Assembly: GCF_964355755.1 (NCBI RefSeq)
Contig: NC_092671.1
Location: 563,001-627,000, forward strand
Source of the DNA: Antedon mediterranea
Lineage: Eukaryota > Echinodermata > Crinoidea > Comatulida > Antedonidae
DNA length: 64,000 bases
Direction: 5' to 3'
Shown here in pieces: positions 1-64,000 of the stretch; the first letter of the stretch is position 1, and the number at the start of each line of letters is the position of its first letter. The notes under the pieces were generated by a model. The model was not told the origin of the DNA. It did no database searches and saw only the letters and a program-made list of their open reading frames with translations. A program made the translations under genes and the position numbers.

Positions 1-52
1 ATCACTACCATATTTGGGCACATCACACTTTTGTTTTAGTGTAGACTGAGCT
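1..52. mobile_element. MITE family A, copy 1 (cut by window edge)
   Basis: The right half of the 130-150 bp family A element ends with the inverted terminal sequence GTGTAGACTGAGCT followed by TAA. It shares the internal text CATATTTGGGCACATCAC with the other copies. Confidence 0.7.
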
Positions 53-90
53 TAAGTCTTTATATAGAATTTAAAACTATATTTACTTAC

Positions 91-3000
91 TGCATTTAAA
101 TTCATCTGATCCATCATTACAGTCAACAGTTATATCACAGATTTTATACCAAGGAATGCATTTCCCAGAAGTACATCGATGCTCACTCTCACTACAGGGT
201 CTATATGCTGAAGAGATGATTTAAACATCAAAATATCAATAAGTATTTATTTATTTTCAGTCACATTCAACAGTGGGAAACCTGCCACTAATAGAAAGGA
301 TTAAAAATATTTAAAACTATATAACATATAATAACATATTATAAAAACTTTAAACAATTTAATGTATCTTATTACAAAAATATTGATCAAAAAGGGTCAA
401 TGGAATTATCTTTTTCAATACAATTATTAAAAAGTAAACTGATACGAGAAATAAATCCATTTTTTGTAGAATTGAAACGGCAAAAGGGAACAGATAAAAG
501 ATTACATTTATAATAAATGTACAGTACTTGTGCACCTTTTCAATAATAAACTAAATTTGCTAAAGAGGGTGTATTGCTCATTTTTTTTAACATGCTTAAC
601 TGCCTATCAATAAAAAAAAACAAAGAACTAATAGCATATAGTTCACAACTGTATTTTCTTTGTATTAAGGAGTGCATGAGAAAAACATGAGAAACACATA
701 CACTGTGTTAAGCTCTGTCTACACTATCAAACTTTATGTGAGAAAAAAATGTAATGTGCCCAATATGGACATGATGATGTCATATCACTACCATATTTAA
801 GCATATCACTACAATATATGGGCACATCAGACTAATTTGATAGTGTAGTCAGAGCTTTAGGGGTTGTTGGCAGGTATTCACTTACTAGAACATGATGATT
901 CATCGGAATAGTCTCCACAATCATTATCAAAATCACATCGCCATCGTAGCGGGATACATTTTTTATTATTACAGCGGAATTCACCTGGGCTGCATGTTCT
1001 ATCTCCTAAACAACATAATCAAATATTACAATTATGTTTCATGTATATCAAATAAAATCACTTTATTTCGTCCTCAATTGGAAAATATTTTGAGTGTATT
1101 TCATAGTATAGTACATACAAATATTTAAAACATTTGGTTAAAAGATATTAAAATACTTATATTTTGTAATTTTAATAAATTCTAGCCAATCATAAGATTT
1201 GTATTCTGGAATTTAAATGCATGTTAGCCAACAATAGAGTTGTATTTGTTCATATTGTACTGTACATATACTAATAAATCTAAAGGTGCTTTGTTATTGT
1301 TGTACATTTTAGCTAACAAACAAAGAGTATCTGTTCATGTGAAAGTGTTAAGATTAATGTCAATCTCATTTATATTCTAATTAAGTTAACACTAACGGCA
1401 AAGACTATAGAATTCATCTGATCCCCCTGTGCGACACTGGTTCAATCCATCACACACGGCATACTCTGGTATGCAGCGATAGTTATTGAGGCATGAATAC
1501 CAACCAGTGGGACATGTCACACTTTCTGTAAGAACAACAAATTAATGAATTTAATGCAACAACTATTTAATGTAAACCAAAACTCTCTTTTTTATACCAC
1601 AATACATTCCATCATAAATAGGTTTAAACTATTATCACATTGCGAGCGTTGAGCGTGTTTTCACATCAAGCACAAATTTAATTATCCGTTGTTAAACAAG
1701 GTAGGTCATTTATGCCCACTGCTTTGACTAAAGAAAAAAATTGTACAATTTCAGAAAACAAATGGCTTCTTGATCCATCACTACAAAGTCGGAGCCCGAA
1801 TCATGTACGGATTTGAATCGTAAGAATTTGGTGTGAACAATCATATGCTTTACCACTGAACCCATTTTCCACGATTTTTTTCTCAGGGTGCCGGACCGAA
1901 TCAGGGGCGCGATGTGAAAGCAGCTTTATCCTGTATCGCTTTGGTAATGACACATGTTACTCCATAGCAAGAGGTTAAATACAGACGAGGCAAAGATGCT
2001 TTAAATATAATTTTTCAGGCAATGAGAGGGTCTCGTCTCCCTCATGCTTATTACGGCCCTGTGTTACTAAATAAGTGCTAATGAATGTTTAACATACGAC
2101 ACTCAGTTACAGGTTCATCACTGAAATCACCACAGTCATTATCAAGATCACAGCGCCAGTAGTCTGGGATACAGTAGCCATTGTCACACTGGAAGTAACC
2201 TTCAGAACACACATGGTCACCTACAAAAGAAATTGAAATCTTAAATAGTATTTTGAAAGTGTAATGTAAACTTATGATGGTTATCTACGTTACCCTTTGC
2301 AGATAACTGAAATAAGTACCAAACACCTATCGATCGATCAATCAATATTAATAAGATTGTATTTATTTATTTATTAGAACATTAGAAAAAGGTATACCGT
2401 TTAACAGAAGTTAGCAATAGTAAAATTCTAACTTTTTTAATTAATGTAATATAGTTAAATTGATCATTTTGCTTTCTCTAACACCCCACACAAGTACACA
2501 GCTATAGTACAGTAGTGTCTTAGCCACTGTAATGTGTGGCAGTAAAGCTCAAAGACATATTGGCCAGGCCTAGAAAATGGTAATATTCAACAATTTAGAG
2601 TAGGGAGAACAAATTATGTTATCACTTTCTGCTGTTGAAAACAATGCTTCTCTATTATCAAATCAAAACATCTGGGGTTGTACTTAGTACACAACTCATG
2701 TCTAACCCTAAACGAAAAGTTCAGCGTCTTGTCTACGACACTATAGAGAACACTGAGTGGTGTGAAATAATAATACAAATGATAACTCTTACTACATGTG
2801 ACAGCATGCTCATCTGAGCCATCAGCACAGTGCTCTCGTTGCTGGCATACTAGGTCCACGTCAATGCATTGACCACTGTCACAGCGGAACTCCCAGGGAT
2901 TACATTCAGCCGTTGCTGTCAAAATGAAGAATACATAATTAGCATTAGGCAAACTTGGTTCATGACAATACATTGACAATTGCAGGAAAATGGATTAAAT

Positions 3001-4068
3001 TCAGTCGATGCAATGAAATGAAGAATACATAATTAGTTTTTTAGAAAAAAAAAACGTTTTCATTGATTAACTATATATAAGTAGCATTTGTTGGCAAACA
3101 TGTCAATATATTGATCATTATTGTAGCAAAATTAATATGAATTAAATTCAGTCGATGCAATGAAATGAAGAAGGTAATTAGTACTTTAGAAAATATCCAT
3201 ATTTTCATTGATTTTTCCTGATTTATATTGTATAAATCATACATTTTAGTAAAGAAAGTGAATTAGCTTAATATCTAAATTATCATGTTGTACCACAATG
3301 ACAAGACACCTAAATAAGACAAATTTTAAAATGGTTTAAAGATAGCAGAATAGTTTCAATTTACTGTAAAATAATACTCATCAAAAATTGTAATATAATG
3401 TGTAAAGATATACTTACAACAATGGCTTTCATCTGAGAAATCTCCACAATCATCGTCACCATCACATACAAATTGAATTAAAGTACATGCAAGATTATCA
3501 CACTGGTATTGACCTGATGTGCACACCCTCTCGGCTATAATAACAAATGAATAATAGTCAAATTAAAAGGTTATTTATGATGATTGCTAAAGTTGGGAGA
3601 AGGAATGACAGTTCTATTATTCAAAACAATAACATACAATATATAATATATAGATAAAAAATGCTAGGGGCAGCTTAAGCAAAATACATTACTGTAACTG
3701 TAAAGAGCCAGCTATACCCCTTGTATATTAATTCTACTCTAAAAGCCCTCTATAGAAAACAATACAAAAATAGATTAAAACACCACAGATTCAAAACGAC
3801 AACTTACGACATGCATCATATTCATCTGATCCATCATGGCAATCCACTTCTCCGTCACATTTCCAATAATATGGAATACATCTATCATCATTCGCACATT
3901 TGAACTGCTGGTTAGTACACTGCGCTTCACATGTTTTCAAATCAGTTTTTAAAATAAAGTTATTTGGACATGCACATTTGGCTGTTGGAAATCCAAGGCT
4001 GTAAGATTCTCCTAGTAGACACAAATGACTACATCCTGCGTTGTTTACACCACAGGGGTTAGAAATAC
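91..4068 (-). other. LRP EGF plus ligand-binding cluster II (seven LDLa in view)
   Basis: Exon 4068-3808 encodes an EGF ([14 protein letters not shown]) and one LDLa without an intron between them. Six further single-LDLa exons follow down to 207-91, all phase 1-1. The repeat in 1525-1397 has a weaker calcium box ([15 protein letters not shown]). LRP1 and LRP2 have an eight-repeat cluster after an EGF, so at least one more exon is expected left of the window. Confidence 0.88.
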
Positions 4069-7000
4069 CTACCAAAAAAAAAATCAATCAAAACACCATT
4101 TAAAAAAAGTTTCATTATATTTAAAGAAAAAAAAAACAGAAAAAAATGAACTCAAGCGAAGTTAAATTTTCTCTGCTCATCTTAAGCTCTCTCTACACTA
4201 TGATGTGCCCATATATGGACATGATGATGTCATAGCAATACCATATTTAAGCATATCACTACCATACCTGTATATGGGCACATCACATTTTTGTTTGATA
4301 AGTGTAGTCAGAGCTTTAACAATCCAATAAATATATTACGTTTACAGCAGATTTTAACAGTTCTGTAGATTTAACAGCTTTACTATGTATAAAAGGAAAA
4401 AAAATAATTACTTGAATCTTGACGTAGAGGGTGCACTACATGTATGTCAAAAGGTCGGTGAAGTGTGGTCTGCATGACCTCAGCACCTTCACCTGTCCAT
4501 TTATTTGCCCTGTTGATAGTCTTCACGTTCCAGTCTGTCCAGTAGACATAATCTTCAAAGACAGTGACAGCAAATGGATGGCCTACTCCCTCATCAAGAA
4601 GAAGAGTAACACCAGATCCATCTAAATTAGAATACCTAAAGACAAATTTATAATGTACCTTGTAAAAGCAATAACATATAATATAACGTATACAGAATAA
4701 TACTGGGCAGTACAAGAAAAGTACATTACTTTAATGAGCCTACACCTTGTAATAAATAATATACATATAAAAATAATTAATTTATTATTTATTCAACTTT
4801 GCTACCATGGTAGCTCTGAATACAGAATACAGTATATCTCTATTATGGGCACGTCATGTTTGTATACAAAATTCTTTATTGTCCTAAAAAATGAAAATGC
4901 TATTGCCGATTACTGACAACAAATAAGCTTAATTTATCTGTACTTTAAATTTCCAATATTTAAAATTTATGTTATAATTAGTTATGTAAGGCTTTTGTTG
5001 CTGTAATGTATTTCTTATGGATTTTTTATTTTTTTAAATAAAGTGTACCTGAATATAACTACAAAGACCCTCATTTCAATTTTAAGCTATGTCTACATCC
5101 ATCAAATTGTACGTGACAAAATATGATGTACCCATATATGGACATGATGATGTCATATCACTACCATATTTGGGCATATCACTACTATATTTGGGCACAT
5201 CACACTATATTTGTTAAACTAGTTTGATAATGTAGACAGAGCTTTATACTTACACAATATGATCAAGATGTGCGTCTGCCCAATAGAGTTTATCAGTTTC
5301 AAAACAGATAGTAAGTCCATTAGGCCAACCAACAAGATCATCATGAAATTCAGTGGCACCTGTACCATCCATACTGGATCTACCAATGTATGGTCTTAAC
5401 CCCCAGTCAGACCAGTATAAGTAGCTGCAAAGTAAACAAATATAAATATATTATCAACTGTATTATACTTCTTTATTTCTTTCATTAGGCACGTTCATAT
5501 AACATTTTTTTGGAAACATACTCCCATAATGCAGCTAGTAATCAGAGCAAAGTTGTGTCTTGATGTAACCGGATTCACATTTATACACCTGGGTGGAGAG
5601 AGGCAAATGTAATGCAGCTAGTAATCAGAGAAAAGTTGTGTCTTGATGTAACCGGGTACCCATTTATACACCTGGGTGGAGAGAGGCAAATGTAAGTATA
5701 GTATCTTGCCTAAGGATACAAGCAATGCGACGAGAGTTGGATTCGAACCTCGATCTCACAATCAGTATTCGAACGTCCAACACACTGCGCCACACGCCCT
5801 TACTCAGTAAAATGACTGTCTTGATCATGATCAGTGCAAATTTGTTTAAATATGAATATTAATTTATATATATATCAGGATAGTTGTATTATATTGACTG
5901 TGTGTTAGTGTCTTTTTCAAATTTACTCACCCGTTTCGTGGATCTACAGTAATACCTCTGGGATCAAATAGATTATCTCTTATAATTGTCTTTCTGGACG
6001 TGCCATCCAAATTTGCAACATCTATTGTATCCAAGCCTCGGTCTGTCCAATATATTTTCCTATTTAAAAAAACAAAATATTTGTCAATGGATAAAATGTT
6101 TGTTTTCTTTTTAACAAATACAAAGAGAGTCTAAAAGGTAAAGATAAATTCATTTATAGAATAGTATTTTTTTTTTTCATCAAATGATTTGTTAGTTTAA
6201 ATTTTTTCAGAAGCCAATAGATCAAATAATTTATGTTTTGAAGAATAAGAATCTAGTTTATGACAACATTCTATGCACATATAGCTATATATCTGTATTG
6301 TAGTATCCTTCATAATCTATTAATAATTACGCCGCACAAAACCAAATCTTTAAATGTAATGTACCTGCCAATCCAATCAATAGCTATGCCTTCTCCTTCT
6401 TCTATATCATTTGCAACGATAGTTGTCTTAGCTGAGCCATCTAACTTTGATCGTACAATTTGTTTAGCTAGGTAGTCTATGCTATACATCTCTTCCCGCT
6501 CCAAATCAAAGTCAGTTGCTGCCACAAGATAAAACCCATCAGACAAAAGTTGATAATCATCTCCAGTGAGACCAATGCGTCGAATGTAATGATTATTACT
6601 GAATAGTAAGTAAGGATCAATGTCTAAATTATGAAAGAAAATAAATTCAATTAAAGTTAATATTTATTTCTATACATAAAGATATTAGATTAAACACTGT
6701 AGAGTATTAAATGTTTTGCCCTACTGTGATGTAATTGTACTGTACAATATATATTGAAAACTTGAATTTGCTTTGGGACTTAATACTATAGTAATACTGT
6801 AGTTGAATTATCATCATGAAAATAATAACGTACTAAAAACAATACAATGTACATTAAATTCTTCAAAATCAAAACACTCTGCAACATATTGTCTGTTGGA
6901 GTGGAAGGCAAGGATTGGCAAGAGTGACGATTGCTGCCAGTGCTCTCTGTTTTCTTTAATTTATTGGTTAAAATATTTGAAAAGGTTCTTAAAGATGCTA

Positions 7001-10000
7001 GTCACCCGTTCTAAAAATATTTTACCATCCAACCAAGTGGTAGTTTCCGGGCTTCTGCAGCTTGTACCAATCCTCTCTCCTGCTCTCCTCATCAAATATT
7101 TTAACGTAACCACCCTTTTTGTGTTTCACTATCTGTACCTTTATACTTTGTATATTGTTAATTTGAGATTAAAATTTCACAAAAATGTCTTATTTTTGTG
7201 AAACTATAAATGTCGTATTTCAAGTGGTAGCATGTTAAATCACATTTGGTTTGAAAGCTTTAGGGCACAATGTTGTGGAAAACCATGCATTATAGTATGA
7301 GTTTCTTACCATCACTATGTATACAGCTACCAGCTGCATTTTGTGTATAGCCACTATTGCAATAACATATATATGATCCATCAGTATTAGTACATCTTTG
7401 ACTACACACCCACGGCTGCTCTGTGCATTCATTAATATCTAAAGAATAAACATATTCCGTTATAATACATTTCCTTATATACTGTTATGTTACTTTGAAC
7501 AGAACATGTTAAAAATAAAAAATATTGGTTTTTAATCTGTCAGCTTTTGTTTTTCATTAACAAATGAATTATTCACTTTTAAATTGTTTTTTTTTTTAAA
7601 TTTTCTAAATGTATTTCCAATGTTTTCATATGAAAAATAAAAATTATCAGTATCATTATGAAGCCTTAGTGCCTCACCCTTTGGATGAAATGTTAAGCAG
7701 TTTGTCTTATCATGGAGATGCCTCTATGGTAGGTATCATGTGTATATAATGTAAATGAGACTGGGTATACTAAAGATAGAAGCTTGGGAACACATAAACA
7801 CTTGTTAAGTGGAAATGTTGTTTAATCCCTTGTGTCAGACCTCAAATCCACATCTAGTTCTTACCTTCACATGTAACTGAATCTTCTTTCAACTTCTGGC
7901 CACTTAAACAGCCACATTTAAAAGAATTTGGTGTGTCGATGCATAGTTCTGTACAACTATTTTGTGTTAAACATTCATTTGTCCCTGTATATCAAAAAAA
8001 AGCAATAGAAAATTAATTTCATATCATTTATTTACATACTCTTGAATACTGAAGGAAATGTCCAGAAATATGATCTCCTGTGTTGAAGATAGGACATCAA
8101 ATTAAGCTCAGCCCTTCATTTCACCGTTAGGCCCTGCCCCTCCCTATTTCAAAATCCTAGATCCGCCACTGGGGTTTATAAAGTTGTCCATCATTGATTA
8201 ATGCTTGATTGACTCATTCATTCAAAACTAAAAAGTTTCTTTCAAAATGAGTATTGTTGAAATGAAGCGTAACATGTCTGTAACCTAGACATTGTGCTGT
8301 ATGTTCTTGCAGGTTCCTTTTTCTGTTTATTTGTTTATTGTTAGATGTATCTAAACTCACCACAATTGGATTCATCTGTTTTATCCGCACAATGATTAAA
8401 ACCATCACAGAGTTGTTGCTCACCTACACACGTCCCATCACCACACACATAATCATTTGGATCACATCCTAAAAGTTTTATGATAAATTAGGCTAATAGT
8501 AGACAGACATACTTTATTATTATCACATAATAAATATAAAATGTGAGACTCGGCTTGACTCCCATTTTAATCTTATTAAAAACATAATACAGAAAAAAAA
8601 AAACACTTAAAGACAAGAAAGAGTTCATTGAGCTTTTGTCCAATTCTTGATTGTACACACATTATTTTTTAATTTACAAATGCATTAAAACATCATAGGT
8701 CATAGGTCAAATCTCAGCTGCTGCCAAGGGCCTGATAGAAGTAATAGTAATCCCTTGGTATATTATTTAGTGTCATCAATGTACAATACTCTAGTTGATG
8801 TCATTAAATGACATTATACAACTAGTGTATAATCAGTAGAGACATAGTGATAATGATTATTGCTGATTAATGTTATAATCAAAATGTATGCTATGCTAAT
8901 GTTATCCACAGGAGGTTGTTGTAAATTTACATATTCTCACTATTACAGTCATGTCATGATTTAGAATTATAGAAATGTGCGCTAACTATACAGAATAAGT
9001 GCTAATGTTAAGCCACATTATAGTTAATCGCAAAGGCTATGTCAAAAGTATTTAGAATAGGAACATTATATTTTAAAACATAAAGTGTTGTCATGTACAC
9101 TTACCACAGTCAGCTTCATCAGAATTATCTCTACAATCATCTTTACCATCACAGGTTAAACTAGTTTCTATACAGCGGCCATTACCACAGGTGAATTGTG
9201 AGGAATAACATATTGGATATCCTGAAAAATGAACATCCAATCAAGTCAAATATAACATTAGATTGTATAGTGTTGTTGTATACAAGAGATACAGATGTCA
9301 TGTTAAACAGCCAGCACAATCCTATTAAAGAAAAGGAGAGGGGGAGGGGGGGGGGGAGTGTCTGGAAACAAGAGATACAGATGTCATGTTAACGTTAAAA
9401 ACAGCCAGATAACAATCCTATTAAAGAAAAGGAGAGGGGGAGGGGGTGGGGGAGTGTCTGGAAACAAGAGATACTAGTTGCTTTTATGATAACAATACCT
9501 GTAAAACACATGAATAACCAAAGTAGACGTAACAAATAAAAGCTTACCACAAAAGTTTCCTTCATCAGACCCATCCCCGCAATCATTGTTATGGTCACAT
9601 TTCCCTGACAACGGAATACACAGTCCATTACTGCAACTGAAGTCTGTTAATGGACACTGATAATTTGCTGTGAAAAGAAAAAGAAATATCATTTCATGTA
9701 CAAAATCTCTTGTTTTTTTTTCTTTAATTATAATGTATTATTTATGTTAATTCTCAGGTGTGGAAACTAAGTAAGATTTATATTTACATAATTTACAGGT
9801 GCTGATAATCATACGATTCATTATCAAATCCTTCTATTATCTAGTTTTATTACTTTCAGTGGATGACTTTCCAATGTCTGTCATTTTAAAATATGGTACA
9901 ATAAGCTTGGATTACATCCAAAGAAAGCTTTTCATATAAATTTGGCATTTTAATATCAATCATCACATACCATAACTCATAATAAACAACATGTTCCTGG

Positions 10001-13000
10001 TTAATCAACCAGGTATTCCGTCCTTCCCATTTATATACCCTTTTAGTCTGAAAGCCATTTGTAAAGTTTAGGAAAAAACCCCTATATTATCAATAATAAT
10101 AATTTATATTATATATATAATAATATTATAGTACAATTGTTGTATTGTATTGTTAACGTAATATTTGAAACTGAGGGTTTTTTCTTTCACAAAACTATAA
10201 AGTATAAGATAAAAAACAAATTTTTGACAAAATGAGGATATAGTGAATGAGCAGGTTGACAGTATATTCCAATACATTCCAATACATTCTAACTTGCAAC
10301 CATTTGAGATTTGATAAAAGTGTACTATTTCAATTAAATGGATCATCACCAACCAAGGTGAATAGTCTTTGCAAGTAATAAACCGTTTATACTAATTGCT
10401 ATTTAACTATCAAGAATAATAGAAACATTCCTCAATTTTAATCATAATTAAGCAGGACACCATCCAACCATACAGTAATATTTCTCATGGTTAGGCCCTA
10501 AATAGTTTTCAAGATACTGTAAGGCTATGAGAAATACAATGACTCTCATCAGTCACCAAAATGTGAAATTCGGCCCTGAATAAACCATGGAGGTTTTCCT
10601 CCATGCATAAACAAAGTTCATCTTTCATCTTAAATAAATACTGAGAATGAATTTGATGTAAAAAACAACAAATCTAGCGAATTCATTCCATTCTGTATAT
10701 TTTACATTGTGTTAATGTAAAGGTTTATGCTAACATGGTCTAGGATTTATGTTTATGATCTGCTAACATTGAGTTTTTAAACAATAGAAGATTACAATCT
10801 GATGATGACATTTTATGATGAAAATCCCGCACTAAAATTGAGACCATTGCAATGTATTTCCCCAGGCTTCTTCAATTCACAAAATGTCATCTCAAACAGA
10901 TTGCAAAATATGATGCATCATCCCTTTCTGCACTCTCATTCTTGTTATTTGTACTGTATTTTTTTTTTCTCAGTTTGTAGGAAAGCGCTTAGAGGTTTCA
11001 CAACATTAAGCACTTTATAAATCCAGGATTTTATTATTTATTATGTTAAATAAAAAGTTTTTTTAATAAAGTGAGTGATGTAAATATCATGTGCTTAATA
11101 TTTTGACAAAACAGCATCATATGACTAATCATTTGTATTGTAATTTACCAATTTACCTTTTTACCTGAATACCCATACAAAATAAGCCAATTGCTTGAAA
11201 CCAGTGAACCCTGACCTCAGTCAACCCACTGAATACAATCAAACGTAAATAACAAGCAAGGTTCACACTTGGGTGCTTGAATTATGCATCAAGTTTACCT
11301 TACCAAATTTGGATATTAAAATTTATCTGTTGCGACATAAAAAGGTAAACAAATTACAGACCTGTAGACTAGCTTTCCACACCAGGATATTGGATAAAGA
11401 GCTTTCTACAGAATACGGGTGATGATTCTTGATTATGGACTAAAGCCGACTTTCCACTAGGCAAATTTGTTTACGCAAATCAAGAGAGTGATTTGGAAGA
11501 CAGAAACATGAAGGCTCTTTCGATTCGCGCGAACAAATTCACCTAATGGAAAATCAGAGCTTAATTACTATATGGGTGCTACTGCTCGCTTATAGACCAA
11601 CCAGTTTCTATACCATAGAGTAGTTTTGTTTCTTATATAAAGAATGAAAAGTTCAATGAAAAAGGAGTGCTAAACCAGGGGCCTTATCCTCCTACGTTAC
11701 GGCACCACTGACCAGGTTGATTTAATCTGTTTATCGTGATTACAAAGCTAATCAAAAATAAAACCACAAGTATATTGTCTATAGACAAATGAATCAAAAA
11801 CCCCAAAAATAATAGATATTTCAAATGAAAGTGAAACCCATTTAAATTTACAGATCAATGACAAATAATGGATAAAAATAGATTAAGATGAATAGAACTT
11901 GTTTTGAAAGTGGAAGTTTCAAGCTAGGAACAAGAATTTAACCACCGCACCAGACTAGTGTTGCACATGCAAATTCAAATTAGGAATTCTTCCGGTTATT
12001 GTTAAACAATTTCTAATTCTCCAAGACAATACTGGAGTCCAGGTGTATTGGTTTGTTTCACAATATTAAGAATTTATCCAGTTATTGTTTTTGATTCAGT
12101 GATTCAGTAATTTCAGCATGGAGACTCGGTCACTGAGTGCATTTGTCAGATAATGCAGTATGTATTGCGCTTCTGAAATTTTCCTTAATTATGTTATTTG
12201 ATAAGCATTGTTAATGTTATGATATTCCAAAATAAAAGGAAATTATTTGGCTTTGTATTTAAACCATTCTAAGTAAATGTAAAGGTATAAGAACTAAAGG
12301 TATTAATCATAGAACAAATAGAAATTACTTTGACAGTCTTCTTTCCCTTCGTCTTCAGCAAACTCACAATCACTGATTCCATCACAGACCTGGTCAGGTG
12401 GAATACATGGGCTTTTACCTGGCTTTGCTTGCTCACATTCAAAGTACCCTGGTATACATGCTAAACAGGAAGAAAAACAATCATTTTATGATTTTATATG
12501 AAATAACTTTTTTCCTACGTTGATTCTGCTTTAAAATAATGAATATATAATTGGTATAAAACATCAAATAAATCATATTTGTTTGAAGTACTATTTAATA
12601 GTATTAAACAATCATGATGTCGAAATGCTAAATGCAATTTTAAAAATGTCATTGAATTTCCATTGCCTGTACCTATAGGGCCTAGTAGTAACTAATTAAT
12701 AATGGCATATTTTGGGTAAACCATTTCTTGTGTACAGACTACAGTAAATGATTGGGATACGCATAGACATAACCCTTGCACCATTGCCTGTACGCCTGCC
12801 CATCACGCCGGTCACCGCCACCACAACCTAAACTAAGCCTTTTAGCCTCCTATAGGCCTAGAAAGGCATAGATACCTCTCACCTTCTAAAACTCATTAGG
12901 CCTATCTGAATGAAGAGTTAGGCTAGGACCTAATTCGAAAAGCTTAATATTATCATTCATATTATTCTCTAAATTACATCAACTTCTAAATAACTAGGGC

Positions 13001-16000
13001 CTAGCCCTGAACACATTTCAAGAGCCGCGCGAACTGTCTGTAGATGTTGTTGTTGTGTTGGGGAAATTCCTGGGGAAAAACGCCCTCTTTTTTTCTTGGA
13101 GTTCCCGCGCGGCCGAATAATGTATTAATTTCAGTGAAGAAAAAAGTTTGCTGCCTGCAGAACAGTTTACTGTAAAGACTCCTAATATGGTAATAAGTGG
13201 TATTTATCTTTAAAAGTGCAATGCGCTTTTTTTTGTTATTGTCAGATTGAAAAAATATGATGACAAAATTAGCAACAGCACACTTTGTTCACAAATCTGT
13301 TCTAGGGAAAGGATGATTGTATTCAAATTGTGTGGTGATGTACTTAAGTCTACTCTTCTTTGATTCTATTATTTAACAGTTTACATAGTAAATACTTCTA
13401 TTGTGACATGCTTTCTGTCGTCGTGTCTAGGTTCTGTCTTTTGTGTAAGCATAACCTGAGTCTCAAATAATTGCCCTCACTCCAACACCAAATCAATATT
13501 AGGAAATATACCTTTAATATTATATAATGATTTTAAAAAGGCCTACGGGAGTTAATGTTGTTTTTGCCATACTGTTGTTATTATTATCATCATCATTAAT
13601 AGGATAGACATTAGGCCTATTTATTTCACGTTAAAACAATGTTTGCAATAGTAACATACACTTTTATTTAAAGACCAATTGTCACAAGCCGATATACGAT
13701 TTTAGAACTTATGAAAAACGCCCAATTTTAGGTCAATTTGTACTGTGCAAACGAATTTGAGCTACTTATAGGGACTATGTCACAGAGCAAGCTTTTAGAA
13801 AAAAATCAATATAGCGTATCAAAAGAAAATATTGATCGTTTAATTGTAAGATCAATGTTATATTTCTAAAGTAAACAGTCCTGTTTAGCCTTAAAGCGAA
13901 AACAAGGCTCAAGTTGTCTCAGCAGTCTGGTCACGATATATTATATCTATAGGTATAATTATAAGTATAAGATCAAATAGGCTCTACATGTATTTAAACA
14001 AAATAATAACAATATTTCCAACAATAAACAGCAAACAAAGCGTCCAAGGCACCTTAGTTTTTACTGTATTCAATTTTTACTATTATGAAACGAGTAAGCA
14101 TTATTGTTCTATTAATTTATTCAAACTAGTCTAGTCTAGTCGACAATACACAGAACATAATCAACATTACTTATTGATTACAGTATAAAAGGGCGGTTAC
14201 GAGCTCATATTGTATAGAGAAAGGCAAATGACAAGAAACTGGGAAATGCAAATGTTTTGAACAAACCCGGATAGGCCCCTATATACATTTTGTTCATGTC
14301 AAATATACATTTTGTACCATAAATCTACGTTAATGCAAAATTCAAAGTAAAAGAATAAAGTAAATATTGTGACCATAGATATGACTTGCAAATCTACTAA
14401 ATGACGTCATTGTTTTGTCCCAAAATAACAGGTATTGCCAGCAGGTGTTTGGTACATAACATAATACAATTGCTTGTGTAACAGGCTAACATAACCGGTA
14501 TCATAAGTGGGGCCCTGAAGAAACAGACAATACAATTAAACATATGTACCACAGCTGCACACACCATGCACTGCCAAAAAACAACTAAATCCGGTAATAA
14601 TTTATGTTATACTTACATACTTACATTAAGAACTAGTTGTATATTTGGTTAATATCTTATACCAACTGATATTCACTACTGTATGTTTGTAACAAGCACA
14701 TAAAGTGAAAAACGATTTCCAAAATTACATTTTTTCTTTTTATTGATGTTTTAGTTTTCCTACACTTTTCCTTTCCTTTAATTCTATTTCAACAATAGCT
14801 TACAGTAAGGACTAATATGGGCCTATAGCTGTCAAACATTACATTTTAGAAATTAGAGATTTATCAGAATAGTATCGGAAAGCAATATAAGTCAACATAA
14901 CAGTTTTGAAAATAACAGTTTAAATAAATTTAATGCAAATGCATGCTTTTAACAATGGAGGTATAATTTATACCTTTTAACCGTACGGGTCCGATTGACA
15001 TTTTAACAAGCAATTCCGCAATATTTTATTGGTTTTAGTGTTAAAGAGCTTTACTTAGACCATACTAGAAAACTAATGTTATTTTGTAAAGGACCTTTTT
15101 GAACACAACATTAATATGTTTGGACTTCAATTCCAAATAATTACTATTTATTGATCATAATTATTTATTAATTTTTTTTAATTGATTGATACTTACGGTA
15201 GCATATAGACCATTATATAAATTATAGCTAATGTTAAATATTTAGGCCTACAGTACATGATTATTCGTGTATTTGAAAGTAAGACCTTCAAACCAATCGA
15301 TACAAGGACATGGTATAACAAGAAGCAAGTTGACCATCATTGAACAAAGAACCAAGACGTTCTACAAATAGTCTGTTATTACAGTACTTTTTCTGTGATA
15401 TATATAATATATATATTTCATGAACATCAAAACAGGATTATCGAACCCGAGAGGTATAAAATAAGTTTTTACCTTTTGATCGAACCATCGAGATATACTA
15501 TTTGAGTTATAAGAATTCAGGTTTTGGAAGATTATGCCATCTTACATAGCCTACACATTAAATAACCACCATACGAATTGTGACGCAGCTTCGCGCGTTT
15601 CCCATAAATCTCATTAAAAAATATCGACTTTACAATAATAAATTTGTATTATTATAATGCCAATGCCATCTATAAAACCTACGAAGTCTATATCATTCTA
15701 TCAAAACAATCACTCGATGGATGCTTCACTTATAGATTAGTTTTATAGGCCTACAGGATGGCGTGTCCAATAAAATTCGGTTTAGTTGAAGTGGAAATGT
15801 AACTATCAGATATATTTTGCAAAGATATAGGACATTTTAAGAAATAAAATACTAAATGATAACAGATTTAGGTCTATGTTACACAATTGTAATATCTCAG
15901 TTTGACAAGCCAATGTCATATTCTAACGGAATATTATTTATTATTTTACTTACCTCCTTGACAATTTGAGCAAGTTATCAGAGCAGAAAGTGTTGCAAAT

Positions 16001-16017
16001 ATTAAAAACTCCTTCAT
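91..16017 (-). CDS. LDL receptor-related protein (LRP1/LRP2-like), N-terminal part
   Basis: Giant endocytic receptor of the LDLR family, a single-pass membrane protein that binds and internalises extracellular ligands. Eighteen exons read in minus order: 16017-15954, 12460-12329, 9667-9548, 9221-9105, 8468-8361, 7984-7865, 7438-7310, 6623-6365, 6059-5931, 5424-5254, 4635-4412, 4068-3808, 3534-3418, 2915-2793, 2220-2098, 1525-1397, 1005-886, 207-91. All joins keep frame, giving about 854 residues, and the gene continues beyond base 1. Order of domains: signal peptide ([16 protein letters not shown]), four LDLa repeats, an EGF, a calcium-type EGF (DINEC start), one six-bladed YWTD propeller, an EGF fused to LDLa in one exon, then six more LDLa exons. 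LDLa calcium boxes (CDG..DC..GSDE) are clear. No cytoplasmic part is in view, so the LRP1/LRP1B/LRP2 subtype is open. Introns hold MITEs and a SINE. Confidence 0.94.
711..856. mobile_element. MITE family A, copy 2 (146 bp)
   Basis: Terminal inverted repeats begin AGCTCTGTCTACACTATC and end with its near complement GATAGTGTAGTCAGAGCT. Both sides carry TTA (708-710 and 857-859), which looks like a 3-bp target duplication. There is no coding capacity. It lies in an LRP intron. Confidence 0.85.
4185..4315. mobile_element. MITE family A, copy 3 (131 bp)
   Basis: It has the same ends and internal text as copy 2, flanked by TTA on both sides (4182-4184 and 4316-4318). It is shortened near the left terminal repeat. 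It lies in the LRP intron between exons 4635-4412 and 4068-3808. Confidence 0.83.
5095..5243. mobile_element. MITE family A, copy 4, next to an LRP splice donor
   Basis: Terminal repeats start AGCTATGTCTACAT and end ATGTAGACAGAGCT, flanked by TTA (5092-5094 and 5244-5246). Its right end lies 10 bases from the boundary of LRP exon 5424-5254, so in gene sense it starts almost at once after the GTAAGT donor. Confidence 0.85.
5254..7984 (-). other. LRP EGF pair and YWTD beta-propeller exons
   Basis: Exon 7984-7865 is a plain EGF module and 7438-7310 a calcium-type EGF (DINEC, then a C-x-C pair). Exons 6623-6365, 6059-5931, 5424-5254 and the next one, 4635-4412, form a propeller of about 261 residues. 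The YWTD-type blade motifs read MYSIDY, IYWTDR, LYWSDW, LYWADA and VYWTDW. In LDLR-family receptors this propeller drives ligand release in acidic endosomes. Confidence 0.9.
5512..5800 (-). mobile_element. tRNA-derived SINE with tandemly duplicated tail
   Basis: Read on the minus strand, the head contains a tRNA-like A box (TGGCGCAGTGTG, 5792-5781) and B box (GGTTCGAATCC, 5749-5739) at tRNA-like spacing, preceded by GGGCGTG. The tail text (ACACCTGGGTGGAGAGAGG on the plus strand) occurs twice in a direct repeat of about 83 bp (about 5528-5693). It is intronic in the LRP gene. It is not a functional tRNA, because the acceptor stem is not closed. Confidence 0.7.
9282..9474. repeat. Tandem duplication with G-rich runs
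   Basis: Two imperfect units of 86 and 96 bp start at 9282 and 9368 with ACAAGAGATACAGATGTC; a partial third start is at 9464. Each unit contains a G-rich block (G5-A-G11 in unit 1, G5-A-G5-T-G5 in unit 2). It is intronic in the LRP gene. Confidence 0.85.
10940..11045 (+). mobile_element. SINE/LINE 3' tail remnant
   Basis: The text GGAAAGCGCTTAGAGG, then AGCACTTTATAAAT and an ATTTTATTATTTATT run, resembles the common 3' tail of SINE and L2-type elements. No head is recognisable. It is intronic in the LRP gene. Confidence 0.35.
11444..11561. mobile_element. MITE family C (118 bp)
   Basis: Imperfect terminal inverted repeats begin AGCCGACTTTCCACTAGG and end with CCTAATGGAAAATCAGAGCT. Perfect TAA duplications flank it (11441-11443 and 11562-11564). 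The interior is non-coding. It is intronic in the LRP gene. Confidence 0.75.
13023..13115. repeat. Short GC-rich inverted-repeat element
   Basis: GCCGCGCGAACT at the left and AGTTCCCGCGCGGC at the right are near reverse complements enclosing about 70 bases, in an otherwise AT-rich intron. This could be a mini-MITE or a fortuitous dyad. No target duplication is clear. Confidence 0.4.
15954..16017 (-). other. Signal-peptide exon of the LRP gene
   Basis: The first coding exon begins at ATG 16017-16015 and encodes a short Lys-containing N-region followed by a hydrophobic core and a small-residue end (SNCQG). It stops at a CAAGGAG/GTAAG donor in phase 1, which matches the phase-1 acceptor of the first LDLa exon 3.5 kb away. 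It places the true N-terminus of the receptor in this window. Confidence 0.82.
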
Positions 16018-17041
16018 AATGTTATATATTGTATCATCATCAGCTGTTATCTAATGAATACCCAGTGTTGCCAACGTCTATACCTTTTGTACTACAACGC
16101 TCTATTGCGTCCATTGTTCTGTCTCCTCTTTCAGGTTGTCGTTCTATTGGTGATTATATTTGTATGGACTGTCACAATCACAATAAATAAATAATCTTGG
16201 CACAAAAAGGGGAAAACACTTTCTCAATCAACAAGAGAAAACTAAAATACACGGGAATCCATTTTGATAATGAATTGCGGTATCCAGTTAACAAACAAAA
16301 CAAGCTTGAACAAGATAATGCAAAACTAGTAGTATTTAAATCACATATCTTATTTAAGTACTTATAGACAGATTTATTATTAAATACAATAAAAGTGGAA
16401 TATGGTACAGTGGGCTGAAGGAGTTGTGACAAGCAACTACTTCATTCTCAGTTTTAAAAAGATCAACAACGATGTATGTAACATCGGACTTCGAAACTGG
16501 ATATATTAAATCAGTGAGTATCCTGTGGAAAATAAAAATAATCGACAACGTTTAGTGCGCTAACTTCAGTAGGCATGAGTATAATATTGTTATATCGATT
16601 GCAACTCAACCATGGTCAACAACTTATTATTTATCTTTGATGAAGCGAAAAATTTGATTTAAATAATAATGGGACATAATGACGTGACGTTATTTTATTT
16701 AATAAATATAACTAAATTTTGAATGATTATTGTAGAGTATCACATCATTGAGACCAACTCGACAGAGTGCCGAGTGCCACCAGTAATCTTAGCAAACCTT
16801 GAAGGTTAAAAAATTATACATAAAATAGATATTAAATAAAACATTAATCTTCTCTATTCATTATGTTATGTTTTGTCAGTCCCTAATTTAGCTTTAGTAG
16901 CTAGATGACCACTTTGAAAGAATGTAATCTCCGTCCACATCCTTTCTAGTTCTACTTCAAACAAAAACTATCTTACTAGAAGACAGTTTACTTTTGTTCT
17001 TTTGTCTGTGCAGACCAAAATAAATATTTTAACACGTTATG
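16018..17041. other. Intergenic: LRP 5' flank and sulfotransferase 3' flank
   Basis: No coding region is supported here. The part next to 16017 should hold the LRP 5' UTR and promoter, but no TATA motif stands out. A minus-strand AATAAA candidate lies at 16694-16699, about 345 bases past the sulfotransferase stop. Confidence 0.5.
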
Positions 17042-20000
17042 TTATAAGTTATAAGAAAATAATTTAAAGTCCATCAAATATCTTTGATAAATCGAATACA
17101 CTAAATCTTCGGATAAGTTTGAATAATATTTTTCAACCATCATTTGACTTGAAGAATTAGTCCCATGGGTTGATTTAGGAGGCAAAACACCAGAAATGTT
17201 CAATAACTTCATTAGAGAATTGTATTCCTTTTTATCGTAAATATTTTCAAATTTTTCAATCACATCGTATTTAACTTCACACGGAAGACAAAGCTTATAC
17301 ATTTCTCGCCAGTGTTCTTCAAAATCATTTGGAAATGTGTTATCAAAATCGCTTACATACCGTACGAATTCTTTGAAAGAAAGGCTATTGCCTTTTTCAA
17401 GTCCATATTTATCTTGAATCTTTTCAATAAAAATTGATCTAGGAAAAAACTCATCGGCCCATTCTGGTTCTAATTTATCTCTGAATGCACTTAATAATCT
17501 CGTAAAGGGGTTTCTAACAACCATTATTTTGGTAGAATTTTTAAATATGTTAAGTATATCGGGTTTAGTCAAATCTGAAAGTTTAACAGAATGTTCATTA
17601 AACACCCTGTGAACGTCTAGTGGCATCGACTCTACATTTGCATAAATCTTGGAAGATATAAGTAATAATCGTTTGAGAGTGGTACTGGTCGCTTTTGGAA
17701 TGGCACAGAACACAATTCCACTTTTATTGACATAGTAAAGGTGATCAAACCGATGACGAGCGAAGTAGGAATTGTTTGTTTCTTTGTATTGATCTCCGTT
17801 GCACACTCTCCAGATGTTTAGTTGTCTTTCTCGTTGGACTTCCTCAAAGGTGCATTCTTCCACACTACAATTCTGTCAACAAAAAAGAAATGTTATACCA
17901 GAATATTAGGCTTACTATTCCATGCAGAACTCAACTTGTTTCTTTGTGCAACTTAATAAAGAAAATACAATATCAATTATTATTTGGGCAGATGCAAACA
18001 ACTGCAATTTGAAAACCATTCATTTAAAGCAAAAGAAAATAATTAGACTTTGTACCAACTCATCCTGGCTGGCCCATACTGCACCCTTATTTTTAAAATT
18101 AAAAACTTTCAATCTATGATATTCATAAATTACAAAAAGCAATTTTTATGTTTAATTTTGTTAATAATAATCTACCAAGTAATTTCAATACTTTTTGAGA
18201 TAGGGTAAAAGAAACACATTGTCACAATACAAGAACATTAAATGATTTGTGTCCTCATAATTTCAGAACAGACCTGGGAATGAATACCATTAAACGGCAA
18301 GGACCTATATTGTGGAATGATATAAGCAATTTTATTAAGAACCAATGTACCTTAAGTTTATTTAAGAAGACATTTATTCACAGTTTATTATCAACGTATC
18401 AGTAATATTATGTTATATTATTTAATTAGTAGAGTAACATTATTTAAGTTTACTTAAACAATATATATATATAAATGAGCTATGCTCGACGCGATTATGA
18501 GATCATGTTCCGAATATGAGCACTGTTTCTATAATTTACAGTATGATTTATATATATACATATATATGTGTGTGTATGTAAATCTATTACATTTTTTATC
18601 TAAAAGATGATATTCAGATTTTATTACCATGTACTAGTAAAAATAAAAATAACTATATGTAATCTTCATGTTAACCTTCTTAAGAAGTAAGTTAAAAATT
18701 ATCATTTTATGATCAAAAAGAAATATACTATCTAATTTTCTCCTTTATATAAATATATTATTTTATCCAAGGGGTTGCAAACACAAGTGTTCAATTGTCT
18801 TGTTATGTATTGCACCTTTATCTTGTCTTTATGTTGTCTGTAATGTCACTGCACTAACGGGTGACCGGCTAACGAGCTTCGCTCTTACGGTTATCCATCC
18901 ATATAAGTTGTTTATCTTATGTTCATAAATTGAAATGGAAAATAAACTGAAACTGAAACTGAAAATTGGACATTGTTTCTATATTTGTGATTTTCGAAAT
19001 CCAATGATTACCAGTGTGCTAGTTAATCTATAAAATGTAAAATGAAATGTATAGATTATCATCATTATCACCACAAATTAAGAGATAACACTAGACCACC
19101 ATTAACATTTATAAATAGTTAATGATCATACCTTCATAAAATGTTTAACAATAACAGGTGCGTTCTGTCTTTGTACAACCGGTTGAGGATGTCGTGATCT
19201 GTATCGTTTCTGTGTACCTAAAAAGTCAAGACCAATGCAAATTAATTTAAATTCTTTTATGTTTGAAGTTTTTAACATGATACCGTTAAGCTTTCGTATT
19301 CATAATCATCCGTTACCCTTTGGTAGTGTGTTAATACGCATAATACTTTTGCAAATCCTTAAATATTCTTTGATAATGCAACAGAGTAGTGGTAAGGCAC
19401 AAGTGGGCTAAACATTGATATTACCTGTATAAAATGTCCTTCATTTTATAAAATTAGATCTAGGAAACTAGGGTATACATCTATTGTTTAATGACCCATG
19501 CAATTAATAACCAACGTGAAATATATTTGGATTATCGATTTATTTGAATCAGAGGGCGCACTGTGAACTGGCTGCACAAGTTCTCTAGTAACCGAATTAT
19601 ATCTAAAGCCAGCTCTGTCTACACAATCAAACTAATTTGACAAAAAAAGTGTGATGTGCCTAAATATGGTAGTGATATGATGACTATATGCGCACATCAC
19701 ATTTTTTCCAAGTTTGATAGTGTAGATAGAGCTTAACAGGCTACAAAATGTATCTCGTAATCAAAATGTATTCATTACACTCAAATACCATACAATTTTG
19801 TAGGATCTTGGTCGTTAAAAGGAAATTAACTATTCGAATAATATACACTCTTTGATTTTTAATTAGATTTTACTATACGCCTACACTGTTAATTCACAAT
19901 AATGTGACAGTACACAGGATGAACATTAAGAACACCCTGATTGGCTATTACCTACATCAGTTACTTCCGATATTCGCTGAAATCAAATTAAAAAGTCGGT

Positions 20001-20270
20001 ACATACCAAGATCCTGTATATGAGACTTATGCAGAGTTGACGTTATAAACGTCGTAATGATTGCCGAGTGGAACAATAGCTGATGCATGGAGGTAACCCC
20101 ATGGCTGATGCCATACTATGGTATCACTGGCAATTAGGCTAATTATCGTATTTCTTACCTTTGTTCGACACAGAATTATTATATAAAAAAACCGACGAAA
20201 TTATCAGCAACACAACGAACCCCAATGAACATCTGATAGCGGATTGCTTCAACCTAATTATTTGAGCCAT
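17042..20270 (-). CDS. Carbohydrate sulfotransferase (HNK-1ST/CHST8-14 type)
   Basis: Type II Golgi enzyme that would transfer sulfate from PAPS to a glycan. Exons in minus order are 20270-20159, 19217-19132 and 17872-17042, giving 342 residues with phases 1 and 0. Exon 1 encodes a short basic tail and one hydrophobic signal anchor (about residues 13-31). Exon 2 is a basic stem. Exon 3 holds the catalytic domain. The 5'-phosphosulfate loop reads AIPKATSTTLKRLL near residues 123-136, and the 3'-phosphate site reads VVRNPFTRLLSAFRDK near 184-199; both fit Pfam Sulfotransfer_2. Several N-glycosylation sequons occur. The family usually has VPKVxxTNWKR, so PKATSTTLKR is a divergent but plausible loop. 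The precise acceptor sugar cannot be told. Length fits the family (about 340-430). Confidence 0.93.
17915..18970 (+). mobile_element. Decayed non-LTR retrotransposon (CR1-like) 3' end
   Basis: A plus-strand reading frame at 17922-18119 resembles the extreme C-terminus of CR1/L2-type reverse transcriptases (QKKIIRLCTNSSWLAHTAPL, then LFLKLK). Beyond it, broken frames still echo the family (RTDLGMNTIKRQGPILWNDI near 18265-18325, then SLFKKTFIHSLL). It ends in a CTGAAA microsatellite tail near 18949-18963. It lies antisense in intron 2 of the sulfotransferase gene and carries many stops. Confidence 0.68.
19611..19733. mobile_element. MITE family A, copy 5 (123 bp)
   Basis: Ends read AGCTCTGTCTACACAATC and GATAGTGTAGATAGAGCT. 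The left flank (GCC) does not match the right flank (TAA), so the target duplication has decayed. It lies in intron 1 of the sulfotransferase gene. Confidence 0.82.
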
Positions 20271-20555
20271 GTTTCTAACAAGGGTCCTAAATGGTCCGTC
20301 TATTCATACCACGTATGTAAGAACAGTAGTAATTTGGTAATATCAACATCAAGTGAACAGCTAATATTGATTATGTGTTTCACCGGGTTGATTTCTCGTA
20401 ATTAACAAAGCCAAGCCAATGAGGATAGCATTGATTTTACAGACAGAGCTGTGAAACAATTCACTACGTTCCCTTTGTTTCATGTTCGACTTGTAGGCTG
20501 CCAACAGCATTTTCATTTTTCAAATATTTTGAGTTTATGGCATACATGTAAATAC

Positions 20556-20715
20556 AGTTTGGTTCCCACTTGGACGCAACGACGTATGCTCAACGCAAGT
20601 GAGTTGACCAATCACAGTTCGGATGATCTATCGAGTCGCGTATTGGTGGTTAAATTACTTGCGCTTTCGTCTGGTCCTTGCGTTGTGTCGTCTCCCCATT
20701 GCGTCCCATACGCAA
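20556..20715. mobile_element. MITE family B, degenerate copy
   Basis: It starts AGTTTGGTTCCCACTTGG and continues with the family text (GACGCAA, CAACGCAAG, GAGTTGACCAATCACA) seen in the copies at 29876 and 61915. The right end is not clearly conserved, so that boundary is approximate. Confidence 0.65.
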
Positions 20716-20770
20716 GGGGGAATGTAATACTGTGCTTAACGCGCCTACAATACCAGTTATTTCTATCACT

Positions 20771-20823
20771 AGATGGTACGCTCGCTTCGCTCGCGTACCA
20801 TCTGTGGTCGTGCCCACAGATGG
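20771..20823. repeat. Two overlapping, mutually exclusive hairpins
   Basis: AGATGGTACGC (20771-20781) pairs perfectly with GCGTACCATCT (20793-20803). CCATCTGTGG (20798-20807) pairs perfectly with CCACAGATGG (20814-20823). The arms overlap at CCATCT, so only one hairpin can form at a time. No gene is adjacent. Confidence 0.8.
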
Positions 20824-21309
20824 TTCTCGAATACACAGTAATTTCAGGGTAAAAAATCTGGCGATTTCAAATGCACGTACCGCAGGACTATAATACATTG
20901 TCGTTTACAGAAACGAATAAGTAGACACAATGATTTATGTAGTCAACCAAAATTAGCACCCTGGGAATTACTTCCGAAAGAGAAACTTACCACAAAATGA
21001 GTCCAAATTGTTTATTCATTTAAAGAAACCCAATTAGGGTTGAGGGATGGGAAAGAGGAACAATTTTTAAATATATTCTTTATCCACGTCAGTAACGAAA
21101 TATTGTTTTAATTTTTTATAGGCCTATAAATAATATACCACTAGCGGTGACTAAATATAGTAAAACATTTGCGATTTAATACTTTGTTAAAACTGTCACT
21201 GTCATAGTCGATTGAAATGAATAGTAAAGTACATGTAACGATACACCACTACGACGTTTATATTTTTTGTAATTATTAATTAATGCAAACGTTGAGAAGC
21301 AACTGTCAG

Positions 21310-21490
21310 TAATAAAGTTTATTTGTATATTACTATTACGTGTTTATATATCTAACAGTAGAGCCTACCCATAATCACAGTAATAAAGTTTATTTGTATA
21401 TATTTTTTTTACATCTAACAGTATTCACAGTAAGAAATGTTTGTATATATTTTTTTACATCTAACAGTATTCACAGTAAGAAATGTTCGA
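21310..21490. repeat. Local short duplications
   Basis: CAGTAATAAAGTTTATTTGT occurs twice (near 21308 and 21379). ACATCTAACAGTATTCACAG followed by TAAGAAATGTT also occurs twice (near 21411 and 21461). Confidence 0.75.
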
Positions 21491-21599
21491 TTCAAATGAC
21501 GACCAAAAATGGTTAATAGGTATTTGCAGTACTGTATTGTCAAAGTATTGCAAGTTTATTCTCCAAGGGCTCATAAATTTACCTGCTTGTGTTAAACCA

Positions 21600-22165
21600 A
21601 ACTGGCAGACTGAGAGATTGGAATGTTCCATTCATCGCAAATCAATACATTTGTAAAAACGTAAATTAAATCTATCAAAATAGTATTTTTAAAAGAAAAT
21701 CGGCCTGTCTTCAACATTATGATGCTGTACTCGAGCAGTTCAACCGGTTTTCAGCTATTAAAAACAATTATCGTAGGGGGAGATAGGAAAATGCGAAGCG
21801 TCCTCGTATTATTGTGTGCGGGTATTTTTCAAGTTGGACATCCATTAGACAGTGTATACCACGATCGGAAAACACCCCTATTTGGGGCAAATCGTTGAAC
21901 CTAAATTCGTTTTAATCGTCATTAACTAATTATCTAACTTAATTTAATTAGTAAACAGGGTTACATCAGGTGGTTAAAATCAGTACCGAAAGTACGAACC
22001 AACTTTATATACCATCGAGTAAAAATTCTAGAAGTAAGGCGCGATTTACCAAATTTTGCCCTTACGTAAATTTATATATAGATTATCAATGTTTATCACA
22101 TCTCACTGTCAATGATAGTTGTACTTTTATTGTTTATCCAATCAAACATGATTAGGCCTAATATA
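21600..22165. repeat. Segment with inverted homology to 50735-51235
   Basis: Several blocks match the reverse complement of 50735-51235 in the same order. Examples on the plus strand are TTTATATACCATCGAGTAAA, ACCTAAATTCGTTTTAAT (one mismatch class), GTAAACAGGGTTACAT and GTGTGCGGGTAT. Identity is partial but collinear over about 500 bp. Confidence 0.75.
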
Positions 22166-23479
22166 TACTCTCTTACTATATTACGTCACTATTACGTCAG
22201 AATTATCATTATCGTCAACAGAGGATGTTGAAATCACCGTAAAGAGGCGATTTATGTTTTGCTCATTCGGAAGTCATGGTCAAAGATAAAATGTTAGCAA
22301 TAACAAATGTTGTAATAATATAGAATCTTTTTGTTAGATAAATAGGCCTACTTTCTAATATAAGTTATGACAAACAAACAAACAGACGGTACTTCATTAC
22401 TTACTCCTCATCGAGTTCAAACATGTTTGTATCAATACGTTCGTAGATTTTCCTTAGGCGTATTGCAAAAGTTTATTTACCTAATTATACTAAAAATAAA
22501 TATTGTATTCATAATTCAAATTTTAAAAAGGTATTAAATTAACTTGTATCTCAACAGGAATGCCATTACATCAGGTCAGTACTTAAAGCCTCCATTAGCG
22601 AATCTTTCTTGTTGTCTGATTGGTTGCGCATTTTTTCACAAAGTAGATACAATTATTAATACACATTAGTTGTTGACTAATCTTTATTAATAATACTTTC
22701 GATTCGCGTAAGAATAAAACCGACATAATGGTTGCACGTGTGACTGATGAAGCAAACATGACACATAGGATGTCCGCAGATCTTCGGAATGGACCAGAGT
22801 TTATATTAAGGCATTATAACCTCTCTAATGTGTCTAATGTACTGTCTACCATTGTCCTCTGTACAAGGCCCAGGAGTAATGGGAAAGAGGGCGAGAAAGC
22901 AAATGAACGACAGAAAAAAATATGAATTTATAAATTCTCATCTAAAACAAGTCTTTGACAAGAGACGAGAAGATATTTGTTACCCAGACGGTTATTTGTA
23001 TAAATAGAAAGTATGTCATTGGCCACTGACACCATAATATAATATCCAATGAGTATTTAATATCCTGATCATATTATCTTAGTAAATGATTTTATCCTAG
23101 CTTTGATATCCACTATCTGACCCGAATATCTGTTATATTAGCTAGCTTTTCTTTAATGTTTACAATCTAGTCTAAAGTAATCCAAATCTTTGAAATCGAT
23201 GAATAAGCATAGATTGTATGGATAATGACAACAGGTGTGAACGTAATGTCTACTGTCAGTTAAACAGTTAAATGTATGTTCGTATTGTCATTTCCTTTTA
23301 AACTCTATAATTTGACAATACTCTTTACGTTATACAATAACTGATATGAGTAGATTAGATGTATTATTCCTGTAGAGAAACTATGTTGGCCTTATCAACT
23401 CGTCGTCAAGATAGGCCTATATAGGAAATATGAAATTGACATGGAATGATATAAAATACAGTATCAATTAAAAAACTTA

Positions 23480-24153
23480 GGGGTCATCGTGCATTCTGAA
23501 GAGTTATTTTCATTTTAAAAAGGCCTTATTTTTTACCATTTTTAGCACTTTTGTACAATTAATGTGTGCATTTTGTCATTTGTAATGTGCTCGTAGAGCA
23601 CTAATTTAAGTGGAAATGGACTCAAATTTGGTGAATGTACTAAGGATTGTGAGTAGAATGTGATTTATACATCAAATTTTATTTTTTACACTTTTTACGA
23701 ATCGCGTGCGCAATAATTTTTTGAAACACGCAAATGGCCTAATTCATGCTCTAAATTGATCAAAACCTAATTTTGAGCTTTTTAAAATTTTAACGCGCGA
23801 TTTCATGTGCATGACCTTGAAACTCGCAGGTTTTTATTTTCTAATATTTTTTACCTTGACCTGAAGTTTACATGTAGTGAATTTCATTAATATGTGATAA
23901 TGAATTATGGAGATATGATTGATAATGTGATTTCACAAAATGGCGTATACGTGTTGTCACGGATGAGTGATCACGCTGAAAAGCTTATTAGGACTAAGTT
24001 ACAGTATTTGAAAGACATTGTGAAATTTTGGTAATCATTGACATTTAACTTTTTGAGATATTTGTTAAACAAAAAGTGTACAGAAAGAAGAAGAAGAATA
24101 ATAAAGATTTGATACAATAACAATAGGTGATCATTTTATTCTAAATGATCACC
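23480..24153. repeat. Unclassified interspersed repeat ending in a hairpin
   Basis: The interval contains CpG-bearing motifs unlike its surroundings (ATCGCGTGCGCAATAA, TTTTAACGCGCGATTT), then a GAAGAAGAAGAATAATAAAG tail and a perfect 11-bp hairpin GGTGATCATTT / AAATGATCACC at 24126-24153. It has no coding capacity. The class is unknown. Confidence 0.4.
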
Positions 24154-24295
24154 TAATTAAAATTACTATTACAATGTTTATATATTAGAAAAGCGTACGG
24201 TATGCAGGAAGGGACGAATGATTTGCCATGGGAGGGATTTATTGTAGGTCTGTTTATGGAAATTATGTGTTCAAGTTCGTCTACTTGAACAAGTT

Positions 24296-24302
24296 ATATA
24301 AA
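24296..24302 (+). promoter_or_regulatory. Candidate TATA box of the IgGFc-domain gene
   Basis: TATATAA lies 366 bases before the start codon at 24668, in a position that allows a 5' UTR of about 330 bases. No other core element was checked. In AT-rich DNA this motif is weak evidence. Confidence 0.3.
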
Positions 24303-24667
24303 CGTGAACATTCTACAGTTCAATAAGTACAAATCTTCAAAATGTTGACTCAAAATTTCCAGAAAAATTCAAAGATTCTGAAAATACCCATGGAATCCCA
24401 AAAAGCGTAGGCAAAGAGAGGAAGCAAAAAAATAAAAGCAATGATAATTTAATTTACTTAAAGGAAGATGATTTGACGGTGAGTCAGAGTGAATAATAAT
24501 CGTCATGCTATTGGACGAGAAACAAACCAACTACCAGGTACCACACTCGTTGTTGTAGCAGTTTACTCATTAACAAAGCTTACTCAAAGAAACACATCGA
24601 AAATAACTTTAAGAAGAAAAACTAACAAATGTAAATGTTATAGTGTTTTACTTAAAGACGCATCATC

Positions 24668-27600
24668 ATGTGGATGTTTTTACTGTTAGGTTTTTTAACA
24701 ATTAATTCCAGTTGTCATGGACAGGGTAAGTTTTTTAGATTTTTTTTAGTTTTCTTTCCATTATCATTGGCTGATTATAAGCAGCTTTTGATTCATTCAT
24801 TCGCTTTGGTTTAAGAATGGCATATTGAATGTGGAATATTTGAGAAAAACTTGATTTAAACTTACTTAACTCAATATATATTGATTTATGTATAAAATAT
24901 ATTATAATATCTAATATTTTACCCACCCACGTAATACATAGGCGTAAGTCATAAGAACTTACATCGAAGCAGCAGTGCCAAAGAGAATTCGTTCTTTATA
25001 ATTAAAATATCCTCTAACTGTTTCTATTTATCCATTTATTCACTTTAATTATAGTTATTCATATTTACGATAAGGATCACCCATTCATATAATTGATATT
25101 CTAACAAATACAAATTTATCTTTTTAAAGAAACTGTAGGAGGCCTATTTAAGTATTGTATATATTCCATTTCCCACAGGCTATGGATCAAAAACACCCGA
25201 TACAAGAGGACGCCAGTTCGTATTCGGAATTCCGAGTAATGTTCGGCAACCAGACAAAATTATTATGATAGTCACGGGACATGAACTGGGGGCTAACAAA
25301 ATAGACGTCAATATTCCAGGCCTCAGATTCCAAAGATCTCAAATGATAAACGGGCTTGAAGAAGCGCGTATACTTCTACCCCCGACAGCAGCAGCTCATG
25401 GATGTGCTATCCAAAATGGAACCGTATTGGTTTCTTCAACGAAAGACGTGTCCGTGGCCGTCTTAAACGATATTGCAAAATCAACAGAAGCCTTTCTAGT
25501 GATTCCTGTGGATGCGTTAGGAACGGAATACTTCGTTGCTTCGTACGACCCACTCCCGGAAGAGTTCTCAGAAGTAGTGATAACCGCGACTATGGATAAC
25601 ACAAGAATAAAGGTTACATTCCAGGCACCGGTCACATACAACGGTATGTCTTACTCGCCTGGTGATATATACACTTTCACACTTCCTCGATTGAGAAGCA
25701 TTCAATTTCAAAGTCATATGGATTTGACAGGAACAAGAATCCAATCAACCGCGCCCGTAGCAGTAGTTAGTGGCAACACGTGTACGCTTGTTCCAGGCAG
25801 ATTACCAAGATGTGACCATTTAGTTGAAATGGTACCACCTGTCCCCACTTGGGGAGGTATGTTCACGGTAATGCCATTTTTAAATCGTACATCTGGTTAT
25901 ATCTTTCGAGTTATCGCAGCACGTGCTAGAACAACTGTTCAAATCTCTGGTACATCAGTTTATCTCCAGAACCAAGGCGAGTTTCAAGAGTTTAATGTTC
26001 CGAGCGATACAATTACAACCATCAGTGCTAACCAACCAATTATGACAATCCAATTTTCAAAGGGACGAGATAGTGACGAAATCGGCGATCCGTGCATGAT
26101 ATTAATCCCACCCGTTGAACAGTACGTCAAAGACAAAGTTACTTTTGGTACATTCAACATGTCAGGTGGTGATTACTTTTCTCCTTATGTGAATATGATG
26201 ATATCATCTCCAGGTATAGTGAGTATGATTAACATCGCTGCTATTCCCTCCATGACGGGGACAACGTACGTCCCTGCTGCAGGAAAGATTGTGAGTTACG
26301 GAGGAGGAAGGTCAATGGCCTTGATGCAAGGAACACATACGATTGTGAATCCATCACCGGGCAATTCTTTCACTGCAATCACATACGGAATTGGTCCAAT
26401 GACGTCATATGGCTTTCCAACCGCTTACAACCTTAAAAAGTTGATATGTATTCGCAAAGATCCGACAACAGGTTAGACATTTCATTACTTTGATTTTGTA
26501 ATATCACATCATTCTAATGCTTTGTAATTTACTTTCCTTTCACTGCATCGGGCTATAATATTTCACGTGATCACTAAATACACGAAATGGGAAAATACAC
26601 ATATAGCGACAATCATTTATTATTTAAAATATTGTGGCAATTAACACAGAAGTTAGAATTTAGATCATTCGTATAAACCTTTTCGCCCAATTCTCACTAT
26701 TGGTTTTATTTCATAATAACTAATAAAAACATTGTTTAATTGCAGGTGGTGATGTCGAATACGTATGTCCTCAACCAGTTGACCCACCAATGCGTAATCC
26801 ATGTACCGGAACAAATGGAATACCGAGTCCAAGTGCACGGCAGGGCATGCAGAATCCAAATTCTAGGCCACCACCGAATCCTAATCCTAACCCAAATCCT
26901 AACCCAAATCCAGGTTCAAATCCTAATCCTAACAAACCAAATCCAAGAGCAGGAGAAGGTAATAATGGCGATCGGCCCGGGGAGCGGCCACCTGCACCCG
27001 GTACCCCCGGTGCAGGTATACCTGGTATGATGCCAGGTATGGGTATGCCAGGTATGGGTATGCCAGGTATGGGTATGCCAGGTATGGGTATGCCTGGCAT
27101 GGGAATGCCTGGCATGGGAATGCCTGGCATGGGAATGCCATGTAGTCCAGGAATGATGATGCCTGGAATGACAGGAATGGGAGGTTGCATGCCCGGCATG
27201 GGAGGGGCTGGTAATGCAGGTGTGGGTGTGCCTATTATGCCTGGAGTCGGTCTACCTGGACAAGCTGGTGGAGGCCCTGGATTCGGAGATGTGCCAGGAT
27301 ATGGATGGGCCTGGCGAACACCACCACCTCGGTTTCCAATCATTCCAACAATACCTGAAAGTAAGTCCTTTGAAATTATATGAGTATTTATTAGGAGCAG
27401 GATCCCGTTGCAAGGTCCGAGGTAAAAATTAAAAAAAAAACTGGTATTCAGAAGCTTTCTTTGTACTTCTGAAGCAAATAAACACAAATTACTAGTTAAT
27501 CTCGGTTCTTACTTGGACGCAATGACGTAAGCGCAACGCAATTGAGTTGAACAATCACGACGCGATCATCCGAACTGTTTTATGTATGTCTATTTTTAAT

Positions 27601-28661
27601 TTATTGCTGAACATGTTTATAGATTATATATCATATATTATGTTTTATTTTATCAAACCTGTTAGTGGCGGTTTTATCGCTGTTAGTTTTGAACAAATAA
27701 AATTACATTTTAAAAAAGGTTTTTTTTAAAAGCCATTAACTTCCACGCTTAATACTTGAACATTACATTTCCACTTCTTTGTTTAGATTGTTATTCAAAG
27801 AACCTTGTTATAGTGGTAGCAATCACACCAGCATTTCTGATCTTGCTGGTGATGACTATGGCCATGTGTATCGTTGTCAATCACATGAAACAATTGTAAG
27901 TAACATTATCTAACTATATTTCGTATGACAAATCGGGTGGTTTTGTGGACCTTTCCGTTCGGCAAATTTCCAAGAATAACTGCCAAGATACGAGAGATAC
28001 GTGGCGGCAATCCATGGAAAGACAGTTTCTCATTTCCAGCATGATTGGGACCAATTTATTTATGGAACTGGGATCAATAACATAAACATAAGGATTTACA
28101 CTTTCTGTAACTATTCTACTAATACTTGGTAACTAAAAAAAATGAACGTTGTGTTTAGTATTGTAGAATATGTTTTTGTAATAAGTACATATATATTTTT
28201 ATATTTTTTTAAACATAGTTCATCCGTTTTTTTTCCATATAAGTTCTTTTTATAATGTTTATATGAGGTCCCCTTGATTGTCAGCTTATGCTGTTTTGAG
28301 TCACTCTCACTAAATAAGGTTTAATAAATAAAATAAATAAACTAATTAAAACTACTAAGGCATACTAATAAAATTCGTTACAAACGAATTAAAGCGCTTC
28401 TACTTTTGTTCTTATTTCCTTGTGTTGTTAAGGCGCTTTTGATTCAGCTACCATAACAGCATGAAAATTAAAAATTTCATTTTCACTCATTCTTCAGGTT
28501 ATTTTCAAACAAAAACAATTAGGCCTAGTTCATATAATTTCATGTAATTGACGTGTTCCGAGTTCAAACTAATTTGGCAGTGGTTAATGTTTTCAAAAGT
28601 TCATAAATTGAGTTTTGCCAAAGTCTCTAATAAGTGTTGTTTGTTTTACAGGAAAGCATAA
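24668..28661 (+). CDS. Membrane-anchored IgGFc-binding-domain protein
   Basis: Predicted type I cell-surface protein of 694 residues. Exons are 24668-24725, 25179-26471, 26746-27360, 27787-27895 and 28652-28661 (stop TAA). Exon 1 is a signal peptide ([15 protein letters not shown]). The single large exon 2 encodes an IgGFc-binding N-terminal-type domain (about residues 30-450), with segments such as [19 protein letters not shown]-like text (here [19 protein letters not shown]) and [11 protein letters not shown] that I associate with the FCGBP N-terminal family. Exon 3 encodes Asn-Pro repeats, then Pro-Gly-Met-Gly-Met repeats. Exon 4 encodes the transmembrane helix (about residues 661-686). 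Exon 5 adds only three residues, leaving a cytoplasmic tail of about ten. IgGFc-binding-domain proteins are numerous in echinoderms; ligand and signalling partner are unknown here. FCGBP itself is secreted and mucin-like, so the anchor is notable. Confidence 0.9.
26867..26945 (+). repeat. In-frame Asn-Pro repeat
   Basis: Repeated six-base units (AAYCCW) within exon 3 encode alternating Pro-Asn dipeptides, a likely extended, unstructured stalk. Confidence 0.85.
27025..27140 (+). repeat. In-frame 15-bp repeat encoding Pro-Gly-Met-Gly-Met
   Basis: About seven 15-bp units (CCAGGTATGGGTATG and variants) encode PGMGM. Codon variants group by position (GGTATGGGTATG first, GGCATGGGAATG later), which suggests two rounds of local expansion. 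Confidence 0.9.
27498..27575. mobile_element. MITE family B, left-half relic
   Basis: It begins CTCGGTTCTTACTTGGACGC and continues with the family text GACGTAAGCGCAACGCAA. The right terminal repeat is missing. It is in intron 3 of the IgGFc-domain gene. Confidence 0.6.
28262..28345 (+). mobile_element. LINE/SINE 3' tail remnant
   Basis: TTGATTGTCAGCTTATGCTG, then CACTAAATAAGGTTTAAT and an AATAAATAAAATAAATAA run, resembles a CR1-type retrotransposon tail. No open frame precedes it. Confidence 0.4.
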
Positions 28662-29875
28662 CTGCACGGAATGCTGGGACATTTCTACACAGAGAAAAAA
28701 ACAAACAAGGATTGGATTTATCGATGTAAAAATATTACTGTAATAAGTAATTTCGTACCACATTAAAATAAACTTGCCGATGGACTGGGTCCTTTTCAAA
28801 TATTTAAATTAAGGCAATTAAATACAACTTCTTGACCAAAAACGCAATTCTCATTTGACGCAATTTTCATTCCTAAGGTAGGCATTAAGTAGCTTACTAC
28901 TCATACGCACTATCTTCTATTCTTTAATAATACATGTCTTTATGTTAAAAAAAAAAAGAACGAATATAGTATATATAAATGTATGTTATTTTGATTAATA
29001 TATTGTTTTTAAAAGAAGAAAGCGATTTATGTTTTAAAGAGTAATTTACCTTGATTGGTGAATTTCCTGTTATTACTAGCAGGAAACAAACATATTACTG
29101 CACTGCACGATTTAAATAGCTGAGCATAACAACAAATAAATCTACAAAACAATGACGTCACATCTACTTAATAAAAACAAAACTTAATTCAACCTTTTCT
29201 TTGTATTTATTGTCGAATTAAATTTCTTTTAAATTAAAATGTGCAGTGTATCTCTTTCAAAATGAATCTGTATTATATTAATGTTTAATTATTAGTTCCA
29301 AGATATTATGTAAATATTTATCCAAAGTTGATCTTTATGTCGATGATTCTAAAACATATAATGTATACGGTATTAACTTAGCTTGATGCTAGCTGATTGA
29401 AAAAAATTTGTTTAAAAATATTTTTAAGACTAATTTAGAATATTTTTTCTATATTTGTAAATATTATTTAAGGAATAAAATTGTTTGTTCTGATATTAAA
29501 AGTAATTGATACGTTTGAAGTTGATCTTTGCGAGATAATTGTTGTTATCTTAGTAGCGTAGCGACCATGACGTCACGAGCAGAACTATTAAACGATAATG
29601 CGCATGTTTGTTGTACGAATGATTGTGTACGTTTTAAATTGAAAGGTTCTACGTGATGAATCAATTTGTAAATTAGAAGTCTTTATTTAATTATCTCTTT
29701 CGGCATGGACTTACAAACATCGCACAAAGTGTTTCTTATTAAATTCTAAAAATTTTATTTAGGACCCAACTTTAAATCTGAGGCAACATGATGATGAAAA
29801 AAAAAATTGCGGTCAACAACAACATTATTTCGCTGAAAGTATGATACCGGTACTACCATTTCTCTGTCACTATAA

Positions 29876-30028
29876 AGCTTGGTTCCACTAGACGCCGCAA
29901 TGACGTAAGCGCAACACAAGTTAGCTGACTAATCGCAAGCAACAGTTCGATTGTCCATCGTGTCGCGATTGGTGGACACACTTTCGTTGCCCTTACGTCA
30001 TTGCGTTAAGTCTAGTGGGAACCAAGCT
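29876..30028. mobile_element. MITE family B, best copy (153 bp)
   Basis: Terminal inverted repeats of about 22 bp start AGCTTGGTTCCACTAGACG and end CTAGTGGGAACCAAGCT. The flanks are TAA on the left and TAG on the right. The interior is CpG-rich and non-coding. Confidence 0.85.
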
Positions 30029-30944
30029 TAGTGTTTTAAACTATAGGTTAGCTTATCGTCGTCGGCCGAAATAATTACGTTGAAGGAAATGAACTGCATT
30101 GCCCACGTTTAGGGCAAAACATTTGCCTATTTGGAATCGGAAATGTGTTTTATTGACGAATCATTAGCAACCCTTATATAGGGGAAAGTGAACTATAATT
30201 GTATAGCTTTTTGCTACGTCATGCTTCAACAACATGGCTATTTTTTGGAATTTAATCCTCAAACAGTAGGTGACAATAATATCGGCTCAAATTGTATATT
30301 GATCGGAGACCGGATCTAGGCTTATACAAAAGGGTGGAATAACAGGTCAATGCACTTTTTAAATAATATGAATACAGACGGATCAGTAGAACAAATAAAA
30401 TAATGCGAAAAAATAGGAATGATGATGCATCAAACATTTGCTTTCGAAAATTAAAAGTTCGCTAATTTCATAACTATACATTCTACACCTAATTGTTCTT
30501 GCGTGTCGAGTAACTGAAGTTTTAATGATCAAAGAGTCCAAAACAACTATCTAATCATTCCCTTACTTGTCTAGTAAATTGTTTTAAATTCAATTCTGGC
30601 TACTAGTAGAAAGGAAGCTAGTTAATTAAGATGACTTCATCAATTATTATTAATCATTATTATTATTCAAGTGGGAACCGATTTACAATGGAGAAAGGTA
30701 ATGCAGGCCAATGCAAAGATTAATAACTTCTTATAAAATCTTTAATTTTGTTATTGTTTTTTATTTTGTTTATTTTATATATTAAGGCAATTTGCAAAAG
30801 ATAACTATAACTATCCTGCTTAAAGGTGGCAATCCCGTTCAAAAGACAAACATATACACAAAATGCCCTACATAAACAAAGTCTTATTACATGTCTTTGG
30901 GAGTGGAGTTGTAAATTGTCATTAGAAAAAATCCTAACATATGA

Positions 30945-31010
30945 CAGGACTTGAACGCTGGGATTAGTAGCCAAGCATCATAATCACCAAGCCACTACGT
31001 GAATTGCCCC
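30945..31010 (-). mobile_element. tRNA-like SINE head (second family)
   Basis: On the minus strand, GTGGCTTGGTG (A-box-like) is followed about 35 bases later by CGTTCAAGTCC (B-box-like, complement at 30947-30957). The body is short and no tail is recognisable. It is a SINE relic, not a functional tRNA. Confidence 0.45.
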
Positions 31011-31892
31011 AAATGTTAGGTTCAGCGAATGTCTATATAGCTTTCGATACATATTTTATAGACATTTGTCCTGAATTAGTAAAATATTTTTTGTTTGTTT
31101 CATCAATAAACAGTATGGAAAATAACACTAATTTTCAATAAATAAAATTCAGATTCAGACAAATTGGTTAAATATCGTTGTGTGAACATTTAGTATAGTG
31201 ACAACAAGAGCATAATAGCAACCAGATTATCTGTAACAAAATAATGGGCTGTCATATTGATTAATTTAAATGCTTACAATGGTATCGACAAGTTTCTATT
31301 CAAAAAACAATCCCAGATAGTCACATTAGAATATCTATGGTTAACGCACATTATCAGGCTGTATAGTGAGCATTGATTGGTTTTCTGTCCAGGGATAAAT
31401 TGTTTTGCTTGCAGAAGAGGAGTACACATTAAGTTATAGTCATTATATTTTCACTCTACTGGTCGATTAATTAACATAACATCTTGATTGTAATTTGACT
31501 GGTAAGTTAATATTTTCTTTAGTTAAATATTCCTTCATAATTCTGTGAGTATATTTGTCTCGCAAGTTTTGAAATTTGTTTATTAACTGGAGATGGTACA
31601 GAGTATAATGACTCAATTCATTGAAAGTGAAACATAGCATACTAAATTAAAAGGGTTTGAAGAATAAGCTGTAACACTGATGGACGGGAGTAGTGATTCA
31701 CTAGCACGGGTCGCATAATCATACAGAAAAATGGTCATATATCTACACTAGAATGGAGTATATGCTTTTATAAATTTTAATAGATTAAGAATAAATGATA
31801 CGGAGATAGATTTATAATTAGATTAAATCATTTAAAACTCTTTTGTTTACACAAATATGTATATTTTTATAATCACAGCAGTAAAACTTAAA

Positions 31893-32622
31893 ATGTCTAG
31901 AGGAAAAACAGAGAGCGGTGAAGGACTTTTCTCAAACTTATTTACCACAAAACCTACAAAGGGTGTAACTAAACAGCGAGGGAAATCTAAAGATCGGTAT
32001 CACGAGGACCCACCTGAGCCGCTCCCGGGTGAGTATGACTCCGACGAGGAAGGGCACTATCATAGTTCGTCAAAGGAAAAGTCATTTGGTTCAAAATCAA
32101 AAATGCAAAGCCTATTCACAACCCCTAATCATGACAAACCTGAACATCGTGCCAAGTCCAGTTCTGCAAAAGTCGAGTCGAGTCGGGGTCGAGAAACTCC
32201 CAAAAAGTCTAAACTACAGTCGCTTTTTGGAAGCGCTGACGATAGTAAATCAAGCAAAAAGAAATCACAAGATCGATATCATCAAAAGAATCCACATGAA
32301 AAGAAGCCTGAAAAGGGAGAATCAAAGGGAGGAAAAAGCAGCGGACTAGGCGAGGGATTATTTTCCAGTGGTAGTGGAACTATAGCCGGAAACAGCGGAA
32401 AAACAAAAGTTGGAAAATCAAAAGGTCACTCTTCTGGACGGGTAGGTTTCAATGAGTTACTTTGATTAAACATTAAGTAAATGAACAAAAAGATTGTGGA
32501 GCTGAAAGTGTAGATTTCGAGTCAATTCAAAGTAAGTTATTACAAATCATCTTAATATTTTTCTTCATTTTTTTCAGCAACAGCCAGCGAAAGGTGCTAG
32601 TTTCAGCTTCCCTTCATTTTAA
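31893..32622 (+). CDS. Small basic Ser/Lys-rich protein, unknown function
   Basis: Two coding exons, 31893-32441 and 32578-32622, encode 197 residues, joined in phase 0 (CGG/GTAGGT to CAG/CAA). I chose the ATG at 31893 because an acceptor (AATCACAG) at 31871-31878 lies between it and the upstream ATG at 31857. The protein looks disordered, hydrophilic and basic. Short motifs recur: KDRYHEDP and QDRYHQKNP; KMQSLF and KLQSLF; GEGLFSNLF and GEGLFSSGSG; the C-terminus is ASFSFPSF. No signal peptide, membrane segment or known domain is visible. The repeats suggest short linear binding motifs, and the KSK/KKSK stretches suggest nuclear, RNA or acidic-surface contacts. These are guesses. A 5' UTR exon may end at 31501. 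It faces the MGST gene convergently. Confidence 0.75.
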
Positions 32623-33672
32623 CGAACAACATCGATATGTATAACAGTATTTACTAACTTGAAACCAATGTACCAATGCTGTATACATTGTGTTCAACGG
32701 TGTACATATACAAATGCTTAGAATAGATTTTTACACTCGACCGGTACAAACTGAATAGTAGAAGTGCCACTTCTATTTAAAAGAAAATTACCATTCGTAC
32801 GTAGTGTCATTATTTGCTGCCGTGGGTGTTTGTAAGTGATGTAAACAAAGTAGAGGTTTCCTTAAAATACATTTTTACATGATTTAATAATTTTACTACC
32901 TTTATACTTTATTACTTATTTTTACGCGATTTATAATTGGTGAAATGTTTAGTAAATTGTCTTTATTATACTACAACGTTCATAAGAATGAAACCTTGAC
33001 GTTATTATTTATTTATTTTATTTCAATACTATCAGAATACTTACTTAATAATCTATTATTCATCACACAGACTATTTAAAAATGTATACTTTATCAGTAA
33101 TACAACATTCAAATACTTATTTTCTTGTTAATAAAAGTGCATATTGCGGAAAATTGTATTATTACAATTTGTATAATAAAAGTTCATTCTTATAAACGTT
33201 TGAAAAGTATACCGAGTAGTAATATACAAGTCATCCATTAGGTATACTCTTGATTAGAAATCATTTTGTAACAATGCAAGGCGACATTTAGTTTAATTTT
33301 CGAAAGTACTGTTTATAAGTTTATACTTATCTACAGTAATAACGTCAGGATTTCATAGAGGGTTCACTTTGAGAGTGTTCTAAAGTTAAAAAAGTCCACA
33401 GAGGGCTCACTTTAAAATTCTTTTAAAGTTAAAAAAGCCACAAATCCACAGAGGGCTGACTTTTAAACTACTTAAAGGCAACTTTTTGTATTAAAATACA
33501 AATAATTGTACTGTATAACTAAACTGTATTAAAAGTATTAAAATTAAGGCCTATTGGTATTTTTGTCACTCAGTATAAACATCTAATTCGAAAAGAAGTA
33601 AAAAAGGTTGATTGTCTACAGGGTCATACTTATTTCCACTGCTCTTGACCGGTAGAGAAAACTACCACCTAA
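32623..33672. other. Convergent 3' flanks; no gene seen
   Basis: AT-rich DNA between two convergent genes. It holds three imperfect direct copies of about 45-55 bp around CACAGAGGGCTCACTTT at 33350-33478. Plus-strand TTATTTATTTATTTTATTTC near 33005-33024 gives minus-strand AATAAA candidates, rather far (about 650 bases) from the MGST stop. Confidence 0.55.
33350..33478. repeat. Threefold imperfect direct repeat
   Basis: Copies contain ATAGAGGGTTCACTTTGAGA, CACAGAGGGCTCACTTTAAA and CACAGAGGGCTGACTTTTAA. The first two continue with TTCTAAAGTTAAAAAA-type text. Confidence 0.8.
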
Positions 33673-36600
33673 TTAAGACCAGTAATTAGAAATTGCATCC
33701 ATAGCAGATTTCTTAAGATCAATTCCTGCATAATATTTGAGAGCACCAAGAGAGACACCAGTGATTCCCATAGCTATCAAAGCCTTTAAAGCCTTGGTAC
33801 TCAACCTGAAACCTGGTAATCTAAAAAAAGAGATGGATTATTGAGAATGTTATCAATCTCTCCAACTGCCTACATAGTACTAGGATGTTAACTATTAGTC
33901 ACAAGTCCCTGTTTTCTTTTTATATAGCACCACAAGCGGGAGTTTTTTTTAAATATGCGATTCTAGCTGAAGTATGGTTATGACACGCCAAGGTTGGCAA
34001 AAATGTTTATTTAATTAACTTAAGCTGTATCATTATAACTATATAGCCACCAGGATGTTTGCATATACAAGCAGAAAATTCTTTTCACAGGTTTCCTCAC
34101 CGTTTATAAATTAACTTTCCAATAGATCACCAGGCGGTTTTAAGTTTGTCTATGCCTACAAAATTTATATCTAGTGAGAAAATGATCATATCATACCTTT
34201 CATCAGTTTCATGACAGTACCCTTCAAAATACAAATGTCTTCCATAAATATACACAAGGCTAACCACACTGGCCGCAACTAGAAAAAGGGTTTCATTTAA
34301 ACATTATGTAACATCTAAATATAAACATGCATGTACTTTGAAATGTATTTTTTTATTTATTTTAATATATTTTAATAGATAAATGTAGATCTCAACAAAA
34401 GTTGTCATGATAAACCTCTGTCAACAAAAGATATTCTTGTTTATTTTGTTATGAATTTTTTAAAAAGGGTGCCCTATGCATACTAATAAATCAGTGATTT
34501 CAAAAGTAACATTTTTTACTTTATGATAATATTTAAAAAGTGTATGTACTTCCATGGTGTATTACTCCATGGCACTTCTTACCTGGATGAAAATATATGG
34601 ATGCAACAGTGTGACTAGTTAAGAAAATTGGTGCAAATTCAAGGCTGTTTTGGCTGTTTAATGAAACAAAACTTAATATCAGTATCAAAAATGTTTCTTC
34701 AATCTATGAGTTGTTAAAAATATCACAGGCATTTACAAATATTTACATTCAGGCATTAGAATTATTTAAAAGGAAAAATATTGAAGGGAAAAACAACAAT
34801 GCACAGGTAGCCTAAGTGACTGGATTTTAATTGCTATTCAAAATTAACATCATGCAGAGATTAAACCACAAACCTTGAATCATACCAATCAGACAAAACC
34901 ACAAACCTTGAATCATACCAATCAGACAAAACCACAAACCTTGAATCATACCAATCAGACAAAACCACAAACCTTGAATCATACCAATCAGACAAAACCA
35001 CAAACCTTGAATCATACCAATCAGACAAAACCACAAACCTTGAATCATACCAATCAGACAAAACCACAAACCTTGAATCATACCAATCAGACAAAACCAC
35101 AAACCTTGAATCATACCAATCAGACAAAACCACAAACCTTGAATCATACCAATCAGACAAAACCACAAACTTGAATCATACCAATCAGACAAAACCACAA
35201 ACCTTGAATCATACCAATCAGACAAAACCACAAACCTTGAATCATACCAATCAGACAAAACCAAAACTACTGTATATTGCAGTTTGTCATTTATTTCTAT
35301 GGGATAAATCCAATGTAACAACAATTTTGAGAATTTATTTAAATTTGTGGATCCACTTTAGGTAATTTGTTTTTAAAAATGGAATTATCAAGGTTATTTC
35401 AACAATTATTCTTATCATTGTAATTTATATTCCATGCAGACATTATCAAAATATGTGTTCTTACGTACTGTGCTCGAAAAGCTCGAATGAACCCCGGGTC
35501 ACCTTCAGTTGCCGGTGGCTTAACCTTGAACTTAGCCCGAGCTTTACCCACCTTCATCGCAAATTGAGCTAAAAATTACAACAGAAATTTAATAACAACA
35601 GTCAATATATGCGACCTAATATGTGTGTATTAAAATAATTATCTAGGCCTAAAATAATTTTTTAAAATGTGAAGAAATAAATGCATCTTCATTCATAAAT
35701 TGGCCAAACTAAACACTTAGTGCTTCATATCCCTTTTCTGGGTGGGTAGGACACACGTAATGATATTTATTATTTCCAAAAAATAAAATTATTATTAAAT
35801 GTATAGGCAGGCCTATAAAGAGTCAAATATAAGTTGCGCACGCTTTTTACGGTATTGCTGAATCTGAAATTTTGAATACCAACGAATCCCCCATACCGCA
35901 ATCTGCAACCAGCAGGGTGTCCGATGAAATCGGTCGCGCTTGAAATCGGTCGCGCTTGAAATCGGTCGCGATAAAATCGACTTCCGGTATTTTGTATGGC
36001 GCGCCGCTAGAGCTATACTTTTGATTATATCGGTCGCGTTTGAAATCGGTCGCGTTATTTTGTATGGATCGAGCGGGATGCATGCTAGAGCGGGATATAC
36101 ATTTTTCGTTTACATATATTTAATTGATATTTTTTAGGAACTAGATTATTTATGTGGATATTTTTTATTTGGTTAATAAATATTTATTGTTAATCATTAA
36201 ATTAATTTTTTTTTTGTATTTCACAGGTCTCGGAGAAGGACTGTGTATGTTCAAAATGGCCATTTATAAACACGTTTAAATATTATATTAGGCATAATAT
36301 TATATAAGGCATATAATAATTTACCTCTATTTATATGTACTGTAATTAATATATTATATAGAGAATATACGTCTGTCGTGTCTTTTATTAATAATTATGC
36401 AAACAATTACGTATGGTTTTAGGATATTAATAAAATATATAGATAATATGCCGTTATAAATCAATCTACCGGCCTACAGTAGGACTATGATGTACAATGA
36501 TTGATGTGAGAATAATAATGTATGGATAATAAAGGTGGACACGATTCTCAAAGACTGAGGTAATCTGCACTGATATTTAAACATTTATATTTACGAACGG

Positions 36601-37931
36601 CGTATGAATGTGAGACACTGAGTTGCACTTACTTAAATTTACATTAAATGATTACTGTATTATAAATGAAGAAATAAAAGATATTCAAATTAAAATCTAT
36701 AGTATCGCCGACGTATATACGTAAATTATATATAAATCATACTGTCAACTGTCATCTTTACCTCGCCATGGACAACGATCGTACATGTTTTGTCCATGAG
36801 TTGACACACTAACAAGTGCGTGTTTTTTAAAAGGGGGAAACCCCGTCAGCAAAATAACGTATTGTGTTAGAGGAAACAGCTGCACGATCATAGAAGGCGC
36901 ATCTCCGATATGGCTTATGTGGGGGTTATTTCAGTTACTCGCCTTTTAACCATCCGCATATAATGATCATTTTACTAACAACTATTTTAAACCTCAGAAA
37001 TAAAAATATACACGTGATTTGCCTCAACAATAATCATTATACACTTAATATTATCCTACATAACGGATAGAAATAAAAATAAGGTGATCGAATAGTATGT
37101 TGTTAACGACATGGATATGATATAATCTGCCACAGTATGCATAGGTATAAAAATGGATACGCTGACTTTACGGGCTATATTGTAAAAATAATTGTTTTTA
37201 AATAAATTGTTCTCTTTTACGTATTTGTTTGCATAATAAAAGACACGGCAGACGTATATTCTCTATATAATATATTAATTGCAGTACATATAAATAGAGG
37301 TAAATTATTATATGCCTAATATAACATTATGCCTAATATAATATTTAAACGTGTTTAGAAATGGCCATTTTGAACAGACACAGTCCTTCTCCGAGACCTG
37401 TGAAATACAAAAAAAAATAATTAATTTAATGATTGATAATAAATATTTATTAACCAAGTAAAAAATATCCCCATAAATAATCTAGTTCCTAAAAAATAGC
37501 AATTAAATCTATATAAACGAAAAATGTTTATCCCGCTCTAGCATGCATCCCGCTCGATCCATACAAAATAGCGCGACCGATTTCAAACGCGACCGATTTC
37601 ATCAAAAGTATAGCTCTAGCGGCGCGCCATACAAAATACTGGAAGTTGATTTTATCGCGACCGATTTCAAACGCGACCGATTTCAGACGCGACCGATTTC
37701 ATCGTAAACCACCAGCAGTACCTAACCTGCACTTAGGTGGCTCGCCCAGCCCTGTTCACTAAGACTGGTGGTGGAGCAGCTCAGTGCACCCGTAATCACT
37801 ATCGGGGCTAAATAGGCTAGTTATAGTAGTAAATATGCAATTCATGTTACGTATGTAAACTCACCAAGCTGATAGGAAGACAAGAGTGCAACTGTTGCTG
37901 GTAAAACAAACGGTAAAACATGTTCTTCCAT
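33673..37931 (-). CDS. MGST2-like: MAPEG enzyme, microsomal glutathione S-transferase 2-like
   Basis: Integral membrane enzyme of the MAPEG family, expected in the endoplasmic reticulum as a trimer that conjugates glutathione to lipophilic substrates or leukotriene precursors. Exons in minus order are 37931-37865, 35568-35469, 34653-34583, 34278-34197 and 33820-33673. The phases close exactly, giving 155 residues. Family signatures are VGKARAKFKVKPP after helix 1, FIRAFRAHQNSLEFAPIF (glutathione-binding loop and helix 2), LVYIYGRHLYFEGY (helix 3) and RLPGFRLSTKALKAL before helix 4. The GFRLS match and the length favour MGST2 over MGST3 or FLAP. The exon 2 donor is GTACGT after GCACA; using GTAAG three bases later would break the frame. 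Intron 1 contains a foldback element and intron 2 a 33-bp minisatellite. Confidence 0.93.
34862..35264. repeat. 33-bp minisatellite, about 12 copies
   Basis: Near-identical units begin CCACAAACCTTGAATCATAC and continue with CAATCAGACAAAA. One unit near 35166 lacks one base. Because 33 is a multiple of three, several frames stay open by chance on both strands. It lies in intron 2 of the MGST2-like gene. Confidence 0.95.
35916..37710. mobile_element. Foldback DNA transposon, 1.8 kb, with about 490-bp inverted arms
   Basis: The ends read GGTGTCCGATGAAATCGG on the left and CCGATTTCATCGTAAACC on the right. ACCAGCAG flanks both sides (35908-35915 and 37711-37718), fitting an 8-bp target duplication. 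Arms of about 490 bp (35916-36415 and 37215-37710) are inverted copies. Each begins with short tandem copies of GAAATCGGTCGCG, then GCATGCTAGAGCGGGAT-like text and a shared CAGGTCTCGGAGAAGGACTG block. The central 800 bp have no long open frame, so the element is non-autonomous. It lies in intron 1 of the MGST2-like gene. Confidence 0.9.
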
Positions 37932-39592
37932 GATTCACTTTAACTAGACTAGTAGAATGGACTTTGTATGCTAATAGAGGTACGGTACGGTTGCATTTGC
38001 GCATGCGTAGTATATCATGTCGTTGTACTTAATTTTCTGGTTTTTAGTCGCGTGGAATCGACTCTATAGTTCACTATGTCGGTCGGTCGGTCTGTCGGTC
38101 TGTCGGTCTGTCGGTCTGTCTGTCGGTCCGGTATCGCTATGCGTTTTATCGCTTTCTGACCTTATCTTGATATCAGTTTAATCTAGCTAAGTCAATTTTT
38201 CACAGTATATTCCTTATGGCCAGGAATCGATGTGGTTATGTTTTCACGGTGCGCAATAAAAAAATTACGCGGTCTACGCACGATTTAACGAAATCACGTT
38301 TGTAATCATATCTTCACAACCATGAATCACAATTAAATAAAATTTGGTACTCATAAATTACAGGGCATAAATCATCATTATGGCAATACAATTATGTGCG
38401 TAGCGCATGTAACGCATGCGTACGCGCGCCTAAAATTTTCAAAATTTATTTTCGATAAAATAAGAGTACGTTTCAGGCAATTTTAAGCGTTTACAAAATT
38501 GCCATGAGTGCGCAGATTTTGGCGCGCGCACTGCGCGTTAAATGTTATTGCGCACTCTTTTTGCCCGATTTCTGTTTTCTTGACTTACTTTTCAACTCGA
38601 AATTACGTTATACGAGCACGTCAAAAGTGACAGGCTACGCACGTGTAAATTAAAAAAATATAACTGTTTTTAAACATTTCAACATTTTTAAACATGTTCA
38701 GTAATTTCGGTCAGTTGGTAGGTTGGTCGGTCGGTCGGTAAACACTAAGCACGCGACTGCAGCCATCTATATGGCCTTGTTATTGATCATGTCTGAGGTA
38801 GGGGAACTTATTGGCTATAACTTTTTCAAGATTTGTGTAAATTGTGAAACAGATGCAGATTATTATCTTAAAAACAAAAATAGTGAATAATATTGAATAT
38901 TGTTATTCAAATAAACCAGAAATAACTGTTATATTAAATCATTAACAATGCTAAATCAATAACTTGTTTATTGTCGTGTGTAGGCCTATGTATGAAAAAA
39001 ACAACAATATTACTAATTGTAGGCCTGCATGAGAGACTATTAATAGGCTAATGAGAAGAACTCTTTTAAATCTTCAAGGTCTACTGACTATACAGTATTA
39101 TGACTACAAAAATATTATATATATTATATAAAGTTTTTCTATTTATAAACCTATAAATAATACAATTAAATATCGTTATATGAGTACATACAGGAAACAA
39201 TCTGTGAATTTGTAAATTCAGAGTCAAATCTGAGGAAATGTATTCCTCCAATGAATTCAAGTAACAACTTACAATTATTGTAGCTGAAGTGTGTATCAAA
39301 ATAGAATAACGGTATTAAATGTACAAAATGTTCTCCAAACTTTAATAAAATTGTTATAATTAGGGAAAAAATTATCATATTGACGACGTTCTCGTACAAA
39401 ATTATTAATTGCACAATATGTTGAGAACAATTCGAAATAAATATTCATTCTTAATGAAATGGTTTTAATGGAAGAATAACAATATCAAATTGACGGCGTT
39501 CGTACAAAGTAATTACATTTCTCCGAATTTAATAAATGGTTTTACATAAAACAGTTGTCATTTGTATAGATACCTCCATGATATTTGTATTT
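37932..39592. other. Intergenic; repeat element, no gene
   Basis: The first part is the 5' flank of the MGST2-like gene. A GTCGGTCT microsatellite-bearing repeat follows (38046-38758). The rest is AT-rich with no supported exon and should include the 3' UTR of the lectin-knot gene. Confidence 0.55.
38046..38758. mobile_element. Candidate repeat element with GTCGGT arrays near both ends
   Basis: AGTCGCGTGG at the left and CACGCGACT at the right are inverted. A (GTCGGTCT)n array lies at 38080-38130 and GGTCGGTCGGTCGG at 38725-38739. The interior is unusually CpG-rich (for example GCGCGCGCACTGCGCG near 38522) against AT-rich flanks. There is no open frame. Class and exact ends are uncertain. 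Confidence 0.45.
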
Positions 39593-42500
39593 TTAAGGCG
39601 GTGGTAAATTATGATTTTCTAAGCCAAGAGGTGAAAGATTAAGTGGAACTAAAGAACAAACACAGCTGCTTGGTATTGCTACCCATTCTACAGATATTAC
39701 TGGCTTTGATGGGTCAGCACATGATTTGATTGTCACTGCTCGTCGCCATGCGTATTTCTGTTGACATTGACCAAATCCAAAGTTGCAGTATTTGAATCTG
39801 AAAATAAATAATTTTAGAATAAACTGATTATTGTTGCGGACAACACTCATTGGCTAAATAACTATGATCTTGATGAACCTATCTTTTTTAAACAACAGCG
39901 CCACCAATAATTGAAACATATGAGAGATATTTGCATGATTGAGAGTGGCAAAAGAGCACATGTTTATGTTTATCCACAAAAGTACGTTAAACTATACATT
40001 TTTTAACCAGGTGTCTAGACAATTATTTTTATTGCAAAAATAAAAACAGCATTGTGCCTTTCTAAAGTTATTATTATTGAAATAAAACTTACATGCATGC
40101 TTTGACTTGGAATGACTGTGCAATTTTCCCCGGTACTTGAAGCACTTGAACCACATCTCCATATTTATTATACGCTTTTGTGACAAGAATCTGGAAAAAG
40201 TGTTCTGGGCATGGCACACCAGGGTTGCGAAATGGCATAACAGGGATTGGTAGGGGCCCAAAACCTGGCATACCAGGTACACCGGGACTTCCATTGGGAC
40301 CTTGATCACCCGGAGGGCAATAATAAAACCCAACAACTTGTCCTCCATTATCTGTTGCTGGATTGAACGGAGTTGGTTCTTCTTCGGTTGCTGTAAGTAT
40401 ATTTAAACAATTAATATATAGCATTCTTTGTAATCCACCGTGTTGATGTAAGTATATTTAAACAATTAATATATAGCATTCTTTGTAATCCACCGTGTTG
40501 CTGTAAGTACATTTAAACAATTAATATATAGCATTCTTTGTAATCCACCGTGTTGATGTAAGTATATTCAAACAATTAATATATAGCATTCTTTGTAATC
40601 CACCGTGTTGATGTAAGTATATTTAAACAATTAATATATAGCATTCTTTGTAATCCACCGTGTTGATGTAAGTACATTTAAACAATTAATATATAGCATT
40701 CTTTGTAATCCACCGTGTTGATGTAAGTACATTTAAACAATTAATATATAGCATTCTTTGTAATCCACCGTGTTGATGTAAGTATATTTAAACAATTAAT
40801 ATATAGCATTCTTTGTAATCCACCGTGTTGATGTAAGTATATTTAAACAATTAATATATAGCATTCTTTGTAATCCACCGTGTTGATGTAAGTAGAAACT
40901 TCTTTTTTTAAAAAAACTTGATTTTTAAAGTATGAAGTTATCGTTTTCTAGTTATAACATAACAATCATTTAAACTTACGGGTTTTCTGACAAATGTACC
41001 CTAATTTTCGATTGCAGTTATAATCATCCCATTTATAATCATCAACGGATCGCAATCGAACGCAATTCTGATTTGTTCCTCCATTTCGGCCACCTTGTGC
41101 AAAATCATAAAAGGTTGGTTGCTCTCCAGTTACCCATTCGAAGTTGCGCTCGCGGCGTCTATCTGATAGCCCGATCCAAAGATCTCCCGCGTATAGGTCT
41201 CTGGCTCTCTGCTGGACGAAACTTCCGATATCTGGATCTGTCAAGACTACGAGGTTGCCATTGTCGTTTTCACAAGACCTTTGAGCTTCTTGGAATGTCA
41301 AAGCTGGACTCAAAGCGAAGCAATAGCACTTTCCACCATGTGATTCAAATGGTGGTCTACATTCTGAGTAAAATAATTAGTATCATAAAATAATAATTGC
41401 TTTTGAACTATGTAGTGTGCGAGAAACACCACTAAATATTCTCTGATCAGCTTGACTAAACTTTGTTTACAACTTACTTCCATCAAATTCTTGAGTGACG
41501 GATGACCCACCAGGCCCACCTACACCACCAGGTCCACCAGCACCGCCTTGTCCTCCCGCAGGAATGTCTAACCTCTCACCAACATACGTATTTCTGAATC
41601 CACCATGGAAAGCAAACGGTCTATATGTAAAGAAATATTGCTGCAATTATGTCTATAATATAATATTTTAAAAGTTTCTAATATAAATGTAGGTACAGGA
41701 GGTTTCGGTGTACTAAGCATTAGCATTAGAAATTATACATCTATTTATTTAGTTTATTCGTTTCTCCTCATTTTGTGAGACTTATCTCATTGCTCGTTTC
41801 CATGACGTAATCTCCATCTTGTGGTCTCTTGTTTGTTTGTTGATTTCTAATATCATTTTCCTGGTTATAATCTAATTGTTAAATCTCCTTAGTTAAAGTG
41901 AAAACATTTCCCACCCACATATGGATGAAATGGATGAAACATGCAAATTAATATACTTACGTCACCGGTTCTGGGCTTGCGTATGGCTCGTCATTGTTCA
42001 ATATACACTCGTAATCTTCTTTTATCTTTCTCAGGACATTATCTCCAAGTTTACTGAAAAGAATGAATGTAGATAACTATATAAATTTCGGTTGACATTA
42101 GTGTAACCTGAAGTTTCTCAAACCTGCTTAATGCAATATTGTTCAAGATGAATAAACTTACGCTATACATGACGACAAATCTTCAACTGCTCCCCAACAC
42201 GATACCACCAATAAACACGTGAAAATGGTTATTGCATTTACTCTCTGTGGAATGTTCAATTTACAATTAAAGGTAATAACATGAAAATGTTTTTGATTAA
42301 AGTTATCAGTAATTGTCAACTTTATACAACAACAAACTTTAAGTAAATATCTTACTTAAGAATAATTTAAGAAATATTTCTGATTCAAATATAATGTAAG
42401 CCAACATAAGCCAATTAATATTCATTTCATTTAATTTCATTATTTATTTGGTCTATTTAAGTATATGCAAAACAAAAAAAACTGAAATTGGGGAGACCAG

Positions 42501-44138
42501 GGTCAACCTAAGTGAACTTAATCACTGTAGCTGAGCCGGTGACGTAAAGCGGACGCATTGCAGATGGAATATTTTGATTCAGCAATTATTATATGTAGCT
42601 ATGTAGCGTTTGGAAGATGTATCATAATAATATTATTATGTAAGGAATGTTTATATGACAGATATTTATCATTCATAATAGAAATGGCATTATTCTATAT
42701 AAATTATGTTTCATTGTAACCACACGGCACGCCTAATAAAAGTTATAAGAGGTTTGAAGTAGACAACAGTACAATTACTCGCTAGCGTGTGCGTACATTG
42801 TTCAACAACACTTGTCTACCTCTAGTGTTTACAGATTCGTGCAGAGATCTCATTGCCCTTGTTTCACTAATAATGTATTCGGATTTTAAGTTAATTCTTC
42901 CATAAGTTAAACGATTATAGAAACCACATGACATGATAGAACATTATTTGTGTTTGTGTTTACATGGGCGTTTAACACAATGATTAATGAAAGCAAAGTA
43001 TTTCCGTTGAATATTCATTAATTCATTTGTTTTTAATAATTATTTTAGGTTAATACTCTAACTTTGCTGTATGTTCATTCATTCAATAGCATGTAGGCCA
43101 TTGGTGCAATAGCATGTAGGCCATTGGTCCAATAGCATGTAGGCCACTGTTCCAATAGCATGTAGGCCACTGGTCCAATAGCATGTAGGCCATTGGTGCA
43201 ATAGCATGTAGGCCATTGGTCCAATAGCATGTAGGCCACTGGTCCAATAGCATGTAGGCCACTGGTCCAATAGCATGTAGGCCGCTGGTGCAATAGCATG
43301 TAGGCCACTGGTGCAATAGCATGTAGGCCACTGGTCCAATAGCATGTAGGCCACTGGTCCAATAGCATGTAGGCCACTGGTCCAATAGCATGTAGGCCGC
43401 TGGTCCAAGTACAATAATATACATATATTTAAATTGGAGTAGTAGTAACAGCAAATATGCGAATATTAGTTTAATTTCTCGTTCAAAAACAAAATAGGGG
43501 TAGTATAAAGTAATTTATCAGCTAATTATGTCATTTTCCTAAATAAAAATTGTACAAATGTTACCAAAAAAGGTATCGCTAAACATGTGATAAACATTGG
43601 CATGTTCTCAACAACAAAAATAAATCAAGTAAGTCCAAGGAAGTTAGGTTTGAAACAAACTAACCATCGGCGTGGTATTTATGCAAGATTCTATACTAAA
43701 GTAAACTGTAAACTATTAAAAACTTAAGTATTTTATTAAGCTTCAACTGTCTATAAAAAATAAAAGATCTATATTTTAGAGATTCTCTAAAAGCAAAATA
43801 ACACACGGTAATATAAAAGCTAAAACGTTACGCCTGTTATTTTTATTATCTTTTATTGACAACTGGGAATAACAGTGTCCAACATGGCATACAAATAGTA
43901 GGCGATACAAGCATGAAAATAGCAATAACAAACTTAAATAATATTTTCACTAACTTTAAGAACTTCAAAAACAAATTTTGACAGTAATAAAGGTTCAATA
44001 GAGAATAAAAACACAAGGCTATGACAATGTGTGTGTGCAGTAAATGGGCATTCACATAATGCGTGAAATTTGCCGCATTTACAAAGAAGTTCATCAACAA
44101 CGATCTAAAAGTAAAATAATTTAAAAAAAACATACCAT
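39593..44138 (-). CDS. Secreted C-type lectin fused to Spaetzle/neurotrophin-like cystine-knot domain
   Basis: Seven coding exons in minus order: 44138-44136 (only the ATG), 42244-42162, 42053-41961, 41620-41478, 41363-40980, 40390-40093 and 39797-39593. They give 402 residues with all phases closing. Order: signal peptide (MRVNAITIFTCLLVVSCWGA); an N-terminal module (KIKEDYECILNNDEPY) also present in the neighbour gene; a Gly-rich linker (about residues 80-100); a C-type lectin domain (about 109-235: LWIGLSDRRRERNFEWVTG, NCVRL, KWDDYNC, LGYICQK); a short collagen-like Gly-Pro part; a C-terminal cysteine-rich domain. That domain has Q-S-F-x-V-x-A-C-x4-C-x6-C-x-Q-K-Y and ends W-V-A-I-P-S-S-C-V-C, like Spaetzle. 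The lectin lacks a clear EPN or QPD sugar motif. Knot assignment is inferred from spacing; lectin is firm. The upstream sister gene is at 47894-50527. Confidence 0.87.
40391..40890. repeat. 55-bp tandem array copying a 3' splice site, about 9 units
   Basis: Units of 55 bp recur from the exon 6 acceptor of the lectin-knot gene into intron 5. In gene sense each unit ends TTTAAATATACTTACA, the same text that precedes the real CAG/CAACC acceptor. Most copies read ACATC there and lack the AG. The copy near 40501 keeps ACAGCAAC and could act as a cryptic acceptor, but it leads to a stop within about 30 bases. Confidence 0.92.
43083..43410. repeat. 23-bp minisatellite, about 14 copies
   Basis: Units read CAATAGCATGTAGGCCA, then YTGGTS; variable sites are C/T, G/C and an occasional G. 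It lies in intron 1 of the lectin-knot gene. The long open frames on the minus strand in all three phases are a by-product of the repeat, not genes. Confidence 0.95.
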
Positions 44139-47100
44139 GTCTTTTTTTGGTTCACAAAATCTAAGTTGAAATTGTTCGTTTTCAAGTCAATCAATTGATG
44201 GTGCGGCGGCCTACTGCACTAGAACATGTATCTGCAACAAGTTGACAAAGCATAGTAAGTACCGCCTTAATCTGACGGTTAGCATACGGTGTTGGGAGTT
44301 AAGTACCGAATGAATTCATCCAATCTATATCCCTCAAAGACTGTTCGATATACACTCAAGTGTTTGATGACCTGTTTCACTGTAACTTATCCATCTGGGA
44401 GAAGTTCATGGTAAATCTCATTATTAGTAAATTAATTAAAACTACTGGGCGTGATTTAAAAAATAGTTGAGTAGATGTTTGATATTTTCGTTCGCCTACG
44501 TACTGTATATTGTGGCAGTGTGTTATTTTCGTTCACATACGTACTGTATATTGTGAAAATTTCTTCTGAATTCAAAAATAAATGTAGTGATTTACTTGAT
44601 ACAATAAAAGTATTGCTAGAGTTTCTTACGCATACAAAAGTATTGCGAGAGTTTCTTGCGCATACAAAAGTATTGCGAGAGTTTCTTGCGCATACAAAAG
44701 TATTGCGAGAGTTTCTTGCGCATACAAAAGTATTGCAAGAGTTTCTTGCTCATACAAAAGTATTGCGAGAGTTTCTTGCTCATACAAAAGTATTGCGAGA
44801 GTTTCTTGCGCATACAAAAGTATTGCGAGAGTTTCTTGCGCATACAAAAGTATTGCGAGAGTTTCTTGCTCATACAAAAGTATTGCGAGAGTTTCTTGCG
44901 CATACAAAAGTATTGCGAGAGTTTCTTGCTCATACAAAAGTATTGCAAGAGTTTCTTGCTCATACAAAAGTATTGCGAGAGTTTCTTGCGCATACAAAAG
45001 TATTGCGAGAGTTTCTTGCTCATACAAAAGTATTGCGAGAGTTTCTTGCTCATACAAAAGTATTGCGAGAGTTTCTTGCTCATACAAAAGTATTGCGAGA
45101 GTTTCTTGCTCATACAAAAGTATTGCAAGAGTTTCTTGCGCATACAAAAGTATTGCGAGAGTTTCTTGCGCATACAAAAGTATTGCGAGAGTTTCTTGCG
45201 CATACAAAAGTATTGCGAGAGTTTCTTGCTCATACAAAAGTATTGCGAGAGTTTCTTGCGCATACAAAAGTATTGCGAGAGTTTCTTGCGCATACAAAAG
45301 TATTGCGAGAGTTTCTTGCTCATACAAAAGTATTGCGAGAGTTTCTTGCTCATACAAAAGTATTGCGAAAGTTTCTTGCGCATACAAAAGTATTGCAAGA
45401 GTTTCTTGCTCATACAAAAGTATTGCGAGAGTTTCTTGCTCATACAAAAGTATTGCGAGAGTTTCTTGCTCATACAAAAGTATTGCGAGAGTTTCTTGCT
45501 CATACAAAAGTATTGCGAGAGTTTCTTGCGCATACAAAAGTATTGCGAGAGTTTCTTGCGCATACAAAAGTATTGCGAGAGTTTCTTGCTCATACAAAAG
45601 TATTGCAAGAGTTTCTTGCGCATACAAAAGTATTGCGAGAGTTTCTTGCTCATACAAAAGTATTGCAAGAGTTTCTTGCGCATACAAAAGTATTGCGAGA
45701 GTTTCTTGCTCATACAAAAGTATTGCAAGAGTTTCTTGCGCATACAAAAGTATTGCGAGAGTTTCTTGCTCATACAAAAGTATTGCGAGAGTTTCTTGCG
45801 CATACAAAAGTATTGCGAGAGTTTCTTGCTCATACAAAAGTATTGCAAGAGTTTCTTGCTCATACAAAAGTATTGCGAGAGTTTCTTGCGCATACAAAAG
45901 TATTGCGAGAGTTTCTTGCTCATACAAAAGTATTGCGAAAGTTTCTTGCTCATACAAAAGTATTGCGAGAGTTTCTTGCGCATACAAAAGTATTGCGAGA
46001 GTTTCTTGCGCATACAAAAGTATTGCGAGAGTTTCTTGCTCATACAAAAGTATTGCGAGAGTTTCTTGCGCATACAAAAGTATTGCGAGAGTTTCTTGCG
46101 CATATAAAAGTATTTTGAGAGTTTCTTGCATATACAAAAGTATTGCGAGAGTTTCTTGCTCATACAAAAGTATTGCGAAAGTTTCTTCTGGAGAAAGAAT
46201 ACGTAAATTATTATTCGATTCTCCTTCTTCTGTTAACATATATTTTTGTTCCAATTTTATATTGTTGAATTTGAATTTCTTACAAGTTCTCACAACTGTG
46301 ACTGACAACATATTACACTGAGAACATATGCTATTCCAAGGGTTTAGCAACCATATATATTTTTTGAGTGACGTTACTATATTTAATTTGGTCAAGAGTA
46401 CTTCATCGAAGTTGGCTAATGAAGGTCAAAAGTGTATTTTATTATTTTCATTATTTATATACTTATTTCTTCATGGTCAACCAGTCAATGATTTGTTTAG
46501 AATCCTTTTCTAAATAACAGTATTGTACTATGCTATGGTTACACAGAGAAATGTGTCCAGAAGAATGTCCAGAAACAATAGCTTAAGAGAAGAAGAAATG
46601 GTGAAAAATGCTTTAGGAGAGTTTAAAATTCTGTAATATATATGATTTTTGATTAAAACTGATTAATATCATCTTCAAAATTACAATTCATTTCTTTTTG
46701 TATAATTAATAAAATACTCATAAAGCCATGATATGGTGTTAACACTAAAACAATGATAGGGTTACTGCTAATAATATAGGAAGCTTTCAATTTTGCCGAA
46801 TCTTAAGTGAATATCACCTTGTATAATATTAGGTTCTGTTGTACAAAAATAGAACGCTCTCAATGATAAGCAGGAAGAAAACATTAATAATAAACACAAA
46901 TCTGATAAATACTGTATTGTGTTTTTATTTCTATTGTGTATAAAGTGCGGCAACCATATTAAGCATGTTTTACAGAAACATGACAAGCACAAAATTAAAT
47001 AACAAACGTGCAAAGAGGATTGATCTTGTGAAATGGAAAGTTCCGTACAATTTAATTGATTGGATTTTAGTATAAACAAGATTAGATTGAGTCTTGAAGG

Positions 47101-47893
47101 AAAATTACTTTTTCCATTCACTTCTTAAGATATGGAAAGTTAATCAAGAAAGTACAATTAGGGTTTACCGGTTCTTTTACTCACTGGTGGTAAGTTTATA
47201 AGCAAGGATGTACTTAAATTTGGTACGAACTAGTTAAGTACTGACTTCTGACTTAACAAACAGCTTTGGAATATTATTATTCTTAGAAGAATACAATATG
47301 TAATTATTTTTATGGTTTTTTAACATACCACTTATGACTACCTTTGTACTAAGTTCGTTTGTTTCTTTACGAAGAGTCATTTTCTAAGTACCCTAAACCA
47401 GCTTACTTAAACACACAAGATATGTTAGTAGCTATCGACTCTGATTGTGTTTTGTTGATTAGATTATGCTATTTAGGTCGAGTACTCCTAAAGGAATTTG
47501 TTAATTTTAATTGTTACCACGCAAACCACATGACTTGATGAATGCTTAATGAGATAATAAAAGTTAGTAGATATTAGTTAATGATATAAAATAATTTGCT
47601 TAATCTTACCACATTCTTTACCAAAGACTGCAGTATGGTCAGAGTATTTACGTTAAAGATAAATTATAATGTTACATTTTGGTTAAAACAATTCCCCTCG
47701 TTTTAATAACTTTAATGAAAAGATATATAGGACTTATATATATATTAGCAATGAAATCACATTTGTATGCTTATTCATCTTACTGTTATTAAGTTTGTTA
47801 TATTATTTATGTATGTGAAACAATTAAATAAATGAATGAAAGAATTTTCAACGAAATGCTTTTTAAAAGTCCAATATACTATATATTACTTAA
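44139..47893. other. Spacer between the tandem knot genes
   Basis: Contains the 5' flank of the lectin-knot gene, a 1.6-kb 30-bp minisatellite, and the 3' flank of the upstream gene. From 46190 to 47893 I see AT-rich DNA with no supported exon or recognisable repeat. Confidence 0.55.
44611..46188. repeat. 30-bp minisatellite, about 52 copies
   Basis: Units read TATTGCGAGAGTTTCTTGCG, then CATACAAAAG. Two sites vary almost independently: CGAGA or CAAGA, and TTGCG or TTGCT; a rarer variant is CGAAA. Edge units are more diverged. Since 30 is a multiple of three and the unit lacks stops in most frames, 480-590 codon frames are open on both strands. They have no promoter, splice or codon evidence. 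The array starts about 470 bases upstream of the ATG of the lectin-knot gene. Confidence 0.97.
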
Positions 47894-50527
47894 TTACCAG
47901 CTGTAAATTTCAGACCTTCTACGGTTTTCTTCCGCCAAAAGAAATAGATCTCTAAAAGATGGAGCTTGGAAGCATTCACACGAACATGGTAATGCAATCC
48001 ATTCGATCTTTAATACTGGAAGTAGACGATTGAATGTTGCATGGTGTTCACAGTTCTTGACGATCAAAGCTCGTCTCCAACAATACTTTTGAATGCAGCT
48101 TCCAACCCCTCGGTTACACCGTGCATTACTGTAAAAGAAGACATTACTGTAAAAGAAGACATTACTGTTTTCAGCATTCACGTTTTGTAACTCTCAATAC
48201 GAGATTTGTTTTAAATTTAAAAACAAATATCCCTTAGTAGAAGACACATTTGCTACAGTGTATAGTTGTTGAAAAAAACTCTTTCCTAACACATTTATTT
48301 CATGATTTGAAAGGACTTACCGACAAACGGTGATCCTTGGTTTTTGTAAAAGATTCATAGCAGGATTCGGATTATGAGATTGAAAGAGCCGAACCTTTTG
48401 TCCATATTGGTTAAATGCAGAGTCAATAGGTCTCATTCTTGTTCTACCAGGACACATTTCACCAGGGACATATCCGGGAACAAAGATACCAGCATTTCCT
48501 CCATTTCCACCGTTACCACCATCTCCACCTGCACCACCATCCATACACGGCGCTCCTTGTGCACCGGGTCCCCCAGCCCCTCCCGCTCCTCCGTCACCAC
48601 CACTGCCACCAAATCCGCCGAATCCTCCATTACCACCAGTTCCTCCCGTTCCTCCGCTTCCACCAGGAGCCGCCCCAGCACCTCCACTACCCCCGTTACC
48701 ACCACTTCCTAAAGAAAACATTCACATATTATTTTCTATTGTCGTAATATTTGTGGCAAATGATCCTGATTACATCATTTTATGATTGCTATATTTTAAT
48801 ATAATAATCATATGTGGTTTTACCTCCGTCTCCAAATACTCCAGCGTTTCCTCCATTACCACCGTTTCCACCCGTTCCACCTGTATCGCCTACTCTGAAC
48901 GCGGGGCCTGCATTACCCCCATTACCACCGTTACCGCCATTCATTGTATCAATCACATACTGCTCTGGCCTAAAGTAAATAAATAATACATTTAGAAAAA
49001 AAACTATTGGATTTGAAATCGATTCAATATTGCGACCTTTATCTCTAACATTGTAGTATTAATTAGAATTGGAGAGTGATTGATTTGGAAAAAAAAGTAT
49101 AATTTTACGTCACCGTTGCTAAACTTCAGTTGTTTTTAAAAGAAGAAAATAAGTAGTTCTTTCCAAAGACCTTTTTAACCAACAAGACAATGGTGTAATT
49201 AAAAGCAAGCATACGGTGTTCAATGATGAACCAAGTTGATATCGAGGCGTACGTAACTCAACGACTCTTGACAACATACGTGAATAGAAGTACTCAACGT
49301 TTTAAGTTTCGTTTTAAGTTTATCAAGTTTACTATCTTTTTTTTGTAATATCATCAGTATCAATAGTATTACTTGTCTTCGTTTTTATTGAACGATTAAA
49401 AAGGCACATTGCATAATAAGAAAGTCCGTCCTACATGAATGTGTGTCCCCACCACCACAAATTGAGGCATTATATACACGCACGTGTGGCTTGTGCAACA
49501 CACACAACGGTAACATTTTAACTACTGTATTAATCGAACTATTTATGTTAACCAATCAAATAAATTTTATAACTTACGATATAGTATCTGGGCTTTCAAA
49601 CGGTTCGTCTTCGTACAGACATCCATACCTTTCTTTAACATCTTGTATAAATTCTGCAGTTAATGATGTACGTCTAGATAAAACAAAACACGTACTTAAT
49701 TAATAATATCGGTAATAACACCTTTAATTTTATGCCGGACATAAATTATAATAATGACGAATACATATGACATAGAAATAGCCTGTAGATAAACTTTATT
49801 CGTCAAAAATTGAATTTTTTTTTTTTAAATTGTCTTCCTTGGCAAGATAGGATATGAAATATATTTAAAATACGATACAAAAATATAAACATTGCAACAT
49901 TTAAAATTCCGAATTAAAAGTTCTCTTAAATTTTGAATTAAAAGTTCTCTTAAATTTTGAATTAAAAGTTCTCTTAAATTTTGAATTAAAAGTTCTCTTA
50001 AATTTTGAATTAAAATTGTGTATTGGGTTTGGAATACAAATGATTAATGTTGTATGTTACCTATAATGTGTACTTATGAAACAAAACCAAAATGATATAA
50101 TACCAATAATAGCAACAACAACCAAGCAATACCAATCCCTTACCCTATACATAAAAGCAATGATTCAAACGTTGGGTTTCGTGGAGGCAAGTAACTGTAG
50201 TATGGGTCTGGGCCGACGGCTGCACCATTTACTTGAATACATAATATACATGTCAAGAAAGCCGACAAAATCTAATTTTAAAATCAGTAAAACAATATAC
50301 AATTAGCCTAAAAGTTTCAAATATATTTCATATTTACTTCAGCTTCCGCTATAATCCATATAGCAATAACATGTGATACTCGCGTGTATTATTTCGAGTA
50401 AACTTCGAGTTAAGCTAAATTTTATTCACAAGTTGAACTTAAAACTATAAAGCAGTTATACTTATCCAATAAATGAAAAAAATAAAACATTTATAATAAA
50501 ATAAAAATAATTTACCGTTTTAAACAT
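47894..50527 (-). CDS. Secreted Gly-rich protein with Spaetzle/neurotrophin-like cystine-knot domain
   Basis: Six coding exons in minus order: 50527-50516 (MFKT), 50271-50144, 49673-49578, 48969-48824, 48708-48321 and 48128-47894, giving 334 residues. Order: signal peptide (KTILSAFLTCILCIQVNG); the shared N-terminal module (DVKERYGCLYEDEPFESPD, which aligns with the neighbour's); a long Gly-Gly-Asn and Gly-Gly-Ala-rich linker (about residues 88-200); a C-terminal cysteine domain (TVC-x4-C-x6-C-x-Q-K-Y-C-W-R-R-A, ending W-I-A-L-P-C-S-C-E-C). The spacings C-x4-C-x6-C-x14-C equal those of the downstream paralog. There is no lectin domain. Spaetzle and neurotrophins are secreted dimeric ligands for Toll- and Trk-type receptors; the relation here rests on Cys, Gln-Lys-Tyr and Trp patterns and is not proven. 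The last acceptor is triplicated, so 6 or 12 extra residues are possible. Confidence 0.84.
48125..48167 (-). promoter_or_regulatory. Triplicated in-frame 3' splice site (18-bp repeat)
   Basis: In gene sense, CAG/TAATG occurs three times, giving exon right borders at 48128, 48146 and 48164. The 18-nt spacing preserves frame and would add NVFFYS once or twice. The two inner sites have a good tract (CTTCTTTTACAG); the outermost (GCTGAAAACAG) is weak. Confidence 0.8.
49911..50012. repeat. 24-bp tandem repeat, about 4 copies
   Basis: Units read GAATTAAAAGTTCTCTTAAA plus TTTT. It lies in the intron between exons 50271-50144 and 49673-49578 of the Gly-rich knot gene. Confidence 0.92.
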
Positions 50528-50734
50528 CGTAGATGGTTTATATTGCAGCAATGTTGTTTTCTAGAGTCGATCGTCAAGGAGACTGTTCAAAATGTACTTA
50601 GATATTTGCAGACAAACTTATTGTAAATATGAATTTGCATTACTTTCAATGAAGACTTATTATGATTTACTTGAAACGCACTTAACCTTGTCAGTAATCT
50701 TCTAACATCTGCTCAAATACCGAATCAAGCAATA

Positions 50735-51235
50735 CGCATTATTATTTTTGATTGGTTGACAATTTGGGATTATTACAAGCATCTAGCCTACATTATACAT
50801 TTACATAAAGGTAAAGTTCGGTAAATTGCGTGTAACTTTTAGAATTTTTACTCGATGGTATATAAAGATCGGTACTGATTTTAACCACCTAATGTAACCC
50901 TGTTTACTAATTAATTTGAGTTAGATAATTAGTTATTGACAATTAAAACGAACTTAGGTTAAACAATTTTCCGCGAATTGGGGTGTTTTCCGAATATGTT
51001 ACACACACCGTCCGTGGTTGTTGACGCTGAAACATACCCGCACACAATAATACGAGGATACATCGCTGAAGTCTATCTGCGTTTACAGTCATTGTTTTTA
51101 ATTGCTGAATGTCGATTACAAGAACGTAATGGTAAACTATTTAAGTCATAGAAAATCATGTTTTACTTTGTAAAATGGAAAATGGAACGTTCCAACCTCT
51201 CTTCCAATTGTCCATCAGACGTAATACATCAGTGC
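50735..51235. repeat. Inverted partner of 21600-22165, in the 5' flank of the Gly-rich knot gene
   Basis: It carries collinear, diverged blocks, including GAATTTTTACTCGATGGTAT and TAACCCTGTTTAC on the plus strand. In minus sense it includes CTTTATATACCATCG, a possible TATA element about 320-340 bases upstream of the start codon at 50527. Confidence 0.72.
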
Positions 51236-51420
51236 CCAACAAACCAGCACTCATGACAGATCCGGTTTTATTTTATTTATTCAGTGAATGCAGTTAGTTA
51301 ACAAATGTTCAACCGTTTCAGGAATTTAAACGCCGCAATCGATAAATAAAGATTTCTGTGTTGTTTTTTTTAAACCCTAACCATGCAGCATAGATAATTT
51401 GCATTTTGTGCCACACCAAA

Positions 51421-51866
51421 AGGCAATGAACTGTGTAGTTGTCTGGCTATAGCTGCCTATTTTTCTGCTGTAACCAGTCTCACATTAGCAGCAGTAGTAG
51501 AGAAGGGAACAATAGGCAATGAACTGTGTTGTCTGGCTAGCTGCCTATTTTTCTGCTGTAACCAGTCTCACATTAGCAGCAGTAGTAGAGAAGGGAACAA
51601 TAGGCAATGAACTGTGTTGTCTGGCTAGCTGCCTATTTTTCTGCTGTAACCAGTCTCACATTAGCAGCAGTAGTAGAGAAGGGAACAATAGGCAATGAAC
51701 TGTGTTGTCTGGCTAGCTGCCTATTTTTCTGCTGTAACCAGTCTCACATTAGCAGCAGTAGTAGAGAAGGGAACAATAGGCAATGAACTGTGTTGTCTGG
51801 CTAGCTGCCTATGTTTCTGCTGTAACCAGTCTCACAATAGCAGCAGTAGTAGAGAAGGGAACAATA
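51421..51866. repeat. 88-bp tandem array, 5 copies
   Basis: Units begin AGGCAATGAACTGTGTTGTC, then CTGGCTAGCTGCCTATTTTT. The first copy carries small insertions (GTGTAGTTGTC, CTATAGCTGCC) and the last has point changes (CTATGTTTC, CACAATAGC). It is intergenic. Confidence 0.95.
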
Positions 51867-52315
51867 GTAATGCTGCAATGTGAAAAGTAAAGGAAAATTT
51901 TCGAAAAATGACCAAATTTCGACCTTTTTATTTTTTGATATAAATTGTTAATATGACACTATAAGATGATGATAATGCAATAGGCCTATATGTGCATATA
52001 TGGCAATATTATTGCATAATAATTGAATTTTAAAAACTGCTGTCTTTATAGTATGTCCTATGATTAGGGCTGTATTTAAAAAACCGTAAAGTATCAGACA
52101 ATACACAAGATCAACAAAGGAAACACAAATATTCCTAAATTGAGATTTATTTACATTTGGAAAAATACAGTTTTACTAGTTAATACAAATTGCATTTACT
52201 TAATTCACATCAAAATAAATCACTTCATTCGACAATCAAAACTTTTGGTTTATTTGGAATGAACAGTTAGATTTTCTTTCAGTTTGTGATATATAGTATT
52301 TATTTTCATATGTAT

Positions 52316-52708
52316 ATATATAAATCCAACTGAAAAAAAAATGACAATGCTGTGGGTATCAGTGGCTGGATCTCAATGGAGATACAAAAATAAAAAGCGA
52401 AAAGCTAAATCAAAACGATAAAGTAAACAGCCAGAAAAGTTAGCAGAGCTTTCGGGCAACACTAGCCCTTCATCAGTGCAAGTGAAGGAATTTATATATC
52501 GTTAATGACGTCAATGACGTTATCCAAATTCCTTCACTTGCACTGATGAAGTGTTGCCCGAAAGCTTTGCTAACTTTTCTGGCTGTTTTACTTATCGTTT
52601 TGATTTAGCTTTTCGCTTTTTTTTGTATCTGCATTGAGATCCAGCCACTGATACCCACAGCATTGTCATTTTTTCAGTAATTTGCCTTTGGATTTATATC
52701 TATATACT
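52316..52708. mobile_element. Near-palindromic foldback element of about 390 bp
   Basis: The left arm (52316-52490) and right arm (52535-52708) are inverted copies over about 160 bases, with a short centre (TTAATGACGTCAATGACGTT). Shared text includes CAGTGGCTGGATCTCAATGG / GAGATCCAGCCACTG, CAGCCAGAAAAGTTAGC / GCTAACTTTTCTGGCTG and GGGCAACACT / GTGTTGCCC. Length differences between the arms are small. There is no open frame. Confidence 0.9.
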
Positions 52709-53634
52709 TATTCTGTTTGTGGAATTTTCTTGTTCGCTTTATTATGACTTTCCGAATTAAAGATGAATTTAATTGAATTGCATACTCTGCAGCAAATACA
52801 ACATTTTCAACACTGAAGTTACCTAATGTGGGACGTAATGCAAAATGTATTGAACAATTAATGTATAGTTAGTTTATCAGACACATACACGCCACCTATA
52901 ACGATCCAAAGATCTTGCATTTTATGCACTTAAACAATGCACTGTAGTGAAATTGCAGTTTGTTTACATAAGCTTAATAGGAAAAAATATATATACAAAA
53001 TAGGATAACAATATTTACCATTAGTTAATATTTAAAAGTTTAGAAACGTTTGACGTTCTGTGCGTTGAGAAATTTTACCGAAACAAAGAAAAAAGAAATA
53101 ACTTTCAGCCAAAAAAAAAAAAACAAATCTATGATAGAAAATTTATTTATTTTGAAATGTTTACTGTAACATGAATTTTAAATAATTTATGTACAAAATA
53201 TTTGATTTCATTTTAGTTTTAACGTTTTACACAATACTATAGCAGCTTTTTTTTAAATATAGAAGATAATTTAGTCTATAATTTAAAGATTGATTTAAAT
53301 TACATTAGTATTAATGATAAATAAACAAATAGATCACTATTATCTCTATACATTATCTTAAGTCATTATGAATTACCTTATTTATATTGATTTGCGCTTG
53401 CATTGTTTCAACATTTCACGAAAAATTATAATAATTTTTTTTCTTCTAGATTTTGCTTGGTATCTTTAACAGCTAGTTCCAATTACATTCTTAAAAAATC
53501 ATTTATTTTGGTGTTTGTGTTTTTGTTATGTTGGGAGAATCGCATATTAGATACAGTATATACCATAATGGATATTTGAAAGAGTGATGTTAATAGTAGT
53601 TAAACATAAAGATAAGGTAATATTTGTAGTTGCA

Positions 53635-55158
53635 TTATTGGCCACAACATCCTATTTTACTAGGCAATGTAACATCTCCAACTGGGGGTAGGATAGCAAC
53701 TTGTCCGTCTCGTTCTTTGTACTCTTCATATTTCCTAATCTTTAGTTGGTAGAACAACATGCCGATGCCAAAGACGGCGATTAATCCGCCAAAGAATCCC
53801 GCCCAAAGTGCTGCTACAGTCTCTGGCGTGAAACTGCTACCAGTTTGTTCTACATTTGTATCTGCAAGAGAGAATAAGTTCCAACATTACACGAATATTT
53901 TCATTCATTTCATTACATAATCCGTGTACAACAACTTCTAAATGAGTGAATTGATGGATTGAAGTACCCGGGAATAAGAAGATATCTTTTAAAATCTTCC
54001 TGGAATAATAGGACATAATTTGTTTTATTCGCCAATTTGTATTCCTATCGTGTTTATTTTTCTTTATCTTTTATACTGGACGAATAGTTAGAAACCTAAA
54101 AGCAAGAGCGGTATTTGTTGGATGGTGTGTTGTACTAGTAGTAGCTAGTGTGATAGTGTTATGGCGGAGTAGTAGTTTGAGGTAGTACAGTAGTAAACAA
54201 ATATGTAATCAATAGCATTACAAGTGATAGTAAACTAGTAGCATTGTTGTTACATATTAACTAGTGTCTGGCCATGAAATAACAGTGATTTATAAATAGA
54301 AATATTTGGAATTATGCCAACATATTACATAGAATACGTACAATGGAATTAAATCAACGTAGGCGTTTTGAGTTACTCGAGTATTGTAGTTGGTACCAAC
54401 AAATCTATCTCGTGCCATATGCTATACTGTTTTAAACCTGCTTTAAGCAGGAGGAAATTCCCTAATGTTTAATCAAATATGTATAATCATATTTTGGAAT
54501 AATGCCAAGAAATGGCGGTAACTTGAAACGCGAAATCATTTCCAGGATTTAATATCACAAGACGTAGTAGGCCTAAATGGATTAACAGAAAAGGATAGCG
54601 TCTTTCAAGCCATGCTTTGCAATGCATGCATTTGAAAGTGCTAGTGTATGTTACCCGAATGCTCTGCAAAATTCCTATCTGGGCGTTTTTATCGATTTGA
54701 TTAGATTTTTTTAAATTTTAGTTCTTTTCACCATTGAGAATCAAGCCACTGATACCAACAACATTAAATAATTTGCCTTTTGATGAATTGGCAGGATTAA
54801 AAGTAGATTATATGAGTCCTTAGGCCTATATGAACATTTTTGCCAATCTCTGCAATAGGGCTACACAACCTGTCGATATGTCTAGGCCTACATAGGCTAC
54901 AAATTTCTGTGCGAGGCTGTGAGCTAAAATTAAGTTTTGTTTTCGTTTTTCACAGACATTGTACATGTGTACCATAATTATTCACACAACCTGCGTGAGT
55001 GATAGGTTTAGCATTCAATAGAAGCAATAACCGTGTCTTTTATTAAATCAAGTAGAGTAGGCATAGTGGTTCCCATGCTTACCTTTGTCAGTCGTGTTGT
55101 TGGCTTCCACTAATAGTAACGTCCAACAGACGTATATGGTTCCCAGTAATGTTTTCAT
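53635..55158 (-). CDS. Small single-pass membrane protein, unknown function
   Basis: Two coding exons, 55158-55083 and 53861-53635, joined in phase 1, encode 100 residues. A signal peptide (MKTLLGTIYVCWTLLLVEA) is followed by a short lumenal or extracellular part with a sequon (NNT). One transmembrane segment rich in Gly (WAGFFGGLIAVFGIGMLFY, about residues 46-64) comes next. The cytosolic tail is charged (KIRKYEEYKERDG) and ends IGCCGQ. The Gly pattern suggests tight helix packing with a partner, and the terminal Cys pair could be acylated; both are inference. I do not recognise the family. Splice sites are good (AAAG/GTAAGC and TTGCAG/AT). A non-coding upstream exon is possible. Confidence 0.75.
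54726..54785. mobile_element. Relic of the 52.3-kb foldback element end
   Basis: TTGAGAATCAAGCCACTGAT, then ACCAACAACATTAAATAATTTGCCTTT, matches the terminal arm at 52637-52690 with several changes. It lies in the intron of the small membrane protein gene. Confidence 0.6.
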
Positions 55159-57624
55159 TGGTTTAATTACCCTCCTGTCAAGACAGAACATAACATACAA
55201 TACAAGACATTAGTTTACACAGTCAAGGTATATGTAATAATATAACATTATTACCAATATAACAATGGTCTTTCTACAACAAGTAAATAATCATAAAACT
55301 CTCTTTTGTTCAAGTTACTTTTCTTTTACAAAAAGTGAACTTTTACCTAACAAATCAACTGTTAACGTTTAACAATGATTTAGTTTTAATAGTGTTCATG
55401 CCGGTTGAATAGTATCAGTCTTTTTAGAAGAGTTAATTCTCGTATTATGCCCAGTCGTTTTATTCTTTTACAATTAGTCACACAGTAACCACTCCGTATT
55501 ACTGTAACATTTCAAACTTTGTGTGGTCAACTATTATTATTACTTATTATTACAGTTTATACTGTGTTAGAAAAGCTGGGACTTTTATTGTACATGAGGC
55601 TACTGGCAGTATTCAAAATGTAAGTATTATGTCTGTGACAGTGTAGCAGTCGTAACAGTTAAAAGCATGTATCCGTCTAAAGTATCAAGATACAATTACT
55701 GTACAAATAATAATTAGCGGGACAGCACCATTTATATACTTCTTTATCTATATTGAAAAAATGTATTGCCTATAGCAAATGTAATCTTATTTTTACAATT
55801 ATTACCAACTCGGACTGGATTAATTGTATTCTTTTTTATAAACGCATTCCAATAACAATACGTCATCCAAAGTCAATAATGTTGTGGATGGTATGCTTGA
55901 CGTATTGATTATTTAAATTGTATTTCAACAAAAACACAGAAAATCATTAGGAATACAGATATTTACGCCCTATTATGATGAGGCAATGAATTATTCTTAT
56001 GTTTTTATATTAATATTAGAATTTCGGAAAAACCCAAGCGTCAGCTCAGTTATAAAGTGAACTTGATGAAATATATAATTCCTTCCCTTAATAATTACTT
56101 AATAACCTAATCTCACAATACAGTAACCAAAAGATTATATCAATACTTTAACTGGTTTACATCAAAACATCAAAGTTCTACAGTTATTAATGGTTTCTAA
56201 TGAATATTTTAATTGGAAGCACTGGAATAGCAAGAAAGATCAATTAATAGACTACATTACTATGTCCAAGAATAAGAAGAATGTTAAGTACACTAATAGG
56301 CCTATCTCTATTCGTTCTGGGTTACTCACACTTTAGTTGTATTGTTATATAATTAGTAGTAGTAAGGTTTAAAGATGTGCAGAACTTGATTACAACCAAA
56401 ATCAGCGGAAACTATCCACAGGTGTAAGGCATGGTAGACAACGTTACGATTTTAAAACGTGATATTTTGATTACATCTATAGGTGGCGCAAGTCATGTAC
56501 TCATAATTTAAATAAACACATTCACCAGTATTTGTATAACTGAGCATGCGCTTTAAAATAAGTAGTTCAGTTTTCAATAACAAAATTAATCTAGCATACT
56601 TTTGATGGTATAAGACCGTACGTTTGCAACATGTTCAAAGCAGGGAGTTGTAAAACAACTCCCTGTTCAAAGTCTGTGGTTTTAGTTACTTTTCCAATAC
56701 GATAAACTACTAGGCTTACAAATTAACTTCTGTTTCCCGTTTATGATCTCAGTAAATTTAATCGTTTCTATCATCCCAACGTCACATAAATCTCTCCGCT
56801 TATGTTACTTTATACTTTGCATATATCACAGAAAAATATATTCCGTTTATTTCTTATTATATAAACTGGATGAACTGTTTTAACTACATTAGGCCTACAG
56901 TACCCTATATAACTTTATGCACAAAGACGGTGGGCTACTGTACTTAATGCAAGGCGATTGTCATACTTTGACATTTGTAGGCCTACTCAATCAAATCAAA
57001 TTAAAATAACATCTTACTACCAGCAATTATATGATACTAAATAATGAAAAGCCATTTGTCCATTATCATGGTAAAATCGCGTTTTAGAACTTAAGTTTAA
57101 AACGCGATAATATCGTGTCGTAAAAAAAAACCAGTTTTGAGAAAATGAAAAACACTTTTGCTGTTTTATTTTATCCTATAGCCCCAATTAAGTAACTTTT
57201 AAACGCAATACCAATCGTGCAGACTTTTCGTGAAATTTAAAATACCTCAATAAAAGCCCCTATCATATGGACACAGTCAATTATAGAAATCCCCTATAAT
57301 GGATAATAACGCCCGTATTTTGGAAAGATTTCACCAACCCCACTCGAAATTTACGATACAGGAGTACAGTTGTAGATCCAACACTTAATCAAGGCATATC
57401 ACCAAAACTACTATGGTAAACCGATACCGTCTTAATACTGGTACACCCTTAACATTAATAAAGTTTCCTGTGTAGAATCAGCTGATAACCAGAACATAAA
57501 ATAAACTTACTGGTATAAAGACACTGGTATAAAGACAATGGGATAGGAGCGACGGCATCACCAAGAGTAATTGTTCTATAAAATATCATTATCCAGTTTG
57601 TAGATACTGTATTATGTAAAGTTC

Positions 57625-57720
57625 TTTATTATTTATTTATTTATTTCAACTATATTTATGATGGTGGTCCATCCAGCCGAAGCTAATCATTACTCTAGGA
57701 CATTTTTTTATTCCAATTCA
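57625..57720 (-). mobile_element. Possible LINE 3' tail (minus strand)
   Basis: Minus-strand text GGCTGGATGGACCACCATCA, then TAAATATAGTTGAAATAAA and an AATAAATAAATAAA run, resembles CR1-type tails. No reverse transcriptase remnant was recognised beside it. Confidence 0.35.
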
Positions 57721-59065
57721 ACAATACAGTAAATAAGTAAAATTTCATGAAACAGGGTAACCACAAGTGTTACCACAAAAAAACGAAAATAAAGGAATAT
57801 TAGAAGGGATTTGAATTAAAATTTAAATGAAATTAATTGGACATTTAAAATGAAATCGTAAAGGAAATATAAAGGAAGAATATAGTTTAGTCAGATGTAT
57901 TGGTCCTTCGGAAATTCATGTCGGAATTGAAACAATAAAATTAGAGCACAACCAATATACACTGTACAGGATAAACATAAAAGTAACAACCAATACCGTA
58001 TACATATTTAGCGCACGAATAGAGTGCGTATTTATAACAAATAAAAAGATATAGGCCTAAAAATCTTTTTTTCTTCAGAAAATGTGTTTGATAGATTTGT
58101 GCATATTAGATAGCGAGAGTGATTCATTAACATGCCTTGATTATTGATTTGTGTAAATATGGCTAATTCAACGGATTAGATGCATAAAGCTTATCATCGA
58201 TAAACGTTGAATATGGTTGAATTGCATTTTTGGCGATTCATTCAACCAGTTACAAAAGGTAGAGACAACGGTTTGGATTAATTCTTCTCATATTGCTGAT
58301 AAAAATAATATTTTATGTCATTTGTACGTGAAACGTTGATTGATTTCAATGACATTTCTTCTGATAGTTTGCTAATAAAATACAATACTGTGTCAGTTTA
58401 TGCAAAACAGACGAGCAAAAAGTAATTTATGTGGGTAGGATGTTTGTAGTAGCATGGTTCGTAGTTGTTCACTGCCAGTCGACAGCTAGAGGAGATACTG
58501 ACAACCTGTTATATTCAGAGGCCTAGATTTACGAAATGTTAGCTAAGAAATGAAACATTTCTTTTACAAGAACAGCAGACATTGAGTCACGTTTTAACAA
58601 TCATTGATTCAAGAGAAAATGCAAGTATTATTCGTTTCTTCAGGTTAGAGTAAAAGAAATTCAACTCTTTCTTGTTTTTAGTTTCAAAATTTAGGCCCTA
58701 CCTTATTATCAAATCTGAACTACGTCATTGCACAATAGTAGGCCTAATGTCGACTTCGATATTAATTTATGATACCTGAATAGATCGAGAAACTTGTGAA
58801 ATTGTTGTATCTGTATTCGTGATATTCATGACAGGCCAAAACATTAGCTCATGAGTTCTAATAATCCCAGGGTACCTGGGTCATGTCATGTCAAGTTGAT
58901 CTCACAACGAACATTTACATATCATTTATGATTTACACGTTGGTCTTGTTACGGTTTGTTCTGCTTTCCATTGTATAATAATTTTATTCGTTTATTTTCT
59001 ATATCTCCACCTGTTAAAACAGTTGAAATGATCATTTCTATTAATAGGCCTATGCCTACGCCATT

Positions 59066-59120
59066 ACAATAACACGTGAAATACTCGCGTGTATTGTTCG
59101 AGTGAAGTTACGTTAGTTTC
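59066..59120. repeat. Short dispersed repeat, partner near 50360
   Basis: CAATAACACGTGAAATACTC, then GCGTGTATTGTTCGAGTGAAG, matches 50360-50415 (GCAATAACATGTGATACTCG, then CGTGTATTATTTCGAGTAAAC) in the same orientation. Confidence 0.6.
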
Positions 59121-61914
59121 AGTTTCATCATAACAATTAGCTGCAGGTCATTGTGTTTAGGATAGATGTAAACATACACCGATTTTTTTCATCATTTATT
59201 TTTTGGACTAGGATATCTTAACGTGTAGGCCTAATGTAATTGAGAAGTCTTTATTTTTCAGTAAAAACTGTATAATAGATTAGATTTCAGATAACCATGA
59301 GGATATAAAACATATTACAATATAAGCAATTATTTGATCTTATCTGCCAGACCTTTAGGCCAAAATTCTTTCCGGAATGAGCATCCACAGGGTAGAAGCA
59401 TTGTATGTGTATATTTTTTTCATTATTCGGCCACGGGCTGCTGGTGTCATTAAATATACATTAAAGAGGATGTTTTACAAAACAACTCATGTAGAATCAA
59501 ACAGTATGTTGTTTAACCTTTATTAATCTGTTTTGATGTATCTTGGTTAGCGTGTAACAAGACGTAGGCCTATAAAACTTATATATGAAATTATTTCAGT
59601 CTATACTTTCAATGTTTTTAAAAAATCTTTATTAATTGGTATCAACACAATCATTAACATCCAGTTAGGCATACATTTTTTAATTGTATGTTGTAGGCCA
59701 AGTACCAGCCAATTATCATTTTTATTTATTGTTTAGCTTCGGGCCAAAGCTACCTCGGGCGAATAGTAGACTACTATTTCAGGAACCTTAGTCATAGTTT
59801 TAACTAAAAAATATGGCAAAGTATGTAAGCATCGCGTTTTTAACGATTATAGGAGTATTACTATATCATAATTTTTTATTTAAATTAATATCATCATAGT
59901 CATGTCATCACCATTTTCATTAGTCAACTTCATCAGTGGTAGGCCTGTAAAATGATGGCGAAATATGCCTAATACTATGAGTTGACCGCGACATAAGCTA
60001 TTCTCGTAGTTAGTTCTAGGGCCTATAGTAATAATGAACGTTCTATATAATTGACCAGCACGTATAATGGGAAATCTATTGGTTTATACCTTAAATTCGG
60101 CCATTCACTAGACAGCAGATAATCCACCATGCGAATAGTGTTGATGAATATGAACCTCCTCCATGGTTAATACACTGAGAAACTAATAGGCCTACAGTAT
60201 AATCAGTACCGTAGGCCCTATACTATTATAGGCCTACATGGATGCAAGATGAAAACGACTGTTTCCGTATAAGCGTTGATGTATACACGTGAATTAATAA
60301 GTTGACCTGCCCAACACACCACATAAATAGGCCTACCAGCATTAGAATTAACTTATTAATTATTAGCAGCTATTTTAGATGCAAATAATATCTGTTAATA
60401 ATATATGATTACGTAATATGCATAGAGTAATATTCTTTACGGTACTCTACGGCAATAATTCGTAACTATAATATTACCATAACAATCACATATTTGTTGT
60501 CGGAGTATCGTGTGACTGACAGCTACTACTTTCTAAAAAAAAAGGACGGAGAGACAGACAGACCAATCATAATACAGTATACGTCACACTTGTTGTGAAT
60601 CCTTCCTTTGGGCCACCCCTATTATTTAGGCGACGAAAGGGGTTTTAACACCACAGGCAAAACAAATTCAGAGGACATCCCGTTAAGGGGACACTTTGGT
60701 GTGTCGTACAGGTATCTTATTTTCACACGGTATAATACCGGTCCAGGTTCACGACAGCATTTAAACGCGGCGCGTAAATTGTGCTACAGACTTAAGTTTG
60801 GTGTGTTGAATTTTAGATTTAGAAAACATATTTGTAGCACTACTACTACATTCCAGACTGGATGATGCGTATTATGGAGGAAATAATATTAGAAAAAAAA
60901 CATCATCGTCACGTGGTTTCATGAATAATTAAACGTGCCAAAAATATCAATGTTGTAAAAACCAATCAAAAGACGTCTGCTATGAATTGGAATTGAATGA
61001 AGCCGTATGGTATACTAAATTATGAATGTTAAACTCAACAAATAATATGGTATTTGTAGTCTCATTAAACCTAAGTACTTGCTTAAATTAAGCCAGCTAC
61101 AGTACTACAAAAACCAAGTCTAACGATGATAGTATAGTAACCCATGCATTCATATATTAATAGATAAGCGTGATGGAATAGAGGAAGAAACATACAAAAA
61201 AACATACTAGTATTTTATCTTATATAACAGTTTTTATACACCATTATAAACACAGCTAACTCACCAAATATAAAACACGTAATATCTTTACAAAATATAC
61301 ATATGCCTACCTTAATTATTACACGGTATTGGTGTGTTGGAAACAAAATGATATCGTAACGACGTCAGACAGAAACAGCGTAATTCAAATTGCCGATACT
61401 ACGCAGTACACACACCGTTCGTCGTTGTAGTAGTACAGTAGTAGTAAATATGGATGGTATTTTGAATGGTAGCTCATGCATGCAGTCGCATATTTGTCAT
61501 GCTAAACGACTCTCTCATTCATAAAGATCCATCTATTGTATCCATTGTACAACAGAAATTAATTACAATCTGTCGTTGAGGGAGTAGTCAAGAGATTGTT
61601 ATCAATGCTCAAAATCAATAATATTGATAACAATTTGACTATAATAATCAATTGGATCGTCAACTTTTTGATGACTATATTTTTGTTAAATAATTAATTA
61701 TTTTGTGAAACAATACATATGAAATACATGCAAAACATGCTACCAGTAAAGCAATATAAAATACGGTAGTATCCGAATACTGATAGGCCTGCCCGAATTT
61801 AAACCTAAGTTCTGATTACCTTATTGGACTTATGTAATCAATATAATTAATTTTTACAAAAATGAAATTATCAATTTTGATTTTTAAATGAATACGGTTA
61901 GTGATACTGTATAC

Positions 61915-62068
61915 AGCTTGGTTTCCACTATATACGCAACGCAAAGACGTGAGCGTGACGCAAGCGAGTTGACCAATAACAATCAACAGTTCGAATAATC
62001 CATCGTTTGTAATTGGTTAAATTACTTGCGTTACGCCTGTCTTTGCCTTGCGTCCAGGGAACCAAGCC
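61915..62068. mobile_element. MITE family B, copy near the Rab gene (154 bp)
   Basis: It starts AGCTTGGTTTCCACTATA and ends CCAGGGAACCAAGCC. Flanks are TAC on the left and TAA on the right. Internal family text (CAAGCGAGTTGACCAATAAC) is kept. Its right end is 220 bases from the Rab start codon. Confidence 0.82.
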
Positions 62069-62287
62069 TAAGAGCGTTCCGACTTAATTGACACACATTT
62101 GGCAATGTTTTATGCTATCGTATTCAAGTAGTTTTTAAAGAGAAAAAAAACTACTAATCGATAGTGTGGCTTCTGGCTGAATAATTGGCTGTCATGAACA
62201 GAAGAACTACTTGTTCTTGGATAATAATTACTGTGTTTGTTTATATACCATAGGCTGCAGAGTATCATTAAGAATTAAGCCGTGAAT

Positions 62288-63874
62288 ATGAACGTAAAGA
62301 CGGGAGAGTCTTATGCTGAACGAAGCACTGGACTTGGCGCCAAAATACTGGTTCTTGGGGACAGCGGAGTCGGTAAGACCCGCCTAGTTAGACGCTTTGT
62401 AGAAGATACTTTTATTCCACGCTATGTTGCTACAGTTGGGGTTGATTTCAGATCAAAGGCTGTCAAAGTAGGAGGAAAAGAATTGATGCTGCAAATATGG
62501 GATACAGCGGGTCAAGAGCGTTTTCGATCCATGACAACAACTATTTTCAGAGGTGCAGAAGGTAAGATCACTTTGTTTGGTACCTTTACCGCTTCATGGG
62601 TGTGTGCGCACACAATAAATGTAATGATTATTAATTGTTAATGATGATTAAGATGATAATGGTGACGATAAGTATGACAATGGTTTTGAATTTGACGACA
62701 TGTTAAGGTCCAAAACGATTTATTGTTGACACGCTTTCATCAGTGACGACGATATGATCCTAATAGAGATGATGACAATGATAATGATGACATTAAATAT
62801 GAGAATGACGATGATGATATAGCAAAATTGATGACAATGACGACATAATGTTAACGGTTTACAGGTTGGCATGCATTCATCATAGTTAATTATTATAATG
62901 TTATTCTAGAATGTCGATAATGAGGCCTATGATAAACCTAATTTATAATGGGTAATTCAAATTACACAATGTCCATGTGTAGCGTATTCGACGACGCATT
63001 TTAAATTGATTGATACCATAAACTAATACAGCAACATCAGGGAAATGTAATCGTTCAGTTTTTAATCAATAAGTGATCACGTGACAGAGTAATCATTCAA
63101 TTGGAATAGGCTTATGTTGTTTAAAAATATGTAATCAACACTCATTAATAATTACAAACATGAGATGAGCAAAATACGCGAGACATTGTCAATGTCAGTA
63201 CTCTGTGTGTCGTGGTGTAAGTGACAATTCACATTACAAAAGAATGAATGAATGTTCAAAAGTTAATGATGAGTCAAATACTGAATATTATTAATGTAAT
63301 AGTAACCATCTAGATTGATCATTCTAATGATGTTAGACTATTTGAGCATAGTTACACGAACATATTGGATTGCCAAATAATGATTGTTAATGCAATTATT
63401 AAATTCATTTCGATCGAATAATACCACACATAATATGAGGTTATTACTTTTAGTATAGGCCTATGCATTGTATTCATAGAAGCTATTTTAATGTCAACTA
63501 TTATATTTTTTATAGGCGCAATTTTAGTTTACGATGTATCATCGCGAGTATCGTTTGATCATCTAGAAGATTGGATAGAAAGTATACGAAAGAGTGCTGA
63601 CCAAAACATACGAGTGGTTGTTGTTGGCAACAAAACGGATAAAGAAGACCAAATCGAGGTTGACGCGCGTACTGGCAAGAAATTTTCCGAACTAATGGGA
63701 TTGAACTTCTTTGAAACTAGCGCGCAATCTGGCAAAAATGTTGACAAACCGTTTAACAGGTTAGCAAAGGAAATACTGGAAGCACGACAAATTACAGAAA
63801 CACAATTATTTGAACAAGAGAGGAATAAGGTGCCTATTTCTGAAGAAAAGAAAACATTTGAATGTCTATGCTAG
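62288..63874 (+). CDS. Rab-family small GTPase
   Basis: Membrane-trafficking GTPase of 210 residues in two exons, 62288-62561 and 63516-63874, joined in phase 1 (GAAG/GTAAGA, TTATAG/GC). I start at the ATG at 62288, since the codon two before it is GTG. All nucleotide-binding motifs are present: GDSGVGKT (residues 24-31), VGVDF in switch I (about 50-54), WDTAGQERF (71-79), NKTD (130-133) and ETSA (158-161). The C-terminus ends CLC, a CxC site for double geranylgeranylation typical of Rabs. RabF-like features (IWDTAGQERFRSMTTTIFRG, GAILVYD) support Rab rather than Ras or Rho. The exact subfamily cannot be fixed by eye. The intron (62562-63515) is rich in imperfect GATGA repeats. Confidence 0.95.
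62640..62860. repeat. GAT/GACGA-rich low-complexity stretch
   Basis: Imperfect ATGATGA, GATGACAATG and GACGATGATGATAT runs lie in the Rab intron. They have no coding support. Confidence 0.7.
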
Positions 63875-64000
63875 AAAATATCGGCTTTTATGCTTTTATA
63901 ACAGAGAGGAAAGAGTTATTACTAGGTCGCGGGCGCGGCATGAGTTTCGCGTGCGCAATGACATCTTCTGAATTTAGACAACTTTAATAAGCTATATAAA
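63875..64000 (+). other. Rab 3' flank
   Basis: The 126 bases after the stop are presumed 3' UTR. No polyadenylation signal is visible before the window ends. Confidence 0.5.

Follow-up and report, generated by a model that had tools for sequence, protein, structure and literature searches.

A C-type lectin domain joined to a Spaetzle/neurotrophin-type cystine knot in a predicted gene of the feather star Antedon mediterranea

Spaetzle proteins (Spz/DNT) are arthropod ligands of Toll, and Spaetzle reaches this receptor via a protease cascade that relays a recognition made elsewhere; neither a lectin domain nor Gly-Gly-X parts are known in these ligands. Nor is a lectin domain known in horseshoe-crab coagulogen, which shares the predicted knot fold of the protein described here (protein A). 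The ambulacrarian NT2-type neurotrophins, sea urchin Sp-NT2 and acorn worm NTa/NTb, are deuterostome neurotrophin relatives that may be comparable to A. In the accessible part of PMC2772990, Sp-NT2 is a Spaetzle-like second neurotrophin which groups with acorn worm sequences, has a Spaetzle-like Pro and an extra Cys (the latter found also in NTb), and has its precursor distributed over several exons; unlike in A, a lectin domain is not mentioned in that part. A lectin joined to an effector acting on a cytokine receptor, as proposed below for A, has been described in the shrimp C-type lectin MjCC-CL, which activates Domeless, but according to the accessible part of PMC5645147 its effector is a coiled coil, whereas that of A is a cystine knot. 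No fusion of a lectin with Spaetzle or a neurotrophin was found in the titles and abstracts among the open-licence matches listed, accented spellings being unsearchable, and where the accessible part of a survey of bivalve C-type lectins (PMC10140915) deals with domain combinations, neither cystine nor growth-factor partners are named. Both domains of A, lectin and knot, are of known kinds, and it is their combination for which no description was found in these listings.

Gene A lies in a 64,000-nucleotide stretch of the genome of A. mediterranea (Echinodermata, Crinoidea), referred to here as the window (C2:563001-627000, in a genome of 354 Mb and 18 contigs). On the minus strand at window positions 39593-44138, seven phase-consistent exons with GT/AG borders were found to read in frame into a predicted protein of 402 aa, bearing out the single gene model, with a lectin domain and a C-terminal knot, that had been proposed in the initial annotation. 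In the predicted protein, the signal segment, which is hydrophobic, is followed in order by a short two-Cys segment, a Gly-Gly-X stretch, the C-type lectin domain, a Gly-X-Y stretch, and a seven-Cys knot. Exon 2 (42162-42244) encodes the signal segment together with the first of two N-terminal Cys residues common to A and its neighbor, gene B; exon 3 (41961-42053) encodes the remaining N-terminal segment with the second of these residues, and exon 4 (41478-41620) encodes the Gly-Gly-X stretch, GGQGGAGGPGGVGGPGGS. The lectin domain is encoded by exon 5 (40980-41363), which has the symmetric phase 1-1. Exon 6 (40093-40390) encodes five collagen-like Gly-X-Y triplets, GDQGPNGSPGVPGMP, and the first half of the knot, and exon 7 (39593-39797) encodes the second half, ending W-V-A-I-P-S-S-C-V-C, and then a tail and the stop. 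The collagen-like part noted earlier is therefore confined to the five triplets, the remaining Gly stretch being Gly-Gly-X. A 55-bp tandem repeat (40387-40894) was observed in the intron between the lectin and knot exons, extending up to the exon 6 splice acceptor. A search of Rfam gave no match at gathering scores.

A protein search returned a public record of 447 aa (P0001, "uncharacterized protein [Antedon mediterranea]") in which only the lectin domain is annotated. Letter for letter, P0001 corresponds to exons 2 to 7 of gene A preceded by a different first coding exon of 46 codons (42797-42934, minus strand, exact match). The public annotation therefore agrees with the predicted joining of lectin and knot in one gene and with exons 2 to 7 of the earlier exon set, but the first exon is ambiguous, with a choice between this start and one at 44136-44138. 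The latter consists of the ATG only, followed by the donor GTATGT, and has the same placement before the signal segment as the very short coding exon 1 of gene B.

Pfam Lectin_C matched residues 129-234 of protein A with an E value of 9.3e-20 (71.8 bits against a cut-off of 22.6), in agreement with the clear C-type lectin domain recognized previously. A PDB search with this domain returned many C-type lectins, with chains of the mannose-receptor family on top as several of their domains sum. C-type lectins that bind sugar in a calcium-dependent manner typically have an EPN or QPD triplet together with WND. In the lectin of A, the EPN/QPD column reads GRN (EPS in the aligned mannose-receptor domain) and the WND place reads WDD, making classical calcium-dependent sugar binding doubtful and protein or calcium-independent binding as likely. 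The earlier designation of this part as a carbohydrate-recognition module is correspondingly less supported, and carbohydrate recognition must be considered unproven. When exon 5 was compared with the whole genome, at least 54 matches were obtained (150 of 192 candidates scored), all of which, other than exon 5 itself, had 39% identity or less, making it unlikely that the exon was inserted recently from a copy that still exists.

The C-terminal seven-Cys domain had been likened to Spaetzle and the neurotrophins, and the profile search pointed the same way. With the knot alone, Pfam Spaetzle (PF16077) gave 27.4 bits, just over its cut-off of 27 (E value of 5.4e-6), the whole protein scoring 24.2 bits (5.1e-5), under that cut-off. 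NGF (PF00243) came second for the knot with 12.6 bits (0.16), a weak match below its cut-off of 27, and Spaetzle and NGF were the only knot families in Pfam found for A. A cystine-knot fold had been set beforehand as a test, and the structure predicted for the domain was a neurotrophin-type knot (moderate confidence). The leading block of structural matches comprised neurotrophins, including the fold of the canonical NGF, NT-3, and BDNF, with coagulogen the sole exception; solved Spaetzle was absent among the best 50 structural matches listed. The knot of B was also predicted to adopt a knot fold, with coagulogen as the top VIA row and an E value of 0.36 against solved Spaetzle (3e07). In hhalign comparisons, the knot of A scored 22.4 with Spz, above all 40 Cys-fixed shuffles (maximum of 17.4), and 19.9 with NGF against a shuffle maximum of 18.7. 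PDB sequence searches gave only three unrelated chains with the A knot alone (E value of 0.27 or worse) and no match with A, B, and the B protein of Anneissia; after two further Antedon loci (C and D, see below) were added, neurotrophins (E values of 0.025-2.5), mosquito Spaetzle (2.5-2.6), and two unrelated chains (1.6) appeared, a result that is suggestive only.

As in Spaetzle, six knot Cys residues occur in order in A (C296, C334, C339, C346, C380, and C382), with a Gln before the second, seven residues ahead of C334, and a Pro before the last Cys cluster. By analogy, we take the likely pairs to be C296-C346, C334-C380, and C339-C382. The Pro, within A-I-P-S-S-C-V-C, is one that we equate with Pro136 of PMC2772990. 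In contrast to Spaetzle, A ends P-S-S-C-V-C, without the extra Cys beside the fifth knot Cys, and has an additional Cys between knot Cys IV and V. This seventh residue, C361, was common to all five knots in alignment A5. Together, the profile and modeling data support membership of the A knot in the Spaetzle/neurotrophin cystine-knot superfamily, with Spaetzle as the best family; since the ending is S-S-C-V-C and not C-C-x-C, A is placed in the superfamily on sequence grounds and not in Spaetzle proper.

Gene B (47894-50527, minus strand) is a tandem paralog of A with six exons encoding 334 residues, equal to the public protein P0002. It was absent from the finding of the initial annotation. 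Exon 1 (50516-50527, as in P0002) is followed by exon 2 (50144-50271), encoding the signal segment and N-terminal segment, exon 3 (49578-49673), encoding the N-terminal segment with the second Cys common to A and B, exon 4 (48824-48969), encoding Gly-Gly-X repeats, exon 5 (48321-48708), encoding further Gly-Gly-X repeats and the first half of the knot, and exon 6 (47894-48128), encoding the second half, which ends A-L-P-C-S-C-E-C before a tail. The knots of A and B are identical at 34 of 101 positions (blastp E value of 8e-21 in a two-sequence comparison), and the presence of a homologous knot in the adjoining paralog argues against the knot of A being a chance occurrence. The Spaetzle profile matched whole protein B weakly (9.8 bits, E value of 1.7). 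A signature pattern was matched twice in the window and in none of 200 shuffles, although the pattern was written from genes A and B and is not independent of them.

The intron phases are identical in A and B (0, 2, 2, 1, then 2), and the extra lectin exon of A is of phase 1-1. Exon shuffling leaves a symmetric exon within a phase-1 intron. Because the lectin exon occupies the phase-1 intron that in B joins the Gly-rich and knot exons, we infer that it was gained by exon shuffling into a Gly-rich gene of the Spaetzle/neurotrophin type. The Gly-rich part of B is far longer than that of A, with 72 Gly in 334 residues and five Gly-Gly-X runs. In A, R290 is the only basic residue in the segment linking K234 to the knot, from which it is six residues distant, and the 108 residues preceding the B knot contain none, suggesting that the knot probably stays attached to the Gly-rich part, at least in B. 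Protein A has no clear pro-domain cleavage site, and the label of cytokine is unproven on this evidence.

To place A and B among related loci, the genome was searched with individual knot exons. Exon 7 of A gave four matches among four candidates, namely A, B, locus C (C2:3507160, plus strand), and locus D (C2:3497319, minus strand). The exon of C gave eight among eight, comprising A to D and four weaker matches (E values of 0.017-0.081), loci E1 to E3 (C4:32.446-32.458 Mb) and locus F (C6:3.718 Mb). Like A and B, loci C and D have Gly-Gly-X-rich exons and a phase-2 intron followed by the knot end. The knots end in IPSCCAC (C), IQTCCVC (D), VPSCCVC (E1 and E3), VPSCCSC (E2), and LPGSCSC (F), so that the C-C-x-C ending is present in C, D, and E1 to E3, with C-S-C-E-C in B. 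Pfam was run on the joined knots of C, D, E1, E3, and F, the last three joined by eye; E2, the first half of which was not identified, was left out. Spaetzle scored above its cut-off for C (37.8 bits; NGF, 16.6) and below it for D (16.8; NGF, 12.8). Unlike A, both E1 (Spaetzle, 40.5; NGF, 27.6) and E3 (42.5 and 32.3) passed the two cut-offs, and F scored 27.5 with Spaetzle over its first half only, above the cut-off, and gave no NGF match. A strong NGF match (91.3 bits), situated at C2:39933087-39933398 within a single 250-codon open frame, represents a separate canonical neurotrophin, and a further knot-like frame (23.2 bits) was found at C2:17744517. A genome-wide search with the Spaetzle family gave no match at 1e-3 among seven candidates, nor did its controls; the lack of a Spaetzle match is probably because an intron splits the domain and the search works exon by exon.

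By sequence, the Antedon genome thus contains at least eight Spaetzle-type knot loci in addition to the canonical neurotrophin, and the better-scoring paralogs strengthen the homology of the A knot to Spaetzle and the neurotrophins. No lectin exon was found in five 10-kb stretches around C, D, E1 to E3, and F (best E values of 1.7 and 0.12), and two 10-kb stretches flanking the window contained no further knot (E values up to 0.5, with one stop-containing frame at 0.17). Crinoids thus seem to have a set of neurotrophin relatives of the Spaetzle type, of which A would be a divergent member and, among these eight loci, the only lectin carrier found.

The B protein of Anneissia japonica, P0003, shares 73% identity with that of Antedon over the knot region and matches the Spaetzle profile below the cut-off (13.4 bits for the whole protein and 14.2 for the knot). 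No ortholog of A was found in other species by two protein searches (4 candidates in the first, and 6948 in the second at E values up to 1e-5), which reach only sequences that have exact words in common with the query and are 0.55-1.75 times as long. The A gene of Anneissia may be lost, too divergent for a word-based search, or unannotated. A tree built from 13 knots placed A with the B proteins of Antedon and Anneissia (94/96) and the two B proteins together on short branches (93/94), these values being just under the tool's star in both cases and 6 of the 10 inner branches being open. Because A groups with both B proteins, the A/B split is probably older than the split between Antedon and Anneissia.

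We consider it reasonably probable (roughly 60%) that A is a secreted member of the superfamily which gained its lectin by exon shuffling, a knot dimer binding the receptor and the lectin and linkers localizing the ligand. Secretion, dimerization, and receptor binding would be expected from membership of the superfamily, with a cell-surface protein resembling Toll, Trk, or p75 as the proposed receptor, and signaling by A is putative. The lectin domain with the Gly-rich and collagen-like linkers would hold A on a surface, either host matrix or microbe, and so raise its local valency. C361 may link two A chains, since the position of its possible partner is Ser in A and Cys in C, D, E1, and E3, leaving C361 free to do so. 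Skipping of exon 5 would keep the frame and give a predicted 274-residue product containing the knot without the lectin, so that tethered and free ligand could arise from one gene. A lectin-gated ligand of the Toll/Trk type, in which A would both sense a surface through its lectin and be the cytokine through its knot, coupling recognition to receptor activation without the protease cascade of Spaetzle in a deuterostome lineage that has several Spaetzle-like ligands, is a more speculative and unlikely proposition.

The main rival to the tethered or surface-localized ligand, which remains the best-supported reading, is that A is a matrix, mucus, or clotting protein, with the Gly-Gly-X, collagen-like, lectin, and knot parts acting as cross-linkers and a coagulogen-like knot that is no receptor ligand. 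The position of coagulogen in the structural matches of both A and B and the Gly content of B are consistent with such a role, and the lack of basic residues before the B knot makes a freed ligand doubtful. This rival is nevertheless a minority view, albeit a considerable one, given that the A knot matches Spaetzle best and that E1 and E3 are also over the NGF cut-off. It is improbable that lectin and knot are instead separate products of intron retention or exon skipping. Both forms follow from the sequence, since retention of the intron after the lectin exon is predicted to end translation within a few residues and give a 239-aa lectin without the knot, and the 0.5-kb repeat in that intron reaches the acceptor. 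However, P0001 unites the two domains, the exon phases fit, and no Met precedes the domain in the open frame of exon 5. Membership of the knot in another cystine-knot cytokine family is very improbable. Such membership was raised by the C-x4-C and C-x-C spacing and by IL-17 and PDGF being the next structural matches after the leading block, IL-17 again in a second structure comparison. IL-17 scored 11.1 in hhalign, under its shuffle maximum of 17.3, and was rejected by profile and shuffled controls; PDGF was rejected solely via the absent profile match, the shuffle test covering Spz, NGF, and IL-17. The six Cys in knot order also argue against these families.

As judged from sequence, the lectin-knot fusion is real and unusual, lies inside a known ligand superfamily, and is seen in one species. 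Such a combination could tie surface binding to cell signaling, and a ligand with its own lectin-type domain would offer a natural way to test whether recognition and signaling can be coupled directly. The crinoid set of at least eight Spaetzle-type loci and a canonical neurotrophin, including E1 and E3 with their scores over both cut-offs, bears on the divergence of Spaetzle and the neurotrophins in bilaterians.

Elsewhere in the Antedon genome, six further loci encoding knots of the Spaetzle/neurotrophin type were found (L017, L018 and L027-L029), the majority of which were clustered, at G000:C2:3.49-3.51 Mb, C4:32.44-32.46 Mb and C6:3.71-3.72 Mb. Two of these knots, E1 and E3, exceeded the Pfam cut-offs for both Spaetzle and NGF. 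A strong match to the NGF family (91.3 bits) was observed in a single open frame at G000:C2:39933087-39933398 (L032), and a knot-like frame ending in VASCCAC at G000:C2:17744517-17744711 (L034) scored 23.2 bits, below the cut-off.

Within the window, genes A and B are separated by a 30-bp minisatellite of approximately 53 copies (44606-46187). Long open frames are maintained through it on both strands, and its open frame looks like a mechanical ORF rather than a gene. Gene B (47894-50527) has a relative in Anneissia japonica, P0003, which public databases list as "co-chaperone protein p23-1-like", probably a misannotation due to the Gly-rich region of P0003.

A 55-bp tandem repeat (40387-40894) holds, in its final unit, the splice acceptor of gene A exon 6. 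The letters at this acceptor, ACAG|CAAC, recur identically in another unit near 40501, a possible cryptic acceptor. Two arrays of a 16-bp unit lie in opposite orientation at 35925-35970 and 37656-37701, approximately 1.7 kb apart, an arrangement that hints at the termini of a transposable element.

The window also contains LDL-receptor-type exons (2614-6663), a sulfotransferase (17042-17875; PF03567, 3.7e-41) and Ras-family GTPase exons (62279-63874). At 25139-27383, an IgGFc-binding domain gene (PF17517, 1.1e-61) neighbours an open frame of Gly-Met-Pro repeats, where the DNA carries repeats of 15 bp.
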